Positions 1 through 43,303 of a stretch of DNA of 43,303 nt are shown piece after piece. The DNA comes from a virus. The translations under genes were made by a program, and so were the position numbers. The notes below the pieces were generated by a model, which saw only the letters and a program-made list of their open reading frames with translations, made no database searches and was not told where the DNA came from. The stretch is taken from IMG/VR virus record IMGVR_UViG_3300030104_003979, positions 1 through 43,303 of that record; one strand, given 5' to 3'. Every line of letters starts with the position of its first letter. Position 1 is the stretch's first letter.

Positions 1-1
1 A

Positions 2-907
2 GTTGAAAGAATCGAACCAAACCAAACAACAGAATTTGTCCAAGATCAATTCAATACCGAAGACTTTGGAGGAGAGTTTGAAACAGAATCCTTCGCAGAA
101 GCAGGGCAGACCATCTACGAAACAGCCGACTTTGGGGGAGAAGTTGAGCCAATCCCTAGCACAGAAGAAGGAATTGGAGGACAAGGAGAGGGAGATATCG
201 GAGAAGAAATTAATCGAGAAGGAAATGGAAGCCCACCAACAGGAAACGAAACAACAGTTGTTGCAGAGTCTAACCGAGAGAACGAAACAAGAGTATCAGA
301 AAGTACTACAGAAGAATCTCCTATTGAAGTTGAAAGAGAAGACATGCCTGTTAATGATGATGCTCAAGGAGAAAATGAAACAGTTAATACGGAAACTGAG
401 GTCGCTACTGAAGAAGTAAATGAAACTGACAGAGAAACAGAAGCAGTCGATAGTGAACAAGGAGATGAAAGAACTGAAGTCGCTAGTACAGGAGGGCGAG
501 ATACCGAAAGCAGTAATGCGGAGGTGGAAGAAAGCAGGGATAGTGAGAGTCCTGGAGCAGTTGATACAACGATTTCAATAGAAAACATAGAACGCAAAGT
601 TAATCAAACTCTTAAAAACGTAGATCAAAGATTAATAGCAACATCACTTATTGTGGCTAAAGCTATGTCAAATGATAAGATTTTAGACAGCTATAGCACT
701 ATAAATCAAAATATTTTTAACAATCAACCTATAATTGATGGAGGAGAGTATTATGAAACCCGAGAATATATTGATGATAGAAATATATATATTCAAAACC
801 AAAGTAGCTATAATGACTCTATGGTTAAATATCAGACTACGGTTCAAGAAGCTGTTGATGAAGTTATAAGAGCACAAGAACATTTAAGGAGGATCCGTGG
901 ATATTAA
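2..907 (+). CDS. Acidic low-complexity protein, 5'-truncated
   Basis: The reading frame is open from the left window edge to the stop at 905-907, so the N-terminus lies outside. The visible 301 residues are rich in Glu, Thr, Ser and Gly for about 190 residues. A non-repetitive C-terminal domain follows, with an amphipathic start (ISIENIERKVNQTLKNV) and a Tyr/Asn-rich middle (YYETREYIDDRNIYIQNQ). An ATG at 344 in this frame is preceded by unbroken coding sequence of the same character, so it is not the likely start. The acidic composition could suit a virion or DNA-mimicking protein, but I do not recognise a family. The 3' end overlaps the next gene by 11 nt. Its position before membrane and capsid genes suggests the end of an unseen head or lysis module. 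Confidence 0.75.
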   Translation, partial: VERIEPNQTTEFVQDQFNTEDFGGEFETESFAEAGQTIYETADFGGEVEPIPSTEEGIGGQGEGDIGEEINREGNGSPPTGNETTVVAESNRENETRVSESTTEESPIEVEREDMPVNDDAQGENETVNTETEVATEEVNETDRETEAVDSEQGDERTEVASTGGRDTESSNAEVEESRDSESPGAVDTTISIENIERKVNQTLKNVDQRLIATSLIVAKAMSNDKILDSYSTINQNIFNNQPIIDGGEYYETREYIDDRNIYIQNQSSYNDSMVKYQTTVQEAVDEVIRAQEHLRRIRGY

Positions 908-1124
908 AACAATAGCAACAGGTATAGGTCTTGTAATTACAATAGCTGGTCTATTTGTATATCAAGGTCAATTGATACAAAGAATAGATGTGCTTGAATC
1001 ACAAAAAGCACCAAATATAAAACCACTAGAACAAGATATTGCTGTAATGAAAGCAGAAATAGCTGTTCTCCAAGCTAAAGTAAATGAAATGAAAGCTAGA
1101 TCAGACAACCCATTAGGAGAATAA
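897..1124 (+). CDS. Small membrane protein with coiled coil (possible spanin or holin partner)
   Basis: This 75-residue protein starts at GTG 897, seven to nine bases after a strong AAGGAGG at 886-892. One hydrophobic segment at residues 5-23 (IATGIGLVITIAGLFVYQG) is followed by a heptad-like helical stretch up to about residue 68. A single N-terminal membrane anchor with an exported or cytoplasmic coiled coil resembles phage inner-membrane spanins and small holin-associated proteins. It sits directly before a probable holin, which supports a lysis role. No sequence motif is specific enough to decide, so the function is inferred from topology and position. Confidence 0.6.
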   Translation: MDIKTIATGIGLVITIAGLFVYQGQLIQRIDVLESQKAPNIKPLEQDIAVMKAEIAVLQAKVNEMKARSDNPLGE

Positions 1125-1126
1125 TT

Positions 1127-1558
1127 ATGATACCTATGGAATTATTGTCAATGTTAGCTAGTACAGTACTAGGTGGCATCATGTCTATTATGGCACAGAA
1201 AGGACAAGCCGAAGCAGAACGACAAAAAATGTTGATGCAACGTGCAGACTTTGCAGCGAAACAAACGGATAAAGCTAGAGAAGTTTCTGACCCACACACT
1301 AAACATACAAGAAGATGGATTGCCCTGATGTGCGTATTTTCTATTATCGTAGTACCAATCGTTGCTCCAATTTTCTCTGATGTTAATGTTGCATATCAGA
1401 TTGTAACTGAAGCAGATAGTGGTTGGTGGATATTTGGCTCGACTTACGAAACATCATACTTTGAAGAAGGAAACACGATTTATATAACAAACCTACAGTC
1501 TCATACAATATTTTCAATCATTGGACTCTATTTTGGAGGATCTCTAACTAGAAAATAA
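1127..1558 (+). CDS. Putative holin-like membrane protein
   Basis: This 143-residue protein begins two bases after the preceding stop. Hydrophobic segments are visible at about residues 4-22 (ELLSMLASTVLGGIMSIMA), 63-83 (RWIALMCVFSIIVVPIVAPIF) and at the C-terminus (HTIFSIIGLYFGGSLTRK). A charged amphipathic helix lies between the first two. This arrangement matches the three-segment holin-like proteins of phages and gene-transfer agents (GTA-type holins) in size and order. It would sit in the host inner membrane and permit lysis. I see no endolysin within the window. Assignment rests on topology and the final Gly-Gly-Ser plus basic tail. Confidence 0.6.
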   Translation: MIPMELLSMLASTVLGGIMSIMAQKGQAEAERQKMLMQRADFAAKQTDKAREVSDPHTKHTRRWIALMCVFSIIVVPIVAPIFSDVNVAYQIVTEADSGWWIFGSTYETSYFEEGNTIYITNLQSHTIFSIIGLYFGGSLTRK

Positions 1559-1560
1559 AC

Positions 1561-1755
1561 ATGAATGATAAATATTTTTACGATAATTTATTAAAAGAAT
1601 TAGAAGAACGTGAAAATTCTATTAAAGAAACTATTTGCTTTGGTGCAGTTATAGACTATACTGCGTTTAAGGAGATGAGAGCTAGACTTTCTGAAATCTC
1701 CAAAACAAAACAGGATTTAAAAGACCTGCTACAAAAGGTGGATGATAATGACTAA
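1561..1755 (+). CDS. Small hypothetical helical protein
   Basis: A 64-residue charged protein, predicted mostly helical (MNDKYFYDNLLKELEERENS and a C-terminal KTKQDLKDLLQKVDDND). It starts two bases after the holin-like gene and its 3' end overlaps the next gene's start. There is no good Shine-Dalgarno beyond the upstream AGGATC, so it is probably translated by coupling. Short helical proteins of this kind are common between lysis and head genes of marine phages. I do not recognise a family. Confidence 0.6.
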   Translation: MNDKYFYDNLLKELEERENSIKETICFGAVIDYTAFKEMRARLSEISKTKQDLKDLLQKVDDND

Positions 1756-2215
1756 ACCTCTTATTGTACCTAAACATGTTGCAAAAGAGAAACAAGAGAA
1801 AGCAAAAGGTGAGCTAGAAAAAGCTTATGTAAAACCTAACGATAGAGTTTTACAACCAGAAAAACTTTCACAATCTGCACTCGACAAACTCCCTCAACCT
1901 ACTGGTTGGAGAATTTTAATACTCCCTTACCAAGGAAAAAAGACTTCTGATGGTGGAATAATAATTCCTGAAGAAGTAAGAGAACGTGAAACTGTTGGTA
2001 CTGTGTGCGGTTATGTTTTAAGAGTTGGTCCACTTGCCTACCAAGACTATAGCAGATTTGGAACATCTGGTGCTTGGTGTAAAGAAAAAGACTGGGTAAT
2101 TTTTGGTAGATACGCAGGAAGTAGGTTTAGAATTGAAGGAGGCGAAGTTCGTTTATTAAACGACGATGAAATTTTAGCTCGTATTAGTGACCCAAATGAT
2201 ATTTTACATATTTAA
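1748..2215 (+). CDS. GroES-like co-chaperonin (Cpn10 fold)
   Basis: The 155-residue product has an N-terminal extension of about 50 residues and then a GroES-like domain. The Gly-Trp-Arg-Ile-Leu-Ile-Leu-Pro strand matches the GroES N-terminal beta strand. It is followed by a mobile-loop-like segment KTSDGGIIIPEEVRERE. The end, DDEILARISDP, resembles the GroES terminal strand. Co-chaperonins cap host GroEL. A phage version placed between holin-like and scaffold/capsid genes probably assists folding of capsid or other virion proteins, as T4 gp31 does. I chose ATG 1748 over 1742 because AAAGGTGG at 1734-1741 is better spaced. It overlaps the preceding gene by 8 nt. Fold assignment is good; client specificity is inference. 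Confidence 0.8.
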   Translation: MTKPLIVPKHVAKEKQEKAKGELEKAYVKPNDRVLQPEKLSQSALDKLPQPTGWRILILPYQGKKTSDGGIIIPEEVRERETVGTVCGYVLRVGPLAYQDYSRFGTSGAWCKEKDWVIFGRYAGSRFRIEGGEVRLLNDDEILARISDPNDILHI

Positions 2216-2235
2216 TCAACAACATGGAGGAAACC

Positions 2236-3171
2236 ATGCCAGAAGCAGAAGCAAAAACTAAAGAAACAGAGGAGTTAAGTATAGAGGTTGAAGAACCATC
2301 AGAAGACGCTTTAACTGACGAACCTGAAGTTGAGCAACAAAAAACTGTTGCTAAAACGGATGAATTAGAACCAAAACCAGAAGAATCTACAGAAGAGTCT
2401 ACAGAAGAGCTAGAAAAATATAGCGAAAATGTAAATAAAAGAATAGGCAAACTTACAGCTAAACTCAGAGAAGCTGAACGTCGTGAAAAAGCCGCGACAG
2501 AATACGCTCAATCTGTACAAAGAGACTTAGAAACAAGCCAACAAAAAACAAGTAGTTTGGATGATTCTTTTGTTACTGAGTTTGAAAACAGGCTCGGTTA
2601 TCAAGAAACAGCATTAAAAAACGAATTAACTTCTGCAATTAATCGCGGAGATGTTGAAAAACAAACAGAAATTCAACAACAGTTAGCTCAATTAGCAGTT
2701 GATAAAAATAAATTAGACTACATTAAAACTCAAAAAGAACAGGCAGAAAAACAGGTTGAAACTAAACAACCTGAAACACAGGCAAAAACTCCACCCCCTG
2801 TAGACCCTAAAGCTCAAGAATGGGCTAATAAAAACACATGGTTTGGTTCAGATGAACCAATGACTCTTACTGCATTTAGTATTCATAAAAAACTAATTGA
2901 AACAGAAGGATATGATGGTAAATCAGATGAATATTACGCAGAAATAGATAAAAGAATGAAAGAAGAGTTTCCACATAAATTTGATGATGTTACTGAAACA
3001 AAATCAAATGGTAGAGCAACCCCTCCTGTTGGTGGAGCTACTCGTGGAAACCAAAGAGGAAATCAAGTAAAAATCAAGCTAAACAAATCTGAAGTTGCAA
3101 TAGCTCGTAAACTTGGTATAACTAATGAACAATATGCGAGACAAAAGGCTCGTATGCAACCACAATCGTGA
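2236..3171 (+). CDS. Putative capsid scaffolding protein
   Basis: A 311-residue product starting at ATG 2236, six bases after ATGGAGG; an upstream in-frame ATG at 2224 overlaps that ribosome binding site. The first 75 residues are highly acidic (Glu/Thr/Ser). A long coiled-coil region follows (about 75-185), then a Pro-rich linker, a globular piece with YDGKSDEYYAEIDKRM, and a basic C-terminus (VKIKLNKSEVAIARKLGI). Acidic and helical N-terminal parts with a small basic C-terminal capsid-binding end are typical of phage scaffolds. The gene lies three genes upstream of the major capsid gene, the usual scaffold position. Naming is by architecture and context. Confidence 0.7.
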   Translation: MPEAEAKTKETEELSIEVEEPSEDALTDEPEVEQQKTVAKTDELEPKPEESTEESTEELEKYSENVNKRIGKLTAKLREAERREKAATEYAQSVQRDLETSQQKTSSLDDSFVTEFENRLGYQETALKNELTSAINRGDVEKQTEIQQQLAQLAVDKNKLDYIKTQKEQAEKQVETKQPETQAKTPPPVDPKAQEWANKNTWFGSDEPMTLTAFSIHKKLIETEGYDGKSDEYYAEIDKRMKEEFPHKFDDVTETKSNGRATPPVGGATRGNQRGNQVKIKLNKSEVAIARKLGITNEQYARQKARMQPQS

Positions 3172-3181
3172 GGTATACAAC

Positions 3182-3649
3182 ATGACTGATAAGAACCCAC
3201 GCTCTTCTCAAAGTAGAAGCAAAGAAACTAGATCCACTCCGTGGAAACCACCGTCTACATTAGACGCACCCCCAGCTCCAGAAGGATATTGTCATCGCTG
3301 GATTCGTGAATCCGTTATGGGATACGATGACAAAAAGAATCTTTCTGCTCGACTACGCGAAGGTTTTGAACTTGTTCGTGCTGACGAGTACCCAGAATTT
3401 GAAGCACCAACTATCCAAGATGGTAAACATGCAGGAGTAATTGGTGTTGGAGGATTGGTACTTGCTAGGTTCCCAATAGAAACTCGTAAACAACGTAGTG
3501 AACATTTTAAGAAGCAAACAGCTGATCAAATGGAAGCCGTTGATAATGATTTAATGAGGGAGCAACATCCATCAATGCCTATCAGTAAACCTGAAAGGCA
3601 AACTCGTGTAACCTTTGGTGGTAATAAAACCACTAAAAATGATAAATAG
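3182..3649 (+). CDS. Conserved head-module protein of unknown function
   Basis: A 155-residue, charged, soluble protein. The start is ATG 3182 with GTGAGG upstream at 3168-3173. The N-terminal 35 residues are Ser/Arg/Pro-rich and probably disordered. A compact domain follows with CHRWIRESVMGYDDKKNLS and ARLREGFELVRADEYPEF. The stretch HAGVIGVGGLVLARFPIETR and a helical segment rich in Lys, Gln and Glu close it. Proteins with this pattern lie between scaffold and capsid genes in many marine podoviruses. The role is unknown; a minor head protein is likely from position. The gap to the next gene is 12 nt and holds GAGG. Confidence 0.65.
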   Translation: MTDKNPRSSQSRSKETRSTPWKPPSTLDAPPAPEGYCHRWIRESVMGYDDKKNLSARLREGFELVRADEYPEFEAPTIQDGKHAGVIGVGGLVLARFPIETRKQRSEHFKKQTADQMEAVDNDLMREQHPSMPISKPERQTRVTFGGNKTTKNDK

Positions 3650-3661
3650 AGGAAATTTAAT

Positions 3662-4279
3662 ATGGCAAATATAGACTCAGCTTTCGGGCTAAGACCCTAT
3701 AAAATGCTTGGAGCAGGAACAAACTCTAACGGTATTATGTCTTTTAAAATTCAAACCTCAAGTGTCGCTGGGACTTCTAGTACAATTTTTGAAGGAACTC
3801 CAGTCATCCCACTTGCAAATGGTTTGGTTGACATAGTAGGTAATGCTAACGGAGGCACTGTTTCTCTACTTGGAGCATTTATTGGTTGTGAGTATACCGC
3901 TTTAGACGGTACTCCAACTTTTACAAACAAATGGCCTGGAACGAGTTCTGTAAAGAGCTCAACCGAGGCTACTGCTCTGATCGCGGCTGATCCTGATCAA
4001 TTATTTTTGATCAATTGTGACGCGGCAGCGGCAGACTCAATCATTCATGCGAATGCAAATTTCGCAACTGCTACATCTGGTAACGCTACGACTGGAAAGT
4101 CTACTGCGGAACTAGCTGTATCAACAGCAAATACGACAAACACTCTTAACATGAGAATCATAGGATTTGAAGATTCACCTTCAAATGATGATGCTAGTGT
4201 TGCGGGACGTTTGGCGATAGTTCAACTTAACAATCACTTTTATCGTTACAATGCTAACAATACTGGTGCTGGTGTGTAA
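3662..4279 (+). CDS. Virion structural protein (head-associated, unknown class)
   Basis: A 205-residue Ala/Thr/Ser/Asn-rich protein, beginning MANIDSAFGLRPYKMLGAG and ending with NNHFYRYNANNTGAGV. It has an RBS GAGG at 3651-3654. The composition, lack of long charged helices and beta-prone segments fit a virion surface protein such as a decoration or head-fibre protein. It is directly upstream of the major capsid gene (12 nt spacing, RBS GGAGG), so the two are probably co-expressed at high level. I recognise the N-terminal pattern as common in marine phage head modules but cannot name a characterised family. Confidence 0.65.
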   Translation: MANIDSAFGLRPYKMLGAGTNSNGIMSFKIQTSSVAGTSSTIFEGTPVIPLANGLVDIVGNANGGTVSLLGAFIGCEYTALDGTPTFTNKWPGTSSVKSSTEATALIAADPDQLFLINCDAAAADSIIHANANFATATSGNATTGKSTAELAVSTANTTNTLNMRIIGFEDSPSNDDASVAGRLAIVQLNNHFYRYNANNTGAGV

Positions 4280-4291
4280 TGGAGGTACAAA

Positions 4292-5200
4292 ATGGCAATA
4301 AGTAGATCACAATTACTGAAAGAACTTGAACCAGGACTCAATGCTTTGTTCGGGCTAGAATACGATAGGTATGATAATGAACATGCTGAAATATTTGACA
4401 CCGAAACTTCAGATCGTGCATTTGAAGAAGAAGTTATGCTTACTGGTTTCGGTCAAGCTCCTGTAAAAGGAGAGGGAGCGGCAGTCACATTTGACTCCGC
4501 AAACGAATCTTTCACTGCAAGGTATACCCATGAGACAATAGCTCTTGCGTTTGCTATAACAGAAGAGGCTGTCGAAGATAATCTTTACGACAGACTGTCA
4601 TCTCGTTATACTCGTGCTTTGGCTAGATCAATGGCAAATACTAAGCAAGTTAAAGCGGCCGCTGTCCTCAATAATGCGTTTGATAGCAGTGTTACAATAG
4701 GTGACGGAAAAGAACTCTGTGCTACAGATCATCCGACTGTAGGAGGAGGTAACTTCCGTAACGAATTGTCAACGGCAGCAGACCTTAATGAAACATCACT
4801 AGAGCAATCTCTAATTGATATTTCAGCTTTTATTGATGAAAGAGGCTTGAAAATAGCTCTGCAAGGGCGTAAATTAATAATCCCAACATCGTTACAATTT
4901 GTGGCGGAAAGGTTGATGGCTTCAAATTTACGAACTGCGACTTCCGACAATGACGTCAATGCGTTAAGAAACATGGGAATGCTTCCTGATGGTTATGTAG
5001 TTAATCACTTCCTAACTGACACAGACGCGTTCTTCATTAAAACTGATGCTCCTAATGGTTTTAAACACTTTGAAAGAAGTGGCATTAAAACTAGTATGGA
5101 AGGAGACTTTGATACTGGCAATGTTAGATACAAAGCTAGGGAAAGATACAGTTTTGGTGTTTCTGACCCAAGATGTGTTTTCGGTTCTCCAGGAGCTTAA
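4292..5200 (+). CDS. Major capsid protein (HK97 fold, Mu gpT-like)
   Basis: The 302-residue product begins MAISRSQLLKELEPGLNALF and contains YTHETIALAFAITEEAVEDN. A long helix (YDRLSSRYTRALARSMANTK) acts as the expected spine helix. Later come the nickel-like turn CATDHPTVGGG and RYSFGVSDPRCVFGSPGA at the end. This order of features matches the Mu-like major head subunit (gpT) family with HK97 fold. It would form the icosahedral shell with the upstream scaffold's help. A strong RBS (GGAGG at 4280-4284) precedes it. An intrinsic terminator follows within 20 bases, consistent with a high-expression transcription unit ending here. Confidence 0.88.
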   Translation: MAISRSQLLKELEPGLNALFGLEYDRYDNEHAEIFDTETSDRAFEEEVMLTGFGQAPVKGEGAAVTFDSANESFTARYTHETIALAFAITEEAVEDNLYDRLSSRYTRALARSMANTKQVKAAAVLNNAFDSSVTIGDGKELCATDHPTVGGGNFRNELSTAADLNETSLEQSLIDISAFIDERGLKIALQGRKLIIPTSLQFVAERLMASNLRTATSDNDVNALRNMGMLPDGYVVNHFLTDTDAFFIKTDAPNGFKHFERSGIKTSMEGDFDTGNVRYKARERYSFGVSDPRCVFGSPGA

Positions 5201-5218
5201 AAACAAAACTTTGGATGG

Positions 5219-5247
5219 AAAGGGGGCTTTGGCTCCCTTTCTTTTTT
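5219..5247 (+). terminator. Rho-independent terminator after capsid gene
   Basis: A 9-bp stem (AAAGGGGGC at 5219-5227 with GCTCCCTTT at 5232-5240, one G-U pair) closes a TTTG loop and is followed by C and six T residues at 5242-5247. It lies 19 bases after the capsid stop codon. This is the clearest intrinsic terminator in the window and probably shields or tunes transcription into the decoration genes. Confidence 0.9.
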
Positions 5248-5272
5248 GTAATAATGTGTATAGAATAAAATT

Positions 5273-5349
5273 CTAGGTAGATTAATTGTTTTATAGACTG
5301 ACCTAGCAGACAAGCCAAGACTATAAAACTTATTTCCTTAGGAGGAAAT
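5273..5349 (+). promoter_or_regulatory. Structured leader with two interleaved stems and a hairpin holding the SD
   Basis: The 150-nt gap after the capsid terminator holds two perfect complementary pairs. CTAGGT 5273-5278 pairs with ACCTAG 5301-5306, and TTTTATAG 5289-5296 pairs with CTATAAAA 5321-5328. The pairs are interleaved, so they form a pseudoknot or are alternatives. The ribosome binding site AGGAGG sits in a third short hairpin (ATTTCC 5332-5337 with GGAAAT 5344-5349). No convincing -35/-10 pair is seen between terminator and stems. Regulation of the downstream decoration gene is inferred from this arrangement. Confidence 0.5.
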
Positions 5350-5350
5350 T

Positions 5351-5857
5351 ATGGCAAAATCAACTTTTTCGGGACCAGTTAAATCACTTGCTGGTTTTAT
5401 CACAGCTGGAAGCACATCAGTAGTAGATCTAACACAAGACACTACTCTTACTGTTGAAGCACACGCTGGTAAGGTTTTAACTTGTAATGACGCAGACGGT
5501 AAGTTTACTCTTCCTTCCATTGTAACTACAACACCTACAGATCCTACAGACCCTAATCAACTTAATAATTTAGGGGCTAGTTTTTTATTTGTAATAGTGA
5601 CAGCGGCGACAGATCTAGATATAAAAACAGACGGTACTGATAAATTCGTTGGTGGTTTATATACTGGAGTAAACAATGCTACAGGAAAAACATTTATATC
5701 AGGTGCTAGTAACGATGTAATTACTTTAAACGGCTCTACAAAAGGTGGACTCGCAGGAAGTATTATCAGAGTTACCGCTATGGCATCTGCAAAATACGCT
5801 GTTGAAGGAATAGTGCTAGGTTCAGGAACTCTAGTTACTGCTTTCGCTGACAGTTAA
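5351..5857 (+). CDS. Putative capsid decoration / virion structural protein
   Basis: A 168-residue beta-rich protein, beginning MAKSTFSGPVKSLAGFITAG and containing TLTVEAHAGKVLTCNDADGK. It is rich in Thr, Val, Ala and Gly and has no membrane segment. A perfect Shine-Dalgarno (AGGAGG at 5339-5344) precedes it inside a leader hairpin. Proteins with this N-terminal SGPVxSxAGF pattern are recurrent virion components next to capsid genes in marine phages and cyanophages. Its position after the capsid terminator suggests a separately controlled, abundant structural protein such as a shell decoration. The role is inferred. Confidence 0.65.
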   Translation: MAKSTFSGPVKSLAGFITAGSTSVVDLTQDTTLTVEAHAGKVLTCNDADGKFTLPSIVTTTPTDPTDPNQLNNLGASFLFVIVTAATDLDIKTDGTDKFVGGLYTGVNNATGKTFISGASNDVITLNGSTKGGLAGSIIRVTAMASAKYAVEGIVLGSGTLVTAFADS

Positions 5858-5870
5858 TAAGGAGGAATAA

Positions 5871-6272
5871 ATGGCTGACGCAGTTACTTCGCAAACCATT
5901 ATAGATGGTCAAAAAACCGCAGTAATAAAATTTACAAACGTCTCAGACGGCTCAGGAGAAAGTGCTGTTACAAAAGTAGATGTAAGTGCTCTTGCAAGTT
6001 TACCAGATGGCACAGCTTGTACTGGAGCAGTTATTGAAAGAATATGGTGGCAATGTATTGGCATGAAAGTGCAAATATTATTTGACGCTAGTTCTGATCA
6101 ATTTGTAATAGAATTAGGTGAAAACCAAAGCGGTAATCACGATTACACAAGTTTTGGTGGTTTAACAAATAACGCAGGATCTGGTAAAACAGGAGACATT
6201 AACTTCACTACTGTTGGACACACTTCTGCTGATACTTACACAATTATTTTATATTTGAGAAAAGAGTATTAA
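5871..6272 (+). CDS. Conserved marine-phage virion protein
   Basis: A 133-residue beta-rich protein with the pattern IDGQKTAVIKFTNVSDGSGE, an aromatic centre ERIWWQCIGMKVQILFDAS and a final TVGHTSADTYTIILYLRKEY. An RBS AAGGAGG (5859-5865) lies ahead. These features recur in proteins of marine phages that are usually annotated as virion structural or decoration proteins with a jelly-roll-like appearance. The stop overlaps the next start by one base. Structural role is inferred from family recurrence and neighbours. Confidence 0.65.
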   Translation: MADAVTSQTIIDGQKTAVIKFTNVSDGSGESAVTKVDVSALASLPDGTACTGAVIERIWWQCIGMKVQILFDASSDQFVIELGENQSGNHDYTSFGGLTNNAGSGKTGDINFTTVGHTSADTYTIILYLRKEY

Positions 6273-6556
6273 TGGCAACCACTAAAAATGTAAAAAGAAC
6301 CCCCTCTGGAAGAATTACTTACAGAGGGGAAACTTTTGCTGGTTATAATAAACCTAAACGAACTCCTGGAGGAACAAAAAAATCTGCTGTACTTGCTAAA
6401 AAAGGCAGTCAAATAAAGTTAGTCAGATTTGGAGATCCTAATATGACTATCAAAAAAGATCAACCAGGAAGAAGAAAATCATTTAGAGCTAGACATAATT
6501 GTGCCACAGCAAAAGATAAATTTTCAGCAAGGTACTGGTCATGCAAAGCGTGGTAG
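6272..6556 (+). CDS. Small basic marine-phage protein (FGDPNM...RARHNC type)
   Basis: A 94-residue, strongly basic protein. Its C-terminal half holds the recurrent block VRFGDPNMTIKKDQPGRRKS, then FRARHNC and ARYWSCKAW. The two Cys (in RHNC and WSCK) and His could bind zinc. This block is widely conserved in small proteins of cyanophages and other marine phages and corresponds to a domain of unknown function. It is the first of a run of tiny basic proteins between putative decoration genes and the adaptor. Start overlaps the preceding stop (TAATG). Confidence 0.7.
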   Translation: MATTKNVKRTPSGRITYRGETFAGYNKPKRTPGGTKKSAVLAKKGSQIKLVRFGDPNMTIKKDQPGRRKSFRARHNCATAKDKFSARYWSCKAW

Positions 6557-6738
6557 ATATGGAAGCAAAAGATGTCGCAAAGCTTTTAGAAAAACACGAA
6601 GCAGAAGCTAAAATTAGACTGCAGGAAAACAACAGAAGATTTTGTCAACTTGAGAAAAAAATTGATAAATTAGATATGCGTCTTTGGGGGATTGCTTTGT
6701 TAATATTAGGAGTAGCTTTTGCTGGGAAAATATTTTAA
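6541..6738 (+). CDS. Small coiled-coil protein with C-terminal membrane anchor
   Basis: A 65-residue protein with a charged helical coiled-coil part (residues 8-47, EAKDVAKLLEKHEAEAKIRL then KKIDKLDMRLW) and a C-terminal hydrophobic segment WGIALLILGVAFAGKIF. ATG 6541 overlaps the previous gene by 16 nt with AAGG upstream; ATG 6559 is an alternative. Tail-anchored coiled-coil microproteins of this shape occur in phage lysis and superinfection functions. This one sits among structural genes, so a virion or lysis-timing role cannot be told apart. Confidence 0.6.
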   Translation: MQSVVDMEAKDVAKLLEKHEAEAKIRLQENNRRFCQLEKKIDKLDMRLWGIALLILGVAFAGKIF

Positions 6739-7005
6739 ATGACTATAACTCGTGGGCAAATGAAAAAACAAATCACTAAAGCTCCAGGAAAAAGAAGGAA
6801 AAAATTAAAAATTCCTAAAAAATATTTAGCAGGATTAAGTGCAAAAGAAAAAGCAAAAAGACGTAAAGAAATAGAACGTAATAGGAAAAAATCACCAAGT
6901 GACAGTTCAGCATATAAATTCGCAACAGATTTTGACGCAAAGGGTAAACGTCGTAAAACAAAATTATCTAAACACACCAAAGCTTTTAAAAGAAGATTTG
7001 GTTAA
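6739..7005 (+). CDS. Lysine/arginine-rich small protein
   Basis: An 88-residue protein with more than a third Lys and Arg. It begins MTITRGQMKKQITKAPGKRR and ends LSKHTKAFKRRFG, and the middle is helical (SAKEKAKRRKEIERNRKK). The start follows the preceding stop directly, with no strong Shine-Dalgarno, so coupling is likely. The charge suggests nucleic-acid or capsid-interior binding. I do not recognise a characterised family. Confidence 0.65.
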   Translation: MTITRGQMKKQITKAPGKRRKKLKIPKKYLAGLSAKEKAKRRKEIERNRKKSPSDSSAYKFATDFDAKGKRRKTKLSKHTKAFKRRFG

Positions 7006-7022
7006 AGCAGGAGAAAATTATT

Positions 7023-7151
7023 ATGGCAAAAGCTAAAAAACTGACACCAAAACAAAAGAAACTTGCTTCTATGACACCGCCTAGAAATAAAATTACTAGA
7101 GGGGATATCATAGCTATAGCTAAAAAGAATAAAGGTAAAAAGAGGAAGTAA
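7023..7151 (+). CDS. 42-residue lysine-rich microprotein
   Basis: ATG 7023 is preceded by CAGGAGA and followed by 42 codons to TAA 7149-7151. The product starts MAKAKKLTPKQKKLASMTPP and ends in KKNKGKKRK. It shares charge, Lys codon richness and spacing with neighbours and stops exactly at the next start (TAATG overlap). Small size is the main reason for caution. Confidence 0.6.
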   Translation: MAKAKKLTPKQKKLASMTPPRNKITRGDIIAIAKKNKGKKRK

Positions 7152-7321
7152 TGGCAAGGAAAGGTTTATACGCAAACATACACGCTAAAAGAAAAAGAGG
7201 CGAAAAAATGCGGAAAAAAGGAGCTAAAGGTGCTCCTACTGAAGCAGATTTTAGATCAGCCGCGAGAACTAAAAATGGCAAAAAAACAAGATCCAAAAGT
7301 AGGAACAGGAAAAAAACCTAA
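7151..7321 (+). CDS. 56-residue basic microprotein (GLYANIHAKRKRG type)
   Basis: A 56-residue protein beginning MARKGLYANIHAKRKRGEKM, then KGAKGAPTEADFRSAARTKNG and a basic tail. The GLYANIHAKRKR ... GEKMRKxGxKGAPT pattern is a well-recurring signature of tiny proteins in cyanophages and other marine phages, which strongly supports this gene. It overlaps the preceding stop by one base and the next gene by 47 nt in another frame. Function is unknown; the basic charge and virion context suggest a minor internal virion protein. Confidence 0.75.
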   Translation: MARKGLYANIHAKRKRGEKMRKKGAKGAPTEADFRSAARTKNGKKTRSKSRNRKKT

Positions 7322-7562
7322 AGGAAGTGGTAGAAGACTTTATACGGATGAAAATCCTAAGGATACTGTGCCTATAAAATTTGCTACTCCAGCTGACGCA
7401 AGAGCAACTGTTGCTAAAGTTAAAAAAATTAATAAACCATTCGCAAGAAAAATACAAATACTTACTGTAGGAGAACAAAGAGCTAAAGTAATGGGTAAAA
7501 CCCAAGTAGCTAATATATTCAAAAAAGGTAAGGATTCTATACGGAAACAAAGGAGGGCATAA
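7275..7562 (+). CDS. Small basic marine-phage protein (GSGRRLYTDENPKDT type)
   Basis: A 95-residue protein. ATG 7275 is chosen because the conserved part begins MAKKQDPKVGTGKKPKGSG; an upstream in-frame start at 7230 has only shadow sequence of the preceding gene. The block SGRRLYTDENPKDTVPIKFA recurs in many marine phage proteins and belongs to a domain of unknown function. A helical stretch follows (ADARATVAKVKKINKPFARK). The 3' end carries the next RBS (GGAGG). Role unknown. Confidence 0.75.
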   Translation: MAKKQDPKVGTGKKPKGSGRRLYTDENPKDTVPIKFATPADARATVAKVKKINKPFARKIQILTVGEQRAKVMGKTQVANIFKKGKDSIRKQRRA

Positions 7563-7822
7563 TGGCTTTAAGTGCAAGAACAAAAAAGACTTTAGCTGAA
7601 AAAGCAAAAAAAGCAAGAGCTAAAGGTAAAAAAGTAACAGCAGGACAACTCGCAAGAGTTTATAACAAAGGTCTCGCGGCTTATCGTACTGGACACCGTC
7701 CAGGAACTACACCTAGTCAATGGGCAATGGCTCGTGTGAACAGTGTCTTAACAGGAGGAAAAGCGGCGAAAGTAGATGCTCATATTTTTGGTAAGGGCAA
7801 AAAGAAAACAAAAAAATCATAG
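7562..7822 (+). CDS. Small basic marine-phage protein (GHRPGTTPSQWAMARVNS type)
   Basis: An 86-residue protein with a basic N-terminus (ARTKKTLAEKAKKARAKGKK), the central block YRTGHRPGTTPSQWAMARVN and the end SVLTGGKAAKVDAHIFGKGK. This central block is recurrent in marine phages next to the two preceding families. RBS GGAGG lies at 7553-7557. The fixed company of these families across phages suggests they act together, but the function is unknown. Confidence 0.72.
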   Translation: MALSARTKKTLAEKAKKARAKGKKVTAGQLARVYNKGLAAYRTGHRPGTTPSQWAMARVNSVLTGGKAAKVDAHIFGKGKKKTKKS

Positions 7823-7830
7823 GAGACAAT

Positions 7831-8532
7831 ATGCCGTATTTAGTTAGTAACATCCCTCACTTTAATTGCTGGGTGAGAAAAGAGTTTACTCATAATCATG
7901 AAAAATACAGAGGAGAATTTATACACGCTATTGCTTTTGCTGTAACAACCATACCAGACAGAAGTTTAAGTTTTCAAGTAGTGTTTACTGGATGTGAAAC
8001 TGACGATGACAAAAACCAAAAAAATATACACGGAGGAGCTATGTGGGCGAGGCTCCCTATCGCCGCTTTCGTAGGAGATTCCCCTTTTGACGAGTGGCCT
8101 GAACGTATGGAAACTCATTTAGTACAACCTTGGGACTGTAGCTCACACTATCATTCTGTCGTAAAATTTGATAGAGTTACTTCAAGTCCATGGTATTGTA
8201 AAATTAACCATGAGTTTTACATTGGTAAATATATGTTTACAATAGATTATACAGAGTCTGAAATTGCTGATGACTCGGCTCAACATAAACAGAGCCATGT
8301 AATACAGCTAACAGACGCGGGAAAGTGGACAGGTAATATTGTCGCTTTACCAAACAACAGGGTGAGGGCTACCTCTCCTGCCATGTGGGAAACTGGAGAA
8401 GGTGCTCCAGATTTCAAACCTAGCCAATGGGTGCTTACTGCTGAAAGTGATGAAAGCTATATGGATCCATCGGTAACTTTTGACAACTTATATGCAGAAA
8501 CGCAGGAGAAAAAAGATGGCAAGAAAAAGTAA
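7831..8532 (+). CDS. Conserved marine-phage protein of unknown function
   Basis: A 233-residue soluble protein beginning MPYLVSNIPHFNCWVRKEFT, with GGAMWARLPIAAFVGDSPFD, LVQPWDCSSHYHSVVKFDRV and NNRVRATSPAMWETGEGAPD. It contains several conserved-looking Trp, Cys and His residues. RBS AGGAGA lies at 7821-7826. I recognise the pattern as a family frequent in marine phages and cyanophages near structural genes, without a proven role. It is the only sizeable non-basic protein in this gene cluster. Confidence 0.65.
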   Translation: MPYLVSNIPHFNCWVRKEFTHNHEKYRGEFIHAIAFAVTTIPDRSLSFQVVFTGCETDDDKNQKNIHGGAMWARLPIAAFVGDSPFDEWPERMETHLVQPWDCSSHYHSVVKFDRVTSSPWYCKINHEFYIGKYMFTIDYTESEIADDSAQHKQSHVIQLTDAGKWTGNIVALPNNRVRATSPAMWETGEGAPDFKPSQWVLTAESDESYMDPSVTFDNLYAETQEKKDGKKK

Positions 8533-8659
8533 AAACGGCACTCGTAAAAATGCAATGGGTGGCGGTATGATGAAAAAGAAAAACTATGCTAAAGGTGGTA
8601 TGATGAATAAGAAAAATTATGCCAAAGGTGGTAAAGTTATAAAAGGACCATATAGTTAA
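8516..8659 (+). CDS. 47-residue repeat microprotein (KNYAKGG repeats)
   Basis: ATG 8516 overlaps the preceding gene by 17 nt and follows GCAGGAGA. The product has two near-identical units, MMKKKNYAKGG and MMNKKNYAKGG, after a basic lead MARKSKNGTRKNAMGGG, and ends VIKGPYS. Tiny proteins built from (M)KKxxYxxGG repeats are common in marine phages next to head-tail genes. The repeat unit is also visible in the DNA (8567-8601 and 8600-8633). The function is unknown. Confidence 0.7.
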   Translation: MARKSKNGTRKNAMGGGMMKKKNYAKGGMMNKKNYAKGGKVIKGPYS

Positions 8660-8669
8660 GGAGTAATTT

Positions 8670-9347
8670 ATGACGACTTCTGGGTCTACTAATTTTGAGC
8701 TTGATGTAGCTGATTACATAGAAGAAGCTTTTGAACGCTGTGGTTTAGAAGCACGAACAGGATATGATTTAAAAACAGCAAAAAGGTCTTTAAATCTATT
8801 ATTAGCTGATTGGGCAAATCGTGGTTTAAATAGATGGACTATTGCACAGACCACTACTTCAATCAGTTCTGGTACAGCTTCTTATAGTTTAGGTGCAGAC
8901 ACTATTGATATATTAGATGTTGTTATACGCACAGGCACAGGTACAAATCAAAATGATCAAATACTAACCAGAATTAGTAGAAACGCTTTTTTAAATATTC
9001 CAAATAAAAACACTCAAGCAAAACCTAGTCAGTTTTATGTAGATAGACAAATTACGCCTACAATAAAACTATGGCCGACACCAGACGCTAGTTATTCTAT
9101 TGTTTACGATAGACTAACTCGTATGGACGACGCAGATACTTTTATAAACACTATGGATTTACCTTTTAGGTTTTATCCTTGTTTATGTGCTGGGTTAGCT
9201 TATTACATAGCGTTGAAAAAAATGCCAGAAAGAGTGCCTTTGTTAAAAAGTGTTTATGAAGAAGAGTTTAAAAGAGCGGCAGATGAAGACAGAGATCGTG
9301 CTAGTTTAAAACTTACACCAAGCAGGGACTACTATACAAGATCATGA
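8670..9347 (+). CDS. Head-tail adaptor / tail accessory protein (P22 gp4-like)
   Basis: A 225-residue protein. The N-terminal half has VADYIEEAFERCGLEARTGYD and SLNLLLADWANRGLNRW, a helical head with beta core (TSISSGTASYSLGADTIDIL). The C-terminal part, FRFYPCLCAGLAYYIALK and LKSVYEEEFKRAADEDRDRA, is helical. This order matches P22 tail accessory factor gp4-like adaptors that attach under the portal. It precedes a second adaptor-like gene, as in SU10-like and pelagic podoviruses. RBS AAGGAG sits at 8658-8663. The portal is not in the window. Confidence 0.75.
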   Translation: MTTSGSTNFELDVADYIEEAFERCGLEARTGYDLKTAKRSLNLLLADWANRGLNRWTIAQTTTSISSGTASYSLGADTIDILDVVIRTGTGTNQNDQILTRISRNAFLNIPNKNTQAKPSQFYVDRQITPTIKLWPTPDASYSIVYDRLTRMDDADTFINTMDLPFRFYPCLCAGLAYYIALKKMPERVPLLKSVYEEEFKRAADEDRDRASLKLTPSRDYYTRS

Positions 9348-9640
9348 CATACGCAGTTGGTAGAAAATCGTTAGGAATATGTGACAGATGTGGATTTGAA
9401 TATCGTTATTTAGAGTTACAAAAAGAATGGAATGGCTTAAAAGTTTGTCCTCAGTGTTATGAACAAAAACACCCACAACTAGAACCAAGCCCTCCACCTC
9501 ATGAACCAGAAGTATTACATGAACCACGCACAGATAGAACAGAACCTCAAACTGTTTTTGTAGGACAAACTATTTTTAATATAAGTAAACCTTTACAAGC
9601 AATTATTCAATTAGGAACAGTGACGGTGGCTATATCATGA
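9344..9640 (+). CDS. Zinc-ribbon virion-module protein
   Basis: A 98-residue protein with a rubredoxin-like zinc ribbon: CDRCGFEYRY at 13-22 and CPQCYEQKHPQLEP at 35-48, giving four Cys ligands. A Pro/Glu-rich linker follows, and the end VTVAIS is beta-prone. It overlaps the adaptor stop (ATGA) and the next start. The same CDRCG...CxxCxxxKHPQ pattern occurs in small proteins next to tail adaptors in many phages. A structural or assembly role is inferred. Confidence 0.7.
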   Translation: MTYAVGRKSLGICDRCGFEYRYLELQKEWNGLKVCPQCYEQKHPQLEPSPPPHEPEVLHEPRTDRTEPQTVFVGQTIFNISKPLQAIIQLGTVTVAIS

Positions 9641-10284
9641 GTTTTACTTTTGACCAATTAAAACAAGCAATTCAGGACTATACTCAAAATACAGAAACAA
9701 CTTTTGTAAATAATTTAGATGAATTTATTAGATCAGCGGAACAAAGAATATTTACAACTTGTGATTTAGAAATTTTTAGGAAAAACCAAACAGGATCAAC
9801 CACAGCTGGAAATCAATTTTTACAAGTACCCAGTGATTATTTAGCTTCTTTTAGTTTGTCTGCATTAAATTCAAGTTCAAAAGAATTCTTAGAACAAAAA
9901 GACGTAAACTATGTAGAAAGTTTTAATCCAAACTCTTCTACAACAGGCACACCTAGATATTACGCAGTTTTTGATATAGAAAACTTTATACTAGCCCCTA
10001 CACCAGATAGCGTATACACAATGGAATTACACTACTATTATAGACCCAATAGTTTAACTTCAGGGTCAGCAAGTGGTACAACTTGGTTATCTACTAACGC
10101 ACCCAACGCTATGCTTTACGGAACTCTTGTAGAAGCATATACTTTTATGAAAGGTGAAAAAGATTTAATGGATTTATACAATGGAAGATTTATTGAATCT
10201 TTAACAAGACTAAAAGATTTAGCTGAAGCTCGTGAAAACGCTGACGCTTATCGTAGGGGTCTTCCTGATAAAAGGAGAACATAA
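9637..10284 (+). CDS. Phage adaptor protein (SU10/phiEco32-type)
   Basis: A 215-residue protein beginning MSFTFDQLKQAIQDYTQNTE and NNLDEFIRSAEQRIF, then a beta-rich core (FLQVPSDYLASFSLSALNS, YYAVFDIENFILAPTPDS, MELHYYYRPNSLT). A helical tail LYGTLVEAYTFMKGEKDLM ... RLKDLAEARENADAYRRG closes it. This matches the adaptor family of SU10/phiEco32-like podoviruses, related to T7 gp11 in role. It forms a ring between portal and tail nozzle. The four-base overlap with the upstream gene and the single-base overlap with the next indicate a co-translated tail operon. Confidence 0.8.
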   Translation: MSFTFDQLKQAIQDYTQNTETTFVNNLDEFIRSAEQRIFTTCDLEIFRKNQTGSTTAGNQFLQVPSDYLASFSLSALNSSSKEFLEQKDVNYVESFNPNSSTTGTPRYYAVFDIENFILAPTPDSVYTMELHYYYRPNSLTSGSASGTTWLSTNAPNAMLYGTLVEAYTFMKGEKDLMDLYNGRFIESLTRLKDLAEARENADAYRRGLPDKRRT

Positions 10285-10577
10285 TGTTTGACGCATCGTT
10301 TCAATTACCAAAAGAACCGATTGTAGAAGTAAAAACAACTAATAATAGAGGTTTTACTCCTGAAGAAATAGCAAAACGTTGTGCTGAAAAAATTATCTGT
10401 ATTTCAGATAAAGCTAATCCAGTGATTCAAGAACAAGCAAAAGCTTTTAAAAATCAAATAGAGCAAGTGTTGGTTCTTTATATGCGGGAAGCAATTAATA
10501 GTGATCGCACTACAATTTATAATGCCTTGTCAAATGCAGGACATGAAGACTTGGCTAAACTTATAAGGAGACTATAA
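10284..10577 (+). CDS. Small conserved tail-module protein
   Basis: A 97-residue helical, mostly soluble protein (EEIAKRCAEKIICISDKANP, IEQVLVLYMREAINSDRTT, LSNAGHEDLAKLIRRL). RBS AAGGAGA precedes it, and one base is shared with the preceding stop. Equivalent small helical proteins follow the adaptor in many marine podoviruses. The function is not known; a chaperone or minor tail part is possible. Confidence 0.6.
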   Translation: MFDASFQLPKEPIVEVKTTNNRGFTPEEIAKRCAEKIICISDKANPVIQEQAKAFKNQIEQVLVLYMREAINSDRTTIYNALSNAGHEDLAKLIRRL

Positions 10578-10578
10578 A

Positions 10579-11022
10579 ATGGCAATAACTCAAGCAATGT
10601 GTACTTCCTTTAAAGTAGAATTACTTCAAGGAAAACACAATTTTACCGCTTCTTCAGGACATACTTTTAAATTAGCGTTGTTTACAAGTAGTGCTTCTTT
10701 AGGAGCTGATACAACAGATTATTCTACAAGTAACGAAATTTCAGGAACAGGTTATTCAGCAGGAGGTTCTGCTTTAACTTCTGTGACACCAACTTCTAGT
10801 GGAACAACTGCTTTATGTGACTTTAGTGATTTAACTTTTAGCTCAGCAACAATTACTGCCAGAGGTGCTTTGATCTACAACACAACAACTGGTGGTGGAT
10901 CTGGTACAACAGACGGAGTAATTGTTTTAGATTTCGGTGGTGATAAAAGTTCTACCGCAGGAGATTTTACTATACAATTTCCTACTGCTGACGCTTCTAA
11001 CGCGATTATTCGCATAGCGTAA
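10579..11022 (+). CDS. Beta-rich virion (tail) protein
   Basis: A 147-residue Thr/Ser/Gly/Ala-rich protein with MCTSFKVELLQGKHNFTASS, FKLALFTSSASLGADTTDYS, ALIYNTTTGGGSGTTDGVIV and TIQFPTADASNAIIRIA. The N-terminal pattern (M..FKxELLxGxHxF.....FKLALF) is frequent in marine phage and cyanophage tail proteins. It has no catalytic motif and is probably a fibre-associated or tail-surface part. RBS AAGGAG is at 10564-10569. Confidence 0.65.
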   Translation: MAITQAMCTSFKVELLQGKHNFTASSGHTFKLALFTSSASLGADTTDYSTSNEISGTGYSAGGSALTSVTPTSSGTTALCDFSDLTFSSATITARGALIYNTTTGGGSGTTDGVIVLDFGGDKSSTAGDFTIQFPTADASNAIIRIA

Positions 11023-11026
11023 CACT

Positions 11027-11515
11027 ATGTCCAATTTAGCTGGATGGGGTCGTGGTTCATGGAACGAAGGAGCATGGAACGAAGGAGTTTCAGTTAATGT
11101 TACTGGTGTTTCAGCAACAGGTTCTGTAGGAACAGTAGGTACAGAGTCTGCCTACAGTGTAAGTGGTGTTTCAGCTAATGGTTCTGTTGGAACAGTTAAT
11201 GTTTCTGTAACAGTTAGCGTAACTGGTCTTTCTGGAACCACAAGTATTAACAGTATTGTTGTTAATGCAAATGCAAATACTTCAGTAACGGGATTGTCAA
11301 TTTCCTCAAATATTGGTACTGTTACTGTAATCGGGGTTGCAACTGTAAGCGTTACTGGAGTTTCAGCCACAGGGGGTACAGGCGTAATAAATGTCTGGAA
11401 TATTATAATCCCAAGTCAAACTCCAAACTATACAGAAGTAAATCCATCACAATCAGCTAGTTGGTCTGGAGTAAGTCCATCACAATCAGCTAATTGGAAA
11501 GACAAAGTAGCATAG
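11027..11515 (+). CDS. Repeat-containing beta-rich tail protein
   Basis: A 162-residue protein beginning LAGWGRGSWNEGAWNEG. Val/Ser/Thr-rich repeats follow, VTGVSATGSVGTV, VSGVSANGSVGTV and VTGVSATGGTGVI, with shorter VTGLS units between. The C-terminal part has two PSQSAxW units (NPSQSASWSGVSPSQSANWK). The WGRGxWxEGxW start and GVSATGSVGTV repeats recur in marine phage structural proteins. It is probably an elongated fibre or collar piece. Repeat number may vary between relatives. Confidence 0.65.
   Translation: MSNLAGWGRGSWNEGAWNEGVSVNVTGVSATGSVGTVGTESAYSVSGVSANGSVGTVNVSVTVSVTGLSGTTSINSIVVNANANTSVTGLSISSNIGTVTVIGVATVSVTGVSATGGTGVINVWNIIIPSQTPNYTEVNPSQSASWSGVSPSQSANWKDKVA
11098..11391 (+). 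repeat. Degenerate ~40-bp coding repeats
   Basis: Units at about 11098-11140, 11158-11197 and 11350-11391 encode GVSATGSVGTV-like peptides and share the core GGTGTTTCAGC (GGAGTTTCAGC in the third). Partial units occur around 11218-11345. Such repeats can change copy number by slippage or recombination. Confidence 0.6.
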
Positions 11516-11524
11516 GAGTAATGA

Positions 11525-12919
11525 ATGCCAAGTAGTTTTTCAACAAATTTAGGAATAGAAAAACCAGCGACAGGAGAATTATCGGGTACTTGGGGGAACG
11601 TAACTAATTTTAATTTTGATATTTTTGATAGAATTGTAGGGTTTAAAAGTGTAACTCTATCTAATACTTCTTCTACTTTAACAGTTAGAGCAACAAGTCC
11701 AAGTTCTGGATCTAGTAATGTTCAAGACGGCATGTTTCGTGCAATTAAATTTGTAGATGGAGGAGACATTGGTGGCACAGTTACTTTAACAATTAGCCCA
11801 AATACTTCTGCTAATTTATTCTTTTTTCAAAATTCTTTAAGTGGTAGCCGAGATATTACAATAACTCAAGGCTCTGGGGCAAACGTTACAGTAACTAATG
11901 GACAAACTTCTATTGTTTATTGTGATGGTGCTGGGTCTGGAGCGGCAGTTGTTAGTATTAGTGATAATTTGAGCATGTCTAATGCTAAAATAACAGGTGG
12001 TTCACTTTCAGGTATCACTAGTTTGGTAGTTGATGATTTAACAATAAACGGTCAAGATATTTCAACAACGGCAAGTAATAAAAACATTACAGTAACTCCT
12101 CACGGTACTGGTGTTTTTGAAGTTAAAGGAAATACTAATGAAGGAACAATACAGCTTAATTGTGAAAACAATTCACATGGTGTAAAAATTAAAGCACCGC
12201 CACATTCAGCAGGTCAATCATATACTTTAACTTTACCATCTAGTATTACAAATAATTATTATTTAAAAACAGATGGTTCTGGAAACTTATCGTTTGCAGA
12301 GGTAGCAACAGAAACTAAACCAACAGTTACAGGAGTTACACCATCATCTATTGGCAATAGTGCAACATCAATCGTTATTGCAGGAACAAATTTTGTAATT
12401 ACACCTAATGTAGAATTTATTAACTCATCAGGAGTTATAACGCTACCGAATAGTATTACGAGAGATTCGGCTACACAGCTTACAGTTAATGTAACTCTAC
12501 CTACAGATGGCACATATTTTATTAGAGTTGAAAACCCTGATGGATTAGCAGCGAGATCAAGTTCTGCAATACTTACAGTATCAGACGCACCAACATGGAG
12601 TACATCTGCTGGAAGTCTTGGAAGTGTAGCAGCAGGAGATAGTGCGAGTTTTTCAGTTTCAGCATCTAGTGATAGCACAGTTGCGTATTCTGAAACTACA
12701 AGCGTTTTAACAAGCAACACTGACACACCTGCGAGTACCATGAATTTATCGCTTAACTCATCGACAGGTGCTATAACAGGAACAGCACCAGCAGCGACAA
12801 GTGAAACAACATATAACTTTACCCTACGAGCTACAGATGCAGAATCGCAAACAGCAGACAGAGCATTTAGTATAACAGTATCAGTAGGAATGAATAACTC
12901 AGCGTGTTTTAGCAATTAG
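11525..12919 (+). CDS. Tail fibre-like protein with TIG and Ig-like domains
   Basis: A 464-residue protein. The N-terminus (FSTNLGIEKPATGELSGTWG, NVTNFNFDIFDRIVG) is a pattern common to marine phage fibre proteins. The middle is beta-solenoid-like (LVVDDLTINGQDIST, HGTGVFEVKGN). Residues about 265-351 form an IPT/TIG-type Ig domain (TVTGVTPSSIGNSATSIVIA, VRVENPDG-like end). Residues about 352-460 resemble a putative-Ig (He_PIG) domain with LNSSTGAITGTAP and YNFTLRATDAESQTADRAFS. TIG and Ig-like modules commonly serve adhesion, so host-surface binding is likely. RBS AGGAG lies at 11515-11519. The receptor cannot be told. Confidence 0.75.
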   Translation: MPSSFSTNLGIEKPATGELSGTWGNVTNFNFDIFDRIVGFKSVTLSNTSSTLTVRATSPSSGSSNVQDGMFRAIKFVDGGDIGGTVTLTISPNTSANLFFFQNSLSGSRDITITQGSGANVTVTNGQTSIVYCDGAGSGAAVVSISDNLSMSNAKITGGSLSGITSLVVDDLTINGQDISTTASNKNITVTPHGTGVFEVKGNTNEGTIQLNCENNSHGVKIKAPPHSAGQSYTLTLPSSITNNYYLKTDGSGNLSFAEVATETKPTVTGVTPSSIGNSATSIVIAGTNFVITPNVEFINSSGVITLPNSITRDSATQLTVNVTLPTDGTYFIRVENPDGLAARSSSAILTVSDAPTWSTSAGSLGSVAAGDSASFSVSASSDSTVAYSETTSVLTSNTDTPASTMNLSLNSSTGAITGTAPAATSETTYNFTLRATDAESQTADRAFSITVSVGMNNSACFSN

Positions 12920-12930
12920 GAGATAATGAT

Positions 12931-14382
12931 ATGGCATACGGATATTTAACTAGAAGTTTTTCAAGCTCACCAACAAATGCAGATAAGTTTACTATTTCGT
13001 TTTGGATTAAATATGCCCATATAAGTGATTCACAAATTGCAGCATCTAACACAAATACTGCTGGTAATGGCACATGGGTTGAATTAAGAAGTGATGGCAA
13101 AATAGGATTTATAGAATACACAGGTAGTGTAACTTGGAACTTTGAAACTGAAAGAATTTTTTTAGATACAACATCTTGGTATCATATAGTTATAGCTGGA
13201 GATTCTACACAAGCATCAGATTCTAATAAAATGAAATTTTATGTAAATGGAGAACAAGTAACTTTTTCTAGTACAACTTATGCAGCAACTAATACAGATT
13301 TTAGATGGAATAAACAAATGGATAGTGGAACACCACAAGGTCATCGAATAGGTCGTTTATCTAGTGATAGTAATAATTTTGTGGGTTATTTAGCTCATTT
13401 CCATAATATTGATGGCACACAATATGCTGCATCAGATTTTGGAGAAACAGATAGTACGACAGGGGCGTGGAAACCTAAACTAAATCCAAGTGTAACTTAT
13501 GGCACTAATGGTTGGTTTTTGAAATTTGAGAATAGTGGAGCTATGGGTACAGATTCAAGTGGTAATAGTAATACATTTACTCTCACAGGAGATGTAAACC
13601 AATCTGTTACTACACCTAATAATGATTTTTGTGTATTAAATTATAATGAATGTTATGTCCCTGAAAGAGATGTTGCTATGAAGTATGGTAATACTACATG
13701 GACAGATGGTCAATCTACATCAGATGGTTTTAAAGGTGCTGTAGGAACATTAGCTACTACTAAAGGTAAATGGTATTTTGAAGTCAAACATATAGAGGGA
13801 TTGTATACTACTGTTGGGATAAGCAAAGCAAACTCTAAAGCATCTAATGAAATGATAAACACAACGTATCGTTCTCCTTTTATTGCAGGGAACGAGGGAG
13901 ATGGTTTTGGATTTCAAGCTGGTACAGCATCTCGTCTTATACAAAGAGGAGATAATACAGAAGTAGCATGGAATGATGGTAGTGGCTCGAATATAACAAG
14001 TGTTTCAGCAAACGATATTCTAATGATTGCTTATGATTTGGATGCTGGAAAAATATGGTGGGGTAGAAATGGTACATGGAATACTGTGCCAGGAAGCAGC
14101 ACAGCAACATCATCATCAGATATAGCAAGTGGCAATAATGCACACAAAACATGGACAGCTAATGGAGCATTTTTTAGACCAGCACTAGGGGTATATCAAA
14201 GAACTTATGGCAGTAGTGGAGCTAACCCTAATACTGTTTATTGTAATTTTGGAGAAGGCAGGTTTGCTAATACAGCAGTATCAAGTGGTAATGCAGATGG
14301 AGCTGGTCAAGGTTCATTTGAGTATGCACCACCTAGTGGATTTTATGCACTATGCTCAGCTAATATTAAAACTTATGGATAG
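12931..14382 (+). CDS. Tail protein with LamG-like and SPRY-like domains
   Basis: A 483-residue protein. Residues about 15-170 resemble a concanavalin A/laminin G-like fold (FTISFWIKYAHISDSQIA, TSWYHIVIAGDSTQ, MKFYVNGEQVTFSS). Residues about 270-445 resemble a SPRY-type beta-sandwich (KGKWYFEVKHIEGLYTTVGI, MIAYDLDAGKIWWGRNGTWN, FFRPALGVYQR). Both folds bind sugars or proteins on surfaces. The protein lies in a row of fibre-like genes, each with AGGAG just upstream, so it is probably part of the host-recognition apparatus. Confidence 0.75.
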   Translation: MAYGYLTRSFSSSPTNADKFTISFWIKYAHISDSQIAASNTNTAGNGTWVELRSDGKIGFIEYTGSVTWNFETERIFLDTTSWYHIVIAGDSTQASDSNKMKFYVNGEQVTFSSTTYAATNTDFRWNKQMDSGTPQGHRIGRLSSDSNNFVGYLAHFHNIDGTQYAASDFGETDSTTGAWKPKLNPSVTYGTNGWFLKFENSGAMGTDSSGNSNTFTLTGDVNQSVTTPNNDFCVLNYNECYVPERDVAMKYGNTTWTDGQSTSDGFKGAVGTLATTKGKWYFEVKHIEGLYTTVGISKANSKASNEMINTTYRSPFIAGNEGDGFGFQAGTASRLIQRGDNTEVAWNDGSGSNITSVSANDILMIAYDLDAGKIWWGRNGTWNTVPGSSTATSSSDIASGNNAHKTWTANGAFFRPALGVYQRTYGSSGANPNTVYCNFGEGRFANTAVSSGNADGAGQGSFEYAPPSGFYALCSANIKTYG

Positions 14383-14391
14383 GAGAATAAC

Positions 14392-15471
14392 ATGGCATAT
14401 ACAACAATAGCAAAACCATCAGCACATTTTGAAGCAGATGTTTATGCTGGTTCAGCAAGTACAACAACAATTACAGGCATTGGTTTTAAACCTGATTTCA
14501 TTTGGACTAAAAATAGAACACATGATGGTTCTGATTGGAACGCTGTAGATAGTACGAGAGGTTACAATAAAAATTTTCGCACTAATGATAATACAGCAGA
14601 AACCACAGCTACAAGAGTAGCAAGTTTTACATCAGATGGACTAACACTTACAGGTGGAGTATTAGAAACTAATACTGCTAGTGATTATTACCTTCAAATG
14701 TTATGGAAAGCTAATGGTGGCACAACATCATCAAATGGAAATGGTAGTATAACAAGCACAGTACAAGCAAACACTACTGCTGGATTTTCTATTGTAACTT
14801 ACACAGGGACAGGTAGTGCAGCAACAGTAGGACATGGACTGGGAGTAGCACCTAAAATGATTTGGGTTAAAAGATTAAGTGCTGTTGAAAACACGGCAGT
14901 ATATTGGAAAGACGATTATCAGGGCATAGACGAAACAGACTACATGGAATTATCTGGTAATGCAGCACAAGCAGATAGTGCAACTGTTTGGAATGATACA
15001 GCAGCTACATCAACTGTTTTCAGTGTTGGCACGGCTGCTAGTGTTAATGATTCAGGTAGCACTTATGTGGCTTATTGTTTTGCACAGATACAAGGGTTTT
15101 CACATTTCGGACATCATTATGGAAATGCTAACGAGCCTAGTGCTCCTTTTTGTTATTGTGGATTTAGACCAAAATTTGTAATGGTTAAATCTAGTAGTGA
15201 AGCAATGAATTGGATAGTACATACTTCAAGTCAAGGAGTAACTAAAAAAGATGGTTCTGCTGGTAAAATAGGTAATAATGTTGAGGGTTATGTTTATCCA
15301 AATACAGGTGGATATGAAGATACTGACAAAGATATAACTTTATTTTCAACAGGTTTTCGTTTACCTGAAGCACATACAGTACATAACGCTAATGATTATA
15401 AATATGTTTGGTGGGCTATAGCTGACCACCCAATCGTAGGAACTAACGGAACGATAGCATTAGCATTTTAG
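14392..15471 (+). CDS. Tail protein with three GFxPxFxxxK repeats
   Basis: A 359-residue protein with three related segments beginning near residues 25 (GIGFKPDFIWTKNR), 150 (GLGVAPKMIWVKRL) and 256 (CGFRPKFVMVKSS). The first is followed by DSTRGYNKNFRTND and VASFTSDGLTLTGG, and YVAYCF or YVWWAI ends the later ones. This repeat pattern is typical of a widespread marine-phage fibre or surface domain of unknown structure. It is next to the LamG/SPRY protein and was probably selected together with it for host binding. Confidence 0.7.
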   Translation: MAYTTIAKPSAHFEADVYAGSASTTTITGIGFKPDFIWTKNRTHDGSDWNAVDSTRGYNKNFRTNDNTAETTATRVASFTSDGLTLTGGVLETNTASDYYLQMLWKANGGTTSSNGNGSITSTVQANTTAGFSIVTYTGTGSAATVGHGLGVAPKMIWVKRLSAVENTAVYWKDDYQGIDETDYMELSGNAAQADSATVWNDTAATSTVFSVGTAASVNDSGSTYVAYCFAQIQGFSHFGHHYGNANEPSAPFCYCGFRPKFVMVKSSSEAMNWIVHTSSQGVTKKDGSAGKIGNNVEGYVYPNTGGYEDTDKDITLFSTGFRLPEAHTVHNANDYKYVWWAIADHPIVGTNGTIALAF

Positions 15472-15480
15472 GAGAATTTT

Positions 15481-17340
15481 ATGCCTTTAATAAAATTATC
15501 TTTCAAACCAGGAATCAATAGAGAAGGAACAAGTTACTCTAATGAAGGAGGTTGGTATGACGGCAACTATATTCGTTTTAGGTCTGGCTATGTAGAACGT
15601 ATAGGCGGTTGGGATAAAGCTAACACTAATGCTTTTGAAGGAACAATCCGTAAACTACACGATTTTGTTACTTTAGCTTCTGCTAATTTGTTGTTTATGG
15701 GCGGTGAAAAGAAAATTTATTTAGAAGAAACAGGCTCTTTACATGACATAACACCTATTCGTTCAACTGTAAGTTTACCTAATAATCCTGTAACTACAGC
15801 TTCAAGTGGTGGCATTGTTACAATAACAACTTCATCAGACCATGGAGCAATCGTAGGAGATTTTGTTACTTTAGCTAACTTAACAGCAACAGACGGTATT
15901 ACTACAGGGCAATTAAATAAAGAACACACTATACTTTCTGTTCCTGGAGCAACCACCTTTACTATAGACACAAGTGGTACAGCTAGTTCTGGTAGCACAG
16001 CAGGAGGAGGAGCTTCTGGCACGGCATCTTTTCAGATAAACGTTGGACTCAATAGCACAGTTCTCGGTACTGGTTGGGGTGCAGGAACATGGGGTAGATT
16101 CACATGGAATAGTGCTGTTGGTAGTTTAGCAGGACAAACATTACGTTTGTGGTTTGCTGACGATTTTGGTGAAGATTTAATTATAAATAATGCTGATGGT
16201 CAGATATTTTTTTGGGATGCAACCAATGGCACAAATACTCGTGCTGTTTTATTGAGTTCACTTACAGGTGCAAGTGATGTACCTACCGTTGCTCGTAAAA
16301 TTTTAGTTTCTGACGTTGATAGTCATGTTCTTTGTTTTGGTGCTAACACTATAGGTACATCTACACAAGACCCATTATTAATTCGCTGGTCTTCACAAGA
16401 AAGTGCAATAGATTGGACACCAACAGCAACTAATACAGCAGGAAGTTTACGTTTATCACAAGGTTCTGAAATCATAACTGCTGTAAGAACAAGTAGACAA
16501 ATATTAGTTTTTACAGATCACAGCTTACATTCTATTAGTTTTATAGGAGCTCCTTACACTTTTGGCACAGCATTGTTGGCAGACAATATAAGGATAGCAG
16601 GACCAAACACAGCAATAAGTATAAACGATCTAGTATTTTGGATGGGACAAGAAAATTTCTATGTGTACGATGGGCGAATAATAACTATTCCTTGTAGCGT
16701 AAGAGACTATGTTTTTAATGATTTAAACCGTAATCAATCATTTAAATTTCATGTAGGTAGTTTAGCAAGTCAGAGTGAAGTTTGGTGGTTTTATTGTACT
16801 GAAGATTCTACAGAAATTGACCGTTATGTTATTTATAATTATGCTAATCAAACTTGGTATTACGGTACTCTTGCAAGAACCGCTTGGAATGATAGAGCAG
16901 CAGGACAAAGAAGTTATCCTCAATCAGCGAGTACAGATCAATTTTTATATAATCATGAATTTGGTTTAGATGACGGTAGCACAAGCCCAAGTAGTGCAAT
17001 CAATGCTTTTGTAGAATCTAGTGATTTTGACATAGGTGATGGTTATCAATTTATGTTTATTCGCAGACTTATACCAGATTTAACTTTTAACGGTTCAACA
17101 GAAAGTAGTCCTTCTGCTGTTTTTAGTATGAAAAGTAGAGACTTTAGCGGAGACAACTACACTACAGATTCTGACACAGTAACAAGGTCAGCTACTAGTC
17201 CCGTAGAACAATACACAAATGAAATATTTTTAAGAGAAAGAGGTAGACAAATGTCACTAAAAGTAGAAAATACAGCAAAAGGAGTTAAATGGCGTTTAGG
17301 CACACCTCGTTTAGAAGCTCAACCAGATGGTAGAAGATGA
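15481..17340 (+). CDS. DNA-stabilisation / tail nozzle-like protein (P22 gp10-like)
   Basis: A 619-residue beta-rich protein beginning MPLIKLSFKPGINREGTSYS with NEGGWYDGNYIRFRSGYVER. Many propeller-like strands follow (LLFMGGEKKIYLEETGSLHD, LLIRWSSQESAIDWTP, SQGSEIITAVRTSRQILVFT, SLHSISFIGAPYTFG, QENFYVYDGRIITIP). The C-terminal domain has RGRQMSLKVENTAKGVKWRL. This order is shared with P22 gp10-like packaged-DNA stabilisation proteins and the nozzle or hub of podoviruses, which close the tail below the adaptor. RBS AGGAGA is at 15470-15475. It overlaps the next gene by four bases. Confidence 0.75.
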   Translation: MPLIKLSFKPGINREGTSYSNEGGWYDGNYIRFRSGYVERIGGWDKANTNAFEGTIRKLHDFVTLASANLLFMGGEKKIYLEETGSLHDITPIRSTVSLPNNPVTTASSGGIVTITTSSDHGAIVGDFVTLANLTATDGITTGQLNKEHTILSVPGATTFTIDTSGTASSGSTAGGGASGTASFQINVGLNSTVLGTGWGAGTWGRFTWNSAVGSLAGQTLRLWFADDFGEDLIINNADGQIFFWDATNGTNTRAVLLSSLTGASDVPTVARKILVSDVDSHVLCFGANTIGTSTQDPLLIRWSSQESAIDWTPTATNTAGSLRLSQGSEIITAVRTSRQILVFTDHSLHSISFIGAPYTFGTALLADNIRIAGPNTAISINDLVFWMGQENFYVYDGRIITIPCSVRDYVFNDLNRNQSFKFHVGSLASQSEVWWFYCTEDSTEIDRYVIYNYANQTWYYGTLARTAWNDRAAGQRSYPQSASTDQFLYNHEFGLDDGSTSPSSAINAFVESSDFDIGDGYQFMFIRRLIPDLTFNGSTESSPSAVFSMKSRDFSGDNYTTDSDTVTRSATSPVEQYTNEIFLRERGRQMSLKVENTAKGVKWRLGTPRLEAQPDGRR

Positions 17341-17627
17341 CAGGTTCAGGCACTAAAGTTATTCGTACAGTATTACCTGTTGCTCCAAATGAGTATGAAC
17401 AAAACTTTGTTAATCAATTAGCTAGGAATTTAGATAGAGTTATCGATGAACAAAGACAACCTCTATTAAGCATACAAAACATGCCAACAGACGGAGTAGC
17501 TAATACTTTGCAAACAGGGGACTTATATGAATCAGGTGGTTTTGTAAAAATAAAAAGAGTAGGGGACGTAAATTCTGGAAGCAATTCTATTACCTCTTCT
17601 GTAGGAACAGTAGGTGTAAGTACATGA
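17337..17627 (+). CDS. Small conserved tail-module protein
   Basis: A 96-residue protein with the helical block NEYEQNFVNQLARNLDRVID and a beta-prone second half (DLYESGGFVKIKRVGDVNSG). ATGA overlap with the preceding nozzle-like gene indicates translational coupling. Such small proteins regularly follow gp10-like genes in marine podoviruses. I cannot assign a function. Confidence 0.6.
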   Translation: MTGSGTKVIRTVLPVAPNEYEQNFVNQLARNLDRVIDEQRQPLLSIQNMPTDGVANTLQTGDLYESGGFVKIKRVGDVNSGSNSITSSVGTVGVST

Positions 17628-17731
17628 GATTTGTTGCCAATACTACGACAAATGTGTATAGTGAAATTATCATCAGGAGTAATGCTCCTGCCATTTTTAA
17701 TTCAATCAAGGTTAGAATATGCAAGGTATAG
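17624..17731 (+). CDS. Possible 35-residue microprotein
   Basis: An ATGA overlap at 17624 opens a 35-codon frame (MRFVANTTTNVYSEIIIRSN then a hydrophobic-basic end) that stops inside the next gene at 17731. It fills the otherwise empty gap between two clear genes. No Shine-Dalgarno is seen. A small hairpin inside it (CAGGAG 17674-17679 with CTCCTG 17685-17690, then CCATTTTT) might instead be a weak terminator or regulatory site. Confidence 0.35.
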   Translation: MRFVANTTTNVYSEIIIRSNAPAIFNSIKVRICKV

Positions 17732-19305
17732 CAGGATTAGGATACGAAGTACATTATGAACCATTAGTTCCATCAGGGGGAATTAATAATTATCAAAAAG
17801 CGGCTGAACTATTAAAAGAGTTTGGACGTAATGGCGATACTTATATTGTTCACGCGGCTGAAGGAGAAACTATGATTCCTATGGAAGTATTAGACAAAAA
17901 TCCTCGCCTGAAAAAAATGCTTTGGAAACAACTTGTTGAAATGGGTATAGAACCTGAACGGTATGTTGTCGGTAATGAACTTAACAGTATAAATCCTGTA
18001 ACAGGACAACCAGAATTTTTCTTTAAAAAAGTATTTAAGACTTTAAAACGCACAGTTAAAAATGTTGCAAAAGTCGCTAAAGCGGTAGCTCCTGTTGTTT
18101 TAGCTGTCGCGGCTCCTTTTGCTTTACCAGCATTAGCAACTCCTCTCGCTGCTGGTTTAGGAAGTTTAGCAGGAGGTTTAATACAAGGTAGAAGTTTTAA
18201 AGATTCTCTTAAAGGAGCTATTATCGCAGGAGGTTTAGCAGGAACCGCTAACTTAATAGGTGGAGGTAAATTTTTTGGTTCTATAAGTAATCCACAAGCA
18301 GGACTTGGTTCATTTGGTTCGCAGTCTTTTGAATTTACTAATCCATTTTCTAACATAGGGGGAGCAGGAGGCATACCAAAAAATTATTCTAATTTAAGCT
18401 TGGCCGAAAAACAAAAATATTTAAGATCACTTACACCTACAGCACCAATAGATTATCAAAACATGACTTTAGCCCAAAAACAAAACTATTTAAAATCACT
18501 TACAGATGATAGCAGTTCAATTTTTGGCGATTTAACAGATTCATTTAAATTGCCAGATTTAAGTCCTTCAAATGTTTATGATAAAACAACAACAGGTATT
18601 TCAAACCTTTACGATAAAACAACTAAAGGTATTTCAGACATTTATAGCGGTGGTAAACAAGGTGCTTCAAATTTTTATAATCAATACATTAGCCCTTCAA
18701 GAGCGAGTATACAACCAACAGGTACAGACATAGCAACAAGAGCATCAGAAATAGCAAAGCAAGACGTAATAGCTCAACAAAGTATTAATGACGCTATTAC
18801 AAAAATAGGTGGTGAACCAGCTATGATAGACTTTAATACAATATCTGCTAACGCTCTAGACAAAGCTAAATTAGAATTGGCTCCTAGCTTTCTTACAAAA
18901 TATGGTCCTTCTATTGGAGCTGGGATTGGTGTAGCTTCATTAGCTGACTCAGCTACAGGCGGTGCAATTTTTGGAGCACCAGAGGAAGAAAAACTTCAAG
19001 GTAACACTTTAACCACAGGTTTTGATTTATTAAAACAAAATCCTGAAAAATATGGATTTACTTCTGCTTTTTATGGTGACAACCCTTATTATCAAACTCC
19101 AGCATTTATGCCAAGAATGGTTAAACAAGGTGGTGAGATTGTTGGTCCTGGAACTGGTACAAGTGATTCAATTCCTGCTATGCTTAGTGATGGTGAATTT
19201 GTTATGACAGCAAGAGCTGTAGAAGGAGCAGGAAACGGTGATAGATCACAAGGGGCAAAAAGAATGTATTCAATGATGCGTAAATTTGAAGGGAGTCGTG
19301 CATAA
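17719..19305 (+). CDS. Large virion protein, candidate internal/ejection protein 1
   Basis: A 528-residue protein. The N-terminal domain has GDTYIVHAAEGETMIPMEVL, PERYVVGNELNSINPVTGQP and a basic FFKKVFKTLKRTVKN stretch. An Ala/Gly/Leu-rich hydrophobic region (about residues 125-170) follows, with LAAGLGSLAGGLIQG. A repetitive linker comes next (LAEKQKYLRSLTPT, LAQKQNYLKSLTDD; YDKTTTGISNLYDKTTKGIS). The C-terminus has IVGPGTGTSDSIPAML and SDGEFVMTARAV. The C-terminal block is a frequent marker of marine phage virion proteins. Hydrophobic and repeat-rich makeup at the start of a row of long genes suggests an internal or ejected protein. Start ATG 17719 follows a weak AAGG. Confidence 0.6.
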   Translation: MQGIAGLGYEVHYEPLVPSGGINNYQKAAELLKEFGRNGDTYIVHAAEGETMIPMEVLDKNPRLKKMLWKQLVEMGIEPERYVVGNELNSINPVTGQPEFFFKKVFKTLKRTVKNVAKVAKAVAPVVLAVAAPFALPALATPLAAGLGSLAGGLIQGRSFKDSLKGAIIAGGLAGTANLIGGGKFFGSISNPQAGLGSFGSQSFEFTNPFSNIGGAGGIPKNYSNLSLAEKQKYLRSLTPTAPIDYQNMTLAQKQNYLKSLTDDSSSIFGDLTDSFKLPDLSPSNVYDKTTTGISNLYDKTTKGISDIYSGGKQGASNFYNQYISPSRASIQPTGTDIATRASEIAKQDVIAQQSINDAITKIGGEPAMIDFNTISANALDKAKLELAPSFLTKYGPSIGAGIGVASLADSATGGAIFGAPEEEKLQGNTLTTGFDLLKQNPEKYGFTSAFYGDNPYYQTPAFMPRMVKQGGEIVGPGTGTSDSIPAMLSDGEFVMTARAVEGAGNGDRSQGAKRMYSMMRKFEGSRA

Positions 19306-20249
19306 TGGCTGAAACAACAACAGTATACCAAAGAGAAGCCCCTGAATTAGAAGCTTTAAAAGTAGGTTTAATAGAACAAGCAAAAGCCCTTACTGGAGCT
19401 CCTCCGACAGGCGGTTTGCCCAATGTGCAAGTAGCTCCGCTTAGTGCCTTACAACAAAGAGCTATGCAACTAGGTGAGCAAGGAATTGGTAGTTATCAAC
19501 CATTTTTACAAACAGCAGGACAAACTCTGGGTAGTGGTGTCCAAGCGGCAGGATTAGGTACAACAGGTGCTAATATTGTGGCAGGAGCTACTCAAGCTTT
19601 TGATCCTGCTACAGGAATCGCTCCATTTATGAACCCTTTTCAACAAGCAATAACAGATGAAATAAACAGAGCTTATGATATACAAAGATCAAGGTTAGCT
19701 CAACAACAAGCACAAGCTGGTGTATTAGGTGGGAGCAGAGCAGGGATTATGCAATCAGAACTTGATAGAAACAGGTTAGATACTTTAGCAAAAGCCCAAG
19801 CACAAAATTTCTTACAAGCTCAAAAAATGGCTCTAACAGCACAAGAAGCCCAACAACAAAGACAATTAAAAGCAGGATTAGGTATAGGTCAATTAGGTGG
19901 TATGGAAGGGAAAGTATTATCAGATTTAGGATTAAGACAAGCCGCTCTAGGAGAAGCGACAAGTAAATTAGGCACACAAGACATAGGCATACTATCAACT
20001 TTAGGTAATTTAGAACGTGACCTAACACAAAAACAATTAGACGCTACTCGTCAAAATGAATTGTCTGACATTTACGAACCTTACCAAAGATTATCTTTCT
20101 ACAGTGATGTATTAAGAGGAGCTCCGTCTACTCAACAAGCATTAACAGTAGCCACTTCGCCACAACCGTCGTTATTAAATCAATTAGTAGGAGGAGCCGC
20201 GACAGGTTTAGGACTTTACGGAGCTGGTAGCAAAATGGGAATCATATAA
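19305..20249 (+). CDS. Virion protein, candidate internal/ejection protein 2
   Basis: A 314-residue Gln/Ala/Leu-rich, largely helical protein (YDIQRSRLAQQQAQAGVLGG, SRAGIMQSELDRNRLDT, AKAQAQNFLQAQKMALTAQE). It ends with LSFYSDVLRGAPSTQQ and a Gly-rich hydrophobic tail VGGAATGLGLYGAGS. The YQxLSFYSDxLxGxPSxQ segment recurs in marine phage proteins of this position. Alpha-helical, Gln/Ala-rich proteins next to long internal proteins are typical of podovirus ejection proteins (compare P22 gp7/gp16 and T7 gp14). Start and stop overlap neighbours by one base. Confidence 0.62.
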   Translation: MAETTTVYQREAPELEALKVGLIEQAKALTGAPPTGGLPNVQVAPLSALQQRAMQLGEQGIGSYQPFLQTAGQTLGSGVQAAGLGTTGANIVAGATQAFDPATGIAPFMNPFQQAITDEINRAYDIQRSRLAQQQAQAGVLGGSRAGIMQSELDRNRLDTLAKAQAQNFLQAQKMALTAQEAQQQRQLKAGLGIGQLGGMEGKVLSDLGLRQAALGEATSKLGTQDIGILSTLGNLERDLTQKQLDATRQNELSDIYEPYQRLSFYSDVLRGAPSTQQALTVATSPQPSLLNQLVGGAATGLGLYGAGSKMGII

Positions 20250-22747
20250 TGAATGAAGTAATGAATCGCCCTATGTTTGCAGGAGATATGCAAGGAACAC
20301 CTGTTCCTCCTTCTTCAGTAGGTGTAGGTATTACTTCAGGTCTTGAAACTCCGCCAGTAGAACAAGAAATGTCAAAAATGGCTAGTGGAGTGGAAAACAT
20401 GTTGTCTGATATAGACAACGCAAAAGACACTGAAGGAATAATAAATGCCATGAGAGGTAATGAAGCATCTATAGAAGAACGCTATAATGAATTAGCAAGT
20501 TATGTAGGTGAAGAAGACGCTAGTAAAACACCAGAAACTGTTTTAACTTTAGTACAACCAACATTTTCTTTAATGGATATGGCAAAACAATCAGCTCCTA
20601 TGGGAGGAATTGCTGATGTAAATATAACCGAGGCTTCGCCTATGTCGTCTCCAGGAATGGACGAAGCCGTTAATCGAATGATACAAGGAGAACAACCTGT
20701 TTTTAGACAAACAGGAAGTCCCGCAACTGGAGAAAATTTTGGTTTTGGCTCAACAACCTATGGACAAATATATCCTAATATTGGAGTATATGCTCCTGAT
20801 TATCAAACAATAGATAGATCAGCTATACAACAAGACGCTAACGAGCTTTTAAAAACAATGAATCCTTATTTTACAAATATAGAACAAAGGATTGCAAACA
20901 TAACACCAGAAAACAGATTAGCTACTTTTCAGTCTTATTTACCAGAAAGGAAAACAACACAAGATTTATTAACAGAATATGAAACTTTGTTAGGCACAGA
21001 TGATAAAACAGCTAATCAAACTCAAGCTTATTTAGCATTAGCTAAAGCAGGAGCAAATATAGCAGGATCTGATAAAGGACTGTTTGGTGCAGTCATAGAC
21101 GCAGGTGGAGAAGCTGTTCCTACTTTATCTAAACTAGCCAGTGAACAAACAGCTAGAGACAGAGCCCTTAAATTAACTGCACTACAAGAATCTAAAGATA
21201 TAGATAAAAGCATTAGAGACTTAGCTGGTAAAGTTGCTTTGTCAGCTATATCAGACAGAAACGATTTACAAACAACATTAGATAAAACTAAAGTCGATGT
21301 TGTAAAAGATTTTATAGGCAAAGGTATTAAACTACAAGAAGGAGACCTCAAAGTAGTAAACGATAAAATTACACAAGAGTTCAATATGGCAAACAAGTAT
21401 GCTCTAACTCCTTCACAAACATTTTTTGACCCAGAAACTAAAGACATTGTAGAAGCTAGGATGTCTGCTGAAGGATATACTTATATAGACAAAAATAATA
21501 ATGTAGCTCCTCTGCCAAGCAATTACATAAAATATAAAGCAGGATTGTTTAAAGATTTAGGTATTTCAGCTGAAGACTTAGACTTAACAAGTCAAAATTT
21601 ATTAATACCATACTCTACAACAGTAACAGACAGTAAAGGCACAAAAATGACTTTAGAGGAATTGTTGAAACAACAAAACCCTAATGTTGAATTAAATGTT
21701 ACAGGATTTCATCAAGTTCCAGGATTTAAAAACAAAAGTGGAAGTGTCTTTATGTCATTAAGTGGAAGTAAAGAAGATTTAGTAACAGCACCTCCAGGAT
21801 ATCAAACAGGAAAACTAACAGATATAATTTCCACAGAAGTTGATGGTATTGGTAATGTTAGAGTGTTGAACAAAATGAATGGTAGGGAAATTGTTGTAGC
21901 AGCAAGAGATGAAAATGGACAAACACAAAGGTTTGGAGAACCATTAGACGTTGTTTTTGATGACATACCACAATATGATCCTATAATAGAAAACGGAGTA
22001 GATACAGGAAGAAGACAATTAGTTCAAGGTAATCCGCTTGTACAATCAAGACCAAACGATGAACTCGGTTTATTTAGAACATTACCTATTAAAGAACAAA
22101 ATAAATCAAAAGTTGACCTTAAAGACATACACACAACAATTGATTTTTTAAATCAAATGGAAGAATATTTATCAGACGGTCTTGGTCCTAAGTCTTGGTT
22201 TAAAGGATTTTCAAACTCTGTAATTGCACCGTTCGCAGGATCAGGAGACAGTGGTGCTAGGTTTGAGCGAACAGAAAGATCAAACTTCTTACTCGAAAAA
22301 TTTGTTAAACATCTACAAAAAACAGAGGCTTTGTCTGAAAGATACGGAATAGCAGAACAAAAATTAATTGCTGAAAAACTTGCAGAACCTGCTTTATCTT
22401 TCTTTAGAGATCCTGATTTAGCACTTGTAAAACTGGTTGAGTATAGAAGACAACTTGTAAACACAAAAAATAAACTACAAGCACAAATAAACGATGATCC
22501 AAACTACGCTTACCAAGACATAGTTCCTACAGGATATGAAACAGATCCATTATTGTTTGAAAAACCAGGACACTACGATGCTTTTCTAATTGGTATAAGA
22601 ACTCTTCAAGAAAAATATCACGATCAACCAGACATATTAAATGAAAAACTACAACAACTCCACATAAAAATCGGACCAAACGGTGCAAGGGAACTTAAAA
22701 TTGATCCAGGAATATATAACGCGGGAGCTTTAAATTTCGGAAAATAA
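20249..22747 (+). CDS. Large internal virion protein candidate (832 aa)
   Basis: An 832-residue soluble protein with an acidic, disordered-looking N-terminus (EMSKMASGVENMLSDIDNAK). The segment TQAYLALAKAGANIAGSDKG and FGAVIDAGGEAVPTLSKLAS is typical of marine-phage internal proteins. A long mixed alpha/beta middle follows, and a helical C-terminal third holds FVKHLQKTEALSERYGIAEQ. I do not see lytic transglycosylase or protease residues. By place and size it is likely injected with the DNA or lines the portal channel. It shares its first base with the preceding stop. Confidence 0.6.
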   Translation: MNEVMNRPMFAGDMQGTPVPPSSVGVGITSGLETPPVEQEMSKMASGVENMLSDIDNAKDTEGIINAMRGNEASIEERYNELASYVGEEDASKTPETVLTLVQPTFSLMDMAKQSAPMGGIADVNITEASPMSSPGMDEAVNRMIQGEQPVFRQTGSPATGENFGFGSTTYGQIYPNIGVYAPDYQTIDRSAIQQDANELLKTMNPYFTNIEQRIANITPENRLATFQSYLPERKTTQDLLTEYETLLGTDDKTANQTQAYLALAKAGANIAGSDKGLFGAVIDAGGEAVPTLSKLASEQTARDRALKLTALQESKDIDKSIRDLAGKVALSAISDRNDLQTTLDKTKVDVVKDFIGKGIKLQEGDLKVVNDKITQEFNMANKYALTPSQTFFDPETKDIVEARMSAEGYTYIDKNNNVAPLPSNYIKYKAGLFKDLGISAEDLDLTSQNLLIPYSTTVTDSKGTKMTLEELLKQQNPNVELNVTGFHQVPGFKNKSGSVFMSLSGSKEDLVTAPPGYQTGKLTDIISTEVDGIGNVRVLNKMNGREIVVAARDENGQTQRFGEPLDVVFDDIPQYDPIIENGVDTGRRQLVQGNPLVQSRPNDELGLFRTLPIKEQNKSKVDLKDIHTTIDFLNQMEEYLSDGLGPKSWFKGFSNSVIAPFAGSGDSGARFERTERSNFLLEKFVKHLQKTEALSERYGIAEQKLIAEKLAEPALSFFRDPDLALVKLVEYRRQLVNTKNKLQAQINDDPNYAYQDIVPTGYETDPLLFEKPGHYDAFLIGIRTLQEKYHDQPDILNEKLQQLHIKIGPNGARELKIDPGIYNAGALNFGK

Positions 22748-22748
22748 T

Positions 22749-25700
22749 ATGGCAGATAAAATTACAATCAAGGCTCCTTCACAAGAGTTATTAAAATTAG
22801 GTCCAGGAGATCTCCCCACAGGTATCACTGGAGAAAGTGTTACAGAAGCAGGAGAAAAAATAATTGGTGCTCCTGGAGAGGGAGCAGGTTTAGCTGTTCC
22901 TGTGAAACCTGTAAGACAACAAGAAGGATTTACAGAGAAAGGGGGGATACCAAGTGAAATTGCTAATACTTTTAGAGGTTTCAATGAAATGATTACTCCT
23001 TTTTTTGATGTACCAGTAAACTATTTAGCAGAAGCTCTTGAAGCAGCAGGAGTAATAGAGCCAAACGAAGACCCTAGAGATTATTTAAACAGAGTTGTGA
23101 ATGCAGAAGACTATGAACAAATGGTTAGTCTAATTCCTCATGTAATTAATTACGGAGTAGGTAAAAGAGGTTCTCCTAGTTATGATGAGTACTCAGACAG
23201 AGTAGCAAGAACAGCAGGACAATTTTTTGGTGCAACAGTGCCTTTTTCAGGAATATTGGCAAAAGCAGGACAGCTTAGAAGTCAAGCAAACAAGTTAGGA
23301 GAAAATTTTGTTGATTATGCTAAAACTAAAACAACTTTTGGTATTCCTAATACAGAAAGGTATAAAGGCTCTGTAAGACAAGCCCTTGTTGACCCTTATG
23401 CCAAAACTCCAGGAAAAGCCGCAAAGTACGACGTTTTAGGAACAGGTTTATTTGGTACTGGGTATGGACTAGTAAAGGAAACAGGAGCCCCAGAAGAACT
23501 TGCTCTCGCAGCGGGGTTAGCATCTGTTTCACCTTTAGCAGCATGGGGAGCAGGAGGAAGTATTGTAAATTATATTAAGAGTGGTGGAGTATTTGGGAAA
23601 GCTGCAAGAAAATATGATGATCTCGTTACCAGTGACAGTAAGTATGTTCCAGAAAGTTTAAAAAGAAACCCAGAAACAGGAACAAGAACAGATAAAATTA
23701 AAGACGAATTTGCTGGTGAAGTGACTAAATCATTAGAATCAGAACAATCTTTAAAAAATGTTAAAAGAGCAGAAGAATTAGAAATAGCAGTTTATGACAC
23801 AACTGGAGAAAAAGTTACCTTTAGTCCTGCAGAACAAACATTAGATGTTCCTCTTATAGGAACACAAGCAAGAATAGAAAAAACTGCTCCTGCTGATTTT
23901 ACTAGAAAAAACATAGAAAGAAAATATAAAGTTATAGACGCTATTGAACAATATGGCAATAGAAAATTTCAATCTCCAATTGATGACGGACCATTATTTA
24001 TTTATGAATCAATCACAGGTAAATATACTCCTTTGATAAGTAGAATAGATGATCAAACAGATGAGGTTGTGTTTAATATAAATAAATTATCAGACCCAGA
24101 AAAAGGAGCTTTCCCTAAAATTACAGACGAAGCAGGAACAGGGGATGTAATAAGAAAAAGAATAAAAGAATATGCGGACAGTATAAGAGAACAAGCAAAC
24201 GCTTTTGCCTCAGGTAAAGGTTACAACAATAGTAAACCCCTGATTACTACAGATTTAAATAAAATAGACAATATTGCTGACATGAAGTCTACAACAACAA
24301 AAATAGAAACAACTCTTAAATCTATTCTTGATGATGACTCTTTAACACAAATCCACCCTTTAATTAAAAAGTTTTTAGACAAAAAAACTCCAACAGTAAG
24401 TTTCCAAGATTATAAAATGTTTAGAATGGAAGTAAACGACGCACTAAGTAAATCATATAATTTTGGTATCACAAACGACATTAAACAGCTAAGTGTTTTC
24501 AAAAAAGAATTAGACAATATGGCAAACAAGTTCGGTAAAACTAATAAAGACTTTGAAACTTTTAATGAGTGGTATAGTCAAAATGTCATACCGTTAGAGT
24601 CTCCTGCAATATATAAAGTATTAGACACTGATGTTAGCGGATTAGGAGGTGTAACTCAATACAAACTACCTAAAGAAAAAGTAGCAGTAAGTTTTTTAAA
24701 AGACACAAACAGTATGAAAACTTATAGAGATTTTTTCAATACACAAGAAGACGGGACAATAATGCAAAAGGTTGTTTATGATCAAATACACAGAAACGCT
24801 TATGATTCTAGAAAAGCAATTTTAAATGCAGACAAACTCAACACATACTTAAATAAAAACAAAGATGTATTAGAATTAGTTCCCTCTTATAAAGGATTTA
24901 ATAATTTTTATGAAGAATTAACAAACCCTAAAAACGCAGCGAATAATTTGCCTGAGGGAACAGTTTCATTATTACAGGGGTTAGTAACTCGCCAAGGAGA
25001 TTTACAGAATAGGAAAAGGTTAATTAACACTAACCTCCTTTACAAACAAGTAGCTAATAAGTTTGATGAGTTAGAACCACAAAAACTGTTGCAAGAAGCG
25101 ATTAAAAATCCAAAACTACTTAAAGAATTAAAACAAAGATTAAAAATAGAAGGAACAGGGGAAAACAGTGTAATTCCTGGAGTTTCTCAAAACGATTTAA
25201 AAACAACTTTTAATGCTAATGTTACAAGTGAACTTTTAAAAGGACAACAACCGTTAAGTAATCCTACTAAGTTTTTAAAATATTTAGATGATAATCAAAA
25301 GTTATTGACTTCCGCTGTAGGAAAAGATCACTATGATGATTTAAAAATTATTGGTGAAAGTTATGAAAGAATTTTAGTTACAGGAGGAGTTGAAGGAAAA
25401 GCAGGAGCTACTTTAATTCCTAAAGGATTACTTGATGAATTAGCAGATAATATAGGTACAAGTTTACCAAGTATACAAGCAAGAATTATTTCGGCTGCTG
25501 AAGGTCGTATAAGCCCTAGAACAGCAGGAGCTTACATTGTTACTAGGTTTATAAATGCGGGACAAACAGCAAGAGCCGAAGCTGTATTTAGAGACGCTAT
25601 GTTTGATCCTGCATTAGCAAAAGAACTCGCTAAAAAAATTGAACCTAATAAAATTAAAGGTGGCTTTATTACTGAGCTTGGACAAGGTTATAGCCCAGTA

Positions 25701-26045
25701 AAACTAAATTATTATTTTTATAACTCAGGGTATGATTACTTAGGTGGTGATATATTTGGTGATAAAGGTCAAAAAGAAATTATTCCACTGAAACCACCGT
25801 CAGATAAAGACTTACCGCCACGACAAACAATAGAAGAGTTCAGGCCACCAACAAAAGATCCAACACCAATAGAACAACCTATACTTAAACCTGACGCATT
25901 TAAAAGTAGTGCTATCACACCACCACCTACCCCAACAGGTATAGACACAATAGATGTAGCAAGTTTGTTTCCTAATGACGCAACAGCAACGGCAATAGCT
26001 AAACGCAGAACTCCTCAAGCTGGGATCGGTACGCTACCTACTTAG
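22749..26045 (+). CDS. Largest internal virion protein candidate (1098 aa)
   Basis: A 1098-residue protein, the largest in the window. A Gly/Pro-rich N-terminus is followed by NYLAEALEAAGVIEPNEDP and Ala-rich helical segments near residues 150-280 (RTAGQFFGATVPFSGILAK, ELALAAGLASVSPLAAWGAG). Long charged helices follow (about 300-1000). A Pro/Thr-rich C-terminal tail of about 60 residues ends it (PPPTPTGIDTIDV). No catalytic motif is evident. Long helical proteins with weak hydrophobic patches at this map position resemble the ejection proteins of T7-like and P22-like phages. The stop codon lies inside a possible A/T-rich hairpin (TAGAAAA 26043-26049 with TTTTCTA 26060-26066), which may be a weak terminator. 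Confidence 0.6.
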   Translation: MADKITIKAPSQELLKLGPGDLPTGITGESVTEAGEKIIGAPGEGAGLAVPVKPVRQQEGFTEKGGIPSEIANTFRGFNEMITPFFDVPVNYLAEALEAAGVIEPNEDPRDYLNRVVNAEDYEQMVSLIPHVINYGVGKRGSPSYDEYSDRVARTAGQFFGATVPFSGILAKAGQLRSQANKLGENFVDYAKTKTTFGIPNTERYKGSVRQALVDPYAKTPGKAAKYDVLGTGLFGTGYGLVKETGAPEELALAAGLASVSPLAAWGAGGSIVNYIKSGGVFGKAARKYDDLVTSDSKYVPESLKRNPETGTRTDKIKDEFAGEVTKSLESEQSLKNVKRAEELEIAVYDTTGEKVTFSPAEQTLDVPLIGTQARIEKTAPADFTRKNIERKYKVIDAIEQYGNRKFQSPIDDGPLFIYESITGKYTPLISRIDDQTDEVVFNINKLSDPEKGAFPKITDEAGTGDVIRKRIKEYADSIREQANAFASGKGYNNSKPLITTDLNKIDNIADMKSTTTKIETTLKSILDDDSLTQIHPLIKKFLDKKTPTVSFQDYKMFRMEVNDALSKSYNFGITNDIKQLSVFKKELDNMANKFGKTNKDFETFNEWYSQNVIPLESPAIYKVLDTDVSGLGGVTQYKLPKEKVAVSFLKDTNSMKTYRDFFNTQEDGTIMQKVVYDQIHRNAYDSRKAILNADKLNTYLNKNKDVLELVPSYKGFNNFYEELTNPKNAANNLPEGTVSLLQGLVTRQGDLQNRKRLINTNLLYKQVANKFDELEPQKLLQEAIKNPKLLKELKQRLKIEGTGENSVIPGVSQNDLKTTFNANVTSELLKGQQPLSNPTKFLKYLDDNQKLLTSAVGKDHYDDLKIIGESYERILVTGGVEGKAGATLIPKGLLDELADNIGTSLPSIQARIISAAEGRISPRTAGAYIVTRFINAGQTARAEAVFRDAMFDPALAKELAKKIEPNKIKGGFITELGQGYSPVKLNYYFYNSGYDYLGGDIFGDKGQKEIIPLKPPSDKDLPPRQTIEEFRPPTKDPTPIEQPILKPDAFKSSAITPPPTPTGIDTIDVASLFPNDATATAIAKRRTPQAGIGTLPT

Positions 26046-26076
26046 AAAATAAAAGACCTTTTTCTAATTTGTTTTT

Positions 26077-26085
26077 TGTTATAAT
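26077..26085 (+). promoter_or_regulatory. Extended -10 promoter for replication module
   Basis: TGTTATAAT at 26077-26085 is a perfect extended -10 element (TGnTATAAT) in the 72-nt gap between the last virion gene and the SNF2 helicase. No good -35 box is seen 17 bases upstream, which an extended -10 does not require. A purine-rich leader (20-mer 26102-26121) follows. That leader recurs with 18 of 20 matches at 42259-42278, also downstream of an A/T-rich promoter-like stretch. Confidence 0.6.
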
Positions 26086-26117
26086 AAGTTATTACTTTAA
26101 TAGAAAGCAGAAAGAAA

Positions 26118-27557
26118 GTGAGATACAGATTTAAGTACGAACCATATAAACATCAGTTAGATGCTTTAAATAAATCATGGAATAAGCCATATTTTGCTTA
26201 TTTTATGGACATGGGTACAGGTAAATCAAAAGTGCTTATAGACAACATGTCTATTTTATACGACAAAGGACAAATAGACAGTGCTCTTATAATTGCACCA
26301 AAAGGAGTTTACAAAAATTGGGAACGTAAAGAAATACCTACACATCTGCCTGAACACATACAAGCTAATATAATAGCTTGGTCTCCTGAAAAAACACAAA
26401 AGAAACAAAAAGAATTACAATCTTTGTTTGAACCAATTGACGATTTACAAATATTTCTAATGAATGTTGAAGCTTTCAGCACAAAACGTGGTTACGAAAT
26501 AGCACATCAATTTTTATATACTCACAGAGCAATGTTAGTAGTAGACGAAAGCACTACCATAAAAACAAGAACTGCTCAAAGAACAAAAAACCTTATAAAA
26601 CTTCGTGAGAAAGCACCATACAGAAGAATACTTACAGGTTCTCCAGTAACAAAATCTCCTTTAGATTTATATACACAGTGTGAATTTTTAGAACATTATG
26701 TATTAAAACAAGGTAGTTTTTGGACTTTTCAAAACAGGTATGCAAAACTAATGAGAAGAACGTTGGGTAACCGTAGTTATAATCAAATACTTGGTTATCA
26801 AAATTTAGAAGAATTAAACAACATTATAGAGCCATTTAGTTTTAGGATTCGTAAAGAAGAGTGTTTAGATTTACCAGATAAAATTTATACGCGTCGCACG
26901 GTAGAACTTACTTATGAACAGAAAAAATTATATAAACAAATGAAAAAAACTGCATTAGCTGTTATTGAATCAGAGGGTATGGTTACCGCACCAACAGTAT
27001 TAACTCAATTATTGAGGCTACAACAACTTTGTTCTGGTTTTGCTAGATTAGAAGACGGTAGAACAATTGAACTTCATTCAAATAAAATAGATGAACTATT
27101 AAATTGTTTAGATGAAACAGACGGTAAGGTAATAGTGTGGGCAAACTTCACACACGACCTATTAGCCATACAAAAGGTTTTAGCTGAAAAATTTGGTTCA
27201 AACTCCGTAGAATTGTTTTATGGTGAAACTAACGCTAACGAAAGACAAAACATAGTGGAACGTTTTCAAGACCCTAATAGCAAACTAAGATTTTTTGTAG
27301 CACAACCAAGAACAGGAGGTTATGGCTTAACTCTAACAGAAGCCAAAACTGTAATTTATTACAGTAATGGTTACGACTTAGAGGTAAGACTACAAAGTGA
27401 AGACAGAGCTCACAGAATAGGTCAAATGAATAAAGTAACTTATGTAGACATTGTTACAGAAAAAACAGTAGATGAAAAAATTATAAAAGCCCTAAGAAAT
27501 AAAATAGACATTAGCGATAAAGTATTAGCTGAAGGACACAGAGAGTGGATTGTTTAG
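26118..27557 (+). CDS. SNF2-family DEAD/DEAH helicase
   Basis: A 479-residue superfamily 2 helicase. The Q/motif I region reads YKHQLDALNKSW ... MDMGTGKSK (Walker A, residues 31-38). Motif II is VVDEST (141-146), motif III LTGSP (172-176), and motif VI near 425-438 is LQSEDRAHRIGQ. The QSEDRAHRIGQ block is diagnostic for SNF2-like ATPases. It likely remodels DNA or DNA-protein complexes during phage replication, recombination or transcription switching. GTG 26118 is chosen because no ATG lies near and purine-rich sequence precedes it. It heads the replication module behind an extended -10 promoter. Confidence 0.88.
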   Translation: MRYRFKYEPYKHQLDALNKSWNKPYFAYFMDMGTGKSKVLIDNMSILYDKGQIDSALIIAPKGVYKNWERKEIPTHLPEHIQANIIAWSPEKTQKKQKELQSLFEPIDDLQIFLMNVEAFSTKRGYEIAHQFLYTHRAMLVVDESTTIKTRTAQRTKNLIKLREKAPYRRILTGSPVTKSPLDLYTQCEFLEHYVLKQGSFWTFQNRYAKLMRRTLGNRSYNQILGYQNLEELNNIIEPFSFRIRKEECLDLPDKIYTRRTVELTYEQKKLYKQMKKTALAVIESEGMVTAPTVLTQLLRLQQLCSGFARLEDGRTIELHSNKIDELLNCLDETDGKVIVWANFTHDLLAIQKVLAEKFGSNSVELFYGETNANERQNIVERFQDPNSKLRFFVAQPRTGGYGLTLTEAKTVIYYSNGYDLEVRLQSEDRAHRIGQMNKVTYVDIVTEKTVDEKIIKALRNKIDISDKVLAEGHREWIV

Positions 27558-27752
27558 TTTTCTTTATAAGGTAAAAATTGGAAAAAAGAAAATTACTTTT
27601 TTAACATTTTATAATATACGATATACTTTCGGGTCTACGCGAAATAATAAGATAATAAAAGTGTTATGTTCTAAAGCTTTTTAGGGTGTAATAGTAAAGT
27701 AGAAATATATTAAATATAGCGGAAAAATTTAATAACCATGTGGAGAAAGTAC
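27558..27752 (+). promoter_or_regulatory. 195-nt AT-rich gap with promoter-like sequences
   Basis: No gene is seen here. TATAAT at 27610-27615 and TATACT at 27622-27627 (with TTAACA at 27601-27606, 15-bp spacing) look like -10 elements. An A/T hairpin (AAAAAAG 27582-27588 with CTTTTTT 27594-27600) lies just upstream and could act as a weak terminator of the helicase gene. The region is very AT-rich, so chance matches are likely. Confidence 0.4.
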
Positions 27753-28088
27753 ATGACTGTGTATATTACGCAAGAAATGAGAGGAAGAGATATTACAGAC
27801 GCTACCAGTTTTGGTGACATTGTAGTACTTGTTCCTGCAGGAGAACAAGCGAGTTATGCTACTCAACCTATTATTAGGAAGATGATGCGTACGCTTAGTA
27901 AATTTACGGACGAAGATTATTTGTTGTTAGCTGGAGACCCAGCACTCATTGCACTAGCTTCTTCTATTGCTTCTCAGTTTAATAGAGGTAGGTTTAAAAT
28001 GCTAAAGTGGGATCGCCAGAAAAATATATACTACCCTTTGTCTGCAAACATTAATCAAACATTAGGAGGTGACAATGAGTCAATTTGA
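27753..28088 (+). CDS. Conserved marine-phage protein of unknown function
   Basis: A 111-residue protein. ATG 27753 is preferred over 27738 because GTGGAGAAAG upstream gives correct spacing and the recurrent N-terminus is MTVYITQEMRGRDITDA. Other recurrent blocks are IVVLVPAGEQ, DEDYLLLAGDPALIALASSI and RGRFKMLKWDR. Proteins with these blocks are common in T7-like cyanophages and pelagic phages at the start of the replication genes. The role is unknown. It overlaps the next gene by 14 nt. Confidence 0.7.
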   Translation: MTVYITQEMRGRDITDATSFGDIVVLVPAGEQASYATQPIIRKMMRTLSKFTDEDYLLLAGDPALIALASSIASQFNRGRFKMLKWDRQKNIYYPLSANINQTLGGDNESI

Positions 28089-28632
28089 AGATGTAGCAAA
28101 TAAACTTAGCTCAGTAGATGAAAAAGGTTTGAGTGAAGTAAGTAAGCTATGTCAAAAACAAGCTGATCTTCAAGAGCGTATAGAACTTTTAGAAGAACAG
28201 CTAAAAGAAACAAAAAAGGAATTAAAAGAAGTAGCTGAAGAGCAACTTCCGTCAGCTATGGCTGAACACAATCTAACTAAATTAGAATTAGAAGATGGTT
28301 CTGCTGTGTCTGTTAAAAAATTCTATAGTGCTTCTATTCCAAAAGATAAAAAGGATGAAGCATTTAATTGGCTTGTAGATAATAATTTTGGAGACTTAAT
28401 TAAAAACCAAGTTTCTGCAAATTTTGTTCGTGGTGAAGAAAAACATGCACGGGAATTTACAAGTGAATTAGAAGGACGTGGGTTAGCGGTAAGCTCAAAA
28501 ACATGGGTAGAGCCAATGACTCTTAAGGCGTTTGTGAAAGATCAAACAGAACAAGGGAAAAGCATTCCCCAAGATTTGTTTGGTTTATACATAGGCGATA
28601 AAGCAACAATCATAAAACCAAGAGGTAAGTAA
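28075..28632 (+). CDS. Coiled-coil replication-module protein (gp of marine phages, unknown)
   Basis: A 185-residue protein starting at ATG 28075 with a strong TAGGAGGTG. The in-frame GTG at 28069 overlaps that site and is unlikely. Residues 15-65 form a coiled coil (LQERIELLEEQLKETKKELK). A globular domain has AFNWLVDNNFGDLIKNQVSA, KTWVEPMTLKAFVKDQTEQG and DLFGLYIGDKATI. This domain recurs in marine podoviruses and cyanophages next to the following gene. It may be a DNA-binding or accessory replication protein, but no activity is known to me. Confidence 0.7.
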   Translation: MSQFEDVANKLSSVDEKGLSEVSKLCQKQADLQERIELLEEQLKETKKELKEVAEEQLPSAMAEHNLTKLELEDGSAVSVKKFYSASIPKDKKDEAFNWLVDNNFGDLIKNQVSANFVRGEEKHAREFTSELEGRGLAVSSKTWVEPMTLKAFVKDQTEQGKSIPQDLFGLYIGDKATIIKPRGK

Positions 28633-29450
28633 TGAGTGAAAATAAAAATGTAACTGTTAAAAAAGAAGGAGGAGCTTTGGCTACCGCTGAAAGTTTTGAA
28701 GCTTTATCCTCTGCTGGGTTCGATGAAGTAACCACAGATGATATAGCCATTCCTTTTTTAAGAGTATTGGCAGATGGTTCTCCACAAGTTAAGAAACGTG
28801 ATGGTGCGTATGTGGAAGGAGCTGAGCCAGGAATGATATACAACACCGTACTTAACGAAGTATACGATGGTGAGAAAGGTATAGAAGTTATACCGTGCCA
28901 TTACAATCGTCGTTTTGTAGAGTGGATACCAAGAGAAAGTGGTGGTGGGGGTTATGTTCAATCGTTTGATCCATCTGATCCCATAGTAAATACCACAACA
29001 AGAGATGATCAAGGTAGAGATGTGTTAGAAAACGGTAATTATCTAGCCAATACAGCTCAGTTTTTTGTTTTATTTATACATAAAGAGTTGGGTGTACAAA
29101 GAGCTTTGATAGCAATGACTTCTACACAATTAAAAAAATCTCGCAAGTGGTTAGCCCAAGCACAGTCAATTACAGCAAAAGGGAAAAACGGTATATTCGT
29201 AATGCCTTTAATGTCGCAAGTATATAGATTAACAACAATACCAGAGTCTAACGATAAAGGAAGTTGGTATGGTTGGGATATATCTAGGGACAGACAGTTG
29301 GATTTATCTAACGATACTGAATCAAGTATATTTGACACTGCTGTAGGTTTTAGTAACTCTGTAAAACAAGGAGAGGTACAAGTAAAGTCTGAGGCTGAAA
29401 ATTTTGAAGATAATAAAAAAGTAATAGATCAAGAAAAAGAAATAATGTAA
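28632..29450 (+). CDS. Putative ssDNA-binding-like replication protein
   Basis: A 272-residue protein with an acidic C-terminus (VKSEAENFEDNKKVIDQEKE), as in many single-strand DNA-binding proteins. The core has DDIAIPFLRVLADGSPQVKK, EPGMIYNTVLNEVYDGEKGI, EVIPCHYNRRFVEWIPRE and STQLKKSRKWLAQAQ. This family occurs in marine and many other phages within replication modules, where it is often suspected to be an SSB. The acidic tail and place support that, but no OB-fold motif can be read directly. Start overlaps the preceding stop (TAATG). Confidence 0.55.
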   Translation: MSENKNVTVKKEGGALATAESFEALSSAGFDEVTTDDIAIPFLRVLADGSPQVKKRDGAYVEGAEPGMIYNTVLNEVYDGEKGIEVIPCHYNRRFVEWIPRESGGGGYVQSFDPSDPIVNTTTRDDQGRDVLENGNYLANTAQFFVLFIHKELGVQRALIAMTSTQLKKSRKWLAQAQSITAKGKNGIFVMPLMSQVYRLTTIPESNDKGSWYGWDISRDRQLDLSNDTESSIFDTAVGFSNSVKQGEVQVKSEAENFEDNKKVIDQEKEIM

Positions 29451-29451
29451 A

Positions 29452-29533
29452 CAGTGACAATGCTGATCACCTTGTTACTGCAAGGGGAGTATGACAACCG
29501 TAGATTATATACCGTTGCTTATACTCCCTCTTG
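29452..29533 (+). promoter_or_regulatory. Tandem leader hairpins upstream of primase
   Basis: Two adjacent hairpins fill the gap. The first pairs CAGTGACAA 29452-29460 with TTGTTACTG 29472-29480 (9 bp with one wobble). The second pairs AAGGGGAGTAT 29482-29492 with ATACTCCCTCTT 29521-29532 (one bulge), with inner pairs CAAC 29495-29498 with GTTG 29514-29517. The 3' arm carries CTCC, complementary to the SD GGAG at 29538-29541. No T-run follows, so a simple terminator is unlikely. Translation control of the primase is inferred. Confidence 0.6.
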
Positions 29534-29550
29534 TTTAGGAGAAAGAATTA

Positions 29551-31077
29551 ATGAAAAATCTTGCGGAAGATTTATACAAGCTATTTAAGGGGAGTGATAT
29601 TGCACATGGAACATACATTGTAAAATCTAACAGAGCCAATGATGGTAAAAAGCAAGGGACTGCAAAGGTTATAAGAGAACCCACCACTGTCGCCATGTGG
29701 GAGGAGCATTTAAAAGGAGGAACTGGTCTGGGTATTATACCCATAAGGAGTGATAACACTTGTCAGTGGGGTGCTATAGATATAGATGAATACGATGTTA
29801 GCCATAAAGATTTAGTTTTCACTTTAAGAAAAAATAAAATTCCAGCGATTGTTGGAAGAACAAAATCTGGTGGTGCTCATGTATGGATATTTTTGTCTGA
29901 GCCAGTAGAAGCTGAAGAACTACAAAGAAAAATGACAGAGTTGTCTGCGGCTCTAGGTCATTCTGGAAGTGAGATATTTCCCAAACAAACCAAAATACTA
30001 ATAGATAGAGGAGACACTGGTAATTTTCTTAACATGCCTTACCACGCAGAAAACAGAACCACACGTTATGCGTTTGACGACAATGGTGAAGCTTTATCTT
30101 TAAAAGAATTTTTAGATTATGTTCAACCTTTCATCATAACACCAAACAAGTTTCGTAAATTAAATACTGGTTTTGGCACTGATGAAAATGTTTTACAAGA
30201 TGGTCCTCCATGTTTACAGCATTTATGCAGTAAAGGGTTTGGTGAGGGCAGTAGAAACAATGCGTTATTTAATTTAGGAGTATACGCTAGAATGTCAGAT
30301 GAAGATAATTGGGAGGTAGCTGTTCAAAGATATAACATGGACTATTTAAAACCACCTTTGTCCCATAATGAAGTGGGTCTAGTAATAAGACAACTAAAGA
30401 AAAAAGATTATTTTTACAAATGTGAAGACCAACCTATAAAACCTTTTTGTGATAAACAAGTTTGTAAAACAAGGAAACATGGAGTCGGTCCCACTGGGAT
30501 AGGTAATGATATGTCGAGCTTAACTAAAATAGACGGAGACCCACCTATATGGATATTAAACGTAGACGGTGAAAGAGTTGAACTTTCAACCAATGGATTA
30601 ACTAGCCAAAACCAGTTTCAAAAAGAATGTGTTTCCCAAATCAATAAATACCCAGTAGCCATGAACCAAAGAGCTTGGCAAACGAGAATACAACTTTTAT
30701 TAGATAACTTAACCATTGTGGAAGTTCCACCAGATGCTACACTAAAAGGTGAATTTGAAGACTTGTTACATGCTTTTTGTTGTGAAAGAGCAAGAGGTGA
30801 ACAAAGAGAAGATATACTACAGGGCGTTGCTGTTTGGGTAGACGGTAAAGTTTACTTTCAAGTAAAAGACATAAAAAAGCATTTATCTGTAAACGATTTT
30901 AATCATTACACTTCTAATAAAATTACTCTACGCCTACAAGAATTAAAGGCAGAAAAGAAATTTTGGAGAGTAAAGGGGAAAGGTGTTCATGTATGGTCTA
31001 TGAACCAACAATTCTTTGAAAAAGAAGAAGGAGATATAGAACTTCCTAATCTTCCAACAGATGACGGTGTAATATAA
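29551..31077 (+). CDS. Archaeo-eukaryotic-type primase (TOTE-like AEP)
   Basis: A 508-residue primase. The AEP catalytic core shows GAIDIDEYD (Asp77, Asp79 metal ligands), SGGAHVWIF (residues 106-114), EIFPKQ (141-146) and GNFLNMPY (157-164). This order matches the primase domain described for TOTE conflict systems and related phage proteins. A PriCT-like helical region follows (about 215-290), then a Cys cluster CEDQPIKPFCDKQVCKTRKH near 291-310. The C-terminal part resembles a winged helix. It would make primers for PolA. RBS AGGAGAAAG lies behind a leader hairpin, and its stop overlaps the UvrD helicase gene start (TAATGA). Confidence 0.85.
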   Translation: MKNLAEDLYKLFKGSDIAHGTYIVKSNRANDGKKQGTAKVIREPTTVAMWEEHLKGGTGLGIIPIRSDNTCQWGAIDIDEYDVSHKDLVFTLRKNKIPAIVGRTKSGGAHVWIFLSEPVEAEELQRKMTELSAALGHSGSEIFPKQTKILIDRGDTGNFLNMPYHAENRTTRYAFDDNGEALSLKEFLDYVQPFIITPNKFRKLNTGFGTDENVLQDGPPCLQHLCSKGFGEGSRNNALFNLGVYARMSDEDNWEVAVQRYNMDYLKPPLSHNEVGLVIRQLKKKDYFYKCEDQPIKPFCDKQVCKTRKHGVGPTGIGNDMSSLTKIDGDPPIWILNVDGERVELSTNGLTSQNQFQKECVSQINKYPVAMNQRAWQTRIQLLLDNLTIVEVPPDATLKGEFEDLLHAFCCERARGEQREDILQGVAVWVDGKVYFQVKDIKKHLSVNDFNHYTSNKITLRLQELKAEKKFWRVKGKGVHVWSMNQQFFEKEEGDIELPNLPTDDGVI

Positions 31078-32597
31078 TGAATATAATACTTGGTCCTCCA
31101 GGAACAGGAAAGACTACAAAACTTTTAAATTTAGTAGAAAACTATATGAAAGCGGGAGTATCTCCTGACAAAATAGGTTACTTTGCTTTTACGAGAAGAG
31201 CCGCGACAGAAGCCATAGAAAGAGCTTGTGAAAAATTTAATTTAACTAAAAAAGAATTACCATATTTTAGAACGTTACACAGTCTTGCTTTTATGATGTC
31301 TGGTTTAAACCACTCCCAAATAATGACACCCAAAAAATATCAAGAAGTAGCAGATTGGTTAAAAATAGGAAAATTCTATACAGGCACAGTTGTAGATCAA
31401 GGTCCTTATAAAGATTTTGGTTACGGAGATAAGTTTTTAGAATTAATAAATATGGCTAGGATTTTACGACAACCATTACGCAAAATATACAATGACAGTA
31501 TTGTCCCACTTAAAACAGATTGGGACAGGGTAAAATATGTAGATAAAGGTTTAAAACATTGGAAAAAATCTTTTGGTTTAGAAGACTATGCAGGAATGTT
31601 GGAATGTTTTTTAGAAAGAAAACTTTGCCCAAAACTAGAAGTTGTTTTTATTGATGAAGCCCAAGACTTATCTCCAATACAATGGGAAATGGTAAACATG
31701 TTAGAGAAAAATAGTGATGCCTGTTATGTTGCAGGAGACGATGACCAAGCGATTTTTCGTTACGCAGGAGCTGACGTTGAACATTTTGTAAACTTAAAAG
31801 GTAAGGTGACATTGTTAAATCAATCTTATAGAATACCATGCACACACCACGAGATTAGTAAAAACGTAATAAGAAGAATCGTAGGAAGAAGAGAAAAAGT
31901 GTTTAACCCTAAACAAGAACAAGGTAGCATCCATTGGCATAGACACTCTGAACAAGTCGACCTAAGTTCTGGAGATTGGTTGTTATTAAGTAGAACCACC
32001 AGAGGAGCTCAGCAAATAGAAGAGGAAGTTCGTAGAAGAGGACACCTATACATTTACAATGGTTCCAGAAGTATAGACAGCAAAGTATTACAAGCGGTAC
32101 GATTATGGGAACATTTAAGAGAGGGTAACCGTTTAGACTTAGAACAAGTAAGAACTGTTTACAATTACATGCTTATGAACAGTCAGGTTAAGTATGGTCA
32201 CAAAACAATGCCAGATGGTTCAGAGGGTACTTTTTACAGCTTACAAGATTTAAAAAATAATCATGGTTTAATGCACTCTAAACCTTGGGATGAGGGCTTG
32301 GGTAAGATAAATGAAAAAGATAAAACCTATATAAAAGCTTGTTTAAGAAAAGGTGAAAGTTTAACTAAAACGCCTAGGATTAAAATATCTACAATACATT
32401 CAGCAAAAGGAGCTCAGGCAACTAATGTAATGTTGCTAACAGATATTATGAAAAGACCTTATAGTATGTGGAGAAAAACAGAAATAAGCCATAGAGATGA
32501 TGAATGTAGAGTTTTTTATGTTGGTTTAACAAGAGCCACACATTCTTTACACTTAATACACCCTATGTTTAGTCAAGGTTTTCATTTCTCTAGTTGA
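31077..32597 (+). CDS. UvrD/Rep-like superfamily 1 helicase
   Basis: A 506-residue SF1 helicase. Motif I is GPPGTGKTT (residues 6-14), Ia FAFTRRAATEA, motif II VFIDEAQDLS (about 189-198), motif III GDDDQAIFRYAGAD, motif IV LNQSYRIP, motif V STIHSAKGAQ and motif VI VFYVGLTRAT near 480. All UvrD-type motifs are present, so it should be an active 3'-5' helicase. It is translationally coupled to the primase, which suggests that they act together at the fork. It is shorter than bacterial UvrD (about 720 aa), with reduced insertion domains. Confidence 0.88.
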   Translation: MNIILGPPGTGKTTKLLNLVENYMKAGVSPDKIGYFAFTRRAATEAIERACEKFNLTKKELPYFRTLHSLAFMMSGLNHSQIMTPKKYQEVADWLKIGKFYTGTVVDQGPYKDFGYGDKFLELINMARILRQPLRKIYNDSIVPLKTDWDRVKYVDKGLKHWKKSFGLEDYAGMLECFLERKLCPKLEVVFIDEAQDLSPIQWEMVNMLEKNSDACYVAGDDDQAIFRYAGADVEHFVNLKGKVTLLNQSYRIPCTHHEISKNVIRRIVGRREKVFNPKQEQGSIHWHRHSEQVDLSSGDWLLLSRTTRGAQQIEEEVRRRGHLYIYNGSRSIDSKVLQAVRLWEHLREGNRLDLEQVRTVYNYMLMNSQVKYGHKTMPDGSEGTFYSLQDLKNNHGLMHSKPWDEGLGKINEKDKTYIKACLRKGESLTKTPRIKISTIHSAKGAQATNVMLLTDIMKRPYSMWRKTEISHRDDECRVFYVGLTRATHSLHLIHPMFSQGFHFSS

Positions 32598-32631
32598 ACA
32601 AAAAAGACTTTATCCCTTGTTACGCTAAATA

Positions 32632-32637
32632 TATAAT
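32632..32637 (+). promoter_or_regulatory. Candidate -10 element
   Basis: TATAAT at 32632-32637 stands in the 75-nt gap before a small gene. GACTTTATCCC at 32606-32616 upstream resembles GACTTTCTCCCC at 42211-42222 before another promoter-like stretch. No standard -35 box with 16-18 bp spacing is present. Confidence 0.4.
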
Positions 32638-32672
32638 TAGTATGTAAGCACAAAAACCATTAGGATAATAAT

Positions 32673-32963
32673 ATGGAAATAAAATATTTTACTAAAGAGC
32701 TTTTAATAAAAGCTAATTTAGAAGCTAAAGTGAAGAAATTAAAATCTGTGCCATTTGTTGCACTAATAGACTCACTTAGCGAAGATTCTAAGTTTCCTGT
32801 TGTTTCTTTTAGTTTGAGTGATGACACGGATTTTGTAACGGCAGAATTATTACTAAATCCACAAACATTGGTAGAGCTTGAGGTTACTTTAAAAACGCTT
32901 AGATCACTACCGTATGTAAGTGTTGATTCTTCTTATTATGATGAAGACCCAACATTACATTAA
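32673..32963 (+). CDS. Small hypothetical protein
   Basis: A 96-residue soluble protein, MEIKYFTKELLIKANLEAKV with a beta-rich middle (FVALIDSLSEDSKFPVVSFS) and an acidic end (SSYYDEDPTLH). AGGATAAT precedes the start. It lies behind a promoter-like sequence and before the DUF932 gene. I do not recognise a family. Confidence 0.6.
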   Translation: MEIKYFTKELLIKANLEAKVKKLKSVPFVALIDSLSEDSKFPVVSFSLSDDTDFVTAELLLNPQTLVELEVTLKTLRSLPYVSVDSSYYDEDPTLH

Positions 32964-32988
32964 TTAACTCGTAGAAAGGAGAAAATAT

Positions 32989-33987
32989 ATGGCACACGAA
33001 GTTGAAACAATGGCGTATGCAGGAAAAGTTCCTTGGCACGGACTAGGAAGAAAAGTTAGCGATAACATGTCTCCAGAAGAAATGTTAGTCGCGGCTCAAC
33101 TTGATTGGTCTGTTAGCAAAAGACAAGCATACACTGTTGATAAACCAGACTGTTGGAACATAATAAACCCAACAGGAGAAGCACAGTTTGTTAGATGTGA
33201 AGATCATTATTATATTGTTCGTGATTCTGACAATAAGGTGCTTTCTCACTGTAAAGACAGTTATGTACCTTTTCAAAATAAAGAAGTTATGAGCTTTTTT
33301 CAAAAATTTACAAAAGCAGGACACATGAAAATGGAAACTGCTGGAAGTTTAAAAGAAGGAAAAGATATATGGGGTTTAGCAAAACTTACAGATAGTTTTA
33401 AACTAGCAGGAGATGACCGTGTTGAAGGGTACTTACTACTAAACAATAGTCATTCAGTAGGAAAAGCTATGACAATTATGTTCACACCTATAAGAGTTGT
33501 TTGTAATAACACTCTTACAATGGCATTAAACAATGAGGGTAGTCGATTTAGAATACCACATTTACAAATGTTCGATGAAGAAATAATGAGAACAGCTGAA
33601 GAAGCTTTAGGCATTAGCAGTATTCACATGAAAAACTTTGAAGAACAATCTTTATATCTTGCTAGTAAAAAGGCAAAACAAAAAGATGTAGATAATTTTG
33701 TTGCTGAGTTATTTCAACCTACACTAATTGGTACAGATAACATGCAACAAGAGTTTAAAAACACTGCCGAGCTTGTAAGCAGAGCAATAGAAACTAGTCC
33801 TGGAGCAGGACTAAGGTCTGCAAAAGGAACTTGGTGGGGAGCTTTAAACGGTGTTACCTATGTTATGGATCATAAGAAAAAATCTAAAACTGAGGGTAAT
33901 GCTTTACACTCTGCTTGGTTTGGTTCAGGTGCGGTTACTAAAAGGAAAGCGTTGAACAAAGCATTAGAATATGCAAAGGTCGCGTAG
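32989..33987 (+). CDS. DUF932 phage/plasmid-like protein
   Basis: A 332-residue protein with the DUF932 (phage/plasmid-like TIGR03299) pattern. It begins with MAHEVETMAYAGKVPWHGLG. LVAAQLDWSVSKRQAYTV, YLLLNNSHSVGKAMTIMFTP, IRVVCNNTLTMAL and the C-terminal GTWWGALNGVTYVMDHKKK follow. The family is common in phages and plasmids, often near replication or recombination genes; its biochemical role is not settled. RBS AAAGGAG lies at 32975-32981. The 114-nt downstream gap holds a structured leader for the next gene. Confidence 0.85.
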   Translation: MAHEVETMAYAGKVPWHGLGRKVSDNMSPEEMLVAAQLDWSVSKRQAYTVDKPDCWNIINPTGEAQFVRCEDHYYIVRDSDNKVLSHCKDSYVPFQNKEVMSFFQKFTKAGHMKMETAGSLKEGKDIWGLAKLTDSFKLAGDDRVEGYLLLNNSHSVGKAMTIMFTPIRVVCNNTLTMALNNEGSRFRIPHLQMFDEEIMRTAEEALGISSIHMKNFEEQSLYLASKKAKQKDVDNFVAELFQPTLIGTDNMQQEFKNTAELVSRAIETSPGAGLRSAKGTWWGALNGVTYVMDHKKKSKTEGNALHSAWFGSGAVTKRKALNKALEYAKVA

Positions 33988-33997
33988 ATAAATAAAC

Positions 33998-34083
33998 TGG
34001 TTTAGTTAATTCCTCCGCAGTTTTTTCTAAACCATTGAGGTAGGTAGATTTAGTGAGGTACTATCGTAACATCTGCCTACCTT
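33998..34083 (+). promoter_or_regulatory. Tandem leader hairpins (second copy of the arrangement)
   Basis: The first hairpin pairs TGGTTTAG 33998-34005 with CTAAACCA 34027-34034 (8 bp perfect, 21-nt loop). The second pairs GGTAGGTAGAT 34039-34049 with ATCTGCCTACC 34071-34081 (11 bp, one wobble). It has an apical TAGT 34051-34054 with ACTA 34060-34063. CCT at 34080-34082 can alternatively pair with AGG of the ribosome binding site at 34091-34093. The layout repeats that at 29452-29533. Confidence 0.6.
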
Positions 34084-34101
34084 TAACAACAGGAGAACAA
34101 T

Positions 34102-34347
34102 ATGGAAGACATAAAACAAAAAAGACCAAGATTTAATAGAAATCTTAAAATAATTAAATTAATGGATGTTCCGCCAATTAAATCAGGAACTAATCGTTAT
34201 AGAAACATGTTAGCAATTATGGAAAGTGCTACCGTTGGAGAAGCTATGGAAAAACTAAGAGCAATGAATCCTGCTCCAGGAGGAGGAATAGATATAAAAA
34301 TAGCTCTTAAATATAAAGCCATTAAAGTTGCAATATCAGATATCTAA
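34102..34347 (+). CDS. Small hypothetical protein, leader-hairpin controlled
   Basis: An 81-residue basic protein (KRPRFNRNLKIIKLMDVPPI, NMLAIMESATVGEAMEKLRA, GGGIDIKIALKYKAIKVAIS). RBS AGGAGAA sits directly after the tandem hairpins. It is the first gene of the stretch leading to the base-modification genes. No family recognised; a small nucleic-acid-binding protein is possible from charge. Confidence 0.6.
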   Translation: MEDIKQKRPRFNRNLKIIKLMDVPPIKSGTNRYRNMLAIMESATVGEAMEKLRAMNPAPGGGIDIKIALKYKAIKVAISDI

Positions 34348-34361
34348 ATTGGATATAGTGA

Positions 34362-34622
34362 ATGAAAATTAAATTTGAAGAAATTAAAAAACAACAAGTA
34401 GACGCTATACATAAAAGAGTAAAAGCTATTGGTATTAAAGGTTTAAGATTATTACACGACCATTATTTAAAAAACACAGAGGACATAAATGTTTGTACTC
34501 TTAATGATTGTTTATGGCTTATGTCAATTAAACATGAAATAAAAACAATAAAAGAAAAATATGGAACTGGTTGTCCTGAAAAAATAGCTGAGGCACAAAG
34601 GGACGCAAAAGGAAATAAATAA
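34362..34622 (+). CDS. Small hypothetical protein
   Basis: An 86-residue basic, helical protein with CTLNDCLWLMSIKHEIKTIK and a final CPEKIAEAQRDAKGNK. Three Cys are present but not in a zinc pattern. The only ribosome-binding-like sequence is a weak GGAT. Its stop overlaps the start of the base-hypermodification gene, so the two are translationally coupled. Confidence 0.6.
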   Translation: MKIKFEEIKKQQVDAIHKRVKAIGIKGLRLLHDHYLKNTEDINVCTLNDCLWLMSIKHEIKTIKEKYGTGCPEKIAEAQRDAKGNK

Positions 34623-35518
34623 TGGATTTACAACAATCAACACAAGTAACTAATTTTTATAATTGGATAAATGAAAGACATTCTATTTACGTTCAACGAA
34701 CAGAACACCCTCTTGATCCTCCTTGGACAAAGGACGTTATACTTCAGTCTTATAAGTTTACTAACGTGTTTAGAGAACTCGACAGAACAACTAAATGGAT
34801 GAGAAAAAATTGGACAAACCCTAACGAGAATAAATCTTATTCAGAGATAATATTTAATTGTTGTTTGTTTAGAATGATAGGCACGATTGAATTTGCTGAA
34901 GATCATGGTTGGGTTTCAAATCATGAATGGGATCCAGACTATACTATAAACGTTATAGAAGACAGACTCACAGAAAACAGAAGATGTTTTACAGGTGCAT
35001 ATATAATAACTAATCAAGGATTAAAAGCTAAGAAATCTCAAGTAGTGGTAAATCATTTTTTAAAACCAGTTTGGAAAGACCGTAACAAACTTGCAGAATG
35101 TACAGAAACAAATTCCCTGCAAGAGTTACATAAAAAATTTGCAGAATATAAAGGTTGGGGCGGAGGTGGTTTTATGGCTTACGAGGTTGTGACTGATTTA
35201 AATCACACCCCAGTTTTAGAAAAAGCAACAGATAGATACACTTGGGCAAACGCAGGTCCTGGAGCGATTCGTGGACTTAACAGGTTGCTAGGAAGAAAGT
35301 TAAATAAAAGCATTTCTCAAAAACAAGCAAATAAAGAAATGCACTATCTCATGAATCAAAAAAATACTTATTGTTTAAAACATGTTCCATTGTCAGAAAT
35401 AGACATGAGAGCAATAGAACATAGTTTATGTGAATGGGATAAATACGAAAGAGTACGGTTAAATCAAGGCAGACCTAGAAGTAAGTTTAATGCCATCAAT
35501 GCTAAACCATTACTCTAG
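34622..35518 (+). CDS. DNA base hypermodification protein (5-hmdU kinase-helical / aGPT-Pplase-like)
   Basis: A 298-residue protein. The N-terminal block FYNWINERHSIYVQR ... PWTKDVILQSYKFTNVFREL (residues 12-53) matches the family defined for phage thymine hypermodification (5-hmdU DNA kinase helical domain and alpha-glutamyl/putrescinyl-thymine pyrophosphorylase relatives). A C-terminal block has GGGGFMAYEVVTDLNHTPVL and WANAGPGAIRGLNRLLGR. In known phages this class acts on 5-hydroxymethyluracil in DNA and leads to bulky adducts that resist host nucleases. No P-loop kinase domain is fused. Next to it lie a glycosyltransferase and a thymidylate-synthase homologue, which supports the assignment. 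The exact reaction is uncertain. Confidence 0.75.
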   Translation: MDLQQSTQVTNFYNWINERHSIYVQRTEHPLDPPWTKDVILQSYKFTNVFRELDRTTKWMRKNWTNPNENKSYSEIIFNCCLFRMIGTIEFAEDHGWVSNHEWDPDYTINVIEDRLTENRRCFTGAYIITNQGLKAKKSQVVVNHFLKPVWKDRNKLAECTETNSLQELHKKFAEYKGWGGGGFMAYEVVTDLNHTPVLEKATDRYTWANAGPGAIRGLNRLLGRKLNKSISQKQANKEMHYLMNQKNTYCLKHVPLSEIDMRAIEHSLCEWDKYERVRLNQGRPRSKFNAINAKPLL

Positions 35519-35563
35519 AAATAAGATGATTAATAAAGAATAGTAATTGACTTAAACTTTTCG

Positions 35564-35569
35564 TATAAT
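35564..35569 (+). promoter_or_regulatory. Candidate -10 element before glycosyltransferase gene
   Basis: TATAAT at 35564-35569 lies 33 bases before the start codon. TTGACT at 35547-35552 is upstream, but the spacing is only 11 bp, too short for a normal sigma70 pair. A weak or activator-dependent promoter is possible. Confidence 0.4.
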
Positions 35570-35601
35570 TAAACATTAATTAAAAACAAAAGGAGCGTAG
35601 A

Positions 35602-36873
35602 ATGAAGTTCCTCATGACTTTATTTCAGATACAAGATTACGGAGGTATTATAAACCATGCAGAGCATCTTGCTTGTGGGCTAAAAGAACTTGGTCATACA
35701 GTGGATTTTCGTATGCTTGTGCCTAAAGACAAAATAGTTTCAAGACGTGTGGCACAACCAAAAGATATATATGAATATCGTACACTAGGCACAGGATATA
35801 AATTTCACCAAGCTCGAGGTTGGTTTAATCTTCCAAAAACACCTTACCTAAATTCTTATCATAGAAAACTTTTTAAAGAAAAATGCAGTGAGTATGATGC
35901 AATTTTATGGCACATACCAGTGCCAACAATGAGCAAAGAAAATAAAGGTGTAGACCAATGGTTAGATTTATACGATCACGGTACAAAAAACATAGCAATT
36001 ATACACGACGGTAACATGCCTGAGCTTTACCCTCACATGTTAAAAGTTATAAAGCATTTTGATTCTTGTGTTTGTGTTCATGAGTCTGCTTTTAATTCTT
36101 CAGAGGTTTTACCTCTACCAAGAAAATTAATTGTAAACCCATTTAAAACTCAAGACTACCCTGAATCTTTACCTTTTCATAAACGCAATGGATTGACAGC
36201 AGTGCAAGTCTTTAAAGGTTGGAAAAGAATGGATAGTTTAATAAGAGCTATTCCATATATACTTCCTGACCAACGCAAAATTATAGGTGGTGAAGGAATA
36301 GAATACAGATACATGACCAGCAAAGATAAATGCAAAGATAAATACTTTTATGAAAACGGTTCAAGGATATGGAATGTTGCTTTGCAATACGGAATGGAAC
36401 ATATTGGTACAGTTCCTAATGAAAAAGTTTTAGAAACATTAAAAGAGGTAAAGCTACAAGTAGATCCCAGTTATAGTAAAAAGTATAGTGAATTTGGAGC
36501 ACACTTTAATAGAACAACCATAGAGGCTATAATCTATGGGGCGGTTCCAGTTGCAACAGACTGGGGTATGAAAAACAGTAAAATTTTCACAGCAGGACAA
36601 AACTACATTGAAGTTCCAGCAGGATGTAGTAGTAAAACATTTGCAGAAATTGTTAATGATGGTTTAACAAATCCAACTTTATGGCAAAAAATTGTAGACA
36701 ACAATTATGATTTAGTCCAAATGTTTGACCAAAAAACAGTTGCTAGTGAGTATGTTTCATTGGTTGAAGGAAAAAGTAATACAATAATAGGAAAACCAAG
36801 CGAAAAAACCATTGCAAAATGCAATAAAAACTTAGATTTCTTCTCTGTGGGGCATGTCGACTATGCCATGTAA
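35602..36873 (+). CDS. GT-B fold glycosyltransferase (GT4-like)
   Basis: A 423-residue glycosyltransferase with two Rossmann-like domains. The N-terminus reads MKFLMTLFQIQDYGGIINHA (Gly-Gly loop at 14-15) followed by AEHLACGLKELGHTVDF. A hinge region has QVFKGWKRMDSLIRAIPYIL. The C-terminal nucleotide-sugar part near 296-321 has SEFGAHFNRTTIEAIIYGAV, with the Glu expected in GT4-like EX7E motifs. RBS AAAGGAG is at 35589-35595. Its place between a base-hypermodification gene and a thymidylate-synthase homologue suggests that it adds a sugar to a hydroxymethylated base in DNA. It could instead alter a host surface glycan. Confidence 0.78.
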   Translation: MKFLMTLFQIQDYGGIINHAEHLACGLKELGHTVDFRMLVPKDKIVSRRVAQPKDIYEYRTLGTGYKFHQARGWFNLPKTPYLNSYHRKLFKEKCSEYDAILWHIPVPTMSKENKGVDQWLDLYDHGTKNIAIIHDGNMPELYPHMLKVIKHFDSCVCVHESAFNSSEVLPLPRKLIVNPFKTQDYPESLPFHKRNGLTAVQVFKGWKRMDSLIRAIPYILPDQRKIIGGEGIEYRYMTSKDKCKDKYFYENGSRIWNVALQYGMEHIGTVPNEKVLETLKEVKLQVDPSYSKKYSEFGAHFNRTTIEAIIYGAVPVATDWGMKNSKIFTAGQNYIEVPAGCSSKTFAEIVNDGLTNPTLWQKIVDNNYDLVQMFDQKTVASEYVSLVEGKSNTIIGKPSEKTIAKCNKNLDFFSVGHVDYAM

Positions 36874-36887
36874 GTCACAAAATGCTA

Positions 36888-36911
36888 GGGTGCTATGGTA
36901 TACCAACACCC
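36888..36911 (+). promoter_or_regulatory. Hairpin before the thymidylate-synthase homologue
   Basis: GGGTG 36888-36892 pairs with CACCC 36907-36911, with the palindrome TGGTATACCA (36896-36905) in the loop. It lies between the glycosyltransferase stop and the RBS at 36928-36933. The core GGTATACC recurs twice in the non-coding region at 41.1-41.3 kb. A regulatory or protein-binding role is possible. Confidence 0.4.
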
Positions 36912-36936
36912 AAAAAACAGGCAAAATGGGGGAAAT

Positions 36937-37917
36937 ATGCACTCGGTTTTTGTAAGAAATGTAAGCGAAGCTCTCTATAAAGGCGTAAATGGTCTATATA
37001 GCTATGGTAGAGAAGTAAAAACTAGAAATGGTTTAGCTTTAGAATTTAAAGCTCCTGTTATTACAGAATACAGTCACCCATCAGAAAAAGTTTTATTTTA
37101 CCCAGAAAGAGACGCTAACCCTTTTTTCCATTTGATGGAAGCTTTCTGGATGTTAGCAGGAAGAAATGATGTAGAGTGGATTAGTCAGTTTAACGGTAGG
37201 ATAAATAACTATAGCGATGACGGTAAAACTTTTCACGGTGCTTATGGTTACCGATGGAAAAACTGGTTTGGAAAAGACCAATTACAAGAATGCTTTTTAA
37301 GGTTGTCTACTTACGAAAACGACAGAAGAGTAGTTCTTACTATGTGGGATCCAAAAACTGATTTAGTTCTTTCTAATGATGGCAGAGACTACCCTTGCAA
37401 TACTCAAATATTTTTTTGGCGTAGAGACGAAAGGTTACACATGTCTATTATAAACCGTAGTAATGATATGATATGGGGAGCTTATGGAGCTAATGCAGTT
37501 CACATGGCAGTTTTACAAGAGTACATGGCAGGAATGCTAAGAATACAAGTTGGAAAAATGTATCAGTTTTCTAATAATCTTCATGCTTATGTAGAAGTAT
37601 TAGAAAAAATTAAAAATATAAAAGACGATTATGAAAATTATCTTACCATAGGCGATGATCATGGTCAGTATGATCCCGCACCTTTACTAACTCATCCCCA
37701 TTCTTTTGACAAAGAACTAAAGGAATGGTTTCAAGCAAGTGAAAATCGTACTGACTATGAAAATATTTTTTTAGGAGTAACAGCTACACCTATGAGACAC
37801 GCATGGGAATTATATAAATCAAAAAATTTAATTAAAGCAATACAGGTCGCAAAAACAATTAACGACAGAGCATGGCGAAAGGCATGTGTTGAATGGTTAC
37901 AAAGGAGGCAAAAGTGA
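36937..37917 (+). CDS. Thymidylate synthase homologue (possible dUMP hydroxymethylase)
   Basis: A 326-residue ThyA-superfamily enzyme. ATG 36937 is chosen because GGGGG lies upstream at the right distance; ATG 36895 overlaps a hairpin and adds a non-family N-terminus. Visible residues are the entry Glu in FFHLMEAFWMLAGRNDV, FHGAYGYRWKNW, the active-site Cys154 in DYPCNTQIFF, the phosphate-binding NRSND (173-177) and LHAY (His216, Tyr218). The dUMP-specificity region reads GAYGANAVH, unlike GLPFN in ordinary ThyA. This divergence and the neighbours suggest a base-modifying role, making hydroxymethyl-dUMP, rather than plain dTMP synthesis. Plain TMP synthesis remains possible. Confidence 0.82.
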   Translation: MHSVFVRNVSEALYKGVNGLYSYGREVKTRNGLALEFKAPVITEYSHPSEKVLFYPERDANPFFHLMEAFWMLAGRNDVEWISQFNGRINNYSDDGKTFHGAYGYRWKNWFGKDQLQECFLRLSTYENDRRVVLTMWDPKTDLVLSNDGRDYPCNTQIFFWRRDERLHMSIINRSNDMIWGAYGANAVHMAVLQEYMAGMLRIQVGKMYQFSNNLHAYVEVLEKIKNIKDDYENYLTIGDDHGQYDPAPLLTHPHSFDKELKEWFQASENRTDYENIFLGVTATPMRHAWELYKSKNLIKAIQVAKTINDRAWRKACVEWLQRRQK

Positions 37918-38204
37918 CTAAAGAAAAGTTTTTAGAAAATTTAAAAGTTATCGCTGAAAACGATACTGAAAGTTTATTAGACGCACAACGTTCTTATGGT
38001 GATAGTTGGAAAAAGCGTGGTGGAGTTGGGGCTTTTATGATGTTAGCTCGTAAGTGGGACAGAATAGAAAACCAAGTTCAAGAAACTAATTATGATATTT
38101 TATCAGCATGTAGGTCAGACACTAGCGATAGTGGTATAATAGATGATATAAGAGACTTGCGTAGGTATTTATTACTTGTAGAAGAAGAGGTAACAGAAAA
38201 GTGA
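37914..38204 (+). CDS. DUF1599-like (nucleotide modification associated) small protein
   Basis: A 96-residue helical protein. GTG 37914 overlaps the preceding stop (GTGA) and sits six bases after AGGAGG at 37903-37908, so it is preferred over ATG 37893. The block SYGDSWKKRGGVGAFMMLAR with KWDRIENQV, and later DDIRDLRRYLLLVEEEV, resembles DUF1599-type proteins predicted to be associated with nucleotide modification and distantly MazG-like. Coupling to the thymidylate-synthase homologue fits a role in the nucleotide pool. Family call is moderate. Confidence 0.6.
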   Translation: MTKEKFLENLKVIAENDTESLLDAQRSYGDSWKKRGGVGAFMMLARKWDRIENQVQETNYDILSACRSDTSDSGIIDDIRDLRRYLLLVEEEVTEK

Positions 38205-38422
38205 AAAACGCTGAAAAAAGAAAATATACTATTTGCTGTACAATAGAATATACAAATGTCCAAAAAATAGAAGCCGAAAATATTAGAGAAGCTATCGATA
38301 AAGCAGAAAATAATATAAAATTCGATAGAAACCCATTAACTCAAAATTTCAAAATTTGTGATAAACATGTTTACGATTTTACAAATTATGTCGACGGAAG
38401 GAAAGAATACTACGACGAGTAA
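38201..38422 (+). CDS. Small hypothetical protein
   Basis: A 73-residue protein, MKNAEKRKYTICCTIEYTNV with a helix ENIREAIDKAENNIKF and an aromatic, acidic end. It begins with GTG overlapping the preceding stop (GTGA). The beta-helix-beta look is like small phage domains of unknown role. No family recognised. Confidence 0.55.
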   Translation: MKNAEKRKYTICCTIEYTNVQKIEAENIREAIDKAENNIKFDRNPLTQNFKICDKHVYDFTNYVDGRKEYYDE

Positions 38423-38447
38423 ATCAGTTTAAGGAAAAACATCTTAC

Positions 38448-38618
38448 ATGGTATATAAACAACAAAATAAAATTAATTTAGATGATAAAACAAATGCTAT
38501 TTGTGAATGTGGAAAAGTGAAAAAAATTTTAACGTTTCGTAACTTAAAAAATAAATGGCCGATTTGTGAGTGTAAACAACCTATGAGAATTACTAGAAAT
38601 GCAGATACCCCTGTTTAA
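38448..38618 (+). CDS. Short zinc-ribbon protein
   Basis: A 56-residue protein with paired CxC motifs: AICECGKVKK (Cys19, Cys21) and WPICECKQPM (Cys40, Cys42), spaced as in a zinc ribbon. AAGGA lies at 38431-38435 upstream. It overlaps the start of the DNA polymerase gene by 20 nt, so the two are probably translationally coupled. A DNA-binding or polymerase-accessory role is inferred only from position. Confidence 0.6.
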   Translation: MVYKQQNKINLDDKTNAICECGKVKKILTFRNLKNKWPICECKQPMRITRNADTPV

Positions 38619-40494
38619 ACCACCTACAGAGTGGGTTATGCCAGACGGTTACCCAGATCTATCCACAGAAAAAGAAATATGTATTGATTTAGAAACTAAA
38701 GACCCTGACCTCTTAACTATGGGTAGCGGTTGGGCAAGAAAACATGGACACATTATAGGAGTTGCTGTTGCTTGTACTAAAGGTGAATGGTATTTTCCTG
38801 TTCGTCATGAAATAGGTTCTAACTTAGATGTAAAAATAACGATGAACTGGTTAAGAGATGTATGTAGTATAGATAGGAAATATATATTCCATAATGCTAC
38901 TTATGATGTAGGTTGGTTATTGACAGAAAATATTGAAATAAAAGGTCAGATTATAGATACAATGGTAGTAGCTCCATTATTAGACGAGAATCGTTTTAGC
39001 TATGCTCTTAATTCTTTGTGTAAAGATTATTTACAAGACCGTAAAAGCGAAAAAGAACTTTATGAGGCGGCTGAGGCATTTGGGATTAATGCAAAAAGTG
39101 AGATGTATAAACTTCCTGCTTCTTATGTGGGTTGCTATGCGGAACAAGATGCTCGTTTAACACTTAGACTTTGGCAACATTTCAAACCTTTGCTTACCAA
39201 AGAAGATATAAATGATATTTTTGAACTAGAATTAAAAGTGTTAAAAACAATTATACCCATGAGACAAAAGGGCGTAAGAATAGATATAAATAAAGCAGAA
39301 AAAATAAAAGAAGAGCTCCTAACAAAAGAGAAAAAGTTAATTAAAAATGTTAAACAAAAAACGGGAGTTAATGTTGAAATTTGGTCAGCTGAAAGCGTAG
39401 CTCAAGTTTTTGATAAATTAAACTTGACTTATAGTAAAACAGAAAAGACCCAAGCCCCAAGTTTCACCAAAGGATTTTTAACTAATCACCCTCACGAAGT
39501 ACCCCAAATGATTGTTCAGGCAAGAGAATACCAAAAAGCTCGGTCTGCTTTTATAGACACAATTTTAAAACATCAGGTAAATGGTCGCATACATGCTGAG
39601 TTACATCCTCTTCGTAGTGATGACGGTGGTACAGTAACAGGAAGATTTAGTTACAGTAACCCAAACTTGCAACAGATTCCAGCTCGGCATGGTGAAATAG
39701 GTCCAATGATTCGTAGCTTGTTTTTACCAGAAGAAGACACTCTATGGGGTGCATTTGACTACAATAGCCAAGAACCACGCATAGTGGTGCATTATTCACA
39801 ATTGATGGGGTTTCAAGGGGCAGAAGATTTTGCTCAACAATACAACGAAAACCCATACACCGATTTTCATCAGATGGCGGCAGACATTGTGAACGTGCCG
39901 AGAAAACAAGCTAAAGATATAAACTTAGGATTATTCTATGGCATGGGGACTAAAAAACTCGCGGCTTCTCTAGGTCTTGACTTTGAAGAAGCACAAGAAT
40001 TGTTTTCTATCTACCATGAAAAAGTGCCTTTTGTGCGACAACTTCATGAGTATTGTTCTAACCGTGCAACCAGTAAAGGAGTTATCCGCACCTTGTTAGG
40101 AAGAAGATGTAGGTTTGATAAATGGGAGCCAAACAAGTATGGAGTATGGAAACCCATGACATACAAAGAAGCATACAACGAACATGGTCCTGCAATCAAA
40201 AGAGCTTTTACTTACAAAGCTTTAAATAAATTGATACAAGGGTCTGCCGCAGATCAAACAAAAATGGCGATGGTAGCTCTTGCCGAAGAAGGAATATTAC
40301 CCATGATACAAGTTCACGATGAATTAGACATTTCCGTAGAAAATGAAACTCAAACAAAAAGAATAAAAGAAATTATGGAAACTTGCGTAGATTTAAAAGT
40401 TCCGAGTGTTGTAGACGCTGAGGTAGGTTTAAATTGGGGAGAGGCTAAACAATCATTTGACAACTGTAAAGAATTATGGAAAACGAAAAGTTAG
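38599..40494 (+). CDS. polA: Family A DNA polymerase with 3'-5' exonuclease
   Basis: A 631-residue DNA polymerase I-type enzyme without the 5' nuclease domain. Exonuclease motifs are DLETK (Asp30, Glu32), NATYDVGW (Asp103) and YAEQDARLT (Asp184). Polymerase motif A is FDYNSQEPR (Asp387), the O helix is RKQAKDINLGLFYG (Arg435, Lys439, Tyr447), and motif C is VHDE (His573-Glu575). The residue equal to E. coli Phe762 is Leu443, the variant reported as common in marine virioplankton. All catalytic residues are present. It overlaps genes on both sides. It is likely the replicative polymerase and may use modified dNTPs. Confidence 0.93.
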   Translation: MQIPLFKPPTEWVMPDGYPDLSTEKEICIDLETKDPDLLTMGSGWARKHGHIIGVAVACTKGEWYFPVRHEIGSNLDVKITMNWLRDVCSIDRKYIFHNATYDVGWLLTENIEIKGQIIDTMVVAPLLDENRFSYALNSLCKDYLQDRKSEKELYEAAEAFGINAKSEMYKLPASYVGCYAEQDARLTLRLWQHFKPLLTKEDINDIFELELKVLKTIIPMRQKGVRIDINKAEKIKEELLTKEKKLIKNVKQKTGVNVEIWSAESVAQVFDKLNLTYSKTEKTQAPSFTKGFLTNHPHEVPQMIVQAREYQKARSAFIDTILKHQVNGRIHAELHPLRSDDGGTVTGRFSYSNPNLQQIPARHGEIGPMIRSLFLPEEDTLWGAFDYNSQEPRIVVHYSQLMGFQGAEDFAQQYNENPYTDFHQMAADIVNVPRKQAKDINLGLFYGMGTKKLAASLGLDFEEAQELFSIYHEKVPFVRQLHEYCSNRATSKGVIRTLLGRRCRFDKWEPNKYGVWKPMTYKEAYNEHGPAIKRAFTYKALNKLIQGSAADQTKMAMVALAEEGILPMIQVHDELDISVENETQTKRIKEIMETCVDLKVPSVVDAEVGLNWGEAKQSFDNCKELWKTKS

Positions 40495-41045
40495 AATTAT
40501 TACAAAAAAGACTCAGGGGCGGTAATGTCTTACGTTATCATACTCGCCCTGAAATAATGGACGGTCAAAATGTCGCGGCTCACACTTGGAGAGCTGTTGT
40601 TATTCTGCATACTTTGTTTCCTTATGTGAGTATAAATGCTGTTTTATATATGCTTTACCACGATGTTGCAGAATTTGAAACAGGGGACATGCCCGCGACA
40701 ACAAAATGGAAGTACGATAAACTCTCTGAGTTAATGAACCAAGTAGAATCCGACTACGAAAAACAGCTAGGCATAGGGTCTTCTTGTATAGAAGTAACTG
40801 AAAAAGAAAAGAAATTATGTGATATATCTGACAAATTAGAACTTGTTTTACATTGTCACCATTTATTAAAACAAGGGAACACCCAAGCTGAAGACGTTTT
40901 TGTAAGAGGTTACATTTACCTGAGAACAAAATACAAAGATGATCCTAGTTTTAAAATAGTGATTCCAATTTTAGAAGAATTAGTTCGCACAAATCCTAGG
41001 TCAGAAACTTTACTCGCCAGTATAAATAAAATTTACTCTACTTGA
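40476..41045 (+). CDS. HD-domain nucleotide phosphohydrolase (YfbR-like)
   Basis: A 189-residue HD-domain protein. Key residues are Arg20 and His22 (VLRYHTRP), His36 (AAHTWRA), His62-Asp63 (MLYHDVAEFETGDMPA) with Glu66 and Asp71, and a later metal Asp near 116-119 (CDISDKLEL). The pattern RxHTRPE...VAxHT...HDxxExxTGD resembles the deoxynucleotide 5'-phosphatase YfbR and related dNTP hydrolases of phages. It probably removes unwanted deoxynucleotides to favour modified ones, or recycles host DNA. It overlaps the polA stop by 19 nt. Substrate cannot be read from the sequence. Confidence 0.82.
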   Translation: MENEKLELLQKRLRGGNVLRYHTRPEIMDGQNVAAHTWRAVVILHTLFPYVSINAVLYMLYHDVAEFETGDMPATTKWKYDKLSELMNQVESDYEKQLGIGSSCIEVTEKEKKLCDISDKLELVLHCHHLLKQGNTQAEDVFVRGYIYLRTKYKDDPSFKIVIPILEELVRTNPRSETLLASINKIYST

Positions 41046-41085
41046 CATAAAAAGAAAAGCTCACTATTTTTTTATATGTTATATT
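41042..41085 (+). promoter_or_regulatory. Sigma70-like promoter of the 41-kb leader
   Basis: TTGACA at 41042-41047 and TATTTT at 41065-41070 are 17 bp apart. A second, extended -10 (TGTTATATT 41077-41085) lies just downstream and resembles TGTTATAAT at 26077-26085. The TTGACA overlaps the stop codon of the HD gene. Transcription would start near 41075-41095, leaving a leader of about 270-290 nt. Confidence 0.6.
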
Positions 41086-41099
41086 ATTTATGTGTTAAT

Positions 41100-41342
41100 A
41101 AATTAATGTCGTTAGTTGGGACAGGTATACCTCGAAAGAGAATGCAGAATACTATTAACAATGGCTCTAGTGTATATCAGTAACCATTGGGCATTAATAA
41201 ATTATGTAGAGTGATTAACGACTTGACGACTAACTGCGAAAGCTCAACATAATAGGGTAGATAGGGACGCAATGGTGTAGGTATACCGACTGCGATTAAT
41301 GATATGCAAACAGAAGCAGACCAAGCATACACCTATCTACCT
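41100..41342 (+). ncRNA. Structured non-coding region (candidate ncRNA or long regulatory leader)
   Basis: The 317-nt gap 41046-41362 holds no convincing gene. Long-range pairing is possible between GTCGTTA 41108-41114 and TAACGAC 41216-41222. A hairpin pairs ATTAACAATGG 41154-41164 with CCATTG 41184-41189 and TTAAT 41194-41198. CTC-GAAA-GAG at 41131-41140 is a GNRA-capped stem. A large stem pairs GGTAGATAGG 41256-41265 with CCTATCTACC 41332-41341. Inside it, CGCA 41268-41271 pairs with TGCG 41291-41294, and TATGC 41303-41307 with GCATA 41325-41329. CCTCT 41340-41344 can instead pair with AGAGG of the SD (41352-41356). This looks like a switch; the class is unknown to me. Confidence 0.5.
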
Positions 41343-41362
41343 CTAATAACAAGAGGGAAACA

Positions 41363-41539
41363 ATGAAACAAAAAAATATAAACTTAAGACCAAACGAAAA
41401 CTTATACATGAGCGTTTACGAAGACGGAACAATAGAATACATTCCTGCCACACCAGAAGACCACAAAAAAGAAGTTAAAAGGTTGAGAAATCTTGGGGTT
41501 GTGTTTGCTACTGAAAAAAGAAACGATTTAGTAAAATGA
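41363..41539 (+). CDS. Small hypothetical protein under structured leader
   Basis: A 58-residue charged protein, MKQKNINLRPNENLYMSVYE then DGTIEYIPATPEDHKKEVKR. The RBS AGAGGG (41352-41357) lies in a possible sequestering hairpin. Its stop overlaps the next start (ATGA), so it could be a leader gene that couples translation to the following enzyme-like gene. No family recognised. Confidence 0.6.
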   Translation: MKQKNINLRPNENLYMSVYEDGTIEYIPATPEDHKKEVKRLRNLGVVFATEKRNDLVK

Positions 41540-42048
41540 ATATATTTATATTGAGTTGGGATCACCAAACAAATGCTCGGTGGCATTGCGACAAACATGT
41601 AGTTAAGATGCCATTGGAAACCACCCAAATGCTGAGCACCGTTTATCATCGATATACTAATAATGGTCCTTACAAACCTGTTCACCAAAAACATCCATGT
41701 ACTCTTTGGGCAGGAACCACTATTGATAACTATAAATGGTTACATCAGTTAGGTGTTTGTCTCTGTAAAGAATACACCTATCGTTACGATAGAGTTCATG
41801 CTTGTGAAAAAGTTCTTGCAATGATTACCGATCCTCCTGTAAAGTTAAAAGAAGAAGGTTTCACTACGCCCTATCAGGCAATGCCTGATGTATATAAAGA
41901 TAGAAACACTCTTGTTGCTTATCATAATTATTATATAAATGAAAAAGCGAGGTTTTGTAAATGGAAAAGAAGACCAATACCAAAGTTCATGCAAACAGTC
42001 ATGGTGCAAATGTTATCCCATTCAAGACAAAATCGACCCCAATCATAG
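41536..42048 (+). CDS. Conserved phage protein with HCDKHVVKM motif, unknown function
   Basis: A 170-residue protein with several strongly patterned blocks: MNIFILSWDHQTNARWHCDK (residues 1-20), HVVKMPLETTQMLSTVYHR, HQKHPCTLWAGTTIDNYKWL, CKEYTYRYDRVH, AMPDVYK and YHNYYINEKARFCKWKRRPI. His, Cys, Asp and Lys clusters suggest an enzyme or a metal site. The family is widespread in phages, but I know of no established role. It is translationally coupled to the preceding small gene and its 3' end overlaps a zinc-ribbon gene by 88 nt. A nucleotide or DNA-modification role is only a guess from context. Confidence 0.75.
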   Translation: MNIFILSWDHQTNARWHCDKHVVKMPLETTQMLSTVYHRYTNNGPYKPVHQKHPCTLWAGTTIDNYKWLHQLGVCLCKEYTYRYDRVHACEKVLAMITDPPVKLKEEGFTTPYQAMPDVYKDRNTLVAYHNYYINEKARFCKWKRRPIPKFMQTVMVQMLSHSRQNRPQS

Positions 42049-42188
42049 AAGAAACTACTGTTGACGTATTAGTTTGTAATATTTGTTCTAATAACACTTT
42101 CCATTTGGTAAAGGGTGATAAAGAAGGCGGTGATGTTGCTTGTTCTTCATGCGGTTTTTTAGTAAGAGGTAAATGGATAATAAAATAA
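41961..42188 (+). CDS. Zinc-ribbon protein overlapping the preceding gene
   Basis: A 75-residue protein with CNICSNNTFHLVKGD (Cys-x2-Cys) and VACSSCGFLVRGKWI (Cys-x2-Cys), a typical zinc ribbon, after a Lys/Thr/Asn-rich start MEKKTNTKVHANSHGANVIP. GAGG lies at 41951-41954 upstream of ATG 41961. There is an 88-nt overlap in a different frame with the preceding gene; both frames look real because each carries family-like motifs. The role may be RNA or DNA binding. Confidence 0.65.
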   Translation: MEKKTNTKVHANSHGANVIPFKTKSTPIIEETTVDVLVCNICSNNTFHLVKGDKEGGDVACSSCGFLVRGKWIIK

Positions 42189-42210
42189 GACTAAATAAGA
42201 CTTAACCTAC

Positions 42211-42278
42211 GACTTTCTCCCCATATATACTATAAATACTAAATTAACGCTTTTAGAAAGAAAGCAGGAAGAAAGTAA
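42211..42278 (+). promoter_or_regulatory. Promoter-like stretch and purine-rich leader
   Basis: GACTTTCTCCCC 42211-42222 is followed by TATACT 42226-42231 and TATAAAT 42231-42237. The 20-mer leader 42259-42278 matches 26102-26121 at 18 of 20 bases and contains the ribosome-binding-like AGGAAGAA. The same leader behind two A/T-rich promoter-like sites suggests a shared control class. Confidence 0.45.
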
Positions 42279-42279
42279 A

Positions 42280-42459
42280 ATGACAATTAGTACAATAACA
42301 CAAGAAGAGTTTCACCACTTTGTTAAAATTCAACACTCTGGTGAATACAACATGGTTGACAGTACAGTAGCTGACATTATAGGTATTGATTCTACTCAGC
42401 ACATGTTTATTCTAAAAAACTATGAAGAACTTGAACAAAAATACGGTTCAGGGGAATAA
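42280..42459 (+). CDS. Small hypothetical protein
   Basis: A 59-residue protein, MTISTITQEEFHHFVKIQHS then GEYNMVDSTVADIIGIDSTQ and a helical end NYEELEQKYGSG. AGGAAGAAAG precedes ATG 42280. Short proteins of this kind (helix, GEYNM, acidic helix) occur in marine phages; the role is unknown. It is followed after two bases by the next gene. Confidence 0.6.
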   Translation: MTISTITQEEFHHFVKIQHSGEYNMVDSTVADIIGIDSTQHMFILKNYEELEQKYGSGE

Positions 42460-42461
42460 CT

Positions 42462-42911
42462 ATGGGTGATAGATGTAGCATACAGTTTGTCCAAAAAACT
42501 AAAGGTCTTAACGACAAACCTGTTACTTTTAAATCTGTTGTATTGTTTAATCACTGGGGAGGTACGTCCTTCCCAGAGTATGCAAAAGAATGGTTAGACA
42601 AACACAACAAGCGACTTGCAAGTTCTCGCAAGAAAAATTGGTGTGACCCCATTACTCGTATGGACCCAAATCAGTTAATGATGCAGTTTATACGAGACCT
42701 TGCAAGAAACGAAGACTATGATTCTAGTCATGATTGCAAGTCGCACACATTTTATTATATGGAAGAACCACACTCTAGACCAACTAATCCTAGATATTTT
42801 TCAACTAGTCTATATTTAGGAGCGGATGAAAACCATGGAGATAACTCAGACAATGGGCATTTTATAATAGATGTGCCTGAGCCCATGTATTTAGAGGACG
42901 AAAAAAAGTAA
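42462..42911 (+). CDS. Conserved phage protein of unknown function (MGDR...HWGG type)
   Basis: A 149-residue protein beginning MGDRCSIQFVQKTKG, with VVLFNHWGGTSFPEYAKEWL and MDPNQLMMQFIRDLARNED. A late region has NHGDNSDNGHFIIDVPEP. The MGDRxxI...HWGG combination recurs in many phage early or middle genes without a known role. GGGG at 42451-42454 serves as RBS. A stem-loop leader for the next transcript follows its stop. Confidence 0.65.
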   Translation: MGDRCSIQFVQKTKGLNDKPVTFKSVVLFNHWGGTSFPEYAKEWLDKHNKRLASSRKKNWCDPITRMDPNQLMMQFIRDLARNEDYDSSHDCKSHTFYYMEEPHSRPTNPRYFSTSLYLGADENHGDNSDNGHFIIDVPEPMYLEDEKK

Positions 42912-42921
42912 ATCAAGTAAA

Positions 42922-42968
42922 GGGTAGATAGGTACTAAGTGTAATCAAGTCGAACAACCTATCTACCC
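42922..42968 (+). promoter_or_regulatory. Leader hairpin sharing its stem with the 41.3-kb element
   Basis: GGGTAGATAGGT 42922-42933 pairs perfectly with ACCTATCTACCC 42957-42968 (12 bp). The loop is 23 nt with inner ACT/AGT pairs. The 5' arm with its flanking A (42921-42932) is identical to 41254-41265, and the 3' arm matches 41331-41341. CCCT 42967-42970 next to AATAAATTAACAGGAG offers a weak alternative pairing with the SD. Confidence 0.65.
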
Positions 42969-42993
42969 CTAATAAATTAACAGGAGATATATT

Positions 42994-43029
42994 ATGAGAC
43001 AAATAACTAAAGAGAGGATAAGTAAGTGA
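42994..43029 (+). CDS. Possible 11-residue leader peptide
   Basis: ATG 42994, seven bases after CAGGAG, opens MRQITKERISK and stops at TGA 43027-43029, which overlaps the GTG start of the last gene. Good spacing and coupling suggest a translated leader; the length alone proves nothing. Confidence 0.35.
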   Translation: MRQITKERISK

Positions 43030-43303
43030 GTAATAAAATAATTAAGACAATTTATTTAGATGATTGGTTTACAAATTATATATTTGAAGATGAACTGAAT
43101 TCTAGAGGTTTAGATTTAAATAGAAATTTTAGAGAGGAGGCAATAGGTAATCTAGGAGATTGGTTGCCAATATCTTGTATAACTAATTGGGAAGAAATAA
43201 AATCTTTATTAAACGAAGTAGATGATAAAAATTTAAATTTAGGTGATGAAAAGTTAGGAGATTACTTTGAGTCTCAAGGAGAAATTGGTTGGGAGGGTGG
43301 ATA
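43026..43303 (+). CDS. Hypothetical acidic protein, 3'-truncated
   Basis: GTG 43026 opens a frame that runs to the right window edge (92 complete codons). The product begins MSNKIIKTIYLDDWFTNYIF with EDELNSRGLDLNRNFREEAI, and continues acidic with several Trp. AGAGAGG lies at 43010-43016 upstream and the start overlaps the stop of the 11-codon frame. I do not recognise a family. The end of the gene is outside the window. Confidence 0.55.
   Translation, partial: MSNKIIKTIYLDDWFTNYIFEDELNSRGLDLNRNFREEAIGNLGDWLPISCITNWEEIKSLLNEVDDKNLNLGDEKLGDYFESQGEIGWEGG

Follow-up and report, generated by a model that had tools for sequence, protein, structure and literature searches.

Hairpins preceding ribosome binding sites

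The window, which is the whole stretch of DNA analysed here (43,303 nt; positions 1-43,303 of IMG/VR record IMGVR_UViG_3300030104_003979, one strand, 5' to 3'), carries hairpins in the gaps between several of its genes. Folding of the window located a hairpin at the junction between a gp34-like gene and a primase gene (site A, 29480-29534), another after a DUF932 gene (site B, 34037-34083), and two further ones at sites C (41255-41342) and D (42922-42968). All features described below lie on the + strand. Each hairpin was compared with 1000 dinucleotide shuffles, giving z-scores of -6.85 (A), -4.37 (B), -3.70 (C) and -4.44 (D), and only 0-1 of the 1000 shuffles per hairpin matched the native stability. 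The four hairpins described in the initial annotation are thus all present near the positions reported there, and each is more stable than expected from its dinucleotide composition. The stems end about 16-26 nt before a start codon and, as had also been noted, no terminator-like U-tract directly follows the stem at any of sites A-D. A search of sites A-D against Rfam at gathering score matched no family. The stem of A is unrelated to the stem type of B, C and D; the B stem GAGGTAGGTAGAT is related to the C/D stem, in agreement with the earlier description of the 34-kb hairpin as a variant. To this set we added a second hairpin just 5' of A (29452-29480) and of B (33998-34034), and a fifth pre-RBS hairpin, site E (5288-5329), located 3' of the capsid gene.

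An intrinsic terminator with a GC stem and a U-tract follows the major capsid gene (5218-5250), in contrast to the pre-RBS hairpins, and homologous terminators are present in the capsid relatives. The site E hairpin (GTTTTATAGACT / AGACTATAAAAC enclosing GACAAGCCAAGAC; z -3.02) lies where these relatives match the Rfam family Mu-gpT-DE (RF03012), down to 1.2e-15. The RF03012 covariance model gave no match in window positions 5201-5380, but the location after the capsid gene and the core GACA..GCCA.GAC (window core GACAAGCCAAGAC, read by eye) are both found at site E. Judged by these sequence features, window site E is a divergent counterpart of the Mu-gpT-DE RNA, which is likewise a structured RNA placed 3' of a capsid gene and 5' of the next RBS, although it scores below the model. 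Sites A-D are unrelated to this family in sequence.

Conservation of sites A and B in relatives

At site A the first hairpin (CAGTGACAA / TTGTTACTG, 29452-29480) immediately follows the gp34-like stop codon, and its loop core TGATC is conserved. A covariance model based on 19 relatives, with the window left out, placed its best match in the window at 29449-29481 (18.5 bits, E 0.038), and the alignment of relatives exhibited changes on both sides in 7 of 11 pairs. The conserved loop of this hairpin is a feature that a purely structural barrier leaves unexplained. The second hairpin, listed first in the initial annotation (29480-29534; -26.5 kcal/mol), consists of a lower stem GCAAG/CTTGT and a main stem GGGAGTAT/ATACTCCC with inner pairs. 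Its 3' end and the primase ATG at 29551 are 16 nt apart, with the SD sequence AGGAGA (29537-29542) between them. An ortholog occurs in nearly all relatives, with a median of 15 pairs and a median distance of 18 nt to the start codon, and its pairing is retained despite turnover of the sequence. The 18-nt median holds across primases down to about 35% identity; such tight spacing to the next start could also mean a function at the downstream RBS or simple packing. Window site A has a lower stem and internal loops, while most other elements are single stems.

In one relative (L001) the site A element sits 5' of an inserted gene. The hairpin is absent from L035, where gp34 lies directly 5' of the primase gene with a 23-nt gap, and from HTVC023P, with a 5-nt gap at this junction. 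In several gp34-like relatives the C-terminus reads DDDIPF/DEIPF, a tip of the SSB type. A fold search with the gp34-like protein gave nothing significant; the weak matches included SSB and further OB-fold entries, and the SSB-like label of gp34 therefore derives mainly from the C-terminal tip in the relatives.

The main hairpin of site B (GAGGTAGGTAGAT / ATCTGCCTACCTT, 34037-34083; -20.6 kcal/mol) is placed between the DUF932 gene and ORF 34102. Folding predicts an upstream hairpin (TGGTTTAG / CTAAACCA, 33998-34034), at the position of which relatives have a 5-bp hairpin, GACAA/TTGTC. Among 20 distinct relatives the stem orthologous to the main hairpin exhibited changes on both sides in 12 of 15 pairs, with a covariation score of 0.464 as compared with at most 0.081 in slid controls. 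The initial annotation had suggested looking for covariation among relatives, and conservation as well as covariation proved strong at both A and B. At B, L001 has a D-like stem and the window a less clear one, and other relatives have unrelated stems, showing that unrelated stems serve at one position.

Position, strand and gene linkage

Recurrence of structured elements before ribosome binding sites, as proposed initially, was borne out in 350 intergenic gaps, where 63 hairpins ended 12-28 nt before a start codon and 5.4 were expected. This statistic, based on hairpin energy, supersedes an earlier one with loosely merged stems that gave a weak enrichment (217 versus 179). A same-stem subfamily (C, D and B-like) also recurs in related phages. 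The mRNA strand folded better than its complement in 37 of 39 A sequences and in 20 of 21 B sequences, with an excess of G-U pairs on the mRNA strand, from which it follows that the mRNA, i.e. RNA and not DNA, is the object of selection. The pre-RBS class lacks U-tracts, although canonical terminators exist in the window phage and in the capsid relatives. A promoter between hairpin and gene is excluded by space (about 20 nt), and no clear RNase E motif was found between stem and SD at A and B.

The constant partner of the hairpins is the upstream gene. At B it is followed by four kinds of downstream gene, and with the inserted gene after A in L001 the idea that the elements always precede the same genes does not hold.

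Sites C and D and the leader arrays

The site C hairpin (GGGTAGATAGG / CCTATCTACCT, 41255-41342) encloses a 66-nt loop, conserved in its own right in L109 and L112, and the site D hairpin (GGGTAGATAGGT / ACCTATCTACCC, 42922-42968) has a perfect 12-bp stem. The two share identical 10-nt arms, as observed in the initial annotation, and GGTAGATAGG and CCTATCTACC are confined to C and D within the window. The 3' flank of D, CTAATAAATTA (42969-42979), is a copy of a conserved YTAATRAATT and contains AAATT, matching the RNase E core RN|WUU. On sequence grounds C and D belong to a separate composite repeat, made up of the stem GGGWTAGATAGG and YTAATRAATT, of which B is probably also a member. Related marine phages have this repeat in leader arrays that resemble small RNAs.

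In the window a conserved leader module, M1 (GTTAGTTGGGAC...CTCGAAAGAG...CAATGG...CCATTGGGCATTAAT, 41101-41204), may form a pseudoknot. Near-identical copies occur in L050 and L108-L113; an Rfam search with M1 gave no match, and the nested fold of the M1 stretch of the window was no better than shuffles. L050 carries a same-stem hairpin just 3' of a promoter-like sequence. Such sequences lie near only some C/D repeat copies (read by eye) and are not part of the repeat. An exact search for GGTAGATAGG hairpins identified L050 as a true relative and L054 as having a gene in common with L110; the carriers L051-L053 are other phages, probably with chance inverted repeats, and were rejected. The 40 matches to a loose M1 pattern in bacterial genomes look like chance, and L131, the only loose match with a nearby CCATTG, lacks the rest of M1. 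Named phages yielded nothing convincing in blastn searches with the C leader and with the L109 array. Tentatively, the leader arrays might consist of small non-coding RNA modules (M1 and others), same-stem hairpins and RNase E-type sites that are cut into small RNAs during infection, and might, together with the tandem A element with its recognised YTGATCG-type loop and free second stem, represent undescribed RNA classes, a reading we consider rather doubtful.

Possible function of the hairpins

By analogy with the puf operon of Rhodobacter capsulatus and galE of Escherichia coli, the hairpins may be intercistronic protective stem-loops that block 3'-5' decay, so that a single transcript yields its products in unequal amounts, a reading to which we assign a probability of about 0.5. 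Transcription would pass through the hairpins within a polycistronic phage mRNA, the flanking genes being assumed from gene order to share a transcript. The downstream segment would be cut by an endonuclease, or terminated, and 3'-to-5' exonucleases would trim back and halt at the hairpin, so that the upstream message persists for longer. Translation of the next gene would start from a separate RBS lying just beyond the stem. The upstream product, which is the SSB-like homologue of gp34 in the case of A and the DUF932 protein in that of B, would then exceed the downstream product, e.g. primase. C and D may represent the same kind of hairpin as a repeated cassette, with a 3' flank matching the RNase E core motif. 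The main effect is probably protection of the upstream message end, rather than on/off switching of the downstream gene. Points that speak against the protective reading are the hairpin-free junctions of L035 and HTVC023P, the conserved loop of the first A hairpin, the missing RNase E motif at A and B, and the tight spacing to the next start.

Precedents are the puf stem-loop (Chen 1988, as cited in PMC9239205), the galE hairpin, whose 8-bp stem stops exonuclease (PMC11925234), and programmed operon decay (PMC5927463). In both puf and galE the stem-loop lies between cistrons, needs no U-tract and is tied to where the upstream gene ends. However, the present elements are phage-borne, with a position conserved in a wide group, free sequence turnover, a nearly constant spacing from the following start codon and a predicted function, and the hairpin of galE is located within the gene that follows, roughly 120 nt past the galE stop.

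The layout of intergenic hairpins ending shortly before the next RBS is shared with the RNase III sites of phage T7, where cut positions are 22-61 nt before the start codon and, in the fold, coincide with the base of the upper stem or lie close to it. Host RNase III might thus cut the hairpins between genes and separate the messages, and selection for double-stranded RNA independent of sequence would fit A and B. We regard this as unlikely, since many stems have only 9-16 pairs, which would be short for RNase III, and large loops. Moreover, T7 sites share sequence and mostly have two stems, the lower stem and internal loop common to most of them being absent from most of the present elements, which are mostly single stems; window A has a lower stem and internal loops. 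Somewhat less likely is transcription attenuation, in which RNA polymerase would pause at the hairpins or in part terminate there, perhaps with the help of Rho, and downstream expression would fall. The position close behind the stop codon of a constant upstream gene agrees with it, as does the hairpin-stabilised pausing proposed for galE, but the pre-RBS class has no U-tract and the same phages use canonical U-tract terminators elsewhere. A shade less likely again is that upstream cleavage leaves the hairpin as a protective 5' end on the downstream message, or that the stem shields the RBS from upstream RNA. The median spacing at site A puts the stem end close to the border of the 30S footprint, and the papBA operon (PMC5927463) as well as the hairpin just after a promoter-like sequence in L050 speak for this papA-type role; however, the downstream gene varies, at B as well as at the A site of L001, so that what is conserved is not an advantage for any single downstream gene.

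The initial annotation had suggested a translational switch or protein operator, with mutually exclusive pairing of the main stem and of an SD-sequestering alternative, and a factor choosing between them. The anti-SD tracts on which this was founded (CTCC, CCT, CCCT) are present in the 3' arms. As a general feature, however, they have no advantage over composition-matched shuffled arms in pairing with the SD (62 elements; mean rank 0.47, chance 0.5), and a general anti-SD switch is therefore unsupported. Window D alone ranked low (0.03), and its SD accessibility fell from 0.80 to 0.15 when the 5' arm was removed; the conserved loop of the first A hairpin and an SD mini-hairpin predicted at B in relatives also point towards a switch. 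T4 translational operators (genes 32 and 43) similarly place leader RNA structure near the RBS, but there a specific protein binds a conserved sequence, whereas stem sequences at A and B turn over freely, which misfits a shared sequence-specific operator. Taken together, we find this explanation very improbable.

Biological implications

The C/D repeat resembles the PeSL cassettes of T4-type phages (Arbiol 2010; Comeau 2014, as cited in PMC4503421), which are likewise repeated stem-loops among small phage genes, common to related phages. As described there, however, PeSLs combine an early promoter with a terminator stem-loop, whereas the C/D repeat has the flank YTAATRAATT and neither U-tract nor promoter. 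The C/D repeat and leader arrays may supply phage small RNAs.

If the protective reading of the hairpins is true, compact marine phages would adjust the ratio of replication proteins by RNA decay at a few fixed junctions. Free turnover of the stems may explain their absence from Rfam, and in combination with the kept pairing it provides a clear and testable signature for such elements in uncultured viruses.

Hairpins at gene junctions

The window is a partial, linear virus record of 43,303 bases. Among named phages, its DNA polymerase is most similar to those of 023Pt_psg01, DSL-LC04 and the pelagiphages HTVC027P and HTVC023P (49-55% identity). Related loci were taken from IMG/VR by polymerase (49 loci), primase (50 loci) and capsid (80 loci).

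Four hairpins before ribosome binding sites had been proposed in the initial annotation, and all are real, with z-scores of -3.7 to -6.9 against 1000 dinucleotide shuffles per hairpin. Hairpin A (29480-29534; -26.5 kcal/mol, z -6.9) lies between a gp34-like gene and the primase gene, B (34037-34083; -20.6 kcal/mol, z -4.4) follows a DUF932 gene, and C (41255-41342; -28.7 kcal/mol, z -3.7) and D (42922-42968; -18.9 kcal/mol, z -4.4) have, as already noted there, the arms GGTAGATAGG / CCTATCTACC in common, neither of which has a further copy in the window. Newly found were an additional hairpin directly upstream of A (29452-29480) and of B (33998-34034), and a fifth pre-RBS hairpin, E (5288-5329), after the capsid gene. 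An 11-codon ORF (MRQITKERISK; 42995-43030) was seen 3' of hairpin D, its stop overlapping the GTG start of an ORF that leaves the window end.

Conservation and strand

The junction RNA structures are a real, conserved class, and stems at sites A and B covary in relatives. At B, almost every relative whose junction could be read has an orthologous hairpin 3' of the DUF932 gene. Both-side changes occur in 12 of its 15 pairs (20 distinct sequences), and the whole-structure covariation score is 0.464, whereas shuffles score 0.228 and slid partners 0.081 or less. In the hairpin upstream of A both-side changes were observed in 7 of 11 pairs, the loop was kept as YTGATCG or GTCATGA, and a covariance model built without the window had its top window match exactly there (18.5 bits, E 0.038). 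Hairpin A itself differs in stem sequence in most lineages; down to primases of ~35% identity a stem is found whose end lies about 18 nt upstream of the start codon, and 023Pt_psg01 and DSL-LC04 also carry a stem of this type. In 350 gaps of 40-260 nt, 116 hairpins of -15 kcal/mol or lower were observed (39 expected), and 63 ending 12-28 nt before a start (5.4 expected), although the loci are interrelated and the counts do not represent independent events.

In 37 of 39 sequences at A and 20 of 21 at B the mRNA strand folded more stably than the complementary strand, and it had more G-U pairs (135 versus 74 at A, 59 versus 17 at B). RNA, not DNA, is the level at which the structures act.

Site E and the C/D repeat

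In capsid relatives the site E element is the Mu-gpT-DE RNA (RF03012; E down to 1.2e-15), and in several of them the SD lies within its outer stem, 3' of the capsid gene. The window copy is too divergent to match the RF03012 model; position and the core GACA..GCCAAGAC are common to both, and 5270-5350 holds a divergent counterpart in the same place.

The stem GGGWTAGATAGG recurs in eight related loci (L001, L050, L108-L113), with YTAATRAATT, or a sequence close to it, on its 3' side. This flank occurs 25 times in ten loci, 13 of them directly 3' of a stem of 8 bp or more and 12 of these 13 in elements of the C/D kind; near-identical loci (L109, L112) are included, which lowers the number of independent cases. 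RAATT matches the RNase E core RN|WUU (PMC5222698), which for so short and AT-rich a motif is weak evidence. In L109 (1855-2460) a non-coding leader of ~600 nt, upstream of a block of small genes, is punctuated by hairpins whose stems are near-identical and which carry the flank TTAATRAATT, with further hairpins between; L112 and L113 have such an array in part, and the 66-nt loop of C is about the same as one L109 loop. The conserved leader module M1 (41101-41204), with a possible pseudoknot CAATGG/CCATTG, gave no match in Rfam and was found elsewhere only in L050 and L108-L113, one marine phage group. Because the stem at B is D-like in L001 (score 20) and more weakly so in the window (10; other relatives 4-8, unrelated stems), the data suggest that the repeat can supplant the stem at a conserved position.

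Function of the hairpins

The initial annotation regarded the 3' arms as alternative partners of the SD, possibly forming translational switches or protein-binding operators, and pointed to the lack of a terminator-like T-run. The latter was borne out, as the pre-RBS hairpins have no U-tracts; canonical U-tract terminators do occur after the capsid gene in the same phage group (window 5218-5250 and relatives). As a general mechanism the switch was not supported: when the 5' arm was removed from 62 elements, the mean accessibility of the SD was 0.36, and it was 0.37 once the 3' arms had been shuffled (mean rank 0.47). Hairpin D alone was an outlier (rank 0.03), which may reflect a local effect there. 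In site B relatives the SD lies inside its own small predicted hairpin, with little covariation support (both-side changes in one pair). AYAGAAAGG is kept around this SD (e.g. L012:5965-5990), and short arms complementary to each other (TTTCC/GGGA, CTTC/GAAG) lie on either side, in what may be an RBS mini-hairpin. Leaders resembling CTCGTAGAAAGGAG were found before other genes too.

Nor do the elements always precede the same genes. Upstream of B the DUF932 gene is constant, while the next gene is of one of four kinds: the 34102 type, the 34622 type, a MYYAI/MFYAI type of 190-230 aa, or a single unique gene. The gp34-like gene precedes A even at low identity, and in L001, where an extra gene separates the hairpins from the primase, they stayed next to gp34.

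We consider it about an even chance (roughly 0.5) that, by analogy with puf and galE, the hairpins would be intercistronic stem-loops blocking 3'-5' decay. The puf stem-loop does so according to the account of Chen 1988 in PMC9239205, an 8-bp galE hairpin halts exonucleases once Rho has terminated transcription or RNase E has cut the RNA (PMC11925234; PMC9239205), and operons shaped by mRNA decay are a more general precedent (PMC5927463). RNase III sites of T7 have a similar layout but mostly a two-stem architecture.

The Pam3 gp34-like protein (28632-29450) may be the phage ssDNA-binding protein, because many homologues end in DDDIPF or DEIPF, a C-terminal tip typical of SSB; the window copy is without this end, and its predicted fold gave only weak OB-fold matches. 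If much of an SSB-like protein and little primase are needed, this may account for a protective element at A. The junction RNA class is ordinary in kind but new in these viruses.

Follow-up and report, generated by a model that had tools for sequence, protein, structure and literature searches.

A marine podovirus cassette that probably replaces thymine with 5-hydroxymethyluracil and adds a sugar

Described systems and the locus

The closest described counterpart of the locus analyzed here is the thymidine-hypermodification cluster of the Pseudomonas phages M6 and YuA (Mesyanzhinovviridae), which make 5-(2-aminoethyl)dU and in which an HMUDK_hel / aGPT-Pplase1 protein (HEL), a ThyA-type hydroxymethylase, an HD protein and a family A DNA polymerase (PolA) are neighbours. 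Salmonella phages of the ViI type (Kuttervirus) have an annotated P-loop nucleotide kinase beside their hydroxymethylase, and T4-type phages glucosylate 5-hydroxymethylcytosine (5hmC) using gp42 and alpha- or beta-glucosyltransferases. Pelagiphages are abundant phages infecting SAR11 bacteria of the ocean. For HTVC023P-type pelagiphages, the passages of PMC9599517 (2022) on this region report a thymidylate synthase and aG/PT-PPlase1 near PolA in clades V, VIII and IX, where some genomes also encode a nucleotidase and a putative glucosyltransferase in this region. Outside phages, JBP1/2 followed by JGT produce the base J of trypanosomes, starting from T in DNA (PMC6449724).

The window, a stretch of 43,303 nucleotides from the IMG/VR virus record IMGVR_UViG_3300030104_003979, covers a fragment of a genome. 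Its capsid protein is 70–76% and its PolA 49–55% identical to those of HTVC023P-type pelagiphages (55% to the PolA of pelagiphage 023Pt_psg01). Judged from these two proteins, the virus is a relative of this group and a marine podovirus. The cassette spans positions 34622–41045 on the plus strand, and the ORF list confirmed all of its genes in place. From first to last they are HEL (PF18723), the GT-B glycosyltransferase, the ThyA-fold enzyme, a pair of short ORFs, PolA and the HD nucleotidase. Linkage of HEL, glycosyltransferase and ThyA homolog is kept far above chance expectation in our survey of related loci, and all three genes are under purifying selection. We consider it likely that this is a thymine-hypermodification cassette whose final step is glycosylation rather than the chemistry of a kinase and amines.

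The glycosyltransferase and its exchangeable slot

The 5-hydroxymethyl-dU (5hmdU) kinase was searched for using profile PF18748 in 39 related marine records, which include the window, measure up to 69 kb each and may be incomplete. No kinase was found in any of them and the amino acid:DNA transferase ADDT (PF18724) was above cut-off in none, while M6, Sonora and Pam3, used as positive controls, were detected in 3/3 cases with each profile. The idea that the kinase gene lies outside the cassette was considered and rejected, PF18748 having no match across these possibly incomplete records. As the original prediction noted, no kinase was found in the record, and its suggestion that a glycosyltransferase stands in for the kinase gains support, kinase and ADDT being absent from 39/39 records. 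The cassette is the M6/YuA cluster minus the 5hmdU kinase and the amino-acid transferase.

The glycosyltransferase (35602–36873, plus strand, 423 aa) follows HEL as originally proposed and matches PF00534 Glycos_transf_1 above cut-off (2.2e-7). Its AlphaFold model (pLDDT 84) retrieved PimA (3e-13), BshA and T4 alpha-glucosyltransferase (1e-11) from the PDB using Foldseek, and the T4 entries include ones with HMU DNA. It is a GT4-like GT-B enzyme with a two-Rossmann fold, in which the motifs FK-WKR and RTT-E are invariant and a C-terminal donor-site motif is conserved; its dN/dS is 0.17–0.19. Matches to the GT4 enzymes PimA, BshA and HepE are at least as good as the one to the T4 DNA glucosyltransferase, and since many GT4 enzymes fit equally, the structure does not fix the acceptor. 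We propose the protein as a candidate 5hmdU:DNA glycosyltransferase.

The slot between HEL and the ThyA homolog was compared in 73 marine loci, many of which are near-identical and therefore not independent. A GT-B protein like that of the window occupies it in 27/73 loci and is relocated in two more; a TAGT glycosyltransferase together with a radical-SAM protein is found in 27/73, and a second GT-B family in 13/73. The other four have a protein of a fourth family, for which profile comparison gave no relation to the glycosyltransferases. TAGT (PHROG 842) is a known family of DNA-base glycosyltransferases (PMC13390438). In two near-identical phages, L062 and L064 (98.7% identity between their HEL proteins), one GT-B gene has been swapped for the other, with breakpoints almost exactly at the gene ends: the DNA identity of 96.6% ends at L062:10883, where the gene starts at 10879, and returns at 11854, where it ends at 11850. 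By these sequence comparisons, the glycosyltransferase gene is a swappable module, interchangeable between different families, and the sugar therefore probably differs between phages.

Phage glycosyltransferases are considered possible modifiers of either DNA or protein in the relevant passages of PMC9599517, and the fold of the present enzyme is near GT4 enzymes for lipids and small molecules. The pathway might accordingly end at 5hmdU or a HEL-dependent change, with a glycosyltransferase which has other targets, for instance polysaccharide on the host surface or proteins of the virion, and whose place in the replication cluster is incidental. We regard this as unlikely, because linkage to the hydroxymethylase is also recovered from the glycosyltransferase side, across distant backbones. 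When loci were collected by a profile scan seeded with the glycosyltransferase alone, they carried the hydroxymethylase, and the pairing persists down to approx. 30% glycosyltransferase identity and on other phage backbones; the linkage, which the original prediction had put forward for checking, holds in this direction. Further, unrelated families fill the same slot, including the DNA-glycosyltransferase family TAGT, and the gene-for-gene exchange of two GT-B families speaks against an off-DNA role as well.

HEL, the predicted hydroxymethylase and the replication genes

HEL (34622–35518, plus strand, 298 aa), here a stand-alone protein, matches PF18723 with 1.4e-50 and contains the predicted hypermodification-family blocks FYNWINERH, FTNVFREL and AGPGAIRGLNRL. 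It is 35% identical to ORF055 of M6, has many invariant residues and a dN/dS of 0.17–0.24, and its AlphaFold model (pLDDT 90.5) is helical. Since a fold search with this model gave no significant match, we infer its role indirectly and propose HEL as the partner of the transferase that recognizes 5hmdU in DNA. The two best weak fold matches, to an enzyme of queuine salvage and to a 3-methyladenine DNA glycosylase, are suggestive at most. The complete phage MW202897 has TAGT, the hydroxymethylase and HD but lacks HEL; thus, HEL is not always needed alongside a glycosyltransferase.

HEL is also homologous to ADDT, its match to PF18724 in the window being below cut-off. Together with its invariant residues, this would suit a HEL which itself catalyzes a kinase-independent change of 5hmdU, so that the glycosyltransferase decorates the product and the final base would be something other than plain glycosyl-5hmdU. 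The radical-SAM proteins sharing the slot in 27 loci would fit such a more complex base, as would the FkbM methyltransferase that one surveyed locus also carries. However, a separate kinase beside HEL supplies the chemistry in M6-like phages, and MW202897 combines glycosyltransferase and hydroxymethylase without HEL. We judge a catalytic HEL to be improbable.

The ThyA-fold enzyme, a predicted dUMP hydroxymethylase (36895–37917, plus strand; PF00303, 1.4e-19; phrog_5131, 8e-103), measures 340 aa from the first ATG. Its relatives start at Met15 (36937), which is likely the true start by this alignment and gives 326 aa. The protein is 42–44% identical to the homologs of M6 and Sonora. According to the alignment, the catalytic Cys168, Asn200 at the pyrimidine-specificity position and the substrate motif Arg-Ser-x-Asp are conserved, and Asn is present in all 77 of the 79 surveyed copies in which the specificity motif could be located. 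According to PMC8670742, Asn177 goes with dUMP and Asp with dCMP. The equivalent of His147 is Asn and the C-terminal tail of thymidylate synthases is absent, as also in M6, Sonora and Pam3. Phylogenetically, the protein splits from six thymidylate synthases with a support of 98/99 and groups with the M6, Sonora and Pam3 hydroxymethylases, in agreement with the original prediction; its position within this branch is weakly resolved. Consequently, it belongs to the dUMP-hydroxymethylase branch, from which we infer its activity.

A hydroxymethylase using dCMP, and hence DNA with glycosylated 5hmC as in T4, appears very unlikely. TAGT and T4-type glucosyltransferases are indeed known from 5hmC (PMC13390438), and the best PDB sequence match of the ThyA homolog is a CMP hydroxymethylase. 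Nevertheless, the T4-like system was rejected on the specificity position, where the window enzyme shares Asn with M6 and the ViI relative while T4 gp42 has Asp; further, the nearest relatives are M6-type enzymes, and the Pfam name of the family to which the partner protein HEL belongs refers to 5hmdU. An ordinary thymidylate synthase raising dTTP with no DNA modification, as which such homologs are annotated in many phages, can practically be dismissed in view of the tree split, the missing tail, the replaced His147 and the constant linkage with HEL and the glycosyltransferase.

Two small plus-strand ORFs follow. ORF103 (37893–38204) is a homolog of the Pam3_54 'nucleotide modification' protein (phmmer, 1.9e-25), lacks a significant Pfam match and is found in nearly all related cassettes; ORF73 (38201–38422) has a weak match to phrog_9642 (0.0038). 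PolA (38599–40494, plus strand; PF00476, 1.2e-63), which had been predicted, includes a 3′-5′ exonuclease (PF01612, 4e-11). The last gene (40476–41045, plus strand) encodes a 5′-deoxynucleotidase-like HD protein (PF12917 YfbR-like, 4.5e-10; phrog_6047, 3e-33; phrog_7076 dATP triphosphohydrolase, 1e-12). Of the HD/DUF1599-like element listed in the original prediction, the HD part was borne out, but DUF1599 had no Pfam match anywhere in 34622–41045. A DpoZ-like match of PolA, together with the HD protein, prompted us to consider a Z-genome (2-aminoadenine), which was set aside since this match scored 350 bits at a cut-off of 500 and no PurZ was noticed in the list of window ORFs.

Proposed pathway and comparison with known systems

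Taken together, the cassette probably replaces thymine with 5-hydroxymethyluracil and then adds a sugar, with a swappable glycosyltransferase taking the place that a kinase has in known phages. The ThyA-fold enzyme, placed by branch and residues, would convert dUMP to 5-hydroxymethyl-dUMP. The HD enzyme would lower the normal thymidine nucleotide pool (dTMP/dTTP), and host kinases would raise 5hmdUMP to 5hmdUTP. The phage PolA could then place 5hmdU opposite A. HEL might recognize or flip 5hmdU in DNA and offer its hydroxyl to the transferase, the role presumed for HEL relatives alongside the 5hmdU kinase of M6 and ViI. Finally, the GT-B enzyme would glycosylate this hydroxyl with a nucleotide sugar as donor. 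The resulting 5-(glycosyloxymethyl)deoxyuridine would be chemically akin to base J, with a sugar that probably varies from phage to phage. Evasion of host restriction and repair enzymes is a likely benefit.

We lean, with some reserve, towards a wider reading: a large group of marine phages would have glycosylated 5-hydroxymethyluracil DNA as a phage counterpart of base J, and HEL would be a general 5hmdU-recognition subunit whose catalysts are exchangeable (a kinase in M6 and ViI, glycosyltransferases here), so that a one-gene swap alters genome chemistry. If true, relatives of some of the most abundant ocean phages bear sugar-decorated thymines via a short modular pathway, natural swaps allow different sugars to be compared directly between phages that are otherwise near-identical, and the glycosyltransferases form a new collection of candidate DNA-modifying enzymes. 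Such bases might also influence how marine viromes behave in enzymatic and sequencing methods.

The original prediction is supported as regards the glycosyltransferase in place of the kinase. Its novelty needs tempering, since the pelagiphage pair of ThyA and HEL and a regional glycosyltransferase are already reported in the passages of PMC9599517 cited above. The passages on this region do not describe kinase absence, an interchangeable slot or glycosyl-5hmdU, and we did not find kinase loss, the swappable slot or the glycosyl-5hmdU prediction in the literature searched.

Compared with M6, the window proteins are 35% (HEL) and 42% (ThyA) identical, and kinase and ADDT are both lacking. The same cluster occurs in M6, Sonora and Pam3 with these two genes added and with Nmad5 where the window has the glycosyltransferase; the genes near HEL in M6 that resemble threonine dehydratase and photolyase were not found in related marine loci. 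Kuttervirus shares the Asn spacing of the hydroxymethylase and the HMUDK_hel protein, but belongs to another phage group with another gene order. HTVC023P-type pelagiphages have a capsid approx. 75% identical to that of the window, yet cultured HTVC023P and HTVC027P are without HEL. T4-type and TAGT phages pair a ThyA-fold hydroxymethylase with a DNA-base glycosyltransferase, as is proposed for the window, and the window enzyme resembles the GT-B fold of T4 alpha-glucosyltransferase; the window differs by the uracil-type Asn (Asp in T4) and the extra HEL partner. The predicted end product here is, like trypanosome base J, a glycosylated 5-hydroxymethyluracil, with the difference that 5hmdU would arise as a nucleotide.

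Gene content of the cassette and relatives of the virus

According to ORFs and profile matches, the original prediction for 34622-41045 was right in nearly every detail. All genes in this region are on the plus strand and encode, in addition to two small ORFs, a 298-aa protein, a 423-aa glycosyltransferase (Glycos_transf_1, 2.2e-7), a ThyA-fold protein, a family A DNA polymerase (PolA) and an HD protein. The 298-aa product, assigned beforehand to a hypermodification family, matches PF18723 HMUDK_hel at 1.4e-50 and is termed HEL here. The proposed ThyA-superfamily enzyme matches Thymidylat_synt (1.4e-19) and phrog_5131 (8e-103). Its ORF comprises 340 aa if read from the first ATG, but aligned relatives point to Met15 (36937) as the start, which would give the predicted 326 aa. 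A relationship of a neighboring gene to DUF1599 was not confirmed. A DUF932 gene (32989-33987, 3.7e-49) is located directly upstream of the cassette, likewise in most related loci. PolA (38599-40494) scored 350 bits against the model of the aminoadenine-incorporating polymerase DpoZ, under the cut-off of 500, and the ORFs of the window showed no obvious PurZ.

The window spans an entire virus record of 43,303 bases. The virus is related to the HTVC023P-type pelagiphages, as judged from a capsid protein with about 75% identity to its counterparts in 023Pt_psg01 and HTVC023P and a PolA with 49-55% identity to PolA of 023Pt_psg01, HTVC023P and HTVC027P. Between helicase and PolA, the phages HTVC023P, HTVC027P, 023Pt_psg01 and DSL-LC04 have at most three small genes; HMUDK_hel is absent from them. 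In the window, the modification genes lie in this interval. Elsewhere, the window encodes a Cpn10/GroES-like co-chaperonin within the structural region (1742-2215) and a primase whose archaeo-eukaryotic primase domain is of the type found in TOTE conflict systems (29551-31077; PF22548, 4e-20).

The ThyA-fold enzyme and the proposed pathway

The window enzyme was aligned with those of M6, Sonora, Pam3, a ViI relative, T4 (gp42) and E. coli ThyA. It retains the catalytic Cys, the Arg that binds phosphate and the Arg-Ser-x-Asp motif. The equivalent of His147 is Asn and the C-terminal tail of thymidylate synthases is absent, as in M6, Sonora and Pam3. At the pyrimidine-specificity position, the window enzyme has Asn like the M6 and ViI-type enzymes, whereas T4 gp42 has Asp; Asn177 is associated with dUMP as substrate and Asp with dCMP (PMC8670742). 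Of 79 surveyed copies, 77 have the Asn motif; from the other two, the motif was not retrieved. In a maximum-likelihood tree, the hydroxymethylases split from six thymidylate synthases (support 98/99), in agreement with the claim that this homolog is no true dTMP synthase; T4 gp42 and the ViI-type row have very long branches and an uncertain placement. The window enzyme is, therefore, best read as a predicted dUMP hydroxymethylase.

Gene content, residues, linkage and gene exchange are direct observations; for the pathway, we infer the following enzyme activities, order of steps and role of HEL. dUMP would first be hydroxymethylated by the ThyA-fold enzyme, PolA would incorporate 5hmdU with the assistance of the HD nucleotidase, and a sugar would then be transferred onto 5hmdU in DNA, with HEL as the putative recognition partner. 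HEL is not always required, since a 40-kb circular phage (MW202897) carries TAGT, hydroxymethylase and HD genes at 11204-13502 with no HMUDK_hel in the entire record. The glycosyltransferase model (pLDDT 84) has a GT-B fold with PimA, BshA and HepE as best PDB matches, near behind which follows T4 alpha-glucosyltransferase (1e-11), including entries with hydroxymethyluracil DNA. This suggests a retaining, nucleotide-sugar-dependent enzyme, although the fold fixes neither sugar nor acceptor. The HEL model (pLDDT 90.5) is helical, and a fold search gave no significant structural match.

Gene exchange in the slot between HEL and ThyA

Gene order is almost invariant across 80 HEL-bearing viral loci retrieved. 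The partner gene was readable in 73, which do not count independent events as many are near-identical. The window-type GT-B occupies the slot between HEL and ThyA in 27 loci, and a TAGT glycosyltransferase with a SPASM radical-SAM protein in another 27 (e.g., L007:6970-7752 and L007:7706-8737). TAGT is known from 5hmC phages (PMC13390438); the hydroxymethylase accompanying this pair nonetheless carries the uracil-type Asn. A second GT-B family, found in 13 loci, has no Pfam match, but profile comparison related it to the first at 96.5% probability (E 7e-10), against about zero for unrelated families. In one such locus, an additional FkbM-type methyltransferase gene (L026:11991-12728), which could methylate a sugar, follows the GT-B gene in the slot. 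Four loci (L079:10874-11872, also L080, L081 and L082) have a protein of 332-338 aa at the glycosyltransferase position, for which profile comparison gave no identity and no recognizable relatives. In the last two loci, the GT-B sits about 7 kb upstream, outside the slot.

Two loci with different slot GT-B families, L062 and L065, share 98.7% identity in HEL, 95.4% in ThyA and 98.0% in PolA. The DNA of L062 is 96.6% identical to that of locus L064 up to L062:10883, with no match thereafter before L062:11854; the L062 glycosyltransferase gene covers 10879-11850. The gene is swapped out nearly precisely at its ends. Of all the observations, this argues most strongly that the slot determines one pathway step and that both GT-B families perform the same kind of job.

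Linkage was also examined with searches seeded with glycosyltransferase profiles only. In favor of the original prediction, these led back to a ThyA hydroxymethylase, adjoining or, in the two relocated cases, about 7 kb off; the exception is one 4-kb contig terminating within the glycosyltransferase. The linkage extends to glycosyltransferases of about 30% identity in other phage backbones and gene orders (e.g., loci L155-L157). Purifying selection acts on HEL, ThyA and the glycosyltransferase (dN/dS 0.06-0.24).

Comparison with known hypermodification systems

A pelagiphage study (PMC9599517) describes a thymidylate synthase and aG/PT-PPlase1 pair close to PolA in clades V, VIII and IX. Some of its genomes also have a nucleotidase and a putative glucosyltransferase in this region, and the study interprets these genes via the M6 system. 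To that extent, the ThyA and HEL pair and a nearby glucosyltransferase were known before; the literature searched, which did not include some key papers, gave no earlier description of an exchangeable slot or of phage glycosyl-5hmdU. Glucosylated 5hmdU was stated in 2019 to be unreported in phages (PMC6449724). Phage SP-15 contains a glucosylated uracil derivative (PMC5977210), but a different one from the glycosyl-5hmdU proposed here.

In M6, ViI and phiW-14, incorporated 5hmdU is acted on by a 5hmdU DNA kinase (PMC6449724). We searched whole records for this kinase family (PF18748) and for the amino-acid:DNA transferase (ADDT) above cut-off. Both were absent from all 39 marine records, several of 55-69 kb, and present in all three control phages, in line with the earlier observation of no kinase in the window. 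The window's weak ADDT hit corresponds to HEL, which points to distant homology between the two. The nearest annotated clusters, in Pseudomonas phage M6, Stenotrophomonas phage Sonora and Pseudanabaena phage Pam3, have the order ADDT (in M6 displaced some genes farther upstream), 5hmdU kinase, HMUDK_hel, Nmad5, ThyA-type hydroxymethylase, HD protein (M6 and Pam3) and PolA. The window shares HEL, ThyA and PolA with all three and HD with M6 and Pam3, but has neither kinase nor ADDT, and a glycosyltransferase stands where these phages have Nmad5.
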